Assembly (NCBI GenBank): GCA_004367505.1
Contig: SFCB01000241.1
Location: forward strand, 1 to 43,978
From: Chloroflexi bacterium OHK40
GTDB lineage: Bacteria; Chloroflexota; Chloroflexia; Chloroflexales; Chloroflexaceae
DNA length: 43,978 bases
Direction of reading: 5' to 3'
Below, one piece after another: positions 1 to 43,978 of this stretch. The first letter of the stretch is position 1, and each line of letters begins with the position of its first letter. The notes under the pieces were generated by a model. It did not search any database and was not told where the DNA came from. It saw only the letters and a program-made list of their open reading frames with translations. Made by a program: the position numbers and the translations under genes.

Positions 1-115
1 ACCGGGGCGTCTCTACCACCGGGGCGTCTCTACCACCGGGGCGTCTCTACCACCGGGGCGTCTCTACCACCGGGGCATCACAACATGCGGATGGCCCCCC
101 CGGGGCGTCTCTACC
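1..115. repeat. 17-bp tandem repeat array A
   Basis: Four perfect copies of a 17-bp unit (accggggcgtctctacc) occupy 1-68. A broken copy starts at 69, and a further copy of the ggggcgtctctacc core lies at about 100-115. The array is cut by the window edge, so its true length is unknown. It sits just 3' of the minus-strand M42 peptidase stop. A near-identical core (ggggcgtctttac) recurs at 9251-9263 beside a second 17-bp array. Confidence 0.9.
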
Positions 116-154
116 TGGGGTGGCGGTACGATGCGCGATGGGTCTGGTGGGCCG

Positions 155-1225
155 CTAGGCCTTCAGCCGGCTGACGGTCTCAACATCGAGCCGTTTGATG
201 AGCGCAACCAGCAGCTGCGCGGCCTGCTCGAAGTCGCGCCGGTGCATGATCGCCGCGTGGGTGTGGATGTAGCGCACTGGCACGCCGATCACCACCGATG
301 GCACGCCGCTCCCGAAGATGTGGATGCGCCCGGCGTCGGTGCCGCCGCCGGGCATCTTGTCGAACTGGAGCGGGAGGCCCTCGGCCTCGGCGGTGTCGAT
401 CACCAGGTCGCGCAGGCCGGTGTGGGGGATCATCGAGCCATCGTAGAGCAGGATCACCGGGCCACCGCCAAGTTTGCCGGCCGCATCGTCGGGACCCACC
501 CCCGGCATGTCGCCGGCGATGCCCGTATCGAGGGCGATGCCGATATCCGGCTCGATCAGGTTCGTCGTGGTGACGGCCCCGCGCAGGCCCACCTCCTCTT
601 GCACGGTGCCCACCGCGTAGACGCTGTTCGGGTGCTGCTGTCCCTGGAGGCGTCGCAGCGTCTCGATCGCCAGGGCGCAGCCGAAGCGGTTGTCGAAGGC
701 CTTGGCCATCAGCAGGTCCGGGTTGCGCAGCTGGGCAAAGGGACCCCACGGCACCACCGCATCGCCGGGGCGCACGCCCCAGGCTTCGGCCTCGGCCCGC
801 GAGGTGGCGCCGATGTCGATAAACATCGTCTTGCGATCCACCACTTTATTTCTTTCCTCGGGTGAGAGGATGTGGGGCGGTTTCGAGCCGATCACCCCGA
901 GCAGCGGCCCCTCGCGGGTATACACTTCTACCCGCTGAGCCAGCATCACCTGCTCCCACCAGCCGCCGAGTGTCTGAAACTTCAAATAGCCCTCGTCGGT
1001 GATCCGCGTGACCATAAAGCCGATCTCATCCAGGTGGCCAGCGAGCATCACTCGGGGCGATCCGGCGGGTCCCTCCTTCCGCCCGATCACGCTGCCCAGA
1101 TTGTCCGTGAGGATCTCGCCAAGGGGCTCCAGGTGCCGCCGCATCACCCGGCGCACGACCTCCTCCTGACCTGGTACACCCGGTGCCTCGGCCAGCTCTT
1201 TGAGCATCTGCAACATCTCGTCCAT
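155..1225 (-). CDS. M42 family metallo-aminopeptidase
   Basis: This 356-aa cytoplasmic peptidase belongs to the M42 family (tetrahedral/TET aminopeptidase, formerly 'endoglucanase M'), which uses two metals to trim N-terminal residues from peptides. The first metal motif, GHLDEIG, places His64 and Asp66. Further on are the AKAFDNRFGC motif (bridging Asp), TVQEEVGLRG (catalytic and metal Glu), ALDTGIAGD, a GGGTDAGRIH loop, and the final IHTHAAIMHRRD metal-His region. The length is normal for the family. The start is the ATG at 1225 because AAGGAGA lies 6 nt upstream; an ATG at 1231 abuts the Shine-Dalgarno and reads MSMDEM. It lies downstream of cca on the same strand, 172 bp away. Substrate preference cannot be read from the sequence. 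Confidence 0.93.
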   Translation of the reverse strand: MDEMLQMLKELAEAPGVPGQEEVVRRVMRRHLEPLGEILTDNLGSVIGRKEGPAGSPRVMLAGHLDEIGFMVTRITDEGYLKFQTLGGWWEQVMLAQRVEVYTREGPLLGVIGSKPPHILSPEERNKVVDRKTMFIDIGATSRAEAEAWGVRPGDAVVPWGPFAQLRNPDLLMAKAFDNRFGCALAIETLRRLQGQQHPNSVYAVGTVQEEVGLRGAVTTTNLIEPDIGIALDTGIAGDMPGVGPDDAAGKLGGGPVILLYDGSMIPHTGLRDLVIDTAEAEGLPLQFDKMPGGGTDAGRIHIFGSGVPSVVIGVPVRYIHTHAAIMHRRDFEQAAQLLVALIKRLDVETVSRLKA

Positions 1226-1397
1226 AGACATCTCCTTCGCAGTCCGAAGATCTTTGGTACCAGGCGCCAGCACATTCCCGTTAGCGGTGGGGCCTGCTGG
1301 CGATGCAAGCCATTCGAGCGCACCACGACGTCCGGCGGAGGTGTACGCCGCGTGGCCGCGCTCTTTGCGCTTCCGAACGACTGCTACGGGTTTCCAT

Positions 1398-2693
1398 TCA
1401 GGCCACGCCGGGCGTGGTGAGCCTCGCCCGGATCCACATCTCAGCCTCTTCCCGCGTGGCCACGACGCCATCGAGGGTGGCGGCCCGCAACTCGTCGAGC
1501 AGGCGTCCGAGGGCTGGCCCGGGTGCCAGGCCCAGCCGCCGGAGATCATTGCCGTCGAGCAGGGTTCGCGTGTGGCGCAGCGTCTGGAAGTAGTGTGCAA
1601 CAGCCGGGGCTGCGGCAGGTTCTGCGTAGTGTAGCACAGCCGTGGCCTCCGGCGCGAAGGGCCGCAGCATGCGCTCGATCGCGCTGTTCGGCGGGCGCGA
1701 AGCCAGGGACGGGGCGAGCGCGCGCAGCGCCGGGAGCTGCCGCAGCAGGTTGGCCGCCTGCGCTGGGAGCGGGTAGCGTGCCGCCAGTGTGCGCAGTTCA
1801 TCCACGCCCAGATCGTAGGCGATCAGGCCGGCCCAGACGAGAGGCCCTTCAGGCAGGCCGGCACCGCCGCTCGCTGCCAGGCGCTCGCCGCGCTCCCCAA
1901 GCTCCGGGCTCCAGTGCATTCCGGGGAGGATCTCCCGGGTGATGCCCCAGGTGTCGGCTAGCCGCAAGACTGCATCGGGCCGTGGCTCCGCGAGGGCCAG
2001 GCACAGCTCGTCGAGCACCCGTTCGGCGCTTAACAGGCTCAGGTAGCCGGCGTCCCGGGCCTCTTCAAGTTGCGCCTGGCTCGCCGGCTCCAGGCGCAGG
2101 CCCAGCCGGGCCGCCAGCCGTACCCCCCGCAGGATGCGCGTCGGATCGTCGCGCAGGCTGGCCGGGTGCAGCAGGCGCAGCAGCCTGGCTGCCAGGTCGG
2201 CCCGGCCACCGAAGGGGTCCAGGGTGCGGCCAGGCGCCAGCGCTCCGCCCACAGCGCGCAACTCCACGGCGAGCGCGTTGATGCTATAGTCGCGGCGAGC
2301 CAGGTCTTCCTCGATCGGTGCCGGGCGCACCTCGGGGAGCGCAGCAGGACGCGGGTAGCGCTCGGCCCGCGCGCGGGCCAGGTCGATCACCAGCCGCCCT
2401 CCGCCCGGCGCGGGGAGCTCCACCGTTGCGGTGCCGAACGCGATATGGGTGGCCACTACGCGCCCACCGGGCAATGCGCCGAGGGCCGCCGCCAGCGCGA
2501 GGGCGTCGCCCTCGACGGCTAGATCGACGTCGCTGCCGAAGCCGTCGGCGAGCAGCAGGTCGCGAACGATCCCACCCACCAGCCAGAGCTGTGCGCCCTG
2601 GGTGTTGGCCAGAGCGGCCGCCTGAGCCAGAGTTGCCTGGAGGTGGGTGGGGAGGCGTGCGAGATCCATCGCGTGGGTGGGCTGGCTTGACAC
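1398..2693 (-). CDS. cca: CCA tRNA nucleotidyltransferase / poly(A) polymerase family protein
   Basis: This 431-aa class II nucleotidyltransferase adds or repairs the 3' CCA of tRNAs. The active-site signature LVGGIVRDLLL lies near the N-terminus and is followed by DVDLAVEGDA, carrying the paired metal-binding aspartates. The RRDYSINALAV motif and the DDPTRILRGVRLAARLG nucleotide-recognition and neck region follow, then a helical tRNA-binding body. I chose the GTG at 2693 because an AAGGG lies about 7 nt upstream; an internal ATG at 2669 has no Shine-Dalgarno. The gene diverges from tRNA-Val with only 32 bp between them, and its start codon overlaps the tRNA promoter -35 box. Family members can add CCA, only A, or poly(A); the sequence alone does not fully separate these. 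Confidence 0.9.
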   Translation of the reverse strand: MSSQPTHAMDLARLPTHLQATLAQAAALANTQGAQLWLVGGIVRDLLLADGFGSDVDLAVEGDALALAAALGALPGGRVVATHIAFGTATVELPAPGGGRLVIDLARARAERYPRPAALPEVRPAPIEEDLARRDYSINALAVELRAVGGALAPGRTLDPFGGRADLAARLLRLLHPASLRDDPTRILRGVRLAARLGLRLEPASQAQLEEARDAGYLSLLSAERVLDELCLALAEPRPDAVLRLADTWGITREILPGMHWSPELGERGERLAASGGAGLPEGPLVWAGLIAYDLGVDELRTLAARYPLPAQAANLLRQLPALRALAPSLASRPPNSAIERMLRPFAPEATAVLHYAEPAAAPAVAHYFQTLRHTRTLLDGNDLRRLGLAPGPALGRLLDELRAATLDGVVATREEAEMWIRARLTTPGVA

Positions 2694-2715
2694 GGCCGCC
2701 CTTCGATGGTAGCAT
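2687..2715 (+). promoter_or_regulatory. sigma70-type promoter of tRNA-Val
   Basis: A perfect -35 box TTGACA (2687-2692) and a -10 box TAGCAT (2710-2715) are separated by exactly 17 bp. The predicted start is about 2722, just ahead of the tRNA at 2726. The -35 box overlaps the cca start codon on the other strand. Confidence 0.75.
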
Positions 2716-2725
2716 ACCGCCGGGC

Positions 2726-2802
2726 GGGCGATTAGCTCAGTTGGTTAGAGCGCCACGTTGACATCGTGGAGGTCAGTGGTTCGAATCCACTATCGCCCAC
2801 CA
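2726..2802 (+). tRNA. tRNA-Val (anticodon GAC)
   Basis: A complete 77-nt cloverleaf is visible. The acceptor arm GGGCGAT (2726-2732) pairs with ATCGCCC (2792-2798). The D arm is GCTC/GAGC with an AGTTGGTTA loop. The anticodon stem CCACG/CGTGG encloses the loop TTGACAT, giving anticodon GAC. The T arm is AGTGG-TTCGAAT-CCACT. The discriminator is A2799 and the 3' CCA (2800-2802) is encoded in the DNA. It would read GUC and GUU codons. Confidence 0.97.
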
Positions 2803-2854
2803 GCAATTGTACCACGCGCCGCTGCCCCATCCGGCGCATACCCCTCTCCACCCC

Positions 2855-3799
2855 TTGGCTCTTCGTTCACACGCGATCATCGTTCTCCTCGGCATCCTGT
2901 GCGTGCTCGGCCTGCTCACCGCTGCGCCGCTGCGTGCCGCCGACCCAACGCCGATCGCGTGCCCCAGCGGCCAGACGGTCCTGATCCAGGGCACCGCGCC
3001 GGCCCGGGAGCCCCTGCTCCTCTACCTCGCCGGTCGTCCGGTAGGGGGCGGCGTCGCCGATGCCCGGGGCGCTTATAGCCTCCCCCTACGGGCCCAGGAG
3101 CGGCCTGGCGTCTACCCCGTAGAGGTCCGCCTGCGCACGAGCCGCGCCGTGGTGGCGCGCTTCACCTGCTTTGTCGACCTGCCGGTCGGTGACGTGCCGG
3201 CCTCGGCGACACCTCTCGCCCCTTCGACGCCCGTTGCCCCTCCGACGCTCCGCTCCGGTCCGCCAGCGGCCACCCCGAGCGCAACCTCCACGCGTACTTC
3301 GGGCATCGCTACCCCAACGGCAACCACGCGCTCCACGGCTACGGGTGGCACCCCCACGCTCACCACGACCCGCACGGTCGGCCCGGGCCCAACGGCCTCA
3401 GCGACGAACCAGCCCGGTGTGGCCACGGTTACCCCCTCCGCCACCACGACGGCGGCCAGTACGGTACAGATCGTCGATATCGTCCTGATCGATCCCGCCT
3501 ACCCCGATGACACCGAAGAGTATGTCCAGATCCGCAACGCCAGCGATGCAACGGTGAATATCGGCGGCTGGCGCCTGCTGAACGCCTCCCGCAGCGATGT
3601 GGCCCCCTTCGTCTTCCCTGCCTTCGCGCTTGAGGCAGACGTGACGATCGCAGTCTTCTCCGAGACGGGCGAGAACGATCTGGAGATCGGCGACTTCTTC
3701 TGGAACCAGAGCCAGGCCGTGTGGCGCGTCGGCGACCGGGCCGAGTTGCGTGATGCGGGCGGCCAGCTCATCCACAGCCTGGTCGTGCCCGATCAGTAA
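2855..3799 (+). CDS. Exported lamin-tail-domain protein
   Basis: This secreted protein has three parts. First is a signal peptide with a hydrophobic AIIVLLGILCVLGLL core and probable cleavage after PLRA. A small beta-rich domain of about 90 residues follows, then a Thr/Ser/Pro-rich linker of about 100 residues. The C-terminal domain of about 105 residues matches the lamin-tail (LTD) fold: VQIVDIVLIDP, EEYVQIRNAS, INIGGW-like VNIGGWRLLN, and WRVGDRAELRDAGGQLI. LTD domains in bacteria occur on exported, often surface or nuclease, proteins; their role here is unknown. There is no ATG near the start. The TTG at 2855 gives a normal signal peptide, while a TTG at 2807 would begin 5 nt after the tRNA. 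The start is therefore uncertain, but the body of the protein is not. Confidence 0.8.
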   Translation: MALRSHAIIVLLGILCVLGLLTAAPLRAADPTPIACPSGQTVLIQGTAPAREPLLLYLAGRPVGGGVADARGAYSLPLRAQERPGVYPVEVRLRTSRAVVARFTCFVDLPVGDVPASATPLAPSTPVAPPTLRSGPPAATPSATSTRTSGIATPTATTRSTATGGTPTLTTTRTVGPGPTASATNQPGVATVTPSATTTAASTVQIVDIVLIDPAYPDDTEEYVQIRNASDATVNIGGWRLLNASRSDVAPFVFPAFALEADVTIAVFSETGENDLEIGDFFWNQSQAVWRVGDRAELRDAGGQLIHSLVVPDQ

Positions 3800-3870
3800 G
3801 CCTTCCCCGGACTGGACACCCGCCCTGTGGTAAGATAGCCTCCGTTGAGCATTTCTGCCTCGGAGGCCTT

Positions 3871-4836
3871 GTGCGCGTCCTGATCACCGGTATCACTGGC
3901 CCTGTCGGTAGCTTCCTGGCCGACCACCTGCTCACCATCCCCGGCCTCGAGCTCCACGCCTTCAAGCGCTGGCGCAGCGACCCGCGCCCAATCGCCCATC
4001 TGCTCGGCCGCGTGGTGATCCATGAGGGCGACATCGAGGACCCCTTCGCCGTAGATCGCGCTGTCGCCGCCGCGGCCCCCGAGCGCGTCTTCCATCTCGC
4101 CGCCCAGAGCTATCCGAGTGCCTCCTGGGATGCGCCCATCCATACGATGCGCGTCAATGTCGAGGGTACCCTCAACCTGCTCGAGGCGGTGCGTCGCCAC
4201 GCTCCCACCGCTCGGGTTCATATCGCTGGCACAAGCGCCCAGTACGGCGCCGTACGCCCCGATGAGGTGCCGATCGCCGAGGAGCACCCCCTGCGCCCCG
4301 CCAGCCCCTACGGCGTGAGCAAGGTTGCCGCGGAGCTCTCCGGCCTGCAGTACCACGACAACTTCGGCCTCCACGTGATCGTCACCCGCTCCTTCAATCA
4401 CGTGGGCCCGCGCCAGGGCGACCGCTGCTCGATCCAGACCTTTTGCCAGCAGATGGCTGCGGTCGAGGCGGGCCGCCAGCCTCCGGTGATCCATGTGGGC
4501 AATCTCGAAGCGCGCCGCGACTTCACCCATACCCGCGATGTCGCGCGGGCCCTCTGGCTGCTGATCGAGCGCGGCGCGCCTGGCCAGGTGTACAATCTCT
4601 GCTCGGGACACGCCACCCGCATCGGCGACATCGTCCAGATGGTTGTTGCGCGGGGCCGGGTGCCCGTGGAGGTCCATGTGGACCCTGCGCGACTGCGCCC
4701 GAGCGATGAGCCGATTCTCCAGGGCGACAATGCCCGGCTGCGGGCTGCCACCGGCTGGGAGCCCACGATCGGCGTCGAGCAGATCGTCGAAGAGCTCCTC
4801 GACTACTGGCGCCACCAGTTTGCGCAAGGTCGTTAG
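3871..4836 (+). CDS. GDP-4-keto-6-deoxymannose reductase-like / nucleotide-sugar SDR
   Basis: This 321-aa extended short-chain dehydrogenase acts on nucleotide sugars. The N-terminal dinucleotide-binding motif is TGITGPVG, followed by a VFHLAAQS segment. The catalytic set is the Ser of GTSAQYG and the YGVSK Tyr/Lys pair. The motifs RRDFTHTRDVARAL and RPSDEPILQGDNARLR are typical of the GDP-mannose dehydratase (Gmd) and reductase (Rmd) branch; the length and the GTSAQYG form favour Rmd. The likely product is a GDP-6-deoxyhexose for glycan synthesis. The GTG start at 3871 has GGAGG 5 nt upstream. The stop codon directly abuts the rsmI start. No gmd partner is in the window, so exact substrate is inferred. 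Confidence 0.8.
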   Translation: MRVLITGITGPVGSFLADHLLTIPGLELHAFKRWRSDPRPIAHLLGRVVIHEGDIEDPFAVDRAVAAAAPERVFHLAAQSYPSASWDAPIHTMRVNVEGTLNLLEAVRRHAPTARVHIAGTSAQYGAVRPDEVPIAEEHPLRPASPYGVSKVAAELSGLQYHDNFGLHVIVTRSFNHVGPRQGDRCSIQTFCQQMAAVEAGRQPPVIHVGNLEARRDFTHTRDVARALWLLIERGAPGQVYNLCSGHATRIGDIVQMVVARGRVPVEVHVDPARLRPSDEPILQGDNARLRAATGWEPTIGVEQIVEELLDYWRHQFAQGR

Positions 4837-5715
4837 ATGGGTTCGCTGTTTCTCGTTGCCACGCCGATCGGAAATCTGGAAGATATAACGCTTCGGGCGC
4901 TCCGTGTGCTGCGGGAGTGCCAGTTGATCGCGGCCGAGGATACGCGCCACACCCGTACCCTGCTCGACCACTACCAGATCACCACGCCCTGCATCTCCTA
5001 CCATGAGCACAATAAGCTCGCCCGCCGCGACGAGATCCTCGCCGCGCTCTCGGCTGGCGATGTCGCGCTCGTCTCCGACGCCGGAACGCCGGCCCTCTCC
5101 GACCCGGGTTTCGAGCTCGTTGGCGCCGCCATCGGCGCGGGCTTCCCGGTGCTGCCGGTGCCCGGGCCAAGCGCGCCCGTGGCCGCCCTGGTCGCCTCGG
5201 GCCTGCCCACCGAGCGCTTCGCTTTCGTGGGATTTCTGCCCCGGCGCAGCGCTGATCGACGGGCCTTACTCAGCGAGATGGCCGTGCTCAGGCTAACCCT
5301 GGTCTGCTTCGAGGCGCCCCACCGCCTCGTCGATGCGCTGGCCGATATGCTCGCCGTTCTCGGCGACCGGCGAGCCGTCGTCGCCAACGACCTCACCAAG
5401 CGCTTCGAAGAGGTGCGGCGTGGCACCCTTGCCGAGCTTCACGGGCACTTCAGTGTGCAGCGCCCCCGTGGTGAGTACACCCTCGTCGTTGAGGGGCTCG
5501 CGCCTGGCACGGGGCGCAAGCGAGACCGCAACCGGCTCCACGTAGCCGTGGAGGGCGTGGAGCCCCCGAGCGAGGCCGAGATCGCCCGGCGGCTCCGCCT
5601 GCTCCGGGAGCAAGGTTACAACGGGAGCACTGCCGCCCGGGCCGTGGCGCGCGAGCTCGGCCTCCAGAAGAGCCTCGTGTATCAGGTCTGGCTGAGCCTG
5701 GGGAGTGACGCGTGA
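4837..5715 (+). CDS. rsmI: 16S rRNA (cytidine1402-2'-O)-methyltransferase RsmI
   Basis: This 292-aa SAM-dependent enzyme methylates the 2'-O of C1402 in the 16S rRNA decoding centre. It is recognised by the N-terminal VATPIGNLEDITLRAL, the AEDTRHT motif, LVSDAGTPALSDPG, and VPGPSAPVAALVASGLP of the tetrapyrrole-methylase fold. The C-terminal helix-turn-helix region (SEAEIARRLRLLREQ, then STAARAVARELG) is typical of RsmI. The length is normal. The ATG follows the preceding stop with no gap, and the end overlaps the next gene by 4 nt (GTGA). The three genes 3871-6491 therefore look like one transcript. Confidence 0.95.
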   Translation: MGSLFLVATPIGNLEDITLRALRVLRECQLIAAEDTRHTRTLLDHYQITTPCISYHEHNKLARRDEILAALSAGDVALVSDAGTPALSDPGFELVGAAIGAGFPVLPVPGPSAPVAALVASGLPTERFAFVGFLPRRSADRRALLSEMAVLRLTLVCFEAPHRLVDALADMLAVLGDRRAVVANDLTKRFEEVRRGTLAELHGHFSVQRPRGEYTLVVEGLAPGTGRKRDRNRLHVAVEGVEPPSEAEIARRLRLLREQGYNGSTAARAVARELGLQKSLVYQVWLSLGSDA

Positions 5716-6491
5716 GCCTCAACGGTCGGGTCGTACTGGTAACCGGCGCGTCGAGCGGCTTCGGAGCCGCGACGGCCCGGCGCTGTGCCGCTGCGGGCGC
5801 CCGACTCGTGCTGGCCGCACGCTCCGCCGAGCGCCTGGACGAGCACGCTGCCGCTATCAGGCGGGCCGGCGGCGAAGTGCTCGCCCTCCCCGCCGATGTC
5901 ACCAGCGATGCCGACGTGGAGCGGCTCGTCGAGGCGACCCTGGTTCGCTTCGGCCGCGTCGATGTGCTCGTGAACAACGCCGGGATGGGTGTGCTTAACG
6001 GGATCGCCGAGGCGCCATTGGCCGAACTCGAGGCCATGCTACAGGTGAACCTGCTGGGCGCCGTCCGCTGTATCCGCGCCGTCCTTCCGCCCATGCTCGC
6101 CCAGGGTCAGGGCCAGATCGTTAACGTGGCCTCTATGGCCGGGCTCCTCGGCATGCCCAATTTCGCCTACTACGGCGCCACAAAGGCCGCGCTGATCGCG
6201 CTCACCCGCTCGATGCAGCAGGATCTGGCCGACACCGGCGTGCGTTGCGTGGCGATCTGCCCTGGCGCGGCGCGCACACCCTTCTTTCGCCACGCCCACA
6301 TCGAGAAGCTGCCTCGCACAACCCTGCTCATCCCCTGGCTCTCCGACGAAGAGGTCGCCGCAGTGATTGTGCACGCGATTGCGCGCAACGCGGAGGGCGA
6401 GATCCTCGTACCGGCCCTCGCCCTCCCCCTCATCCGCCTGGCAAATGCCTTCCCCGCCCTCGCCCGGCTGGTGGTGCGTTTCCTGCGTTAA
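5712..6491 (+). CDS. Classical short-chain dehydrogenase/reductase
   Basis: This 259-aa NAD(P)-dependent oxidoreductase has the Rossmann motif TGASSGFG at about residues 11-18, an Asp-Val pair in LPADVTSD for the adenine pocket, and NNAG. The catalytic Ser is in NVASMAG and the Tyr and Lys in YYGATK. The C-terminus is hydrophobic (LVPALALPLIRLANAFPALARLVV), which could make peripheral membrane contact as in some lipid-directed SDRs. The GTG start overlaps the rsmI stop as GTGA, indicating translational coupling. It converges on the DapA-like gene with 7 bp between stops. The substrate is not predictable. Confidence 0.88.
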   Translation: MSLNGRVVLVTGASSGFGAATARRCAAAGARLVLAARSAERLDEHAAAIRRAGGEVLALPADVTSDADVERLVEATLVRFGRVDVLVNNAGMGVLNGIAEAPLAELEAMLQVNLLGAVRCIRAVLPPMLAQGQGQIVNVASMAGLLGMPNFAYYGATKAALIALTRSMQQDLADTGVRCVAICPGAARTPFFRHAHIEKLPRTTLLIPWLSDEEVAAVIVHAIARNAEGEILVPALALPLIRLANAFPALARLVVRFLR

Positions 6492-6498
6492 TGGCAGC

Positions 6499-7386
6499 CT
6501 ACCCCAGGAGCCGCTCGTAGCCCTCCCGCAGCTTTGCTACCGCCTCATCGGCGAGGGCCACGTGGGGCAGGCGCACACTCGTCTCCGGGAGGTCGCTCGT
6601 CCAGGCGAGCGCCGCCTTGAGCGCCGGAGGGGTGTTGATCGGGTCGACGAGCTCGCGCAGCGCGGTGAGCCGGGCCTGGGCCGCCTGCACGTCGCCGCCA
6701 CTGTGGTGGGCGTCGTACACGGCGTGGGCCATGTGCGGGAAGGCGCTGGAGAGTGCGGTGATCGCGCCTGCGGCACCACCCGCCAGGGCCAGCGCGATCA
6801 ATTTGTCGCTCCCGGTGAAGACTTTGAGCTGCGGGTAACGCTCGATGAGTTGCTTCGAGTTGTCCCAGTTGCCGCTACTGTCCTTGATACCGTAGAACTG
6901 GCCGCTGTGGCTCTCCAGCAGGCCTTCGACGATCCCCATCGTGATTGGCACACCCGTCACCTGGGGGATGTTGTAGAGCATCACCCGTCCATCGGAGGGG
7001 AGCGCGTCGCAGAGCGCCCGGTAGTAGTTCAGAATGCCACGCTCGCTCGGCGCCTTGATGTAGTATGGCGGCATCACGAGCACGGCGTCTGCCCCATGAT
7101 CGAGGGCATGGTTGCTCAGGGCAATCGTCTCCGTGAGCGCGGCGCAGCCAGTCCCCGCGATGACGGCCATGTTGCCCCGGTGCTGAAGGATCATCTCCAG
7201 GGTCCGCTCGCGCTCGGCGATACTCATCGAGGGACCCTCGCCCGTGGTGCCCAGGGCCAGCACACCGTGCAGGCCGCCGTGTTCGAGGAATCGCAGATAG
7301 CCTGGCAGCCACTCGTAGTCCACCGGCCCGACATCGCTGGTGAAAGGTGTCAGCATCGCGCTGATCACGCCCCCTATCTCGGCCAT
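6499..7386 (-). CDS. DapA/NanA-family aldolase (dihydrodipicolinate synthase-like)
   Basis: This 295-aa class I aldolase has a TIM barrel that forms a Schiff base with pyruvate or a related keto acid. It shows the GTTGEGPSMS substrate-carboxylate motif, the YNIP tyrosine, and the Schiff-base lysine in YGIKDSSGN. The length is typical. The start is the ATG at 7386 because AAGGAG lies 6 nt upstream; a further upstream ATG (7413) would include the Shine-Dalgarno in the coding region. The family includes true DapA and sugar-acid aldolases. The neighbouring BtpA-like and PfkB genes on the same strand argue for a catabolic aldolase, but lysine synthesis cannot be excluded. Confidence 0.9.
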   Translation of the reverse strand: MAEIGGVISAMLTPFTSDVGPVDYEWLPGYLRFLEHGGLHGVLALGTTGEGPSMSIAERERTLEMILQHRGNMAVIAGTGCAALTETIALSNHALDHGADAVLVMPPYYIKAPSERGILNYYRALCDALPSDGRVMLYNIPQVTGVPITMGIVEGLLESHSGQFYGIKDSSGNWDNSKQLIERYPQLKVFTGSDKLIALALAGGAAGAITALSSAFPHMAHAVYDAHHSGGDVQAAQARLTALRELVDPINTPPALKAALAWTSDLPETSVRLPHVALADEAVAKLREGYERLLG

Positions 7387-7647
7387 CGATCGCTCCTTAT
7401 GGTCGTACGGCATGCCCGGCTCATCACTTTATCACACTTCGTCTGTGGCTCTGCTGGCAAAAGATGACAATCCAGACTCTGGTTGCGCCGGGCTCAGGCC
7501 ATTCAAGAGCTTCCCACCTGCTTGCGCGGTCCTGCCCCTCTCGCTGCTCTCCTCGCCCACCTGGGAGGGCCTCCTGACGCAACCGCAACGTGGAATGCAT
7601 CGAGCCGCTCCAGCGCGCCCACGTTCCGGGCGTACCGTCCGCAACAA

Positions 7648-7678
7648 CACAGAGCCCCGGCATCGCCGGGGCTCTGTG
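7648..7678 (-). terminator. 14-bp stem hairpin, probable terminator
   Basis: A perfect 14-bp GC-rich inverted repeat (7648-7661 with 7665-7678) has a 3-nt loop. On the minus strand it is followed by TTGTTGCGG, a weak U-rich tail. It would end transcripts coming from the BtpA-like gene before the DapA-like gene. On the plus strand no T-run follows. Confidence 0.6.
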
Positions 7679-7783
7679 CGCTACTCGCTTCTCTGGCCGG
7701 GGCACTTTCGTAGCAACGTACTGGTACCTTGGAAGGATTGTCGTGCTTCCGATCCCCTGGCGCTGCTGGTTGTGCAAGGACGG

Positions 7784-7925
7784 GGTGCTGCGACGGGAGT
7801 GCGATGTCGTGGCGGAACGGTGCTGCGACGGGAGTGCGATGTCGTGGTGGAACGATGCTGTGACGGGAGTGCGATGTCGTACGAGGACGGGAGTGTGATG
7901 TCGTGCTGGGTTGGTGCTGCGACTT
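7784..7925. repeat. Degenerate 35-bp tandem repeat
   Basis: The core gacgggagtgcgatgtcgt appears at 7792, 7827 and 7862 (period 35). A fourth copy, with one change, lies at 7886 after an 11-bp contraction. The flanking tgctgcgac recurs at the right edge near 7914. There are no unique spacers of constant length with conserved palindromic ends, so it is not a CRISPR array. Confidence 0.8.
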
Positions 7926-8176
7926 CCAGGGTGTCGGTCCGGCCAGATTGTTAAGCGGCTGTGAGCGATCGGGCTGTGAAGAGGGGATGGCGCTCGCTCA
8001 CGCCAGTAGCCTAGCACGGGCGACCCAGAACCTTCAATGGTGCAAGGGTGGGAACTCGCGTTGCCACAGGTACTACCTCGTCTACGCCATGAAGTACCAG
8101 GGTTGCACCATCCGGATCGATGTGCGCCTGAGTGCTGCGATACGAACTGCGGGCTGGTCTTGCCCCTGATCATGGT

Positions 8177-9028
8177 TCACTGACCCCGGGCGGCCCGAAC
8201 GAATCGGCGCACGCGGGCTCGATCAACCGGGTTGGCGATCTCGCCATCAACTTTGATACTGCTCCCCACAATCACGCCGTCGGCCACCTCCATAAACGGG
8301 CCGATGTTGCGCTCATCGGTGCCGCTTCCGAGCAGGATGGGCGTATCACCGGCGAGCCGACGCGCCTCGCGCACCTTCTCCAGGTCGGGGGCGTCGCCTG
8401 TCATGCGGCCGGAGATAATCAGCGCGTCGGCACCAAAGAAGCGTGTCCACTCGATATGGGTTGCCAGGTCGATGCCGGGGAAGCGCACCGAATGCTTTTT
8501 ATCGACATCAGCAAACAGTTTGATCTGCTCGGCGTCCAGTTCCTTGCGCCGCCGCAGCAGGTCCGCTGCACAGCCCTCGTCCCAACTACCGGCATCCCAG
8601 ACGCCGGCACCGGTGAACATGCAGACGCGGATGAAGCTCGCGCCGGCGGCGATCGCGATCCCTAGCAGGGCCACGCCGCCGTTGTGAACAAGATTGATGC
8701 CCATCGGCAGTTCGGGTACTGCCTCATGGACCTTCGCGGCGACGACCGCGTGGGCGGCGATGCTCTCCGGTTGCACGTGGGGCCCCGCGCGAAAAGGGAT
8801 ATCCCACATATTCTCAACGATCAGGCTGTCACAGCCGCCCTCGGCCAGGGCAGTGGCATCGCGGACGGCGTGCTCGATGATCGTGGCCATCCCGTAGCCG
8901 CTGTACCCTGGCGCGCCGGGGAGCGGCCAGCAGTGAACCATGCCGATCACGGGCCGGGCTGCGCCGCACACCGCTGCGAGATCGGTCGTGCGAAGCGCGT
9001 CGAGGCGGGCCTTCCATGCCGGTTTCAC
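8177..9028 (-). CDS. BtpA/SgcQ family TIM-barrel protein
   Basis: This 283-aa protein matches the BtpA/SgcQ family. The N-terminal RPVIGMVHCWPLPGAPGYSG, the ALAEGGCDSLIVENMWDIPF strand, GINLVHNGGVALLGIAIAAGASFIRV, and ADALIISGRMTGDAPDLEKV with a final GSGTDERNI are all diagnostic. BtpA was first linked to photosystem I assembly in cyanobacteria; most bacterial members have no known reaction and sit in sugar or nucleoside catabolic clusters (SgcQ). The GTG at 9028 is chosen because AAGGAG lies about 8 nt upstream; 21 further upstream codons lack a Shine-Dalgarno. It lies downstream of the PfkB kinase on the same strand, across a 17-bp repeat array. Confidence 0.9.
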   Translation of the reverse strand: MKPAWKARLDALRTTDLAAVCGAARPVIGMVHCWPLPGAPGYSGYGMATIIEHAVRDATALAEGGCDSLIVENMWDIPFRAGPHVQPESIAAHAVVAAKVHEAVPELPMGINLVHNGGVALLGIAIAAGASFIRVCMFTGAGVWDAGSWDEGCAADLLRRRKELDAEQIKLFADVDKKHSVRFPGIDLATHIEWTRFFGADALIISGRMTGDAPDLEKVREARRLAGDTPILLGSGTDERNIGPFMEVADGVIVGSSIKVDGEIANPVDRARVRRFVRAARGQ

Positions 9029-9143
9029 CGAATCTTCTCCTTTTCCTTGAATCGTTTTTGCCTCAGGCCGCGTTCGTATTGTCAGGCTCATCTGGCCCGT
9101 TTCCCGTCGTGGGTCACCACGGTGATGTCGCTGGATCGCGATC

Positions 9144-9267
9144 CCGCTGGGGGAGCGGCCCCGCTGGGGGAGCGGCCCCGCTGGGGGAGCGGCCCCGCTG
9201 GGGGAGCGGCCCCGCTGGGGGAGCGGCCCTGCTGGGGGAGCGGCCCCTGTGGGGCGTCTTTACACCG
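9144..9267. repeat. 17-bp tandem repeat array B
   Basis: Six copies of a 17-bp unit begin at 9146, 9163, 9180, 9197, 9214 and 9231. Each carries a small dyad CCGCT-GGGGG-AGCGG; the last copies have single changes. The array ends in ggggcgtctttacaccg (9251-9267), which nearly matches the unit of array A. It fills most of the 247-bp gap between the stop of the PfkB gene and the start of the BtpA-like gene. Confidence 0.9.
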
Positions 9268-9275
9268 TATGATGT

Positions 9276-10241
9276 TTATGCCGGGGCGATCAGACGGTGC
9301 AGGGAGTAGTCCAGGCGAGCCGCGATCTCGGCCCTGGTGGGGATGGCGTCGGCAGCGCCTGGCCGCGTCGCTGTCAGAGCGCCGAGCAGGTTGGCAAGCG
9401 CCGCGGAAGCGGGCAGATCGGCGCCACGCAGCGTGGCCCAGGCGTAGCCCGCCGTAAACGCATCGCCACAGCCATTGGTGTCTACAACGTGTACGGCTGG
9501 CGGCAGGACGTTCAGCCGCGCCGCGCCCTCGGCCACACTGCATCCCTGCGGCCCGCGTTTCACGGCTACGTGGCGTGCGCCCGCCTTGATCAGGCTGTCG
9601 ATCGCCCCGTGTACACCCTGGCCGGGAATCAAGGCCCGCAATTCGTCTTCGTTCAGGGTAAGAAGCCAGAGCTTTGGCAACAACCCGAGCAAGAGCTGGC
9701 GCGCGGCGCGGATCGTCGGGAGGCACAGGTCGAGAGCGACGGGGACGCCGTGATCCAGGGCTATGTCGATCGCGCGGGTGGCGCAATGCTGCTGCGGGCC
9801 TTCGAGCAGGCTGTGGCCGCACACGACGAGCAGGCTGCTCTCGGCAATCTGCTGCGGCGTAAGGGCCGCAGGGTCGCAGCGGACGTTCGCGCCCCGATAG
9901 CTGAGGAAGGTTCGCTGGCCGTCCGGGCTGACCATCACGCCGCAAAGCCCCGTCGGGGTCTCGGGGTCGCTCTGGATGGAGGTAAGCTCGATCCCGGCCC
10001 GGCGTGCGGCGCGCAGCGCCACCTCGGCGGCCGGGTCGTTCCCCACGCGGGCGATCAGGCGGGCCTGGGCGCCGAGGCGCCCGAGGGCTACCGCAACGTT
10101 CAGCCCCGCGCCACCGCTGTGCCAGCGCAGGCTGCCGGTGGGCACGTCGTCGCCGGCCTGCGGGTAGTACGGCAGCGTGAAGCTCAGATCGACATTGATG
10201 TCGCCAAGGATGGCAATAAAGGGGGCGGCACTGCTTAGCAT
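9276..10241 (-). CDS. PfkB/ribokinase family carbohydrate kinase
   Basis: This 321-aa sugar or nucleoside kinase has the PfkB signature 1 region [17 protein letters not shown] after a typical N-terminal GDINVDL. It also has [11 protein letters not shown], the NEDELRAL loop, KRGPQG, and signature 2 with the catalytic Asp and anion hole ([18 protein letters not shown]). The length is normal. The ATG at 10241 begins [15 protein letters not shown]; no strong Shine-Dalgarno is visible, so an internal start is possible. Open frame continues far upstream on this strand but is antisense to the hybrid kinase and is not coding. The likely role is phosphorylating a sugar before aldol cleavage by neighbours. 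Confidence 0.9.
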
Positions 10242-10355
10242 CGGTGGCTCATCGGGTGGGGCGGCGGTGGTGGGTGCCGAGCTTGCGATCGGCACGGGCC
10301 ACAGTGTACAATTTACATCTACGATCAGCAAACTCGCGCTGCGGTAGGCGACCCT

Positions 10356-10363
10356 GCTAGTAT
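10356..10363 (+). promoter_or_regulatory. Possible extended -10 promoter for the hybrid kinase
   Basis: TGC-TAGTAT (TGn plus -10 box at 10358-10363) lies 37 nt before the kinase ATG. No good -35 box is seen. Initiation would fall near 10370, giving a leader of about 30 nt. Confidence 0.4.
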
Positions 10364-10400
10364 AAGGCGCCCGATCTGCGGCAGGCGGGCGCAAGCGATT

Positions 10401-12824
10401 ATGGAAGAAATCCTGATCATCGACGACAGCGAGCAGATCACCGGGCTCCTGGCGAACTACGTGCTGCCAGAGCTCGGCTACAGCCCCGTCGTCGCGCATA
10501 CCGGTCGCCAGGGGCTCCAGCGGCTCCGCGCCCACCTGCCCGATCTGATCCTGCTCGATCTGCAGCTCCCCGATATCAGCGGCCTCGACCTGCTGCGCCT
10601 GATCGCCCAGGAGGGCTACGATGTTCCCGTCATCCTGATGACGGCTCACGGCTCGGAGAATATTGCGGTGGAGGCTTTCCGCCTCGGTGCTCGCAACTAT
10701 CTGATCAAGCCCTTCTCCGATACCGAGGCCCGCGCAGTGATCGACCAGGCGCTGCGCGAGCGCCGCCTCCGCCGCGATAAGGAGCAGCTCACCGCCAAGC
10801 TCCAGATGCGGGTCCAGGAGCTTACCGTTCTCTCGAAGATCGGCAAGTCGGTTACCGGCCTGATGAACCAGGAGCAACTCCTGGAGCGGATCGTTGAGGC
10901 CAGTGTCTTCATCACGCAGGCCGAGGAGGGATTCCTCCTGCTCCACGACGCTCAGCAGAATGAGCTCTATCTGCGCGCCGCTAAGAACCTCGGTGAGCAG
11001 CGCGCCCAGAGCCTGCGCATTCCCGTCGATGATACCCTCGCGGGCCAGGTGGTGCGCACCGGTAAGCCGGTACGGCTCGATCAGGTGCGGACCGGGACAG
11101 CGCTCAAGGTGAAGACGGGCTTTCTCGTTCGCGCGATCCTCCAGGTGCCGCTCACCGTTGGTAACCAGGTGATCGGCGTGCTGGCCGTCGATAATCGCAC
11201 CACCGACCGGCCCTTCACCGAGACGGACCAGAACCTGCTCGCCTCCCTCGCCGACTATGCCGCCATCGCGATCGAGAATGCCCGCCTCTTCGAACGGGTC
11301 AAGCTGGAGGAGCAGCGCTACAAAGGGCTCTTTGCCAACGCCTATGATCTGATCTTCATGCTTGATCGCGAGTTGCGAATTACGAGCATGAATCGGGTTG
11401 GGGAGATGCTCACCGGGTACCCGGTGGCGAAGTTGATCGGGAGCCCTCTCGCGGCGCTCTGTTCGCCCGCTTCCTGGCAGGGTGTGCTGCCCTCGCTGCG
11501 CCAGCTCCTCACAGGGCAGAGTGTGGAGCCCTTCGAGCTGGAGTTGGTGCGCCACGACCAGGAGCCCGTGTATCTCGAAGTCTCCGCCCAGGTGATTCAG
11601 AATGGTGTTGGCGTCTCCGGACTGCATTGTATTGCCCGCGATCTGACGGTCCGGCGCCGTCTCGAGCAGCAACTCATCCAGTCGGAGAAGCTTTCCGCCA
11701 TCGGGCAGCTTGTTGCCGGTGTTGCTCACGAGCTCAACAATCCGCTTACCAGTGTCAGCGGTTACGCCCAGTTGCTCCTGCGCGATACCCGTCTCCCCGC
11801 CGATACCCACCAGGATATCGAGCAGATCTATGCCCAGGCTGAGCGGGCGGGGAAGATCGTTCAGAATTTGCTGATCTTTGCCCGCGAGCATAAGCCCGAG
11901 CGCCGCATGGTCTCCGTGAATGAGGCGATCACGAGCGCCCTCGCCCTCCAGAACTACCAACTCAAGGTCGACAATATCGGTGTTCTCGCCGAGCTCGCGC
12001 CGGATCTGCCCTTCACCACCGCCGATAGCCATCAGCTCCAGCAGGTCTTCCTCAACCTGATCACCAATGCGCGCCACGCGATGGTGGAGAAGGGCGGGCG
12101 CGGAACGCTCACCCTCCGCAGCAGCCTGGTGCGTGGCGAGAACGGTGTTGCGATGATCCAGGTGGAGGTTGCCGATACCGGCGTCGGCATCCCCGAGCGG
12201 GACCTGCCCAAGATCTTTAATCCATTTTTTACCACAAAGCCCGTGGGCCAGGGGACTGGCCTCGGGCTTTCGATCTGTTTTGGTATCATCAAGGAGCACG
12301 ATGGCCAGATCTGGGCCGAGAGCCAGCTCGGCGTTGGGACGCGCATCTTTGTGACGTTGCCGGTGCGCACACTCGAGTTGCCCATCGCTGAGCCGCCCGC
12401 CGAGGCTCGCGGCGGCGCTGAGGAGCCGGAGAGTGCTTTGAGCGTGCTGGTCGTGGATGATGAGGAGCCGGTGGTGCGCCTGATCGGCCGCCTGCTACAC
12501 GATATGGGCCACCGGGCGACGGCTGTCACCAGTGGTGATGCGGCACTCGAGATGCTTGGCCGCGAACCCTTCGACCTGGTGCTCTGCGACGTGAAGATGC
12601 CCGGCTTGAATGGCTTCGAGCTCGTGAATGCGATGCGCGAGCGTTCGCCTGACCTTGCCGAGCGCGTGATCTTTATTACCGGCGACACGCTCAGCCCCGC
12701 TACCCGCACGCGGATCGAGCGTAGTGGCAATCTCTTCCTTCCCAAGCCGTTCTCGATCGAGCAGCTCGAACTGGCCCTTCAGTCCCTCGTCAAGCGGCGC
12801 TCGATCAACTCTAGCGATCATTAG
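10401..12824 (+). CDS. Hybrid sensor kinase REC-GAF-PAS-HisKA-HATPase-REC
   Basis: This 807-aa cytoplasmic signalling protein has receiver domains at both ends. REC1 spans residues 1-120 with phospho-acceptor Asp53 in [10 protein letters not shown] and the conserved Lys in YLIKPF. After a coiled segment comes a GAF domain (about 150-300), a PAS domain (about 305-425), HisKA with His443 in [12 protein letters not shown], and HATPase_c with N (LITNARHAM), G1 (DTGVGIPE) and G2 (GTGLGLSI) boxes. REC2 (about 678-800) has Asp730 in [10 protein letters not shown]. There is no membrane segment, so the signal is soluble or delivered through REC1. No separate response regulator or DNA-binding protein is adjacent. 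The ATG at 10401 has only a weak Shine-Dalgarno. Confidence 0.93.
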
Positions 12825-12850
12825 CCCAGAATATGGTATGGTGTTAGGTA

Positions 12851-12872
12851 GCGGTGGCGCCAGCGCCACCGC
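12851..12872. terminator. Hairpin after the hybrid kinase
   Basis: GCGGTGGCGC (12851-12860) and GCGCCACCGC (12863-12872) form a perfect 10-bp inverted repeat, with an overlapping GCCAGCG/CGCTGGC dyad. It starts 26 nt after the kinase stop. No T-run follows, so terminator function is inferred from position. Confidence 0.4.
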
Positions 12873-13042
12873 TGGCGCTAGCACAGCCCACGATCACCCG
12901 CTGTACACATCCTGGCCGCCGATCGGAGTCTGTGGAGATCGCGTGACCTTGTTGGGCCCAACCAGCGAAGTGGCGGCGCCAGGATCCGGCGAGTCTGATC
13001 GGCACTCGCCGTCGCTTCGCGACCAGCGTATCAGGGGCAGGT

Positions 13043-13957
13043 GTGGATAGATATACGACTCAGGCGATTGCGGCGATCGCCGAGGATAGTGTTTCGGGCG
13101 CGGTGGAGATCGCCGAGAAAGCCGCTGAGGTGATCCAGCGTCTTGCCCGGAGTGAGCAGGCCGCTCCGATCGATGAGCTTCGCCGGTCGATGATCGAGGT
13201 GGGCTGGGCCCTGATCCGTGCGCATCCCACGATGGCCCCGCTCGTCAATCTCGTCAATGCAGTGCTCTGGAAGCTCGACGAGGCCGATGCCCCGGAGCGG
13301 GCGCGCCATGGGGTCGTCGAGACGTGCAGCGACTTCAAGCGCCGGCTGCGCGTTCACGAAGCCGCGATCGCCGAGACGGCACTGCGCCTGATTCCCGAAG
13401 ATGGGCAGGTGCTCACGAATGGGCGCAGCACCACAGTGCGGGCGGCCTTGCGCCACGCCCAGCGCGCTGGCCGGCGCTTCCGCGCGGTGTGCGCCGAAGG
13501 CCGACCGGCCTGTGAGGGCCGCTCCCTCGCCGCCGAGCTCGCCGCCAGCGGGATTCATGTCACGCTCGTGATCGACGCGCTGGCGGTGGTCCTGGCCGGC
13601 CAGTCGCAGTTGGTCCTTGTTGGCGCTGACTACCTGAGCGGCCAGGGACTGGTGAATAAAGTGGGCACCTATGGGATCGCGCTCTCTGCCGCTGCGGCGG
13701 ATGTGCCAATGTACGCTCTCTGCGGCAGTGAGAAGTTTCTTCCTCCCGGCTACGTGCCGCCGGCTCAGGCCCACTGGCCCGCCGAACAGGTCTGGGCCGA
13801 TGCTCCGCCCGGGGTGGCGATCACCAATCTCTACTTCGACCGGACACCGCTCAGCGCGCTTGCCGGGATCGTGACCGAGCAGGGGGTACAGCCCGCCGCC
13901 GGGATTGAGGCCTGGCTGGCCGCCACCAGGCTCCACCCGGCGCTGCAGCAGGCCTGA
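13043..13957 (+). CDS. eIF-2B alpha/delta-related protein (sugar-phosphate isomerase-like)
   Basis: This 304-aa member of the eIF2B/MtnA/ribose-1,5-bisphosphate isomerase superfamily has an N-terminal helical region (1-100). A Rossmann-like half follows with VLTNGRSTTVRAAL, CEGRSLAAELAASGI, and LVGADYLSGQGLVNKVGTYGIAL, which are the superfamily's ligand-site motifs. Archaeal relatives isomerise ribose-1,5-bisphosphate and MtnA isomerises methylthioribose-1-phosphate; bacterial short members like this are mostly uncharacterised. The start is GTG at 13043 with AGGGG about 6 nt upstream; a GTG at 13041 is in another frame. It stands alone between the hybrid kinase and a convergent glycosyltransferase. 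Confidence 0.85.
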   Translation: MDRYTTQAIAAIAEDSVSGAVEIAEKAAEVIQRLARSEQAAPIDELRRSMIEVGWALIRAHPTMAPLVNLVNAVLWKLDEADAPERARHGVVETCSDFKRRLRVHEAAIAETALRLIPEDGQVLTNGRSTTVRAALRHAQRAGRRFRAVCAEGRPACEGRSLAAELAASGIHVTLVIDALAVVLAGQSQLVLVGADYLSGQGLVNKVGTYGIALSAAAADVPMYALCGSEKFLPPGYVPPAQAHWPAEQVWADAPPGVAITNLYFDRTPLSALAGIVTEQGVQPAAGIEAWLAATRLHPALQQA

Positions 13958-14007
13958 GCACCGAAGCTCACACCTGGCACGGGCCGGGGGCTGGAGCGGC
14001 CATCGTC

Positions 14008-15120
14008 TCAGTGCGCGACGCGACGGTAGATTGCGAGCGTCTCCCGGGCCGCCCGGGCCCAGGAGAAGCGGGCGGCCTGCGCAGGGCCACGGCGGGCCAG
14101 TTCATCGCGGGCGCCAGCGTCGGCCCAGAGCTCCGCAATGGTTGTCGCCCAGGCATCCACATCGCGTGCGGGCAGCGTGCGGGCAGCGGTACCTACTACC
14201 TCCGGCAGGCTGCTCGTGTCGGCCACCACGGTAGGCGCGCCGCAGGCCAGGGCCTCCAGGGCCGGCAGCCCGAAGCCCTCGTAAAGGGAGGGGTTCAGGT
14301 AGAGCCTGCAAGCGTTGTAGAGCCAGAGCTGATCGTCAATTTCGACCCGGCCGAGGAAGCGCAGCGCCTCGCCGAGCCGCAAATCACGGGCCAGTGCGAA
14401 GATCGGCTCGTCGAGCCATCCGCGCCCGCCCGCCACCACGAGTTGGTAGTCGACGCCGGGCGCGCGATCGCGGCAAACCCGGAGCGCCCGGAGCAGGGTC
14501 TCCAGGTTTTTGCGCGGCTCGATCGTGCTCACAAAGAGCAGAAACGTGCCTGCCATCAGGCGGTGCCCGTTGACCTCCCGTGCCTCGCCCGGGGGCACGG
14601 CGATCGGTCGGAAGCGGGGGTCCGCCGCTTCGTACACAACATCCACCCGCTCGGAAGGCAGCTCCAGCAGGGTTACGATGTCGCGGCGAGTCGCTTCGGA
14701 GACGGCGATCACAGCGTCGGCGGCGTGGGCGGATGCCCGCACCTGGCCATAGTAGGCGCGGGCATTGGCGTCGAGGATCTGGGGAAAGTGGATGAACGCC
14801 AGGTCGTGGATCGTCACGACAGCGGGGCAGGGTCGCCAGCGTGGTGCGATGAAGTCGGGGCAGTGGAGCAGGTGCAACCGGCGGGGGAGCAGTTCGGCCG
14901 GCAGGCTCCAACGTTCGAAGCGGTTGTGGGGTGGGGTGAGTAGTGCGGCGCGCTCGACGTTCGGCGCAATGACGAGCGGTCGCCGCTGCCGGACGTGTTG
15001 CAGAGCCACCAGCGTATCAGTGGGCGCAAGCGGCGCGAGGGCGGTGAGCAACTGGCGGGTGTACTGCGCGATGCCGCCCGGGCGGTACGCGTTGAGGCGG
15101 GCGTCGATGCCGATGCGCAT
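14008..15120 (-). CDS. Glycosyltransferase family 4 (GT-B)
   Basis: This 370-aa glycosyltransferase has the GT-B fold. The N-terminal MRIGIDARL...PGGIAQYTRQL is the glycine-rich acceptor-side loop. The C-terminal half carries LLFVSTIEPRKNLETLLRAL (donor phosphate grip) and PSLYEGFGLPALEALACG with the E-x7-E signature. This form is close to mannosyl- and glucosyl-transferases of the WbaZ/RfaG type. It would act at the cytoplasmic membrane face in glycan or glycolipid assembly. Its ATG directly follows the stop codon of the upstream metallohydrolase (TAG-ATG), so the two are co-transcribed. Donor and acceptor are unknown. Confidence 0.92.
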   Translation of the reverse strand: MRIGIDARLNAYRPGGIAQYTRQLLTALAPLAPTDTLVALQHVRQRRPLVIAPNVERAALLTPPHNRFERWSLPAELLPRRLHLLHCPDFIAPRWRPCPAVVTIHDLAFIHFPQILDANARAYYGQVRASAHAADAVIAVSEATRRDIVTLLELPSERVDVVYEAADPRFRPIAVPPGEAREVNGHRLMAGTFLLFVSTIEPRKNLETLLRALRVCRDRAPGVDYQLVVAGGRGWLDEPIFALARDLRLGEALRFLGRVEIDDQLWLYNACRLYLNPSLYEGFGLPALEALACGAPTVVADTSSLPEVVGTAARTLPARDVDAWATTIAELWADAGARDELARRGPAQAARFSWARAARETLAIYRRVAH

Positions 15121-15879
15121 CTACTCGACCGTCACCTCGAGCCCGTCGTGGGCGAATGCAACGCCGGGGGGGAGCAGCGCGCTGGCCGCGTCGTGCTCGA
15201 TCGCGTGGGTCATATGCACCAGAAAGGCCCGCTGCGGCTGCAGCGCGGCGATCACCTCGAGCGCTTCAGCGACGGTATAGTGGGTCGGGTGGGCGGTATA
15301 GCGCAGCGCGTTGAGCACCAGGACGTCCAGACCACCCAGTAGATCCCAGGAGGCGGGGGGGATCGCGCTGGCGTCCGTCACGTAGCCCAGGCCGCCCACC
15401 CGGTAGCCCGTGATTGTCCAGGTGCCGTGGAGGATGTCGAAGGCCTGCACGGTGGTGCTGCCAATGGCGAACTGCTCAGCAACTGGACGCAGCTCAAGGC
15501 TCGGACGGGTTGAGCCCGTCGAGGTGTCGGTGAAGGCGTAGGCGAAGCGCTCGCGGACATCGGCGAGGGTGCGCGGGTTTCCGTAGACTGGCACGCACCT
15601 CCCGTAGTGGCAGAGCGGGCGCAGGTCGTCGAGGCCGGCCACGTGGTCAAAGTGGGAGTGGGTCAGCAGAACGGCGTCGATCCTGGTGAGGCCCGCGGCG
15701 AGTGCCTGGGTGCGGAAATCGGGGCCTGCGTCGAAGAGGATTGTCTCCTGGCCCGTATCGAGCAGCGCGGAGGTGCGGGTACGCCGGTTGTGCGGGTTGG
15801 GCGAGGTGCAGACTGCACAGCTGCAGCCGATCACCGGGATGCCCATAGACGTGCCGGTGCCGAGAAAACGTAGCCGCAT
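15121..15879 (-). CDS. MBL-fold metallohydrolase, PhnP-like
   Basis: This 252-aa metallo-beta-lactamase-fold phosphodiesterase has the metal motif HSHFDH and an upstream FDAGPDFRTQAL Asp strand. The early CSCAVC cysteine cluster, followed by NRRTRTSALL, is a mark of PhnP-type enzymes with a structural zinc site. PhnP itself opens cyclic phosphoribosyl phosphate, but many relatives outside phosphonate operons act on other cyclic phosphates. No phn genes are present here. The ATG at 15879 has AGGA 6 nt upstream. It is the first gene of a two-gene unit with the GT4 enzyme. Confidence 0.88.
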   Translation of the reverse strand: MRLRFLGTGTSMGIPVIGCSCAVCTSPNPHNRRTRTSALLDTGQETILFDAGPDFRTQALAAGLTRIDAVLLTHSHFDHVAGLDDLRPLCHYGRCVPVYGNPRTLADVRERFAYAFTDTSTGSTRPSLELRPVAEQFAIGSTTVQAFDILHGTWTITGYRVGGLGYVTDASAIPPASWDLLGGLDVLVLNALRYTAHPTHYTVAEALEVIAALQPQRAFLVHMTHAIEHDAASALLPPGVAFAHDGLEVTVE

Positions 15880-16013
15880 AGGTTCCTGGTGGAATCACAC
15901 CGGGCAGGCCATGCCGTGGGCGCAGCCTGCGCCGCCGGTACTGCTGTGCCGAGGCACAGGTTGTAGTGCTACGTAGAGTGCCCTTGAGCCGCAGGATTGC
16001 CGTTCGCCCGTCG

Positions 16014-16022
16014 ATTATAGCA
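16014..16022 (-). promoter_or_regulatory. Extended -10 promoter of metallohydrolase-GT4 unit
   Basis: On the minus strand the sequence reads TGC-TATAAT, a consensus -10 hexamer (16019 down to 16014) with the TGn extension. The -35 match is poor, as expected for extended -10 promoters. Start near 16007 gives a leader of about 130 nt to the ATG at 15879. Confidence 0.65.
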
Positions 16023-16051
16023 TACGCGCCGACAGGATCACATGGCTTTCT

Positions 16052-16078
16052 GATGCTACAAGGTAATTCCGTAGCATC
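16052..16078. promoter_or_regulatory. 27-bp dyad, possible operator
   Basis: GATGCTAC (16052-16059) and GTAGCATC (16071-16078) are perfect inverted 8-mers separated by 11 bp. They lie between the two divergent promoters, about 30 bp upstream of the minus -10 box and 49 bp upstream of the plus -35 box. The spacing suits a dimeric regulator. Confidence 0.45.
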
Positions 16079-16126
16079 GTCGGTCGTAGTTGAATAAAAT
16101 GTTAGCGCCTTCTAACCAATCGCCCC

Positions 16127-16155
16127 TTGATCGGCCAGAGCCGGAAATTTATACT
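16127..16155 (+). promoter_or_regulatory. sigma70-type promoter of the histidine kinase
   Basis: TTGATC (16127-16132) and TATACT (16150-16155) are separated by exactly 17 bp. Initiation is expected near 16162, leaving a leader of about 85 nt. This supports the ATG at 16246 as the kinase start. Confidence 0.7.
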
Positions 16156-16159
16156 CAAA

Positions 16160-16185
16160 ACACCTGGTGTTACCGCGCCAGGTGT
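16160..16185 (+). promoter_or_regulatory. Inverted repeat at the predicted kinase start site
   Basis: ACACCTGG (16160-16167) and CCAGGTGT (16178-16185) are perfect inverted 8-mers with a 10-bp spacer. They begin almost at the predicted +1. This could be a repressor operator or a 5' mRNA stem-loop. Confidence 0.45.
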
Positions 16186-16245
16186 GCTCGCTGCTACCTT
16201 CGGCCCGCAACGTGGCGGCGCCAATGGTGTCAAAGGTGGCTCCGC

Positions 16246-18498
16246 ATGGGTCGGCTATGGAAGGGGCTGAATTCCCAGCTCCGGAACCAGATTATCCTCC
16301 CTTTCCTCGGGCTCACGGTGATTGTCGCCCTGGCCGGGGCTGCTGTTGTCTATCAGTTTCTCTTTAGCTCCCTGCAGGACCGTTTCAATCACCAACTGGC
16401 GGCTGTTACCCGTGCCGCTAACAACGCGCTGATCCGCTACGAGCAGGGGAACCTGCAGTTCCTCTTTGAGGTAGCCTTCTCCCCAGCCAACCCCGACACC
16501 AACGCGCCCGCCGTGGCCGATGCGCTGGCCCGGGGGGATGGCGAGGGGCTCGCCCGGGCCCTCGATCCGCTCTTTCTGGTGGCGAACAGCCGCAGCGGCC
16601 AGCAATTGGATCGGCTGATCGCCTTCGACCGCAGCGGTACGACGGTGGTGGACTTCGAGCGCCCCCCGAACGCCGTCAACAATCGCTACATCGTGCACGC
16701 GCCGCTCTCACTCGCCGACGCATGGTTCACCCAGCGGGTCCTCAGCGGCCAGAGCGATAGCCGTGGCGATAAGTATGCCGGCCTGGTCCAGTTCGCCGAC
16801 ACGAACACGCTCTACTTCGCCACGATCGCGCCGGTGCGCATGGGCGATGAGGTAGTTGGCGGCGTGGTGGCAGCCACACGGGTAGAGAGCCTGCTGGCCG
16901 ACATGGCCAGAAACTCCCAGGCTGAGGGGATCACGATCTACGACCAGGCGGGCCGTGTGGCCAGTTCGACCTTCGGCGTAGGTGCCGTGCCGCCGATGAG
17001 TTTGCAGCTGCTCAACCAGTACGAGAGCAGTGAGGACCCATCTGTTGACGTGCTCTTCAGCCGCGTCAGCGTGAATGGTGTGGAGTACCAGTTTGCCTAC
17101 GTGCCTCTGGTTATCCGTGGGGCGAACGTGGGCATCCTCGCCCCGGCGCTCTCGCGAGTCGAGGTGCTCGAGACGATCAGCGGTACCGTCTGGCCGATCG
17201 CCCTGCTGGTGCTGGCGCTCGCGGGTGTCATGTTCCTGGCGGGTATCTTTACCGCCGGTCGCATCACCCGCCCGATCGAGGAGTTGGCGCGCACGGCCAT
17301 CGCCATCAGCGCCGGCGAGACGGAGCGGCGCGCCTACGTAGCCGCCGAGAACGAGATCGGCCAGTTGGCCCGTAGCTTCAACCAGATGACGGAGTACCTG
17401 GTGCGGCTCTACGGCCAGGTGCAGGCCGAGGCCAGCCAGCGGGCCGCCATCGTCGAGAGTATCACCGACGGTATCGTGGTGGTCGACGATCTCGGCGCGG
17501 TCAAGATGATCAATCTGGCCACGCGCCGGCTGATGGGCATCCCCGAGGATGCGCCCATGCCGGCGAAGCTCAGCGACATCCCCTTGAAGAAGCTGACCGA
17601 GGGCGTGCCCGGGTTCGGCTCGCAGCGGGCCCAGGATCTCTACACCCTCGGCAACTATATCGTCAAGGCCTCGATCGCTCCCGTGATCGGCGCCGACGGG
17701 ACCCGTAACGGCTACGTCTGCCTCATCCAGGATATGACGGCCGAAGTTGCGGTTGATCGCGCCAAGACGAACTTCATCGGTACGATTTCCCACGAGTTGA
17801 AGACGCCGCTCACGATTATTCGCGGCAACGCCGACGTGCTCCTCCGGGGGCTGGCTGGCCCGCTCGGGGACGATCAGCGTACCTTTGTAGACTCGATTCG
17901 CCAGCACGCCAACAATATGACTGGCCTGGTCAACAATGTGGTGACGGTGGCCAACCTCGACGCGGGCTCGGTCACGACTGAGCTGGAGCCCACCGAACTG
18001 GCCAGGCCGATCGGTGAGGCCGTCTTCCCGCTTCAGGGCTTGATCAAGGCCAAGGGCCTCAGCCTCACGATCGATGTCTCCGAGGAACTGCGGCCCGTGC
18101 TCGCTGATTATGACCAGCTACGCCAGATTATGCATCAGCTGCTCGACAACGCGCGGCGCTACACGAACGAGGGCGGAATTACGGTGCGCGCGGTCGATTG
18201 TGGGAGTTTCGTGCGCGTTGAGGTGCAGGATACGGGCCGGGGCATCCCGCCCGATATGCTGGAGCAGATCTTCCAGCGCTTCATTCGCGGCGATGGGAAC
18301 AGCGAGGGTATCAACTCGGCTGAGCGCGGGATCGGCCTTGGCCTGGCGATCTGCAAGCAGCTTGTCGAGCGCCAGGGCGGCACGATCGGCGTGACGAGTA
18401 CACCTGGTCAGGGCAGCACATTCTACTTCTCACTTCGCTACGCCGATGACACACCGAGCCCTGAAAAGTCGAATGCCCCGCTGGCTGCGGCTGCCTGA
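16246..18498 (+). CDS. Membrane sensor histidine kinase with HAMP and PAS domains
   Basis: This 750-aa inner-membrane kinase has TM1 at about residues 15-37. An extracytoplasmic sensor of about 275 residues, probably Cache-type (LDRLIAFDRSGTTVVDF, YFATIAPVRMGDEVVGGVVAAT), follows, then TM2 (about 315-338) and HAMP (GRITRPIEELARTA). After a PAS-like domain (IVESITDGIVVVDDLG) come HisKA with His516 in GTISHELKTPLTI and HATPase_c with LLDNARRYT, DTGRGIPPD and ERGIGLGLAI. The ATG at 16246 has AAAGGTGG upstream and lies inside the predicted transcript; a TTG at 16090 does not. There is no adjacent response regulator. Its last 53 nt overlap the start of the Calx-beta protein gene, suggesting that the two are coupled. 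Confidence 0.92.
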   Translation: MGRLWKGLNSQLRNQIILPFLGLTVIVALAGAAVVYQFLFSSLQDRFNHQLAAVTRAANNALIRYEQGNLQFLFEVAFSPANPDTNAPAVADALARGDGEGLARALDPLFLVANSRSGQQLDRLIAFDRSGTTVVDFERPPNAVNNRYIVHAPLSLADAWFTQRVLSGQSDSRGDKYAGLVQFADTNTLYFATIAPVRMGDEVVGGVVAATRVESLLADMARNSQAEGITIYDQAGRVASSTFGVGAVPPMSLQLLNQYESSEDPSVDVLFSRVSVNGVEYQFAYVPLVIRGANVGILAPALSRVEVLETISGTVWPIALLVLALAGVMFLAGIFTAGRITRPIEELARTAIAISAGETERRAYVAAENEIGQLARSFNQMTEYLVRLYGQVQAEASQRAAIVESITDGIVVVDDLGAVKMINLATRRLMGIPEDAPMPAKLSDIPLKKLTEGVPGFGSQRAQDLYTLGNYIVKASIAPVIGADGTRNGYVCLIQDMTAEVAVDRAKTNFIGTISHELKTPLTIIRGNADVLLRGLAGPLGDDQRTFVDSIRQHANNMTGLVNNVVTVANLDAGSVTTELEPTELARPIGEAVFPLQGLIKAKGLSLTIDVSEELRPVLADYDQLRQIMHQLLDNARRYTNEGGITVRAVDCGSFVRVEVQDTGRGIPPDMLEQIFQRFIRGDGNSEGINSAERGIGLGLAICKQLVERQGGTIGVTSTPGQGSTFYFSLRYADDTPSPEKSNAPLAAAA

Positions 18499-21400
18499 CC
18501 GTCGCTTTCTGACGCGCCCGCTGCCCTGGCTGATCGCTCTTGCCCTGGTGACCGTTCTGGGCGGGGTAACACTTATTGCGCGGATCGCGCTGAATATCGC
18601 CTCGCCCGCGATCAGCCGCTATGATGGCGACCTCGCGGCGCGCGTGCCGGTGAGCTACGATCTCTGGAGCTCCTTCGGGCCCCTGCTGCCGGCAATCAAC
18701 CCGGAGGTGATCGAGGCCGCCGAGGAGCTCGCTCCGCCAGATCCTGCGCCAGGCAACCCGCAGCCCGTCGATACGGTGCCGATCGCTGTGATTGGCCTCG
18801 CCACGCCAACGCCCCAGTTGCCCCTGGCTGTGGTGCCTTCGCCCTCGCCGACCAGCACTGAGGCGCCTCCTCCCAGCCCGGTTGTCTCGCCCACCGCCAC
18901 CGCTACGCGCACAACCGAGCCCATCCGCGCCCCCACACAGCCGCCGCCATCCCGCACCGCTGCCCCGGCCACGGCTACCGCGATCCGGCCCACAACGACG
19001 CCGGTGACCGCGCCTGATCCGCCTTCTGGCGCGCCGCCTACCAGCACGCCGTTGCCCCCAACCGCTACCACGGCGCCACCCAGGCCTCCCAATACGCCAG
19101 CGCCCACCAGCACGCTGGTGCCCACCAGCCCGCCCGCGCCTACCAGCACGCCCGGGCCAACCAGTACGCCCTTGCCTACCAGTACGCCCACGCCGCCCCT
19201 GCTGAGTTTCGTGGACAGCGCGATTACCGCCAGTGAGACGCAGGGCTCGGCTACCGTGAGGCTACGCCTGAGCGACGCCTATTTCCTGCCAGTGACGGTT
19301 GCCTATGCCACCGGAGGTGGCAGTGCGACGCCTGACAGCGACTATACCGCCACCAGTGGCACGCTTACCTTCACGCCCGGCGAGCGTGAGAAGAGCTTCA
19401 CCATCCCGATCCGCGCCGATGCGCTCGATGAGCCGAACGAGACGGTGGAGATCAGCCTGTCGGTCCTTGGCAATGCCATCCTCAGCGGGCCATCCACCGC
19501 TGTGCTGACGATCACCGATAGCAACGCCCCGCCGCTCGTGCGTTTCTCCGGTGCTGCCCGGACCGTCGCCGAGAGTGTGGGGACGACGACGCTTACGGTC
19601 GAGTTGAGCGAGCCGAGCGCCATCGATGTCTCGGTGCCGTTTGTTGTGGGTGGCACGGCCGCCTCGGACGATCACAACTTGCGCGCTAGCGCGCTGGTGA
19701 TCCCGGCCGGCAGCACCAGCGCGCGCCTGCGCTTCTCTGTCACCGCCGATTGGGTGGACGAAGACGATGAAAGCGTGGTGGTGACGCTCGGGACGCCCCG
19801 GAACGCCGATCTCAGCAGCCCCAGCGTCTTCGTGCTGACGATCACCGATGATGATACCGCCGCTGTGACGCTGCGCCCGGATACGCTGGAGCTCGAAGAG
19901 GGCGAGGATGGTATCTACAGCATCGTGCTGGAGAGCCAGCCGGTTGATCCGGTGACGGTCGACCTGCTGCCCGATGGCCAGTTGCTCCTGCTCTCGCAGA
20001 GCCAGTTGACCTTTACGGCGTCGAACTGGAATACCCCGCGCCAGGTGCGGCTGAGGGCGATCGATGACGCAATCGATGAGACCAGCCCGCATACCGGCAC
20101 GCTGCGCCACAGTGTGCGCAGCCTCGACCCGCGCTACAACGGGATCGCCACGGCGCCCCTCACGGCGCGAATCATCGATGATGATACCGCCGGAGTGATC
20201 ATCACCGCTCCACCGCTGCTCACACTCACCGAGGCCGACGGGCCGGGCCAGAGCCAGACCTATACGATCGTGCTTCGCAGCCAGCCGGTGGCACCGGTGA
20301 CGCTGAGCCTCGGTTCCCCAGATGGGCAGGTGCTGGTGAGCCCGGCGACGCTGACAATCGCGCCCGAGAGTTGGAATACGCCGCGCACGATAACGGTCAC
20401 CGCCATCGACGATCCCGTGGATGAGCGGGGTGGCCGTGGGGGCCGCCCGGCCACCGATCCACATACTGGCACGGTAGCCCACGTGGTTAGCAGCGCCGAC
20501 CCGCTCTACAACGGGTTTGCAGTGGCCGACCTCGTCTGGGCGATCACCGACAACGATAGCGCCGGGGTGATCATCGAGCCGCGTACCGTTGCTGTCAGCG
20601 AGGCGTTGCCTGCTGTTGCGGCCACCTACGCTGTGCGCCTGGATAGCCAGCCGACGGCACCGGTGACGGTAGCAATCAACTTCGACCCTCAGGAACTGGT
20701 TGTTCAGGGGGGGCCTACCAGCCCGGTGACGCTTTCCTTCCAGCCCGAGGACTGGAACGTGGCACAGACGGTTCGTGTGGCACCGCTCGACGATGCGATC
20801 GACGAAGATGGGCGTGGGAACACGCTCCCCCATACAAGCACGATCACCCATGCGCTGGTGAGCGCCGACCCGAACTACGACGATGCCACGAGTGGCCTTC
20901 CCGTCGATGATGTAACGGTCTCGATCACCGACAATGACACCGCTGGCGTCACGATCACGCCACCCGCGCCGGCAACGGTGGTTGAGGGCGCTACGATCAC
21001 CTATACGCTCCGCCTGGACAGCCAGCCGACGTCGCCGGTCGATCTGTCGCTGAGCATCACGCCGACAGGTGTAGCCAGCGTGGCGCCGGTTTCGCTCACG
21101 GTTGGCACGGGGCCAGACGACTGGCGACAGTCGCGAACGATCACTATCACGGCGCTCGACGATGCCTTCGACGGGCCCGCCGAGAGCTTGCCGGTGACGG
21201 TCTCCCACGTGCTGGCGAGCGCCGATCCGAACTATGACGATACCACGAGCGGCTTCGCCGTCGATGATGTGGTGATCTCCGTTATCGACAACGATACGGC
21301 CGGGATCAACCTCGGGCCGCTCTCCATCACCACCCCCCTCAGTGAGACGGTGACGGCCCCGAACCATTCCGCCACCTTCACTGTGACGCTGCGGAGCCGC

Positions 21401-23965
21401 CCGCGAAGCCCGGTCACGGTTACGCTCCTGCCCGACGATGAGGTGACGCTGAGCACGAGCGTTTTGACCTTTACCAGCGATCCGCTCGCGTGGCGCACCC
21501 CGCAGACCGTGACCGTGACGGCGGTGGACGATGTGATCGCCGAGAATGCGATCGCCCCATCGACGATCCGGATCGCGACGGCAAGCGCCGATCCGCGCTA
21601 TGCTGGGCTCACCAGCGTGCTGAACCTCGACGTCGAGGATAACGATCTCGCCGGTGTCGTCTTCTCGGCGCCATCGGGCCTGTTCACCACCGAGGGCGGT
21701 GGGGTGGTAACCTTCACCCTGCGGCTGCTCAGCCAGCCCGAATCGCCGGTGAGCCTGAATCTGCTCAGTAGCAACCCGGCTGAAGGGCAGGTGATCAGCC
21801 CGACCTTGCCGATCACCTTCACGCCAGCGACCTGGGATGTGCCACGCACCGTCACGGTTGCCGGGGTGGACGATAGCGTGCGCGATGGCAACCAGACCTA
21901 CACCGTCACGGTGCAGATCGTGGCGTCCGACGCGCCCAAGTACACGACCGATCCGGATCAAGAGCCGCCCCCGATCCTGCCGCTTCTGACCCTGACCAAC
22001 CTGGACGATGAGCCCCTGGTGGTCTCGGTGGCGGATGCGGCACCACTGGGTGAGGGCGATGGCGGGCTGCGGGCGTTCCGCTTTCCGGTCACGCTGAGCC
22101 GTACCTCACCGTTCACGGTGACTGTCGGCTATACCACCTACCCGCTGAGCGCCACCGCAGGCAGCGATTTCGTCGTGGCGACAGGGAGGCTCACCTTCGC
22201 TCCGGGCACGCTCACCCGCCCGCTCGATGTCTTCGTTATCGGCGACACGGTGTACGAGCCGGATGAACTGTTCGGCCTGCGGCTCACAAGTGTCGAGGCC
22301 CCCGGTGACATCGCAGCGCTCGGGGTCACAGAGGGTCTGGGCCGCATTCTCAACGATGATGAGCCCGGCTTCCGATTCGCCCGCGCCGACACGCTCGTGG
22401 ACGAGAACAGTGGTCTGGCCGAGGTGGTAGTGCAGCTCGATGAGCCCGTGGCAACGGTGGTGATGGTAGCCTACAGCACGATCGACAGTGGTACGGCGGC
22501 CGGCACCGCGCAGCCAGGCGTCGATTATCTTGGCGTCAGTGGGACGCTGATCTTCAACTCGGGCGAGGTGACAAAGACCTTCACTGTGCCCATTCTCGAT
22601 AATGACGCTGTGGAGGATGATCTATACGAGACCGTACGGCTTGCGCTGTTCGGCGCCAGCGGTGCGCCGCTCGGCAGCCCGAGCGTGGCTACGATTACCA
22701 TCGTCGAGGATGGCCTCGACCCGGTCACCGCCACGCCCGGCACCCTGGTGACTGGTGGCCCGCTCGCCACGCCAGAGAACGGCTTTAGCTACGCCGGTTC
22801 GGGCGGAGGGACTGGCTCCACCTACCTGGCGATGGTGGTGCCCTGCAGCTGGCCCACGGGCCAGCCCTTGACGATCGAGCTCTGGAGCCCTGCCCTCCAC
22901 ACCGACACCGGGTCGGTTGACGCGCTGCTCGCCACGGGCGGCTCGGCGGGCTCAGGCCAGACGACCTTCGAGCTCTACGCCGCCGGCACAGCAGTAGACC
23001 CCACCGGCGCTGGGCCGCTTCCGGGCGCTGCCGGCTCTCTCCACGGGCAGGTGTACAGTGCGACAGCCACCGCCGAGGGGTGGGAGCCCTTCTACACCCT
23101 GGCAACCCCGGCCCCGTGTGGCCGCTACGTGCTGCGCTCCGCGAGCGATGGTGCCGACGAGAACTGGTGGGCGGTGCGCGCAACGCCTTCCGGAAGCGCA
23201 GAGGCGGTGCAGTTCGCAACGCTCCTCAGTTCGGTCGGCCAGATTTCGCCGCCAGGGGAGTCGCTGTGCACCACGGGCTGGTTCTACGTGCCGCCCGACA
23301 CCGCCAGCCTGAGCCTGCGCAATTTCGATCTCGACGCGCCGCCGGGCGGCAGCGACACCCTGGCAAGCCTGCGCTACTACAGCCCCGGCGAGCCCTTCGA
23401 CCCGCGTGGCACGATCGGAGGGCGTGCGGGAAGCGCTTCGCAGGAAGGCACCTGGGCCGAAGACACCATCCTTTGGCCTGACGCGGGCTGGTGGCGCGTG
23501 GTGATCTGTACGAGCGACCACAACCGCCTGAGCTTTGTGGCTCTCGGCGACGATCTGCTGCTCCCGCTGTTCGCCAGCCCCCCGACGGAGACAGCGCTGC
23601 AAGCGAACCTGGCCGTCACACCGACAGTGGCGACAGCGGGCGAGCCAGTAGTAGTTGGCCTGGAGTACGGTGCATCGGGCGGTAGAGCCTACGGCGCTAC
23701 GATCACCGTTACGCTCCCGTCTGAGTTGGCCTTTGCCGGGGACCCGTGCGCGGGCGTGGCCGTGCCGTGTGTGGCCAGCGCCAGCAGTGTGACATTCACG
23801 CCGGGAGATCTGGCCTCCGGATCGGGTGGGGCCTATAGCTTCAGCACGACGGTAGACGCGGATGCGGCCGCCGACGTGGTGGCCATACAGGTGGCCATGC
23901 ACGGGAGCGATGTGGCAGGTAATCGCCTGCTGGCGCGTGGGGCAGCAGTTCTTACAATTCCCTGA
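18446..23965 (+). CDS. Giant membrane-anchored Calx-beta repeat protein
   Basis: This protein of about 1,839 aa (ATG at 18446; an ATG at 18473 is also possible) is tethered by one N-terminal TM (about 25-47). A Pro/Thr/Ser stalk (about 85-250, TSTP-type repeats) follows. The ectodomain starts with two Calx-beta domains (about 252-468; DYTATSGTLTFTPGE, DEPNETVEISL). Six related repeats of about 100 residues come next, each opening with an acidic DNDTAG/DDDTAG-type motif and containing SQPTAPVTV and ADPxY signatures. Two more Calx-beta domains and a C-terminal beta-rich part ending in a DUF11-like domain complete it. Acidic loops suggest Ca2+ binding. A long extracellular adhesin or matrix role is inferred. 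It overlaps the sensor kinase gene by 53 nt. Confidence 0.88.
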   Translation: MTHRALKSRMPRWLRLPDRRFLTRPLPWLIALALVTVLGGVTLIARIALNIASPAISRYDGDLAARVPVSYDLWSSFGPLLPAINPEVIEAAEELAPPDPAPGNPQPVDTVPIAVIGLATPTPQLPLAVVPSPSPTSTEAPPPSPVVSPTATATRTTEPIRAPTQPPPSRTAAPATATAIRPTTTPVTAPDPPSGAPPTSTPLPPTATTAPPRPPNTPAPTSTLVPTSPPAPTSTPGPTSTPLPTSTPTPPLLSFVDSAITASETQGSATVRLRLSDAYFLPVTVAYATGGGSATPDSDYTATSGTLTFTPGEREKSFTIPIRADALDEPNETVEISLSVLGNAILSGPSTAVLTITDSNAPPLVRFSGAARTVAESVGTTTLTVELSEPSAIDVSVPFVVGGTAASDDHNLRASALVIPAGSTSARLRFSVTADWVDEDDESVVVTLGTPRNADLSSPSVFVLTITDDDTAAVTLRPDTLELEEGEDGIYSIVLESQPVDPVTVDLLPDGQLLLLSQSQLTFTASNWNTPRQVRLRAIDDAIDETSPHTGTLRHSVRSLDPRYNGIATAPLTARIIDDDTAGVIITAPPLLTLTEADGPGQSQTYTIVLRSQPVAPVTLSLGSPDGQVLVSPATLTIAPESWNTPRTITVTAIDDPVDERGGRGGRPATDPHTGTVAHVVSSADPLYNGFAVADLVWAITDNDSAGVIIEPRTVAVSEALPAVAATYAVRLDSQPTAPVTVAINFDPQELVVQGGPTSPVTLSFQPEDWNVAQTVRVAPLDDAIDEDGRGNTLPHTSTITHALVSADPNYDDATSGLPVDDVTVSITDNDTAGVTITPPAPATVVEGATITYTLRLDSQPTSPVDLSLSITPTGVASVAPVSLTVGTGPDDWRQSRTITITALDDAFDGPAESLPVTVSHVLASADPNYDDTTSGFAVDDVVISVIDNDTAGINLGPLSITTPLSETVTAPNHSATFTVTLRSRPRSPVTVTLLPDDEVTLSTSVLTFTSDPLAWRTPQTVTVTAVDDVIAENAIAPSTIRIATASADPRYAGLTSVLNLDVEDNDLAGVVFSAPSGLFTTEGGGVVTFTLRLLSQPESPVSLNLLSSNPAEGQVISPTLPITFTPATWDVPRTVTVAGVDDSVRDGNQTYTVTVQIVASDAPKYTTDPDQEPPPILPLLTLTNLDDEPLVVSVADAAPLGEGDGGLRAFRFPVTLSRTSPFTVTVGYTTYPLSATAGSDFVVATGRLTFAPGTLTRPLDVFVIGDTVYEPDELFGLRLTSVEAPGDIAALGVTEGLGRILNDDEPGFRFARADTLVDENSGLAEVVVQLDEPVATVVMVAYSTIDSGTAAGTAQPGVDYLGVSGTLIFNSGEVTKTFTVPILDNDAVEDDLYETVRLALFGASGAPLGSPSVATITIVEDGLDPVTATPGTLVTGGPLATPENGFSYAGSGGGTGSTYLAMVVPCSWPTGQPLTIELWSPALHTDTGSVDALLATGGSAGSGQTTFELYAAGTAVDPTGAGPLPGAAGSLHGQVYSATATAEGWEPFYTLATPAPCGRYVLRSASDGADENWWAVRATPSGSAEAVQFATLLSSVGQISPPGESLCTTGWFYVPPDTASLSLRNFDLDAPPGGSDTLASLRYYSPGEPFDPRGTIGGRAGSASQEGTWAEDTILWPDAGWWRVVICTSDHNRLSFVALGDDLLLPLFASPPTETALQANLAVTPTVATAGEPVVVGLEYGASGGRAYGATITVTLPSELAFAGDPCAGVAVPCVASASSVTFTPGDLASGSGGAYSFSTTVDADAAADVVAIQVAMHGSDVAGNRLLARGAAVLTIP

Positions 23966-24107
23966 TACCGCGTCCGGCATGATACGGTGCATCGGTGGGG
24001 AGTCGTGGAGGGGCTACCGCTCCCTTCGCAACCCAACGTCGTCCACCTGAGTCAAACAGGGTTTAATGTGAAGGGGTGCGACGCGCCACCTGAGTCGGGT
24101 GGATCGT

Positions 24108-24119
24108 AGCCCTGCAGGG
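24108..24119. repeat. Perfect 12-bp palindrome GCCCTGCAGGGC
   Basis: This short perfect palindrome lies in the 184-bp gap before the GT39-like gene. The same gap carries two direct copies of ccacctgagtc, near 24040 and 24087. A regulatory or recombination role is not shown. Confidence 0.35.
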
Positions 24120-24149
24120 CGAGTCGACGATTTGCGCTATCATGGCCGG

Positions 24150-26282
24150 GTGAGCGCCTTTGACGTCGCGGGGCGTGTTCCCCGCCTCAACCTGCCTCTG
24201 CTGCTGATCCTGCTGCTGGCCCTGGGCTGGCGGCTGCTGCTCTGGGCCCAGCCGCTCCACCAGCCAGCCAACGACGAGGTTGAGTACATCACCGTTGCGC
24301 AGGATCTGCTGGCGGGGCGAGGCTGGTCGTTCTACGACCGCTATCGCTGGCTGCGGGCTCCGCTCTACCCGCTCTTCCTGGCGGGCTCGCTCTGGATCGC
24401 CGGTGGCGACCTGCACCGTGCCGCACTGCCGAACCTGCTCCTGAGCATCGGCGTGATCTATCTGGTCTACCGGCTTGCGCGGGAGCTAGCGCCAGAGGCG
24501 GGGCGACGCCCAGGGTTGATCGCGGCGGCGGTTGCGGCCGCGCTGCAAACCTACGCCACCTTCGGCGCGCTCTACATGAGCGAGACGCTCTTCAGCCTGC
24601 TCTTTGCGGCCGGGCTGCTGGCGTTGGCGCGCTGGAGTCGGTCTGGCGGTCTGTGGTGGGCGGGGCTGGCCGGTGCGCTGCTCGGGCTCGCTTGCCTCAC
24701 CCGCTCTGCCGCCCTGGTGATGCTCCCGGTGGCGGGGATCTGGATCATCTGGCTGGAGGCCCGCAGAGGGGGGGGGCGGATGCCCGCCGCGCTGATCCCG
24801 GCGGTCGTTATGGGGTTGTGCGCCGCACTGATGATCGGGCCGTGGACGCTGCGCAACTGCCGGGCCTACAGTGCCTGCATCCTGATCGAGAGCGGCTTCG
24901 CCTATAACCTCTGGGCCTTCTACGAGCCGCGAGAAGATCTAGCGACGATCAACAGGACGCTCGAAGCCATCGCCGATCCGGCTGAGCGGGCCGCCGAGGC
25001 CACGGAACGCGGGCTCGCCCGGCTCCGGGAGGACCCGGCGATCCTCTTGCGCAAACTGCCGGCGGAGTGGGAGCGGCTCTGGGTGGTCAAGCCGATCCAG
25101 GACCGCTTTCTGCTCGCGAATTACTACAGTGATCCGCCGCCACTCCTCTTCCTGAGCGCCCTTCTGCTCGACGACGTACTCTACCTGCTGGTGCTGTGCG
25201 GCGCCATGATCGGCCTGGCTGGCTTGCTCGTGCGGCGGAACGCGCTAGCCATGCTCTGCGCCCTCTGGTGCGCGGTGTTCGTCGGGATCACGCTGCTCAC
25301 CCACGCCGAGGGGCGCTACCGTCACTTTCTCTTCATGGTGCTGATCCCGCTGGCGGCGGTGGCTGCCGATCGCCTGCTCCGGCGGGAGCCTGTGCCGCGC
25401 CGCGTGTGGCTGGCCGTACTACTGCCGCTCGGGCTGGCGTTGCTTCCCCTCTTCGTCTACTACCCGTGGGCGTGGGCGGGCGGCGGCGCGGCGCGGAGCG
25501 TGTACCGTGGTATCGGGGATGTGCTGGCCGCCGTAGGTGCCGAGGAACAGGCGGCTGGGGCCTACGCTAGCGCGCTCCAGGCGAGCGAGACACCCGACGG
25601 CTGGATCGCCCTTGGCACCTTGCAGCGGCGCCAGGGTGATCTGGCCTCCGCTGAGCAGTCGTACGAACTCGCCCACGAGCTCCGGCCACCGTATGTGGGC
25701 GCCAGCGCGCACCTGGGCGATCTGCGGCGCGAGCAAGGGCGGCTCGACGAGGCCCGGCAGGCCTTCCGTGGGCGCTACCTGGACCAGGCCCGCCTGACCG
25801 ACTGGAGCTTCCGCTTCCTCACCCCGGCGCCCGTGACGGAGCTCGACATAGGTGGTGGCCTCGATTACGGCTACGTAGCCGGGGTGCACCTGGCCGAGGA
25901 CCAGCAGGGCGCCAGCGCGCGCTGGACCGACGGGCGGGGCCTGCTGCGCCCTGGTGTCGATGGGCAGGCGGTGTTGCGGCTGCGAGCGGCGGCACCCCAC
26001 CCGGACATCCGGACGGTGCCGGTGCAGATCTGCAGAGGTGGAGCGTGTACCGAGGTCGAACTGGGGCCAACCTGGCGCACGGTGACCCTGGTGCTGCCGG
26101 CCTCGGTCGAGCCGATCGAGGTGCGCAGCCCGACTTTTACGGCGCCCGACGGGCGAGTGCTTGGCGTGCTACTTGACCGGGCCGCGATCGAGCCGGTGCT
26201 GGCTCTTGAGCCCGGAACCCGGGCACTGGATGCCGGGACGCAGCAGCACGCCACAGAAACGCCTGGACGGCCAGGCACCTGA
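24150..26282 (+). CDS. GT39-like membrane glycosyltransferase with C-terminal TPR region
   Basis: This polytopic protein of about 710 aa has roughly ten hydrophobic segments in its first 450 residues. The first loop holds the paired acidic motif NDEVEYITVAQ (Asp42-Glu43), typical of ArnT/PMT-type GT-C enzymes that use polyprenyl-phosphate sugars. LYMSETLF and CLTRSAALVMLP segments and a YRHFLFMVLIPLAA helix follow. After the membrane part, residues about 455-560 contain TPR-like pairs (GAYASALQASETPDGWIALG, SAEQSYELAHELRP, LDEARQAF). A C-terminal beta-rich domain of about 150 residues completes it. The GTG at 24150 is preferred; an in-frame GTG at 24099 adds 17 unlikely residues. A TATCAT -10-like box ends 7 nt before the GTG, so the mRNA may be leaderless. 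Confidence 0.82.
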   Translation: MSAFDVAGRVPRLNLPLLLILLLALGWRLLLWAQPLHQPANDEVEYITVAQDLLAGRGWSFYDRYRWLRAPLYPLFLAGSLWIAGGDLHRAALPNLLLSIGVIYLVYRLARELAPEAGRRPGLIAAAVAAALQTYATFGALYMSETLFSLLFAAGLLALARWSRSGGLWWAGLAGALLGLACLTRSAALVMLPVAGIWIIWLEARRGGGRMPAALIPAVVMGLCAALMIGPWTLRNCRAYSACILIESGFAYNLWAFYEPREDLATINRTLEAIADPAERAAEATERGLARLREDPAILLRKLPAEWERLWVVKPIQDRFLLANYYSDPPPLLFLSALLLDDVLYLLVLCGAMIGLAGLLVRRNALAMLCALWCAVFVGITLLTHAEGRYRHFLFMVLIPLAAVAADRLLRREPVPRRVWLAVLLPLGLALLPLFVYYPWAWAGGGAARSVYRGIGDVLAAVGAEEQAAGAYASALQASETPDGWIALGTLQRRQGDLASAEQSYELAHELRPPYVGASAHLGDLRREQGRLDEARQAFRGRYLDQARLTDWSFRFLTPAPVTELDIGGGLDYGYVAGVHLAEDQQGASARWTDGRGLLRPGVDGQAVLRLRAAAPHPDIRTVPVQICRGGACTEVELGPTWRTVTLVLPASVEPIEVRSPTFTAPDGRVLGVLLDRAAIEPVLALEPGTRALDAGTQQHATETPGRPGT

Positions 26283-26291
26283 GGCTGTAGG

Positions 26292-27665
26292 TTACCAGGC
26301 GAAGAGGAAGGCCAGATCGTTCACATTAGTCGCGGTCGGGCCTGGGAGCAGCAGATCGCCGAGGGCCGCGAAGAAGGGGTAGGCATCATTGGCCGCGAGG
26401 TGAGCGAGCGGGTCGAGCCCGAGCGCCTGTGCGCGCGCGATCGTCTCACCGGTGGCGACTGCGCCCGCCGCGTCGGTGGGGCCATCGCCGCCATCGGTTG
26501 CCAGCGCCACGAGGGCCAGGTCGGGCAGACCGGACAGGCCGGGGGCGGCGGCGAGGGCGAGTTCCTGGTTACGCCCACCACGGCCCGCGCCCCTCAGGGT
26601 GACGGTCGTCTCGCCGCCGGCGATGATGCACGCCGGCCGTGGGACGGGCTGGCCGGAGGTGGCCACCTCGCGCAGCACAGCGGCGAGAAAACGGCCTGCC
26701 TCACGGGCCTCGCCCTCCAGGGACGTCGTGAGCAGGAGGGGGCGAAAGCCCTCGGCGGCGGCGGCGGCGAGGGCGGCGGCAGCGGCGATCTCATTGCTGC
26801 CGATGAGCAAGTTTGTCACGCTGGCGAAGAGGGGATCGCCGGGTTTGGGTGTCTCCGGAATGGTGCCGACGAGCCCGCTGCGCAGGTGGGTGAGGATAGG
26901 GGTCGGGATCGCGTCGAGGAGACGGTAGCGCTGAAGAATGTCCTGGGCATCGGCGAACGTACTACGGTCCGGTACGGTGGGGCCAGATGCGATACTGTCC
27001 AGGGGACTGCCGACGACATCGGAGAGGATCAGAGTGACCAGGGTGGCGGGGTGGGCCAGGCGAGCGAGGCCACCGCCCTTCAGGGTGTCGAGGTGCTTGC
27101 GCAGGACGTTGATCTCGGTGATGCTGGCGCCCGAGGCGAGCAGCGCGCCGGTAAGCGTCTGAAGGTCGCCGAGGCTCACGCCGGGGACCGGAGCGGTGAG
27201 CAGGGCCGAGCCGCCGCCGGAGATCAGGGCAATCACGAGATCGCGCGGGGTGAGCCCCTGGAGGAGCGCCGTGATCGCGTGGGCGGCAGCGACACCGCGA
27301 GCATCGGGCACGGGGTGGCCAGCCTCGACGAGGCGCAGCGTGCCGTCCGCTCCCTTGCCCGGCTGCTCAAGGTGCCCGTCCTTGACGACGACGAGGCCGG
27401 CGCTGAGCCGATCGCCGAGGGCCTCGGCGGCGGCGCGAGCCATTGGCGCGCCGGCCTTCCCGGCGCCCACCACGATCACCCGGTCGACGTGGCGCAGGGC
27501 GAGCGTGTGCTCGCCCAGAGCGAGGAGCTCACCGTCGCGGCGGAGGAAGCGCCGCACGGCCGCGGCGGGATCGACGGCGGCGAGCGCGGCGGCGAGGATG
27601 CGTGTGATCGCCTCACCGCGTGGGCTCGCGCGGAGCGAATCTGTCCAGAGGCGGCGTGGGTCCAT
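26292..27665 (-). CDS. Glycerate kinase (DUF4147/MOFRL family)
   Basis: This 457-aa cytoplasmic enzyme phosphorylates D-glycerate, usually to 2-phosphoglycerate, using ATP. The N-terminal DUF4147 domain has VIVVGAGKAGAPMARAAAE, AGHPVPDARG, ALISGGGSALL, INVLRKHLDTLKGGGLA, and SDVVGSPLDSIASGPTVPD. The C-terminal MOFRL domain has IIAGGETTVTLRGAGRGGRNQELALAAA. The length is normal. The start is the ATG at 27665 with AGGAG 6 nt upstream; open frame continues upstream but its residues are not protein-like and cover the bTHX gene. It converges on the GT39-like gene with 9 bp between stops. A role in serine/glyoxylate or sugar-acid breakdown is likely. Confidence 0.93.
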   Translation of the reverse strand: MDPRRLWTDSLRASPRGEAITRILAAALAAVDPAAAVRRFLRRDGELLALGEHTLALRHVDRVIVVGAGKAGAPMARAAAEALGDRLSAGLVVVKDGHLEQPGKGADGTLRLVEAGHPVPDARGVAAAHAITALLQGLTPRDLVIALISGGGSALLTAPVPGVSLGDLQTLTGALLASGASITEINVLRKHLDTLKGGGLARLAHPATLVTLILSDVVGSPLDSIASGPTVPDRSTFADAQDILQRYRLLDAIPTPILTHLRSGLVGTIPETPKPGDPLFASVTNLLIGSNEIAAAAALAAAAAEGFRPLLLTTSLEGEAREAGRFLAAVLREVATSGQPVPRPACIIAGGETTVTLRGAGRGGRNQELALAAAPGLSGLPDLALVALATDGGDGPTDAAGAVATGETIARAQALGLDPLAHLAANDAYPFFAALGDLLLPGPTATNVNDLAFLFAW

Positions 27666-27841
27666 GAAAGGCTCCTGTGAAGGGGGGCCGAGTGAAGAAA
27701 GCTTCGGGCGAACGGAGGCGCTAGCGTGGGCTGCGGGCGTGAGGCGCGACATGGGGTACAATAACGGGGAGGAGCCACCCGGGCGCGGCACGGCCGCGCT
27801 CGTTCTACGTCTATCACGGATGGTAGCAGAAGGGGGTTGTG

Positions 27842-27979
27842 ATGGGCAAGGGCGATAAGGGCACCCGCCGGGGGAAGATCTGGCGGGGCTCGTACGGGAA
27901 GACACGGCGGCGCAAGGAGCGCAAGGAGCAGCCGGTGGCACCAACCCCGGCGCGCCCCCCGCGGCCGGCGGGCCGGTAG
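27842..27979 (+). CDS. thx: 30S ribosomal protein bTHX
   Basis: This 45-aa highly basic protein begins [20 protein letters not shown]. It is nearly the same as the 27-residue Thermus Thx that sits in a cavity at the top of the 30S head and stabilises rRNA packing. The core ends around residue 27. The remaining 18 residues are a Pro/Ala/Arg tail ([15 protein letters not shown]) not present in Thermus. The ATG has AAGGGGG about 5 nt upstream, and a TACAAT -10-like box lies at 27757-27762. A strong hairpin terminator follows at 28007. The gene is monocistronic and easily missed because of its size. Confidence 0.93.
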
Positions 27980-28369
27980 GCAGGTGCCTGTAGGGAACGT
28001 GAAGCGCGGGCCTGGCGCAGCCGGGCCCGTTGTGATTCTCGGGCGATGCGACACGGCGATGGCTGTGCTTCCCTGTAGCGCGTGAGCGTAGGGCGGGTTC
28101 CAACCTCCGACCGATGCCCCGCCCGCCCGCGCGGCCCACACTAACGCACGAACGAGCACCGGGAACCGGGGCACCGCACCCGGAGGGTGTGCCGACGTGC
28201 TTCAGCCCTCCGCAGAGGGAGCAACTGTTCCGAGCCATGCGCTCAGCGGGGCCGCGCGCGTATGGCAGCCCGACAGACGGGCCAGGCGTTCGCGGTGGTC
28301 GTAGTGTTCCGGCTGCAACCCCGTCGTGCCGCACCACCAGGAGTGGCACCGGGGCTGAGGAGGCGCAAC
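27980..28369. other. 390-bp stretch without a gene
   Basis: Apart from the bTHX terminator hairpin at 28007-28039 I see no gene, tRNA or repeat here. An open plus-strand frame from 28187 runs into the GNAT gene, but its first 61 codons lack family similarity and lie upstream of a good Shine-Dalgarno. Confidence 0.5.
28007..28039 (+). terminator. Rho-independent terminator of bTHX
   Basis: CGGGCCTGGC (28007-28016) pairs with GCCGGGCCCG (28020-28029), including one G-U pair, around a GCA loop. TTGTGATTCT follows. It sits 28 nt after the bTHX stop. Confidence 0.7.
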
Positions 28370-28981
28370 GTGGGTAGTCAGCAGGGCGGGCGAGTGAGGC
28401 TGCGGGCGCCAACGCCCGACGACGGTGCGGCGCTGCTGGCGCTGAACCGGGAGAGCGTGGCCCTGCACCACCCCTGGACGACGCCGCCGACAACGCCGGA
28501 GCAGTACGCGGCCTACCTGGAGCGCTGCGCCCGCACCGACACCGCCGGGTTGCTCGTGTGTCGCGCAGCAGATGGCGTGGTGATGGGCGCCATCACCTTC
28601 AGCCAGATCTTCTACGGCCCGCTCCAAAGTGCCTATCTCGGCTACTACATCGGCCAACCCTACGCAGGCCAGGGCTACATGCGCGAGGCGCTGGCCCATG
28701 CGCTGGACCACGCCTTCGGCCCACTGCGGCTGCATCGTGTGGAGGCGAACATCCAGCCTGGCAACACCGCCTCGCTCGCCCTCGTGCAGCGCCTTGGCTT
28801 CACGCGCGAGGGCTACTCGCGACGCTACCTGTTCATCGCCGGCGCCTGGCGCGACCACGAGCGCTACGCTATGCTGGCTGAAGATTGGGAGGGGCTGCGC
28901 GCGATCTGGTACGCGCGGCCAGGGTTCGGCGTCGAAGACAGCCCCGCCGACCCGCCGGATGGGCGAGGTGCGGACGGGTGA
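28370..28981 (+). CDS. GNAT N-acetyltransferase, RimJ/RimL type
   Basis: This 203-aa acetyl-CoA-dependent acetyltransferase resembles the ribosomal-protein Nalpha-acetylase branch. RLRAPTPDDGAALLALNRES forms the first strand and helix, and ITFSQIF the central strands. YIGQPYAGQGYMREALAHALDHAF is motif A, which grips the CoA pyrophosphate. RVEANIQPGNTASLALVQRLGFTREG is the typical RimJ/L C-terminal motif. The GTG at 28370 is chosen because GAGGAGG lies 7 nt upstream. After the catalytic domain there is a Pro/Gly-rich tail of about 25 residues. The target may be a ribosomal protein or a small metabolite. Confidence 0.9.
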   Translation: MGSQQGGRVRLRAPTPDDGAALLALNRESVALHHPWTTPPTTPEQYAAYLERCARTDTAGLLVCRAADGVVMGAITFSQIFYGPLQSAYLGYYIGQPYAGQGYMREALAHALDHAFGPLRLHRVEANIQPGNTASLALVQRLGFTREGYSRRYLFIAGAWRDHERYAMLAEDWEGLRAIWYARPGFGVEDSPADPPDGRGADG

Positions 28982-28992
28982 AGGGGCGTACG

Positions 28993-29091
28993 ATGCTGAT
29001 TGGTGGCTCGGAGCCGCTTGCACAGCCGATCGAGCGCGGCCCGGGAAGCGAAGTCTTTAGTGATCTCTGGGCGACGGTGAAGGGCGAGTAG
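28993..29091 (+). CDS. Possible 32-aa small protein
   Basis: A short ORF begins MLIGGSEPLAQPIERGPG and ends in ATVKGE. It has an AAGGGG 6 nt before its ATG and follows the GNAT stop by 11 nt; a GTG at 28978 overlapping that stop would give 37 aa. It has no TM segment and I do not recognise a family. The hairpin at 29123 follows its stop by 31 nt, which is where a terminator for a GNAT-small-ORF transcript would be expected. Confidence 0.35.
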   Translation: MLIGGSEPLAQPIERGPGSEVFSDLWATVKGE

Positions 29092-29122
29092 CCGCCACCG
29101 TCGCACAAGGCCCCTGCGTCAG

Positions 29123-29153
29123 AACCGCCGCGGCGCTCAGCGTCGCGGCGGTT
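29123..29153 (+). terminator. 14-bp stem hairpin terminator
   Basis: AACCGCCGCG (29123-29132) pairs with CGCGGCGGTT (29144-29153). The inner bases extend the stem to about 14 bp around a TCA loop. It closes the GNAT transcript and insulates the sco gene. There is no long T-run. Confidence 0.6.
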
Positions 29154-29209
29154 AATGCATGGCCATCGCTCGTTGTCGCGGCTTCACCCCCGTGCGACAC
29201 GTCACAAAC

Positions 29210-29215
29210 TATACT
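29210..29215 (+). promoter_or_regulatory. Possible -10 box of the sco-oxidase operon
   Basis: TATACT (29210-29215) matches the -10 consensus and sits in an AT-richer pocket 109 nt before the sco ATG. No matching -35 box is seen, so an activator or alternative sigma would be needed. Confidence 0.35.
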
Positions 29216-29323
29216 CGCACGAGAACACACCGCGCGAGCGCGCTGGAACCACAAGGCCGCTTTGGTATCTCGTACGGGCGCAGCGCGCCGCGTCCCGGTC
29301 AGTTCGCACCAGGGCCACCACTT

Positions 29324-30052
29324 ATGAAGCCTCTGCTGACTGCTGAGCGCCTGCCGGGCCCCCTTGCCACTCCGCAACTCGGGGCGCGGACACGGTGGCT
29401 GCTACTGGCGGCGCTGTGCCTCGGGCTCGCGCTGCTGGCCCTTGTGCTCTGGTTCGCGATCGCGCGGCCGGTGAAGGTGCTCCCCCGCATTCGCCCGCTC
29501 CCCGCCTTCACGCTGATCGATCAGTACGGGCTGCCGCTCAGCAGCAGCGACCTGGCCGGGCGCTCGGTGCTGATCAATCTCACCTATGGCGGCTGCGGCG
29601 ACACCTGCGCGGCGCAGCGGGCGGGCATGGCCGCGCTGCGGGAGCAACTGCGGGCCGACGGACGGCTTGGCCGCAGTGTCCTGCTGCTGACCGTGAGCTT
29701 TGACCCGGCGCGAGATACGCCGGTGGCACTGCAGACCATGGCGGCACAACTGGGGGCCGAGCGGAGCAACTGGCGGTTTGCCACGGGCGAGCCAGGCGCC
29801 CTGAAGGCGCTCATCGGTGGCGAGCTCGGGATTTATTACGGCGAGCCCGACGAGTCCGGCGCGATCGAGCACGACCAGCGACTGATCCTGGTGGACGGGA
29901 ACGGCGTGCTGCGGGCACGCTACGACGCGGCGGCGCTGGATCAGGCGCGCATCCGGCGCGATCTCGGCCTGCTAGAGCAGGAGCTTGGCAGTAGTGGCGT
30001 CATGCGGCAGGTGTATGAAGCTTCGCACCTCTTTCTGTGCTACCCCGACTAG
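29324..30052 (+). CDS. Sco1/SenC family copper chaperone
   Basis: This 242-aa membrane-anchored thioredoxin-fold protein delivers copper to the CuA site of cytochrome oxidase subunit II. It has one TM (about 25-48), then FTLIDQYGLPLSSSDLAGRSVLINLTYGGC. The copper-binding CxxxC pair is Cys91/Cys95 (GGCGDTC) and the third ligand is His183 (IEHDQRLILVD). The fold faces the extracytoplasmic side. The ATG at 29324 (MKPLLT) is used; an upstream frame from 29159 carries Arg-rich, unlikely sequence. It is followed 90 bp later by oxidase subunits IIa, II and I, which are its natural clients. Confidence 0.92.
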   Translation: MKPLLTAERLPGPLATPQLGARTRWLLLAALCLGLALLALVLWFAIARPVKVLPRIRPLPAFTLIDQYGLPLSSSDLAGRSVLINLTYGGCGDTCAAQRAGMAALREQLRADGRLGRSVLLLTVSFDPARDTPVALQTMAAQLGAERSNWRFATGEPGALKALIGGELGIYYGEPDESGAIEHDQRLILVDGNGVLRARYDAAALDQARIRRDLGLLEQELGSSGVMRQVYEASHLFLCYPD

Positions 30053-30142
30053 CGCCCGGGCACCCCGGTTGTGAGGGATCACTATACGGAAGCTGAGGGC
30101 TGTTGGACCTGGCAGGGCTGGCGCACTGAAAAGGAGATGAAC

Positions 30143-30328
30143 ATGGCCTGGAGTGGTAACCGGCCGGACGACCCCACGACTCCGGCGCCCGGCGACGAAG
30201 AGCACGAGCCCCACGAGCCGCCACGCGGCGCTCTCCTGATCACCATCGGCTACCTGGCCCTCGTTACCGCCCTGTGGATGCAGGTCTACCTGCAACTATT
30301 GAGCAATGGAGGGATTCCCCGACCATGA
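30143..30328 (+). CDS. cbaD: ba3-type cytochrome c oxidase subunit IIa
   Basis: This 61-aa protein has a hydrophilic acidic N-terminus (GDEEHEPHEPP) and one TM helix (GALLITIGYLALVTALWMQVYLQLL), ending GGIPRP. Subunit IIa of Thermus ba3 oxidase is a single helix that replaces part of the missing TM1 of subunit II. The position directly ahead of subunit II matches that operon. The ATG at 30143 has AAGGAG 7 nt upstream; an ATG two codons earlier abuts the Shine-Dalgarno. The stop overlaps the next ATG (ATGA), so expression is coupled. Confidence 0.85.
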   Translation: MAWSGNRPDDPTTPAPGDEEHEPHEPPRGALLITIGYLALVTALWMQVYLQLLSNGGIPRP

Positions 30329-30807
30329 AGCATGAGAAGTACATGGGCTACCTCTTCGAGGTGGCCTGGATCCTTCCGAGCGTCGCCATCCCGATCTCGG
30401 TGATCGTCGCCGTGCTGATTACCGCCTTCGCCGTTGGGATCCGGGTGCCGGACATCGCGGGGCGGATCGAGCCAAAGGCGATCGCGGCGACGGAGCCGTT
30501 TGACGAGCCGGGGCTGCGGGAGTTGGCACCGGGCAAGTACGAAGCGGCGATGGTGGCCCAGGTGTTTATGTTCACGCCGAATGAGATCGAGGTGCCGGTT
30601 GGTTCGGAGGTGACCTTCGTACTCACTAGCCGGGACGTGATCCACGGCTTCAAGATTGTGGGCACGCCGGTGAACATGATGGTCGTCCCGGGACAGATCT
30701 CGAAGATGCGCTTCACCTTCACCCGCCCCGGCGAGTACCTGATCGTCTGCCACGAGTACTGTGGTGGGGGGCATCACGCCATGTCGGGCAAGGTGATCGT
30801 GCGCTGA
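30325..30807 (+). CDS. cbaB: ba3-type cytochrome c oxidase subunit II (CuA)
   Basis: This 160-aa subunit has one N-terminal TM (about 13-37) and a cupredoxin domain that takes electrons from cytochrome c. The CuA ligands are His107 (DVIHGF), Cys142 and Cys146 (CHEYC), His150 and Met153 (GGHHAM). Their spacing is the same as in Thermus ba3 subunit II as I recall it. Having only one TM is the ba3 (B-type) trait. The ATG overlaps the IIa stop; GGAGGG lies 11 nt upstream. It is followed by subunit I. Confidence 0.95.
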   Translation: MKHEKYMGYLFEVAWILPSVAIPISVIVAVLITAFAVGIRVPDIAGRIEPKAIAATEPFDEPGLRELAPGKYEAAMVAQVFMFTPNEIEVPVGSEVTFVLTSRDVIHGFKIVGTPVNMMVVPGQISKMRFTFTRPGEYLIVCHEYCGGGHHAMSGKVIVR

Positions 30808-30897
30808 AGCGGGTGGCAATCGGGCAGAGACAGGCGGGCGGGTGCTCGAGAGTTTCGGAAGGCCTGCGACCCGGCCCCGAAGAAAGTGAGCTCTGAG

Positions 30898-32580
30898 ATG
30901 GCAGTGATCGCTCGACCGCGCGGAGCCGTACGCGAACAGGTGGCCGACCGCTTCGCCACCGAGAAGCGGCTCGCCGGGCTGAACATTCTGGTCGCTTTCC
31001 TCGCCCTGGCCATTGGCGGCCTGATGGGCGTGCTGCAGGTCCTTGAATACAACGGCATCGACCTCTACCGGGCGGTGAAGCCGGTATTGCCAGGTGGTTA
31101 CTACCAGGGTCTCACGCTGCACGGCGTGCTCAATGTGCTCGTCTTCACCACCTTCTACATCATTGGCTTTCTGACGCTGATCGCCGCCATGTCCTTCGAT
31201 CGGCCCCTGGCGAGCGGGCGGCTGGCATGGGTCACCTTCTGGCTGATGCTCGCGGGCCTGCTGGTGGCGGCGGTACCGATCCTGCTCAACCGGGCCACCG
31301 TGCTCTTCACCTTCTACCCACCGCTCAAGGCCGATGGCTTCTACTACCTGGGCCTCACGCTGGTGGTGGCGAGCACCTGGCTGTTGCTCGTGAACCTGGC
31401 GCTCACCTACCGGGCCTGGCGGGCGGCCAATCCGGGCGCGAAGATCCCACTGGCGGCCTTCATGTCGATCATCACCATGACGATGTGGACGATCGCGACG
31501 TTCGGTATCGCCACCGAGATGCTCTTCCTGCTGATCCCCTGGGCCTTCGGCCTGGTGCCAGGCACCGATGTGATCCTGGCGCGCACGCTCTTCTGGTTTA
31601 CGGGCCACCCGATCGTCTACTTCTGGCTGCTTCCGGCCTACATCTCCTGGTACACCATGGTGCCGCGCCTGGCGGGGGGGCGGCTCTTCAGCGAGCCGAT
31701 GGCGCGAGTGGCCTTTGTGCTCTTTCTGGTGCTCTCGGTGCCGATCGGGATCCACCACCAGTACACCGACCCGGGCATCTCGGAGATCTGGAAGCTGGTC
31801 CACTTCATCTTTACGGTGGGCGTCTTCTTCCCGAGCCTGCTGACGTTCTTCAACGTGGTCGCCTCGCTGGAGAACAGCGGGCGAGCCCGGGGCGGTAAGG
31901 GGTGGCTGGCCTGGATCTTCGCGCTGCCCTGGAATGAGCCGGCCTTTACCACGCAGGTCTTCGCGATGCTGCTCTTCGCCTTCGGTGGGGCCGGTGGCGT
32001 GATCAACGCCTCGTACAACCTGAACCTGGTGGTGCACAATACGGCCTGGATCTCGGGGCACTTCCACCTGACGGTGGGATCGGCGGTAGCGCTCACCTTT
32101 ATGGGGATCACCTACTGGCTGGTGCCGCTGATCACCGGACGGGCGCTGTGGAGCAGGGGGCTCGCGCTTGCCCAGGCCTGGCTCTGGCTGATCGGGATGG
32201 TCACCTTCTCCCACTTTATGCATATGCTCGGCCTGCTCGGGATGCCGCGCCGAACGATGATCGGCGCCGCGCCCTACATTCAGCCCGAGTGGCAGGCGCT
32301 TCTGCCCTTTACCCTCGTGGGCGGGTTGCTGATGTTCGCCAGCGCGATCTGTTACTATCTGAATATGCTGATGACGATCACCCGGGGCAGGCCCGAGCCA
32401 GACCAGGAGGTGCCCTTCAGCCGGGCGGTCTCTGGCCCGGAGGATGTACCGGCGGCGCTGGACCGCTTCACGCCCTGGGTGGTGACGGCCCTGCTACTTG
32501 TGGCGATCAACTACGGGCCGACGCTCTACTATCTCGTCAGCACCGGTCGCTTCAACATCACGGGGCTCTCGCCCTGGTGA
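30898..32580 (+). CDS. cbaA: ba3-type cytochrome c oxidase subunit I
   Basis: This 560-aa haem-copper oxidase catalytic subunit has about 13 TM helices. Visible ligands are His75 (TLHGVLN, low-spin haem), the CuB ligand His237 with cross-linked Tyr241 (GHPIVYFW), His286-His287 (HHQYTD), and His388/His390 (SGHFHLTVG, active-site and low-spin haem). Apart from His75 these sit four residues further on than in Thermus ba3 as I recall it. The type-A residues (XGHPEV glutamate) are absent, which fits class B. The ATG at 30898 is used; a GTG at 30886 is an alternative. It ends convergently with the anti-sigma gene. Confidence 0.95.
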
Positions 32581-32658
32581 GTGCGAGGAGCCCATCGCGA
32601 CGGCTGCTTCAATCGTTGGCGCGCCACACGGCCCACCGGCCCACGCCTCGCCAGGCGG

Positions 32659-33414
32659 CTACAGCCTGACGCCGATGACGCGGGGGCTGGTGGGGCCAGG
32701 GCTGCCGCCGAGGGGCTCCGTGGTGATACCGACAGCCTGATAGCGCGCGAGGGGCTCGGGGGCGAGCACGAGTAGTGTGCCGCTACCCTGCTCGTCTACC
32801 CGGAAGGTTCCGCCGCTCACGCGCGTATCGCCACGGACGAGCCACAGCTGATAGACGCGGTCGGCTGAGAGGGCGGGCATGCCCTCGACACGCAGCGCCG
32901 CCACGCGGCCGGCATAGTCGATAAGCAGTGTGCCACTGGCTCCGGGCACGTCGGCGCTGAGCGGGATCTGCCTGAGCTCGGCGGAGTCGAGCAGCATAGC
33001 GAGGATCTGGCGGTCCTGGAGCCGGTTGGCCTGCTCGCGTGCCAGCGTGGCGTGAAGCGCGAGATTCCAGGCGAGCAGGCCGATCAGCGCGATCAGGATG
33101 GCAAGGCGCGGCCTCCAGAGCGTGGACGCGGCACCGGGCCGTAGGGGGCGGGCATGATCCCGTTCGTTGGCGGCGCGCTCTACGGCATCGATCACCGCGC
33201 GCCGGAGTTGTGGGCTGGGGGCGGCCTCGGCGACGCCAAGGGGCAGCAGCTGGGCAACGCGAATGTAGGCCTCCAGGGTGCGTCGGCAGGTGGCGCAGCG
33301 CTCGATGTGGGCGTCGATCTGACTGCGGGTCGCGGGGTCGTACTCGCCGAGGGCGTAGGCTGCCAGCAGCGGCTCGATTGCGGCGCAGTCGGGGGAGGTT
33401 TTGTCGGGGTCCAT
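32659..33414 (-). CDS. Zinc-type anti-sigma factor with RskA-like C-domain
   Basis: This 251-aa membrane anti-sigma factor has an N-terminal zinc-binding (ZAS) helix bundle with HIERCATC (HxxxCxxC) around residues 35-42 that would hold the sigma factor. A single TM follows (LAILIALIGLLAWNLALHATL). The extracytoplasmic RskA-type beta domain carries RVYQLWLVRGDTRVSGGTFRVDEQGSG. The ATG at 33414 has AAGGG about 9 nt upstream. The adjacent ECF sigma gene lies 115 bp upstream on the same strand and is the evident partner. Release would depend on proteolysis or redox change at the zinc site. Confidence 0.9.
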   Translation of the reverse strand: MDPDKTSPDCAAIEPLLAAYALGEYDPATRSQIDAHIERCATCRRTLEAYIRVAQLLPLGVAEAAPSPQLRRAVIDAVERAANERDHARPLRPGAASTLWRPRLAILIALIGLLAWNLALHATLAREQANRLQDRQILAMLLDSAELRQIPLSADVPGASGTLLIDYAGRVAALRVEGMPALSADRVYQLWLVRGDTRVSGGTFRVDEQGSGTLLVLAPEPLARYQAVGITTEPLGGSPGPTSPRVIGVRL

Positions 33415-33529
33415 GGTGCTACACCCTTGTGCCGGGCTTCGGCTGGCGCCTGACGGTCGCGCCGGGCGCATGGCTCCGGAATGAACCTGGCCCGGAGTCC
33501 GATATGCTCAGCGCAAAGCGCTCCAGGCA

Positions 33530-34162
33530 TCAGATGTCAGGGTCGGCGAGCAGGTGGGCCAGGGCGACGCGAAGCTTGGCCATGCCAAGCCGTAGCCGGG
33601 TATGGACGGTACCAAGGGGGGCGCGAAGTTGATCGGCGGCCTCCTGGCGGGTTAGGCCGCCGAAATAGAGCAACTCGATCACTTCGCGCTGGGCGGGCGG
33701 GAGCTCGGCGAGAGCGGCGCGCACTTCGCGCCGGAGCAGGCTGATTTCGATCTCCGGGTCGTTCGGGGTGAGGTGGACCAGCGCGCGTTCCAGGCTGCTC
33801 TCGCGGGCGCGAGCCTGCTGGCGGCGGCTACGCAGTTCGTCGATCGCGCGGTGATGGGTGATGGCCAGCAGCCAGGTGACCAGGCTCCCCCGCTCAGGGC
33901 GATAGCGGGTGGCATTGCGCCAGCATCCCACAAACACATCCTGCACGATCTCCTCAGCGGCGCCCCTATCGCCCACCATACGTAGCGCCACGCTGAAGAC
34001 GATCGGGCCGTAGCGGTCGTAGAGGGCCGCTGTAGCCACCAGAGGTTGCTCCTGGAGGAGCCGCGAGAGATCCGCATCCTCGGGGTGGAGCCGCGCGCGC
34101 GAAGTCGTATCGCCGGGCCGCTCGATGCCGCTCACCGGTGGCGCTCCTGTCGATCGAAACAC
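33530..34162 (-). CDS. ECF RNA polymerase sigma factor (SigK-like)
   Basis: This 210-aa group 4 sigma factor has region 2 (LYDRYGPIVFSVALRMVGDRGAAEEIVQDVFVGCWRNA, then SLVTWLLAITHHRAIDELRSRR), which binds and melts the -10 element. Region 4 (LAELPPAQREVIELLYFGGLTRQEAADQLRAPLGTVHTRLRLGMAKLR) is the -35-binding helix-turn-helix. It pairs with the downstream zinc anti-sigma gene. It diverges from the VWA-FHA gene of the secretion locus over 180 bp, so it could control that locus or the nearby oxidase; neither is shown by the sequence. Confidence 0.93.
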   Translation of the reverse strand: MFRSTGAPPVSGIERPGDTTSRARLHPEDADLSRLLQEQPLVATAALYDRYGPIVFSVALRMVGDRGAAEEIVQDVFVGCWRNATRYRPERGSLVTWLLAITHHRAIDELRSRRQQARARESSLERALVHLTPNDPEIEISLLRREVRAALAELPPAQREVIELLYFGGLTRQEAADQLRAPLGTVHTRLRLGMAKLRVALAHLLADPDI

Positions 34163-34342
34163 GCCATTCTACCATGGGCGGGTCCGGGGTGGATTCCGGC
34201 AAGACCGCCGCCCTCTCTCGATTGAGTCGGCAGGGATTACGCCAGTGGGGTGAATGAGCAATCGAATCGTATGGTGGGCGCATCGTTCTGGCCAGTACGG
34301 CGGTACATGAGGTAGAGCCATCTCGATCGGGGAGGTTCACCG

Positions 34343-35737
34343 ATGCTGGCCCTGTTCCGCGCCGCCGTGCTCGTTATCAGCCTGGTGTTGCTGACCCCTG
34401 GCCCGCTCTCCGCCCAGGCGCCCATACGCCTCGTCGAGGCTGGGGATGGTCACCTGACGGTTGAGCTCACCTGCTCCGGCAGGGTGTCCGGGCCGCTGAG
34501 CGTCATATTGGACGACAGGCCCCCGGTGCCGGCTACCGTGCTTGCCGGCGCTGCTCAGGCCCTCGTGCTGGTGGTAGACGTGAGCCCCGCGATGGGCGCC
34601 GCTGGGACGCCACACAGCACGCGGTTGGCCGACGCGGCTCTTGGCGCGAGGATGCTCCTGGAGCGGGCGCCAGCCGGCACCCCGGTTGCGGTCGTGAGCT
34701 TTGACCGGGTAGCCCGGACGGTGCTACCGCCCACGGTGGATCGCGCGGCCGCGCTCGCCGCCGTGGCCGCCCTTGCCATACCGCCGGCCGAGGAGCCCGC
34801 CGGGCCCTACGCGCTCGCCGAGGGGTTACGGCTTGGTGCGGCGCTGCTCGCTGCGACCCCAACCCGGGAGCAGGCGCTGGTGGCCTTCGCTGCGGGTGTG
34901 CCGGGCCTCGCGATCGACACCGCTGCATTGCGCGCCGAGCTCGCCCCCACGCTTAGCGTGGCCATCGTAGGGCTGGGCGCCGATGCCACGGGTGCCTCTG
35001 CCGATGGCGGCTCGCTCGTCGCGATCGCTTCCAACCTTGGGGCCGCCTACATCCCCTTCCACACCACCGACCTTCACGACCTGCCCGCGCTGGCGGCGGA
35101 GTTGGAGCGCCGGGTTGCCGCGCTGCTCACACCGGAAGGCCCGCTTCGGCTGCGGGCAAAGATCGGTGAGCTGACACGCGGTCCCCACCGTCTGACGGTG
35201 AGCGGGTGCGGTGCGCCTGCGACGCTCGACTTCGCGGTGCCCGGGGTGGCGCTACCGAGCGCGATGGGCGCCGTACTCGCGGTGGGGTTCGTTGCCGCGC
35301 TGGGGCTCGCCTGGTGGCGCGTCCGCCGGCCCGGGGCGGCTATGGTCGCCCGAAGCGAGACGGCGCGGAGGAAGCAGGCGGTTGACGTGACGACGGCCCG
35401 ACGGGCCAGCGGCCAGCATCCAGGCCAGGAGCTCAGGGTCATCGTGTGGGACGGAGCGCGGCGGGGCGTCTACCCGCTCGCCCGGCGGCAGTCCCTGGTC
35501 GGGCGCGATCCGGCCTGTGAGATCAGCATCGATAGCGAGTGGGTCTCGGGGCTTCACGCGCGCCTGACCCGCGTTGGGGATCAGCTGGAGATCACCGACC
35601 TGGAGAGCACCAATGGCACCTTCATCGGAGAGGAGGCGCGGCCGTTGCGGCCCGGCGTGCCCGAGCCGCTGGCCCCGGGAGTGCCCGTCCTCCTCGGGCG
35701 AACGGTACGGCTGGAGCTTCGTAGCGGGGGCGAGTGA
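34343..35737 (+). CDS. VWA-TM-FHA protein of the type VII-like locus
   Basis: This 464-aa protein has a signal peptide (cleavage near SAQA). An extracytoplasmic von Willebrand A-like domain follows (about 60-260) with a partial MIDAS motif DVSPA at Asp79; the canonical DxSxS has its last Ser replaced by Ala. A TM lies at about 305-325, then a basic linker. The C-terminal FHA domain (about 374-460) has VGRDPACEIS, SGLHARL and STNGTFIGE, the residues that grip phospho-threonine. Topology puts VWA outside and FHA in the cytoplasm. The ATG has GGAGG 8 nt upstream. Its stop overlaps the kinase start (TGATG), so a kinase-FHA partnership is likely. Confidence 0.88.
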   Translation: MLALFRAAVLVISLVLLTPGPLSAQAPIRLVEAGDGHLTVELTCSGRVSGPLSVILDDRPPVPATVLAGAAQALVLVVDVSPAMGAAGTPHSTRLADAALGARMLLERAPAGTPVAVVSFDRVARTVLPPTVDRAAALAAVAALAIPPAEEPAGPYALAEGLRLGAALLAATPTREQALVAFAAGVPGLAIDTAALRAELAPTLSVAIVGLGADATGASADGGSLVAIASNLGAAYIPFHTTDLHDLPALAAELERRVAALLTPEGPLRLRAKIGELTRGPHRLTVSGCGAPATLDFAVPGVALPSAMGAVLAVGFVAALGLAWWRVRRPGAAMVARSETARRKQAVDVTTARRASGQHPGQELRVIVWDGARRGVYPLARRQSLVGRDPACEISIDSEWVSGLHARLTRVGDQLEITDLESTNGTFIGEEARPLRPGVPEPLAPGVPVLLGRTVRLELRSGGE

Positions 35738-36684
35738 TGATCAGCCCGGGGCGACGGATCGGTCCCTTCGAACTGATCGGCCGGATTGGCCACGGGGGGC
35801 AGGGGGAGGTGTGGCTCGCCCGACCACACGGAGGCAGAGCGGTACGCTGGCACGCCACTCGGGCCTGGCTGTGGGCGTGGTGGCGCGCCGGGTTGATCGA
35901 CCTTGCCCTGGCATGCCGGCTGCGGCTCGCCGCGCTGAAGCTTGCCTGGCCCGGAATGGAAGCGAGCCTGCACGATGAGCACGGGCACCTTGCGTCTCCC
36001 GGCGCCGGGCATCCACACCTTACCAGCCTTTTTGGGCAGCGCTACGGGAGCGCGGGTTGCGATCTGGGGTTCACCGCACCAGGGGCCGGGGCGGCGCGCC
36101 GGCTCTACCTTGCCCTGGCCTACGAGCCCGGGGTCACCCTGGAGCGTGTGCTGCGCCATCGAGGTGTGCTGGCGCTGCCCCGGGCCATGGCAGTGCTACA
36201 GCAGGTTGCCGATGCGCTGGGGCACCTGCACCGGCGCGGCATCGTTCACCACGACGTGCGCGCGGCGAACATCGTGCTCCGCGCGGGCTACACCGAGCCA
36301 CCTCACGCGGTACTGATCGACCTGGGCGCGGCCGAGGTGCCGCTCGCGCCGCGACGGTGGGCGATCTACGGCGCCGAGGGACACATGCCGCCCGAGCGAG
36401 TTGCGCCCTGCCCGGCCCCACCCACACCTGCCGTCGATATCTACGGGATGGGGATGCTTCTACGCGCCCTGACAGCCCGCGCGCTGGTCTCGCCGGAGCT
36501 TGCCAGGCTGATCGCCGACGCAACCATGCCCGATCCGGCGGATCGCCTCGCGGCCCTCCCCGACATGGCAGCGCTCCAGGCGCGGTTGCGCTGTTTGCCG
36601 GAGGCAGGCCAGGGCCACCCCTCCCCGCGCCGCGACGGCCTGGAAGGGTGGGACAGAACTCGGTCAAGGAGGAGCACGGTCTGA
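35737..36684 (+). CDS. Atypical Ser/Thr protein kinase
   Basis: This 315-aa kinase-fold protein has the glycine loop GRIGHGGQGEVWLA (16-28). The ATP-binding Lys is probably Lys68 (AALKLAW), unusually far from the loop because of a roughly 28-residue Trp/Leu/Arg-rich insertion (RAWLWAWWRAGLIDLALA). The catalytic loop is HHDVRAANIVL in place of HRDxKxxN: Asp and Asn are kept, but Arg replaces Lys. The metal motif is DLG and the APE motif is PPE. It could be active but atypical, or a pseudokinase. No clear TM is present. The ATG at 35737 overlaps the preceding stop, and its own stop overlaps the lipoprotein ATG. Natural substrates would be Thr sites read by the two FHA proteins. Confidence 0.85.
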   Translation: MISPGRRIGPFELIGRIGHGGQGEVWLARPHGGRAVRWHATRAWLWAWWRAGLIDLALACRLRLAALKLAWPGMEASLHDEHGHLASPGAGHPHLTSLFGQRYGSAGCDLGFTAPGAGAARRLYLALAYEPGVTLERVLRHRGVLALPRAMAVLQQVADALGHLHRRGIVHHDVRAANIVLRAGYTEPPHAVLIDLGAAEVPLAPRRWAIYGAEGHMPPERVAPCPAPPTPAVDIYGMGMLLRALTARALVSPELARLIADATMPDPADRLAALPDMAALQARLRCLPEAGQGHPSPRRDGLEGWDRTRSRRSTV

Positions 36685-37493
36685 TGCGGAGACTTCACTT
36701 TTTGCCAGTCGCAGCGCTCGTGGCCCTTCTGGGTGGATGCGGTGCGCCAGCGTTGGCGCCGCCTGTACCATCGCCGACGGTCGAGCCCGCGCTGATGCTG
36801 GCAGGGGCCGCGCTCGATCAGGGCGAGCACGCCAGGGCGATCGACTTGCTGGGACCCCTGGCGAGCCGTGATGCTGATTCCGCCCGGCTGCTGGCTCGGG
36901 CGCGGAGCGCCCTTGTGAGCGGGGTGCTCGCTGCCCCGGCCACGCCGGCGGAACTGCGCGCCGCCCTCGATCTCGTGCTGCTCGCTCGCCCCCTGGCAGC
37001 GGGCGAGCCCGGGCTCACGGCGACCCTTCGCGTGCAGGAGCAGGAGTTACTTGGCCGGCTCGCGGCGCTCACGGCCCCTGTCGAGCAACCTTCCGCGCCG
37101 GTGCTAGCGCCGCCCACCCCGCAGCCCGCCCCCACAGTTGCCCGGCCAACGGTGCCAACCCGAACGCCAGTTCCGCCGAGCTTTGGCGTCGTACAGCGGC
37201 GCAGCTTCGACGGCAGCGGTGCGAGTGGGCAGTTCGCCTCGTGCATCGACGTGCAGGTTCTGGGGCCGCAGGGGCCAGTAGGCGGAGCGGTGCTCGGGAT
37301 CAACAATGGCCAGCACAACTACCAGAACCAGACCGACCAGAACGGCTACGCGGGGCGCTGCGGGCTCGGGGCCTCGACATGGAGCGTGGTGCTCTTCTGG
37401 ACGCCGTCCGGGGACGTACAGGGCGCGACGACAACCGTGTATGTGAGCGGGGCGCCCGAGCAGCGGGCTGCCGTCGTGTTCCAGGCCCGCTGA
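36684..37493 (+). CDS. Predicted lipoprotein, third gene of VWA-FHA/kinase operon
   Basis: This 269-aa exported protein has a lipoprotein signal (VAALVALLGGC, lipidated Cys19). A helical region follows (about 35-130; repeated-helix character LDQGEHARAIDLLGPLASRDADSARLLARARSAL, TPR-like). A Pro/Thr linker (about 135-170) leads to a C-terminal beta domain with two Cys (CIDVQVLGPQGPVGGAVLGI, GYAGRCGLG) resembling carboxypeptidase-regulatory-like folds. AGGAGG lies about 9 nt upstream of the ATG, which overlaps the kinase stop (TGATG). The frame is open for 627 nt upstream but is a shadow of the kinase. Function unknown; a surface partner of the VWA domain is inferred. Confidence 0.82.
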   Translation: MRRLHFLPVAALVALLGGCGAPALAPPVPSPTVEPALMLAGAALDQGEHARAIDLLGPLASRDADSARLLARARSALVSGVLAAPATPAELRAALDLVLLARPLAAGEPGLTATLRVQEQELLGRLAALTAPVEQPSAPVLAPPTPQPAPTVARPTVPTRTPVPPSFGVVQRRSFDGSGASGQFASCIDVQVLGPQGPVGGAVLGINNGQHNYQNQTDQNGYAGRCGLGASTWSVVLFWTPSGDVQGATTTVYVSGAPEQRAAVVFQAR

Positions 37494-37585
37494 GTGGAGC
37501 TCTGGCTGCCTGGAGTCGTGAGCCAGGGCTAGTGCCCGCATCGGAAGGCACAGCCTGCCGCGCGGCGGCGAGCCTCTGAACTCGC

Positions 37586-37602
37586 GCAGGTGGGGGACCT
37601 GC
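37586..37602. terminator. Small hairpin GCAGGT-GGGGG-ACCTGC
   Basis: A perfect 6-bp inverted repeat surrounds a GGGGG loop. It lies in the 265-bp gap where the two convergent secretion operons end. The layout is the same as the dyad in repeat array B. Confidence 0.35.
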
Positions 37603-37679
37603 CCGTGTGTACCGGATGGCCACGAGTGTGGCGTTGGACGCAAGCCGGGGGATGCGTGCGTGCGTGCCAGGTGGTACGT

Positions 37680-37704
37680 CACACCACCCGACCGGGATGG
37701 TGTG
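37680..37704. terminator. Probable bidirectional terminator between convergent operons
   Basis: CACACCACCCG (37680-37690) pairs with CGGG-A-TGGTGTG (37693-37704), an 11-bp stem with one bulged A and a 2-nt minimal loop. GTTG follows on the plus strand. It sits between the lipoprotein stop and the YukD-FHA stop. Confidence 0.4.
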
Positions 37705-37758
37705 GTTGAGGGGTGTGCCGGAACCCTAGCCGCCATGCGTGATCCGGCAGAAAGGGCC

Positions 37759-38418
37759 TCAGCCGCCACAGGGTTCGCCAAAGAGGGTGATGGAGAGGGG
37801 AAGTCCACCGTCGCCGAGGATCAGTTCGTCGTTGTGGCTGAGCGGGTGCGGCGTATTGGCGGCGAGCTCCACGCCGTTGAGCAGTGTCAGGAGATCGGGG
37901 CGATCGGTGTGGACGATCCAGGTTCCCCGGCTGTCCGGTAGGATCGTGCAGTGGGGGCGATTCGAGACGAAGCGGAAGCTGGAGGCTCGGCGCTCAAGGA
38001 GTGCGAGCTCGTGCTGATGCGCTTCGGGGTTGAGCAGCGCGAGGGCCTGAAGCAGCCAGGCGCGCGTGAGCGCCGCGCCGCGCCGGGGAAGTGCGAGCTC
38101 GCTCCCATCGGGCAACCCGATCAGGCAACGCTGCCCCACGGTGCCCGAGCGCGGCGTAAGCCAGAGGTGGCCCCCGCTGCCAACGCCCTGCTGGCTCAGG
38201 GAGGGTTCAGGGGAGAGCCGTCGACCACTGGCCGTTCCCAGCCGCAGCGTGTAATCCCGTTCAAGGGAGCTGGCTTCAGGGAGCCCGGCGCCTGCCAGCA
38301 GCAGCGGGATGAGTTGGGCCGGCGGGCCGTCCTCGCACACGATAGTGGCCGTGCATTCGGCTCCGGCATGAACCCAGTGCAGTGTAACGGCGAGCGTGTT
38401 GTCGCGGCGCTGGTGCAT
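37759..38418 (-). CDS. YukD/EsaB-like ubiquitin-fold plus FHA fusion
   Basis: This 219-aa cytoplasmic protein has two parts. Residues about 8-88 fit the YukD/EsaB ubiquitin-like fold of type VII secretion (LAVTLHWVHAGAECTATI, AQLIPLLLAGAGLP, YTLRLGTASGRRLSPEPSLSQQGVGSGGHLWL). Residues about 125-215 are FHA-like: FRFVSNRPHCTILPDSRGTWIV, then LLNGVELAANTPHPLSHNDELILGD. The phospho-threonine pocket residues are partly degenerate. In Firmicutes YukD is free-standing and FHA domains sit on the ATPase; here they are fused to each other. Its ATG directly follows the EccC stop (TAA-ATG) with GGAGGAG just upstream. Confidence 0.75.
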   Translation of the reverse strand: MHQRRDNTLAVTLHWVHAGAECTATIVCEDGPPAQLIPLLLAGAGLPEASSLERDYTLRLGTASGRRLSPEPSLSQQGVGSGGHLWLTPRSGTVGQRCLIGLPDGSELALPRRGAALTRAWLLQALALLNPEAHQHELALLERRASSFRFVSNRPHCTILPDSRGTWIVHTDRPDLLTLLNGVELAANTPHPLSHNDELILGDGGLPLSITLFGEPCGG

Positions 38419-41400
38419 TTACGGCTCCTCCGTGCGCGCGACCTGGACAATCTGCGGATCTTCGTCGCCGACGAGCAGTGCCCGCCCGGGCGGCTGCTCG
38501 GCCCACCGCTGATCGGAAAGCGGGAGGGAAACGCCGAGAATCCGGGTGCCCGGATCATAACGCCCGGGCCAGAGGATCAGCCCGGCGCGCCCGGCGTCCA
38601 GGGCGCGGAGCAGTTCATCGTCGGCGTAGCTGCTCGCGGTGGCCAGAATCACGTGCTCGCCGCGTTGTCCACCGAGTTGAGCGATCTCGCAGAGCATGGC
38701 AAAGAGGTTCGGCGCGCCGTAGCTCTGGGTGAACTGGCCGCGCATCCGCTCGCGGCACAGGGTGTAGTCGTCGATGAGAATGACCCGGCGCATTGCCGCA
38801 CCAGGGGCGCGCTCGGCGGCGAGGGCGGCACCAAGGGCCGTGGCGCTCGCCTCATCTGTCACCATGTGGGTGAGATGGGGCAGGTTGCCCAGCGTCGCAA
38901 GGCCTCCGCGCGGCCCATCGATCACCGCGAGCTGTAGCTCACGTGGATCGTAGCGCGCCACGAGCGCGCGCGCGGCGCAGAGGAGCACCCCAGTCTTTCC
39001 GCTGCGGCGTGGACCAACCACCAGCGCATGGGGCGTCTCGTGGCCGAGGCGGAGCCATGCGGCACTCAGGCCCATGTGCTCGCGCCCGATCGGGGCAAGC
39101 AGCGCGCCAGCGTTGCCAGGGGCCGGCGCGCCCACAAGTTCGGTGAGGCATACCCGTTCGGGTAACAGCCGGATCGGTGGCGGCGTGGTGCATAGGGCGG
39201 CGGAGTGATTCTGCCATTGGGCAGTGAGGGCGGCGGCGCGGCGGCGCAGCGCCACCGGTCCGCTATCCTCAAGCATGGCTACTACGGCCTCCTCTGCGCT
39301 GGTGTGCTCAGCCCCCGTCAGTGTCGGCAGCGCCACCTGCATCTCCAGGGCCCCGTCGTCGCCACGGGCCACGAGGGCGCGCCCGGGTGTGCCTGCTGGG
39401 AGCGGGGCGCTTACCCGCACGCCGAGCAGTTCTGCATAATCGTAGAGCTCGGCCTGGCGCAAGGCCACCCGCTGATCGAGCGCGGTGAGCAGCCGGTGGC
39501 CGATCTCGGTGGCCCTGTCGGCGCTAACCACGAGGTAGACGCCGCAGGAACGGCCGAGCCCCGCGATCCGGGCAAGTTCATCGGTCAATTCACTGTCGCT
39601 GTAGCGGTCGCGAAGCTCTTCGCGCAGCACGGCGAGCTTATCGATTACCACTAGGACCGCCGGGGCAGGCTGGCCGGTTTGCGCGCGGAGTGCCGCCAGG
39701 TCGGCGGCGTCTGCGGCCCGCAGTTGCTCCTGGCGCGTGCGGATCAGTGTGTTGAGGAGGTGCAGCAGGCGGCGCACGCGCTCGTGCTCTGTAGCCAGGA
39801 TGTGGGCGCCCACATGCGGGAGTCCCGCCAGTGGGCTGAGTTCCTGCCCGCTAGCATCGACGAGATAGCACCACAGGTCGCGTGGGGAGTGCCGGCGGGC
39901 AAGGCCAAGTACGAGCGTTCGCAGCAGGGTCGTCTTGCCGCTGCCAGGCGCGCCGACCACGGCGAGGTGGCCGTCGGTGAGCCCCAGGCTGAAAGGAGCC
40001 TGCCGGCTCTGCTGAGGGATGTCCAGCAGGCCGATGGGCTGGCGGAGCCAGCTCCCGGATCCTGCCGCCGGGTCCCAGAGGTGGGCTGCCCCCTCCGGAT
40101 CCACCGTCGCGAGCGAGAGGTACGCCGGCAGAGGTGGCTGCCAGATTGGCCGGGCCTCCCAGCGTGGGTGGGGGCGTTCGCGGCGCGCCTGTGCATCGCA
40201 GAGAGCTGCCACGAGCACGTCGAGATCGGTTGTGGTCGTCCGGGTGGCCGGTGTTGGGGAAGGTACCGGCTGCTCACGGTCGCCCTGGAGGAAGCTGACC
40301 CTGGGAGTACGGCTGTTTGCCCCTGGCCGGTAAGCCTGGGTCACGTGGGCCACCTGGATGAGTTCCACGCGATCGCCTGAGCGCATATAGGCCCGGCCGG
40401 GCGCGCTGGCGGGCAGGAAGGCCGCATCGGGCTTGCGCAGCATCTCGCGGCTATCGTCGGCGCCGCCGAGGCGCAGGGCGATGAAGTAGCTAAGCTGGCT
40501 GCGGATCTCATCGGTGACGGCGCGGGCCGGTTGTTGCGTGGCGATCAGCAGGTGGACACCGAGGGAGCGGCCTTGCTTGACCACCCGCACCAGTTCGGCC
40601 ACGAACTCGGGCTGACTACGGGCCAGTTCGTCGAACTCATCGACCACGATCAGCAGGTTGGGCAATGGTGCCTGCTCGTGGGCTGCGGCCTGGGCGCGGT
40701 AATCGGCGATGTGTTCGACCTTCGTGCCACTGGTAGTTGCCGCCGTGTTGAGGAGCGCCTTGCGCCGGCGCAGTTCGCTGGTGATCGCCGTCATTGCCCG
40801 GGCGGCCAGGCGGCCCTCCAGGTCGGTCACGAGCCCGGCGGTGTGGGGCAGCGGAGCAAACATGCGCAGGGTGGCCCCGCCCTTAAAGTCGATCAGCAGG
40901 AACTGAAGGCGCTCGGGTGCGTGGGTGACGGCCAGAGAGGCCAGGATACTCTGCAGAAGCACGCTCTTGCCCGCGCCCGTCGCCCCGGCGATGATGCCGT
41001 GGGGGCCATGATGGTGCTCGTTCAGGTCGAGGTAGACCGGCGTTCCACCTGCTCCGGCCCCAATGGGCACGTCTGGCCGCCACGCCCCCCGGGGAGGCTC
41101 GGCCCACCAGCAAGGCTGCTCAAGCTCGGCGGGGTTCTGGATGCCGAGCAGGTCCAGCAGGCGCACGCTGCGAGGCAACTCCTGGGCGCCGCCGCGCTCA
41201 ACAAGGCGCACGCTGGCCAGGCGGCGGGCCAGGCGGTCGCTGAGATCGAGCTCGGCACGGTCGGGCGTGAAGCGATCATCGCACCAGTCACCGCCTGCGG
41301 TTCCCCAGCGGGCGCCGTATTCGTCCAGCTCAACCATCGCAGCGCAGCCCTCGGGGAGCGCCTGCCAGCTTGGGGCAAGCACAACGACAGAGATGCCGAG

Positions 41401-42435
41401 CGGACCACCGTAGTCGATCAGTTCGGTAATGGCCGGGTAGCTCTGGAGCAACTCGGGGCCATCGACAATCAGCAGCAGGTGGGGCCGGGCGGTCCCGTCA
41501 GGCGAATCGCGCCGGGTCTGCTCGCGGCGCTGGCTGAGGGTGTCGAGTAGGGCGCTGGCGAGGCGCCCGGCCCGCTCGGGCTCGCCTCCGAGCATGCGCT
41601 CAGCTGGCGATGGATCGTCGTCCAGGGGAGTGCAGTGAGGCAGCCAGCCTGCCCAGGCCCACGATTGGGCAGCCCCAGGCGCATACAGCAGGGCCAGGCG
41701 CAGGTCGCCTGGGCCGTGGAGCACGGCGGCCTGCCAGATCAGGGCCCGGGTGAGGGCGTGAGTGTCGGCCCGAGGGCCAGCGATCCCGAGCGAGCCAGAC
41801 CGGCCAAGTGGGATGCAGATCGGCACCTGCCGCAAGGTGGCATACTCGGCCGCCGTGCGGAAGAGCCTTCGGTCCACGGCGCCGTCGCGCTGAGGATCTG
41901 GCACCCGGGCCTGGCTAGCCGCGGGCAAGCTGCCCACTCCTACGCGCAGATCGAGCCAGTCATCGTCGTCCGGGCGCCGCTCCCACAGGCGGGGCTCGGG
42001 GCCGGACGTTCCCCCGGCAGCCCCCGCGATCACAAAGAGCTCGAGCGGGTCGGGCGCGAGGAATCGCCGGGCGCTGCGCTCCTGCTCGTGGAGGCGGCGC
42101 AGGCGGGCGCGCTGGGCCTCGAGTCGATCTTCGAAGAGGGCGCGCCGCTCGGCGTACTCGGCGGCGGCGCGCCGGGCCGCGCCGCGCTGGCTGATCAGGC
42201 TTGCCGCGATGCCGAGCAGCGCGATCGAGGCGCTGGGTATGGCCGCAGCGAGTGGGCTGCCCCCGTTCAGGGCGGCCGCGCCCGCAAAGACGCCAGCACT
42301 CGCCAGAGGAAGCATGAGGCTGGCCCAGTCCCGGCGCTCGGGCGCGGGCAGGCTGGGCGTCTCGGGGAGCTCCACGCGCTCGGCGTGCCAACGGGGGCGC
42401 ACGCGCGGTGGCCGGTTGAAGCTACACTGTGCCAC
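38419..42435 (-). CDS. eccC: EccC/EssC-type FtsK/SpoIIIE triple-ATPase of type VII secretion
   Basis: This 1,338-aa membrane ATPase drives export of WXG100-type substrates. Two N-terminal TMs (about 40-85) lead to a helical stalk and the EccC signature RLWERRPDDDDWLDLRVGVG. Three ATPase domains follow. D1 has GATGAGKS (Lys490) and a full Walker B VVDEFDE. D2 has GAPGSGKT (Lys834) with a weakened Walker B (VVIDKLAVL). D3 has GPRRSGKT (Lys1147) with LIDD. As in other EccC proteins, D1 is the likely active motor and D2/D3 the substrate-binding, regulatory ones. There are no N-terminal FHA domains, unlike EssC. The start is GTG at 42435, AGGAGG 6 nt upstream, overlapping the previous stop (TAGTG). 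EccC-a and -b are fused, not split. Confidence 0.95.
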   Translation of the reverse strand: MAQCSFNRPPRVRPRWHAERVELPETPSLPAPERRDWASLMLPLASAGVFAGAAALNGGSPLAAAIPSASIALLGIAASLISQRGAARRAAAEYAERRALFEDRLEAQRARLRRLHEQERSARRFLAPDPLELFVIAGAAGGTSGPEPRLWERRPDDDDWLDLRVGVGSLPAASQARVPDPQRDGAVDRRLFRTAAEYATLRQVPICIPLGRSGSLGIAGPRADTHALTRALIWQAAVLHGPGDLRLALLYAPGAAQSWAWAGWLPHCTPLDDDPSPAERMLGGEPERAGRLASALLDTLSQRREQTRRDSPDGTARPHLLLIVDGPELLQSYPAITELIDYGGPLGISVVVLAPSWQALPEGCAAMVELDEYGARWGTAGGDWCDDRFTPDRAELDLSDRLARRLASVRLVERGGAQELPRSVRLLDLLGIQNPAELEQPCWWAEPPRGAWRPDVPIGAGAGGTPVYLDLNEHHHGPHGIIAGATGAGKSVLLQSILASLAVTHAPERLQFLLIDFKGGATLRMFAPLPHTAGLVTDLEGRLAARAMTAITSELRRRKALLNTAATTSGTKVEHIADYRAQAAAHEQAPLPNLLIVVDEFDELARSQPEFVAELVRVVKQGRSLGVHLLIATQQPARAVTDEIRSQLSYFIALRLGGADDSREMLRKPDAAFLPASAPGRAYMRSGDRVELIQVAHVTQAYRPGANSRTPRVSFLQGDREQPVPSPTPATRTTTTDLDVLVAALCDAQARRERPHPRWEARPIWQPPLPAYLSLATVDPEGAAHLWDPAAGSGSWLRQPIGLLDIPQQSRQAPFSLGLTDGHLAVVGAPGSGKTTLLRTLVLGLARRHSPRDLWCYLVDASGQELSPLAGLPHVGAHILATEHERVRRLLHLLNTLIRTRQEQLRAADAADLAALRAQTGQPAPAVLVVIDKLAVLREELRDRYSDSELTDELARIAGLGRSCGVYLVVSADRATEIGHRLLTALDQRVALRQAELYDYAELLGVRVSAPLPAGTPGRALVARGDDGALEMQVALPTLTGAEHTSAEEAVVAMLEDSGPVALRRRAAALTAQWQNHSAALCTTPPPIRLLPERVCLTELVGAPAPGNAGALLAPIGREHMGLSAAWLRLGHETPHALVVGPRRSGKTGVLLCAARALVARYDPRELQLAVIDGPRGGLATLGNLPHLTHMVTDEASATALGAALAAERAPGAAMRRVILIDDYTLCRERMRGQFTQSYGAPNLFAMLCEIAQLGGQRGEHVILATASSYADDELLRALDAGRAGLILWPGRYDPGTRILGVSLPLSDQRWAEQPPGRALLVGDEDPQIVQVARTEEP

Positions 42436-42770
42436 TAGAGCCTCCTGCGGCGCTCCCACTCCTCACGCTCGCGCTCGCGGCGGCGCTGCTCGGTGCGGGC
42501 CTGCTCACTGGCGCGCCCGATCTGCTCGGCGGCGCCGCGACAGACGGCGGCCAGGGCGTGCAGTTCATAACGCAGGGCAGCCTGGCCCTGCTCAAAGCGC
42601 AGGCGCGCCGCGCCGCGCCACTCGGCCAGCACAGCCTCCGCGTGGCGCGTCTCCTGGGCGAGCAACTGCTCTACCTCGGCCGCAGCTCGGCGGAGCATAC
42701 CGGCTGCCTCTTCGGCGGCGCGCTGGTCCCAGCGCACGTCCTCCCAGTTTGGTTCATCATGGCGTGGCAT
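42435..42770 (-). CDS. Small helical WxG protein, WXG100-like
   Basis: This 111-aa protein is almost wholly helical. Helix 1 (EEAAGMLRRAAAEVEQLLAQETRHAEAVL) meets a turn with EWRGAARLRF, a WxG motif with the downstream aromatic residue. Helix 2 (YELHALAAVCRGAAEQIGRASEQ) then runs into a very basic coiled tail (RREREREEWERRRRL). This is the WXG100 hairpin plan with a charged C-terminus in place of the usual YxxxD/E tail. The ATG at 42770 has GGAGG 7 nt upstream and lies inside the end of the preceding gene; its stop overlaps the eccC GTG. It may be a substrate, or a chaperone that stays with the ATPase. Confidence 0.7.
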   Translation of the reverse strand: MPRHDEPNWEDVRWDQRAAEEAAGMLRRAAAEVEQLLAQETRHAEAVLAEWRGAARLRFEQGQAALRYELHALAAVCRGAAEQIGRASEQARTEQRRREREREEWERRRRL

Positions 42771-43512
42771 TGGGCTGCCTCCGTGGCACAGAGCGGCCCC
42801 GTGGTCGCCGGCCGAATCGTGGCTGGCAGGGTGGTGGGGAGGGGGCGGGCCGCGACTCGGGCATGTTGGATGGGCTCCCCGGCGGCTGGGCTCCACTGCC
42901 GGTCTGTTTGACGCCGGCTGCGGCCACGAGGAGCACGGCGATGAGCCAAAGTGCGTAGGACCGGAGATCCTCCGCTTGAGATACCTCAGGCCCGTGGGAT
43001 AGCTCCTGGCCGAAACGCGCTGGCCGGCGAGGAGGTGGCGGGGGCGCGGGCCGCTGCCTGGGCATAGCGGGTGGCCCCTCTGGGGGCTGGGCTCCACTGC
43101 CGATCGGTTTGACGCCGGCTGCGGCTACGAGGAGCACGGCGATGAGCCAAAGTGCGTAGGACCGCAGCGCCTCCTCTCTGGAGCTTTCTAGCCCCGGGGC
43201 TGGCGCGCCACGCTTGAGGCTGTGCATCGCGGGTAGCAGCGCGCCCACGGCGCAGCACGCATCCGCAAGGCGCAGGCCTGCCGCGGTGCGCGCCGCCAGT
43301 TCACCCAGATCGCCCTTGTGCTGTGCCGCAGCAGTGAGGCGCCCGGCAAGCCTGGCCAGATCGGGGACGGGGTACTCGATGCAGCGGGCGGCGAGGCGCT
43401 CGCCCACTGCATCTACCTGGCGGGCAACCTGCTCCAGGCGTATGGCGCTGTCATGGGCAGCCCGGGCGTAGGCCGCCAGCGCCTCGGGAACGCCCCCGAT
43501 CGTAGTGCTCAT
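42757..43512 (-). CDS. Helical-hairpin protein with duplicated TM/Pro-rich segment
   Basis: This 251-aa protein begins with about 95 residues of helix resembling ESX-type helical hairpins (VPEALAAYARAAHDSAIRLEQVARQVDAVGERLAAR, then LAGRLTAAAQHKGDLGELAARTAAGLRLADA) but without a WxG motif. Two nearly identical TM segments (SYALWLIAVLLVAAAGVK, about 118-135 and 185-202) follow, each trailed by a Gly/Pro-rich segment. They come from an in-frame 201-bp tandem duplication. The C-terminus is Arg/Pro-rich. The ATG at 43512 has AGAGG 8 nt upstream. It lies between two WXG genes, 43 bp after the first, and overlaps the next by 14 nt. I know no family for it; a membrane-bound ESX component is plausible. 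Confidence 0.75.
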   Translation of the reverse strand: MSTTIGGVPEALAAYARAAHDSAIRLEQVARQVDAVGERLAARCIEYPVPDLARLAGRLTAAAQHKGDLGELAARTAAGLRLADACCAVGALLPAMHSLKRGAPAPGLESSREEALRSYALWLIAVLLVAAAGVKPIGSGAQPPEGPPAMPRQRPAPPPPPRRPARFGQELSHGPEVSQAEDLRSYALWLIAVLLVAAAGVKQTGSGAQPPGSPSNMPESRPAPSPPPCQPRFGRRPRGRSVPRRQPNATP

Positions 43513-43555
43513 GGCTCAACCTCTGGCCGCCGGCTGCACGGTCAGGCTGTGCGCA

Positions 43556-43837
43556 TCACAGATTGCCGCCGGCCTGCATAATATTCTGGTTAATCTGGTG
43601 GACCTGGCGTCGCAGATCCTCGAGAGCCTGCTGGACACCCAGTAGCTTCTGGTGAGTCTCTGCCCAATAAGCTCGAAACTCGGCAGCCCGGCGCCCATCC
43701 CAGTTGTTGGGGTCGGAGAGGATCTGGCCCTGGGCATTCAATTCACCGATCTGCTGGAGCAGCGGGCCGGTGACGATGCGCTGGAAGGCGTTGATCGCCT
43801 CGCGGGCGGTGCTGGTCGAAAGAACACGGTCACTCAT
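43556..43837 (-). CDS. WXG100 family protein (ESAT-6/CFP-10-like)
   Basis: This 93-aa helical-hairpin protein is the typical small substrate of type VII secretion. Helix 1 is STAREAINAFQRIVTGPLLQQIGELNAQGQIL. The turn has NNWDGRRAAEFRAYW, a clear WxG motif with following aromatic residues. Helix 2 is QKLLGVQQALEDLRRQVHQINQNIMQAGG. The length is right on the family mean. The ATG at 43837 is chosen because GAGGAGGA lies about 8 nt upstream; the 22 codons before it are unlikely protein. It is the first gene of the minus-strand secretion operon. Confidence 0.93.
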   Translation of the reverse strand: MSDRVLSTSTAREAINAFQRIVTGPLLQQIGELNAQGQILSDPNNWDGRRAAEFRAYWAETHQKLLGVQQALEDLRRQVHQINQNIMQAGGNL

Positions 43838-43880
43838 CGCGGGTTCCTCCTCTAGCCAGGTGGGGTTCATCGTCCTGTAA

Positions 43881-43899
43881 TCTATACCGCCGTTGGCGG
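43881..43899 (-). promoter_or_regulatory. Possible promoter/operator of the WXG100 operon
   Basis: On the minus strand TATAGA (43886-43881) is a -10-like box 43 nt before the ATG. Immediately upstream of it is the dyad CCGCC-AAC-GGCGG (43899-43887), sitting where a repressor would block the -35 to -10 spacer. No convincing -35 box is seen. Confidence 0.35.
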
Positions 43900-43978
43900 C
43901 CAAAAGATTCCACTATCCTTGCACTTTTAACCACCGCTATGCGGCAAGCTGTCGAACAATGCTGGCGAAGGCTTCCTG

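What the first reader, a model, noticed from the sequence alone, without database searches (positions are those of the whole stretch)
34343..43837. Reduced type VII-like secretion locus wired with FHA, VWA and kinase proteins
A WXG100 protein, a second WxG hairpin protein, a helical/TM protein, a one-piece three-ATPase EccC and a YukD-FHA fusion form one tight operon. It converges with a second operon of VWA-TM-FHA, atypical kinase and lipoprotein. EccB, EccD, EccE and MycP (T7SSa) and EssA/EssB (T7SSb) were not recognised. This looks like a third, phospho-threonine-controlled arrangement in a likely Chloroflexota genome. Membership and orientation are seen; joint function is inferred.
Basis: partly seen in the sequence, partly recalled or inferred. 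Interest (0 to 1): 0.85.

Follow-up and report, generated by a model that had tools for sequence, protein, structure and literature searches.

The report
Chloroflexota type VII secretion locus
A bacterium of the phylum Chloroflexota carries a trimmed-down type VII protein-export gene set next to a kinase and a phospho-binding sensor gene; it is a new variant of a machine family already known from Gram-positive bacteria, and related bacteria carry a lipase-like cargo that this copy lacks.

Summary
The minus-strand genes (WXG100, hairpin/TM, second WXG100, EccC, YukD-FHA) and the convergent VWA-TM-FHA, kinase and lipoprotein genes are real and their order recurs in relatives. The window is a whole contig, so nothing beyond 43,978 can be read. 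EccB and EssB were not detected in 41 of 41 related genomes, with working controls.

Three things change the reading. (1) The 'helical/TM protein' shares its N-terminal hairpin with a candidate effector of relatives, which goes on into a lipase-like fold that the window lacks. The window also lacks an EspG-fold gene found in 16 of 26 loci. (2) Regulatory genes lie near EccC in 12 of 26 informative loci, not all. (3) EccC with kinase, PPM phosphatase, vWA, EspG-like or FHA proteins is already published as T7SSc-T7SSj (Garrett 2024), without Chloroflexota.

So: a Chloroflexota variant of the kinase-linked T7SS, closest in parts list to T7SSc, with fused YukD-FHA and membrane VWA-FHA. Phospho-threonine control is plausible (VWA-FHA and kinase keep key residues) but untested.

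The parts
43556..43837 (-). WXG100 protein (WXGa), 93 aa, WDG turn
   Evidence: labelled in 23 of 26 informative loci
42757..43512 (-). hairpin protein, 251 aa, with two near-identical hydrophobic segments; its first 84-106 aa match the hairpin of relatives' candidate lipase effector; lipase part absent
   Evidence: full-length homologues
42435..42770 (-). second WXG100-like protein (WXGb), 111 aa, WRG turn; below the Pfam cut-off
38419..42435 (-). EccC ATPase, no FHA seen, two N-terminal hydrophobic stretches, three Walker A motifs; Asp-Glu Walker B only in the first
37759..38418 (-). YukD-FHA fusion (ubiquitin-like plus non-canonical FHA)
34343..35737 (+). signal - VWA - TM - FHA protein; FHA has GR, SxxH and NGT
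35734..36684 (+). protein kinase; beta-3 Lys, catalytic Asp and Asn, DFG-type Asp present; no TM stretch
36684..37493 (+). lipoprotein of unknown family
   Evidence: homologues near EccC in other genera

Best explanation
The locus encodes a type VII secretion machine of a Chloroflexota lineage, secondarily reduced in this genome. EccC would form the membrane ATPase channel. YukD-FHA would dock on it through its ubiquitin-like part, as the EccD domain does in ESX-5 (stated in PMC11217815). The two WXG100 proteins and the hairpin protein would be substrate and partners; in relatives the hairpin protein carries a lipase-like domain and is probably escorted by an EspG-fold chaperone. The VWA-TM-FHA protein (VWA outside, FHA inside), with the lipoprotein and kinase, would tie an envelope signal to assembly or activity of the machine through phospho-threonine binding; some relatives add a PP2C phosphatase. 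Shown here: gene content, order, recurrence, motifs, predicted folds of the EspG-like and effector homologues. Inferred: secretion, every protein contact, topology beyond hydropathy, phosphorylation, the signal, lipase activity.
For: EccC passes the EccCa and EccCb models. The order WXGa-[EspG-fold]-effector-WXGb-EccC-YukD-FHA recurs. Of 26 informative loci a kinase lies near EccC in 9, a VWA protein in 11, PP2C in 4; expected kinases per 22 kb 0.098, binomial 0.0006, which ignores relatedness and uses this genome's kinase density for all. In the sister EccC lineage 10 of 10 loci have at least one such gene near (tree); several of these loci also seeded the profiles. VWA-FHA keeps GR and SxxH in 9 of 9 aligned proteins; window kinase keeps Lys, Asp, Asn, Asp. 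EspG fold (of L079): Foldseek 1.2e-12, VIA Z 20.3, 3.4 A over 250 residues. Effector (L077): lipase-type fold Z 10.5, 3.5 A over 169; EsxA-like hairpin Z 8.7, 2.4 A over 81; candidate Ser, Asp and His invariant in 10 of 10.
Against: 14 of 26 informative loci have none of these genes near EccC: all 7 of genus g10, all 3 of genus g4 (Chloroploca), L039, L099, L080 (lipoprotein only) and L058 (short flank). L035, L038 and L086 have VWA-FHA but no kinase label. The window's YukD-FHA has no GR in its FHA, and the VWA motif DxSxS is complete in 0 of 9. EspG-fold: 0 hits in the own genome. Effector model is weak (pLDDT 66.8); Foldseek gave no match at E<=0.001, and the tool warns that Z under about 13 for helical hairpins may mean only a common arrangement.
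Confidence: 0.62

Rival explanations
1. It is a plain member of published T7SSc in Chloroflexota, not a variant of its own.
For: T7SSc as published: WXG100, YukD-like, ATPase without FHA, kinase, vWA, PPM phosphatase, EspG-like. Across Chloroflexales loci each of these kinds is found near an EccC.
Against: Published TscE is a cytoplasmic vWA, TscB a small protein, TscD has a TM, and there is one WXG100; here vWA-TM-FHA, YukD-FHA, a kinase without TM and two WXG100 proteins. No T7SSc sequence could be compared.
Confidence: 0.25
2. The regulatory operon is an independent envelope module that merely sits beside the T7SS genes in some genera.
For: Separate convergent operon; none of its kinds near EccC in 14 of 26 loci; G006 has a VWA-FHA homologue on another contig and none near EccC (L059/L099).
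Against: Near EccC it occurs convergent (window, L034, L035, L038, L045, L077, L078, L086), divergent upstream (L082, L083) and in line (L057); in the sister lineage FHA, VWA, kinase and PP2C genes mostly follow EccC. I looked near EccC only, so places elsewhere are not counted apart.
Confidence: 0.2
3. The window copy is decaying and no longer works.
For: No EspG-fold hit, no lipase hit (without a positive control), a short hairpin protein with a 184-nt duplication, copies 78% identical.
Against: EccC, WXG100, YukD-FHA, VWA-FHA and kinase are open and keep motifs. EspG-fold is undetected also in 5 of 5 g5 genomes, whose effector is full length (530-542 aa).
Confidence: 0.2
4. The short hairpin protein is not decayed but a swapped, membrane-acting effector: targeting hairpin plus two hydrophobic repeats.
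For: Tails of this family vary: 13 of 16 labelled proteins have GHSMG, L081, L082 and L083 do not. The repeats are in frame (201 nt apart) and nearly identical in the hydrophobic part. A membrane-depolarising T7SS toxin, EsxX, is reported (PMC12744356, listing only).
Against: No Pfam match; a duplication also fits decay.
Confidence: 0.25

Closest known systems
T7SSc (Garrett et al. 2024, PMC11217815; abstract, sections 5, 15, 16 and found passages seen)
   Same: EccC without FHA, WXG100, YukD-like domain, kinase, vWA; PP2C and EspG-fold proteins in some or many relatives; EssB and EccB not found
   Different: Chloroflexota not covered ('chloroflex' 0 times in the main text); two WXG100; YukD fused to FHA; vWA fused to TM and FHA; window kinase without TM; window without EspG-fold hit and with no PP2C label within 9 kb
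T7SSe, T7SSf, T7SSj (same paper)
   Same: separate FHA-domain component; T7SSe has two WXG100
   Different: their ATPases carry N-terminal FHA domains; none seen on this EccC
T7SSa (ESX)
   Same: EccC over the EccCa and EccCb cut-offs; two WXG100-like proteins; EspG-fold chaperone in relatives
   Different: EccB not detected; EccD TM domain inconclusive
T7SSb
   Same: YukD-like protein not fused to a membrane domain; FHA and kinase-fold parts; lipase effectors known (TslA; passage and listing)
   Different: EssB not detected; no FHA seen on the ATPase; lipase-like part is C-terminal here, N-terminal in TslA with its C-terminal targeting domain

Membership tests
T7SS in the broad sense | EccC/EssC FtsK-type ATPase | tested here: met
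T7SS in the broad sense | WXG100 protein encoded alongside | tested here: met
   28.7 bits, cut-off 27.3
T7SS in the broad sense | EccC-dependent secretion | not testable with these tools
   needs experiment
T7SSa | EccB | tested here: not met
   0 of 41 genomes, own included (where no built-in control rang); 3 of 3 actinobacterial genomes ring
T7SSa | EccD transmembrane domain | tested here: inconclusive
   0 of 41 over cut-off, one sub-threshold match with 5 stops inside; controls rang below cut-off only
T7SSa | EccE, MycP | not tested
   no search made
T7SSb | EssB/YukC | tested here: not met
   0 of 41 genomes, B. subtilis rings
T7SSb | N-terminal FHA domains on EssC | tested here: not met
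   no FHA among the 25 of 48 Pfam families shown for EccC; 45 residues before the first hydrophobic stretch leave little room
T7SSb | EssA, EsaA | not tested
   no search made
T7SSc | ATPase without FHA, WXG100, YukD-like domain, kinase, vWA | tested here: met
   YukD below cut-off in the window, in 10 of 14 homologues at E<=0.01; architectures differ from the published ones
T7SSc | PPM/PP2C phosphatase at the locus | tested here: inconclusive
   no PP2C label within 9 kb of EccC, but the contig ends just beyond the WXG100 gene; PP2C near in 4 of 26 loci
T7SSc | EspG-like protein | tested here: not met
   0 hits in own genome, G003 and G028 ring; fold shown for relatives
T7SSc | phylogenetic nesting with TscC | not tested
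   no Bacillota T7SSc sequence obtained

The most novel reading that the evidence does not exclude
Chloroflexota evolved their own phospho-gated T7SS in which the ubiquitin-like YukD is itself an FHA-fold adaptor and a membrane VWA-FHA receptor reads the envelope, with polymorphic hairpin effectors (lipase-like, other tails, and in this genome a membrane-acting TM-repeat effector).
Probability: 0.25. Interest if true: 0.7.

Novelty: new variant of a known kind. Interest (0 to 1): 0.5.

Why it matters
The 2024 survey of T7SS types covers Bacillota and Actinomycetota. Here is a gene-level description for Chloroflexales: two EccC lineages, an EspG-fold gene, a candidate lipase effector and a kinase/PP2C/VWA/FHA module. 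Loci of genus g10 (Chloroflexus), with none of the module near EccC, are a natural comparison for asking what phospho-control adds to a T7SS, and cultured Chloroflexus strains make the question testable.

Tried and rejected
Rejected: 'third T7SS type' as a new kind (T7SSc-j are in print). Rejected: obligatory coupling of the module (14 of 26 loci lack it near EccC).

Tried without result: Bacillota T7SSc sequences through plasmids (17 records, none covering 80% of the query) and viral contigs (22 pattern matches, no relative). The first EccB search rang in no built-in control, so a positive control was added. Profile against PDB: only sub-significant alpha/beta-hydrolase hits for the effector (best E 0.023); for the EspG-fold protein an EspG1 chain at E 0.17, fourth of five hits. 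(lipase effector in the own genome) rang nowhere, not even for the window's own hairpin, so it is weak as proof of absence. Papers: one search gave 0; one search gave 2, of which PMC10765036 only notes WXG100 sequences in Chloroflexota and PMC12136450 was seen as a listing. That this arrangement is not in print rests in an open-licence library only.

Limits of the counts: labels come from profiles that I built from some of the same loci; Pfam confirmed a sample. In one search, 5 of 31 unique type-I loci were set aside as uninformative (L036, L043, L050, L074, L090); L045 and L099 were added by hand because their EccC is in pieces; L058 and L080 have under 3 kb beyond EccC but count as 'without'. 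Hits weaker than 1e-10 were not counted (for instance a PP2C-like label at 2e-7 three genes upstream of WXGa in L077). In one search the giant EccC of L066 and L067 were cut to their first 760 residues, L048 and L069 were left out, and 9 actinobacterial rows were used; it is a quick tree with long branches (L057, L058, L060, L073, L094, L108) and uneven composition.
Full report
What is there. The window is the whole contig G000:C128, 43,978 bp, of a 6.93-Mb genome in 301 contigs. On the minus strand from the contig end run WXG100 (43837-43556), a 251-aa hairpin/TM protein (43512-42757), a second WXG100-like protein (42770-42435), EccC (42435-38419) and YukD-FHA (38418-37759). Converging on the plus strand are VWA-TM-FHA (34343-35737), a kinase (35734-36684) and a lipoprotein (36684-37493), each start overlapping the preceding stop. 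Both WXG100 matches of the genome lie here.

Where it belongs. Titles of the closest named hits are Oscillochloris, Chloroploca, Chloroflexus, Viridilinea and Chloroflexaceae, so I place the genome in Chloroflexales, Chloroflexota; its own name is not given. EccC relatives are found in 56 of 100 genomes searched, own included, at E<=1e-30. That G029, G038 and G046 are C. aurantiacus, C. aggregans and a Roseiflexus is recalled from genome lengths and comes from no call.

Core genes in relatives. I called genes with a simple codon-usage script on 40 flanks and 80 named loci and labelled them with profiles made from the window and relatives. The recurring order is WXGa - [EspG-fold] - effector - WXGb - EccC - YukD-FHA; genus g10 has no YukD-FHA label. 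Over 26 informative loci: WXGa 23, WXGb 23, effector 22, YukD-FHA 18, EspG-fold 16. A 12-row EccC alignment has 37-64% identity to the window. In a quick EccC tree the window's lineage (29 rows, SH-aLRT 99) is sister (39 rows, 99) to a second Chloroflexota lineage (10 rows, 100); actinobacterial EccC lie elsewhere. Long branches make details unsure.

EccB, EssB and others. EccB: 0 of 41 genomes; 3 of 3 actinobacterial controls ring. EssB: 0 of 41, B. subtilis rings. EccD TM domain: 0 of 41 over the cut-off, one sub-threshold match with five stops inside, weak controls, so inconclusive. EccE, MycP, EssA and EsaA were not searched.

The EspG-fold protein. 16 of 26 loci have a ~260-aa gene after WXGa. 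Its model (L079, 11 rows) has mean pLDDT 90.5. Foldseek's first 18 rows are all EspG (best 4w4j, 1.2e-12, TM 0.75); VIA-align gives Z 20.3, 3.4 A over 250 residues, the first 14 entries all EspG and the next at Z 5.2. The profile rings in G003 and G028 but in 0 of 6 genomes of the window and genus g5, so I infer a loss in that clade.

The effector. The finding's 'helical/TM protein' corresponds in relatives to longer proteins: of 16 labelled, 13 have a GHSMG motif (519-781 aa) and L081, L082 and L083 do not. Over 10 proteins the GHSMG Ser, two Asp and two His are invariant. Lipase_3 is hit by 9 of 10 members at E<=0.5, weakly (best 3e-4). The model (L077, pLDDT 66.8) resembles EsxA at residues 6-86 (Foldseek probability 1.00 but E 0.5-0.75; Z 8.7 over 81 residues) and fungal-type lipases and feruloyl esterases at 287-505 (Z 10.5 over 169); that these are class-3 lipases is recalled. 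Foldseek has nothing at E<=0.001, and a Z below 13 for a helical hairpin is weak by the tool's own note. The window protein shares the hairpin (43% over 84 aa with L034's; hhalign 97% to the family) but ends in two hydrophobic repeats from a 184-nt duplication, 78% identical. No lipase relative rang elsewhere in the genome (that search did not find the window's hairpin either).

The regulatory genes. Of 31 unique type-I loci 26 are informative: 12 have at least one regulatory gene near EccC (kinase 9, VWA 11, PP2C 4), 14 none. The 12: window, L034, L035, L038, L045, L057, L077, L078, L081, L082, L083, L086. The 14: L052, L053, L054, L084, L085, L087, L088 (genus g10), L041, L079, L089 (g4), L039, L099, L080 (lipoprotein only) and L058 (short flank). 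L035, L038 and L086 have VWA-FHA and lipoprotein but no kinase label. In the second lineage 10 of 10 loci have an FHA, VWA, kinase or PP2C label nearby. Pfam confirmed PP2C in L056, L057 and L073. The genome has 31 kinase matches, 29 over the cut-off, about 0.1 per 22 kb; 9 of 26 gives a binomial 0.0006 that ignores relatedness. The window's VWA-FHA is the only full-length match in its genome; the other two cover the FHA part. Of 24 genomes searched, 22 have some match, many FHA-only; G006 has a longer one on another contig than its EccC.

Motifs. GR and SxxH are kept in 9 of 9 VWA-FHA proteins; the VWA metal motif DxSxS is complete in 0 of 9. The window kinase has the beta-3 Lys, catalytic Asp and Asn and the DFG-type Asp; L034's has that last Asp replaced. 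The FHA of YukD-FHA keeps a Ser and a His-Cys in most rows; the window has no GR, while L044, L045 and L051 have a GR closer to the Ser than usual. Hydropathy: no TM in the window kinase, though longer homologues have one; four stretches in VWA-FHA, of which I read 1-19 as signal and 302-320 as TM, the others lying in or at the edge of the VWA.

How it most likely works. EccC is the translocase; YukD-FHA an adaptor on it; WXG100 proteins and hairpin protein substrates or partners; VWA-TM-FHA, kinase and lipoprotein an envelope sensor that licences the machine through phospho-threonine. None of this is shown by experiment. The first ATPase domain has a Walker B Asp-Glu and the other two do not; that other EccC proteins are alike is recalled.

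What is known. Garrett et al. 2024 (PMC11217815: abstract, sections 5, 15, 16 and passages) describe T7SSc-T7SSj with kinases, PPM phosphatases, FHA and vWA proteins and raise phospho-control; 'chloroflex' occurs 0 times in the main text. A kinase beside YukD and an FtsK-like ATPase in low-GC Gram-positives was noted in 2006 (PMC1779556, passages). WXG100 proteins or T7SS in Chloroflexi are noted in PMC3935865, PMC4010439, PMC10765036 and PMC3482391 (passages). So the kind is known, and the arrangement is a variant in a phylum for which I found no such description.

Verdict. Real, recurrent, probably reduced in this genome; new variant of a known kind; interest 0.5.

Noticed in passing
L066:6971-15811 and L067:7400-16117: Giant EccC-like proteins of about 2,900-2,950 aa; one search shows open frames of 2,874-3,067 aa in several related genomes with repeated matches to the ATPase region. 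An EspG-profile label lies near the one in L066.
   Followed up: partly
window 32659-34135: ECF sigma factor and RskA-type anti-sigma gene divergent from the VWA-FHA gene. The gene at 30940-32580, a cytochrome oxidase subunit by eye, has a similar-looking neighbour in g5 loci.
   Followed up: partly
window 18473-23965: 1,830-aa protein with Calx-beta repeats, likely a surface protein.
   Followed up: partly
L082:6833-9835 and L083:6198-9707: Second T7SS copies in two g5 genomes whose hairpin protein has another tail instead of the lipase (no Pfam match for L082); NYN/PIN-like by eye only. A 276-288-aa gene between WXGb and effector there may be a divergent EspG, not tested.
   Followed up: no
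L103: Second-lineage T7SS locus on a contig titled as an Arenicella MAG; it groups with Chloroflexota EccC, perhaps misbinned.
   Followed up: no
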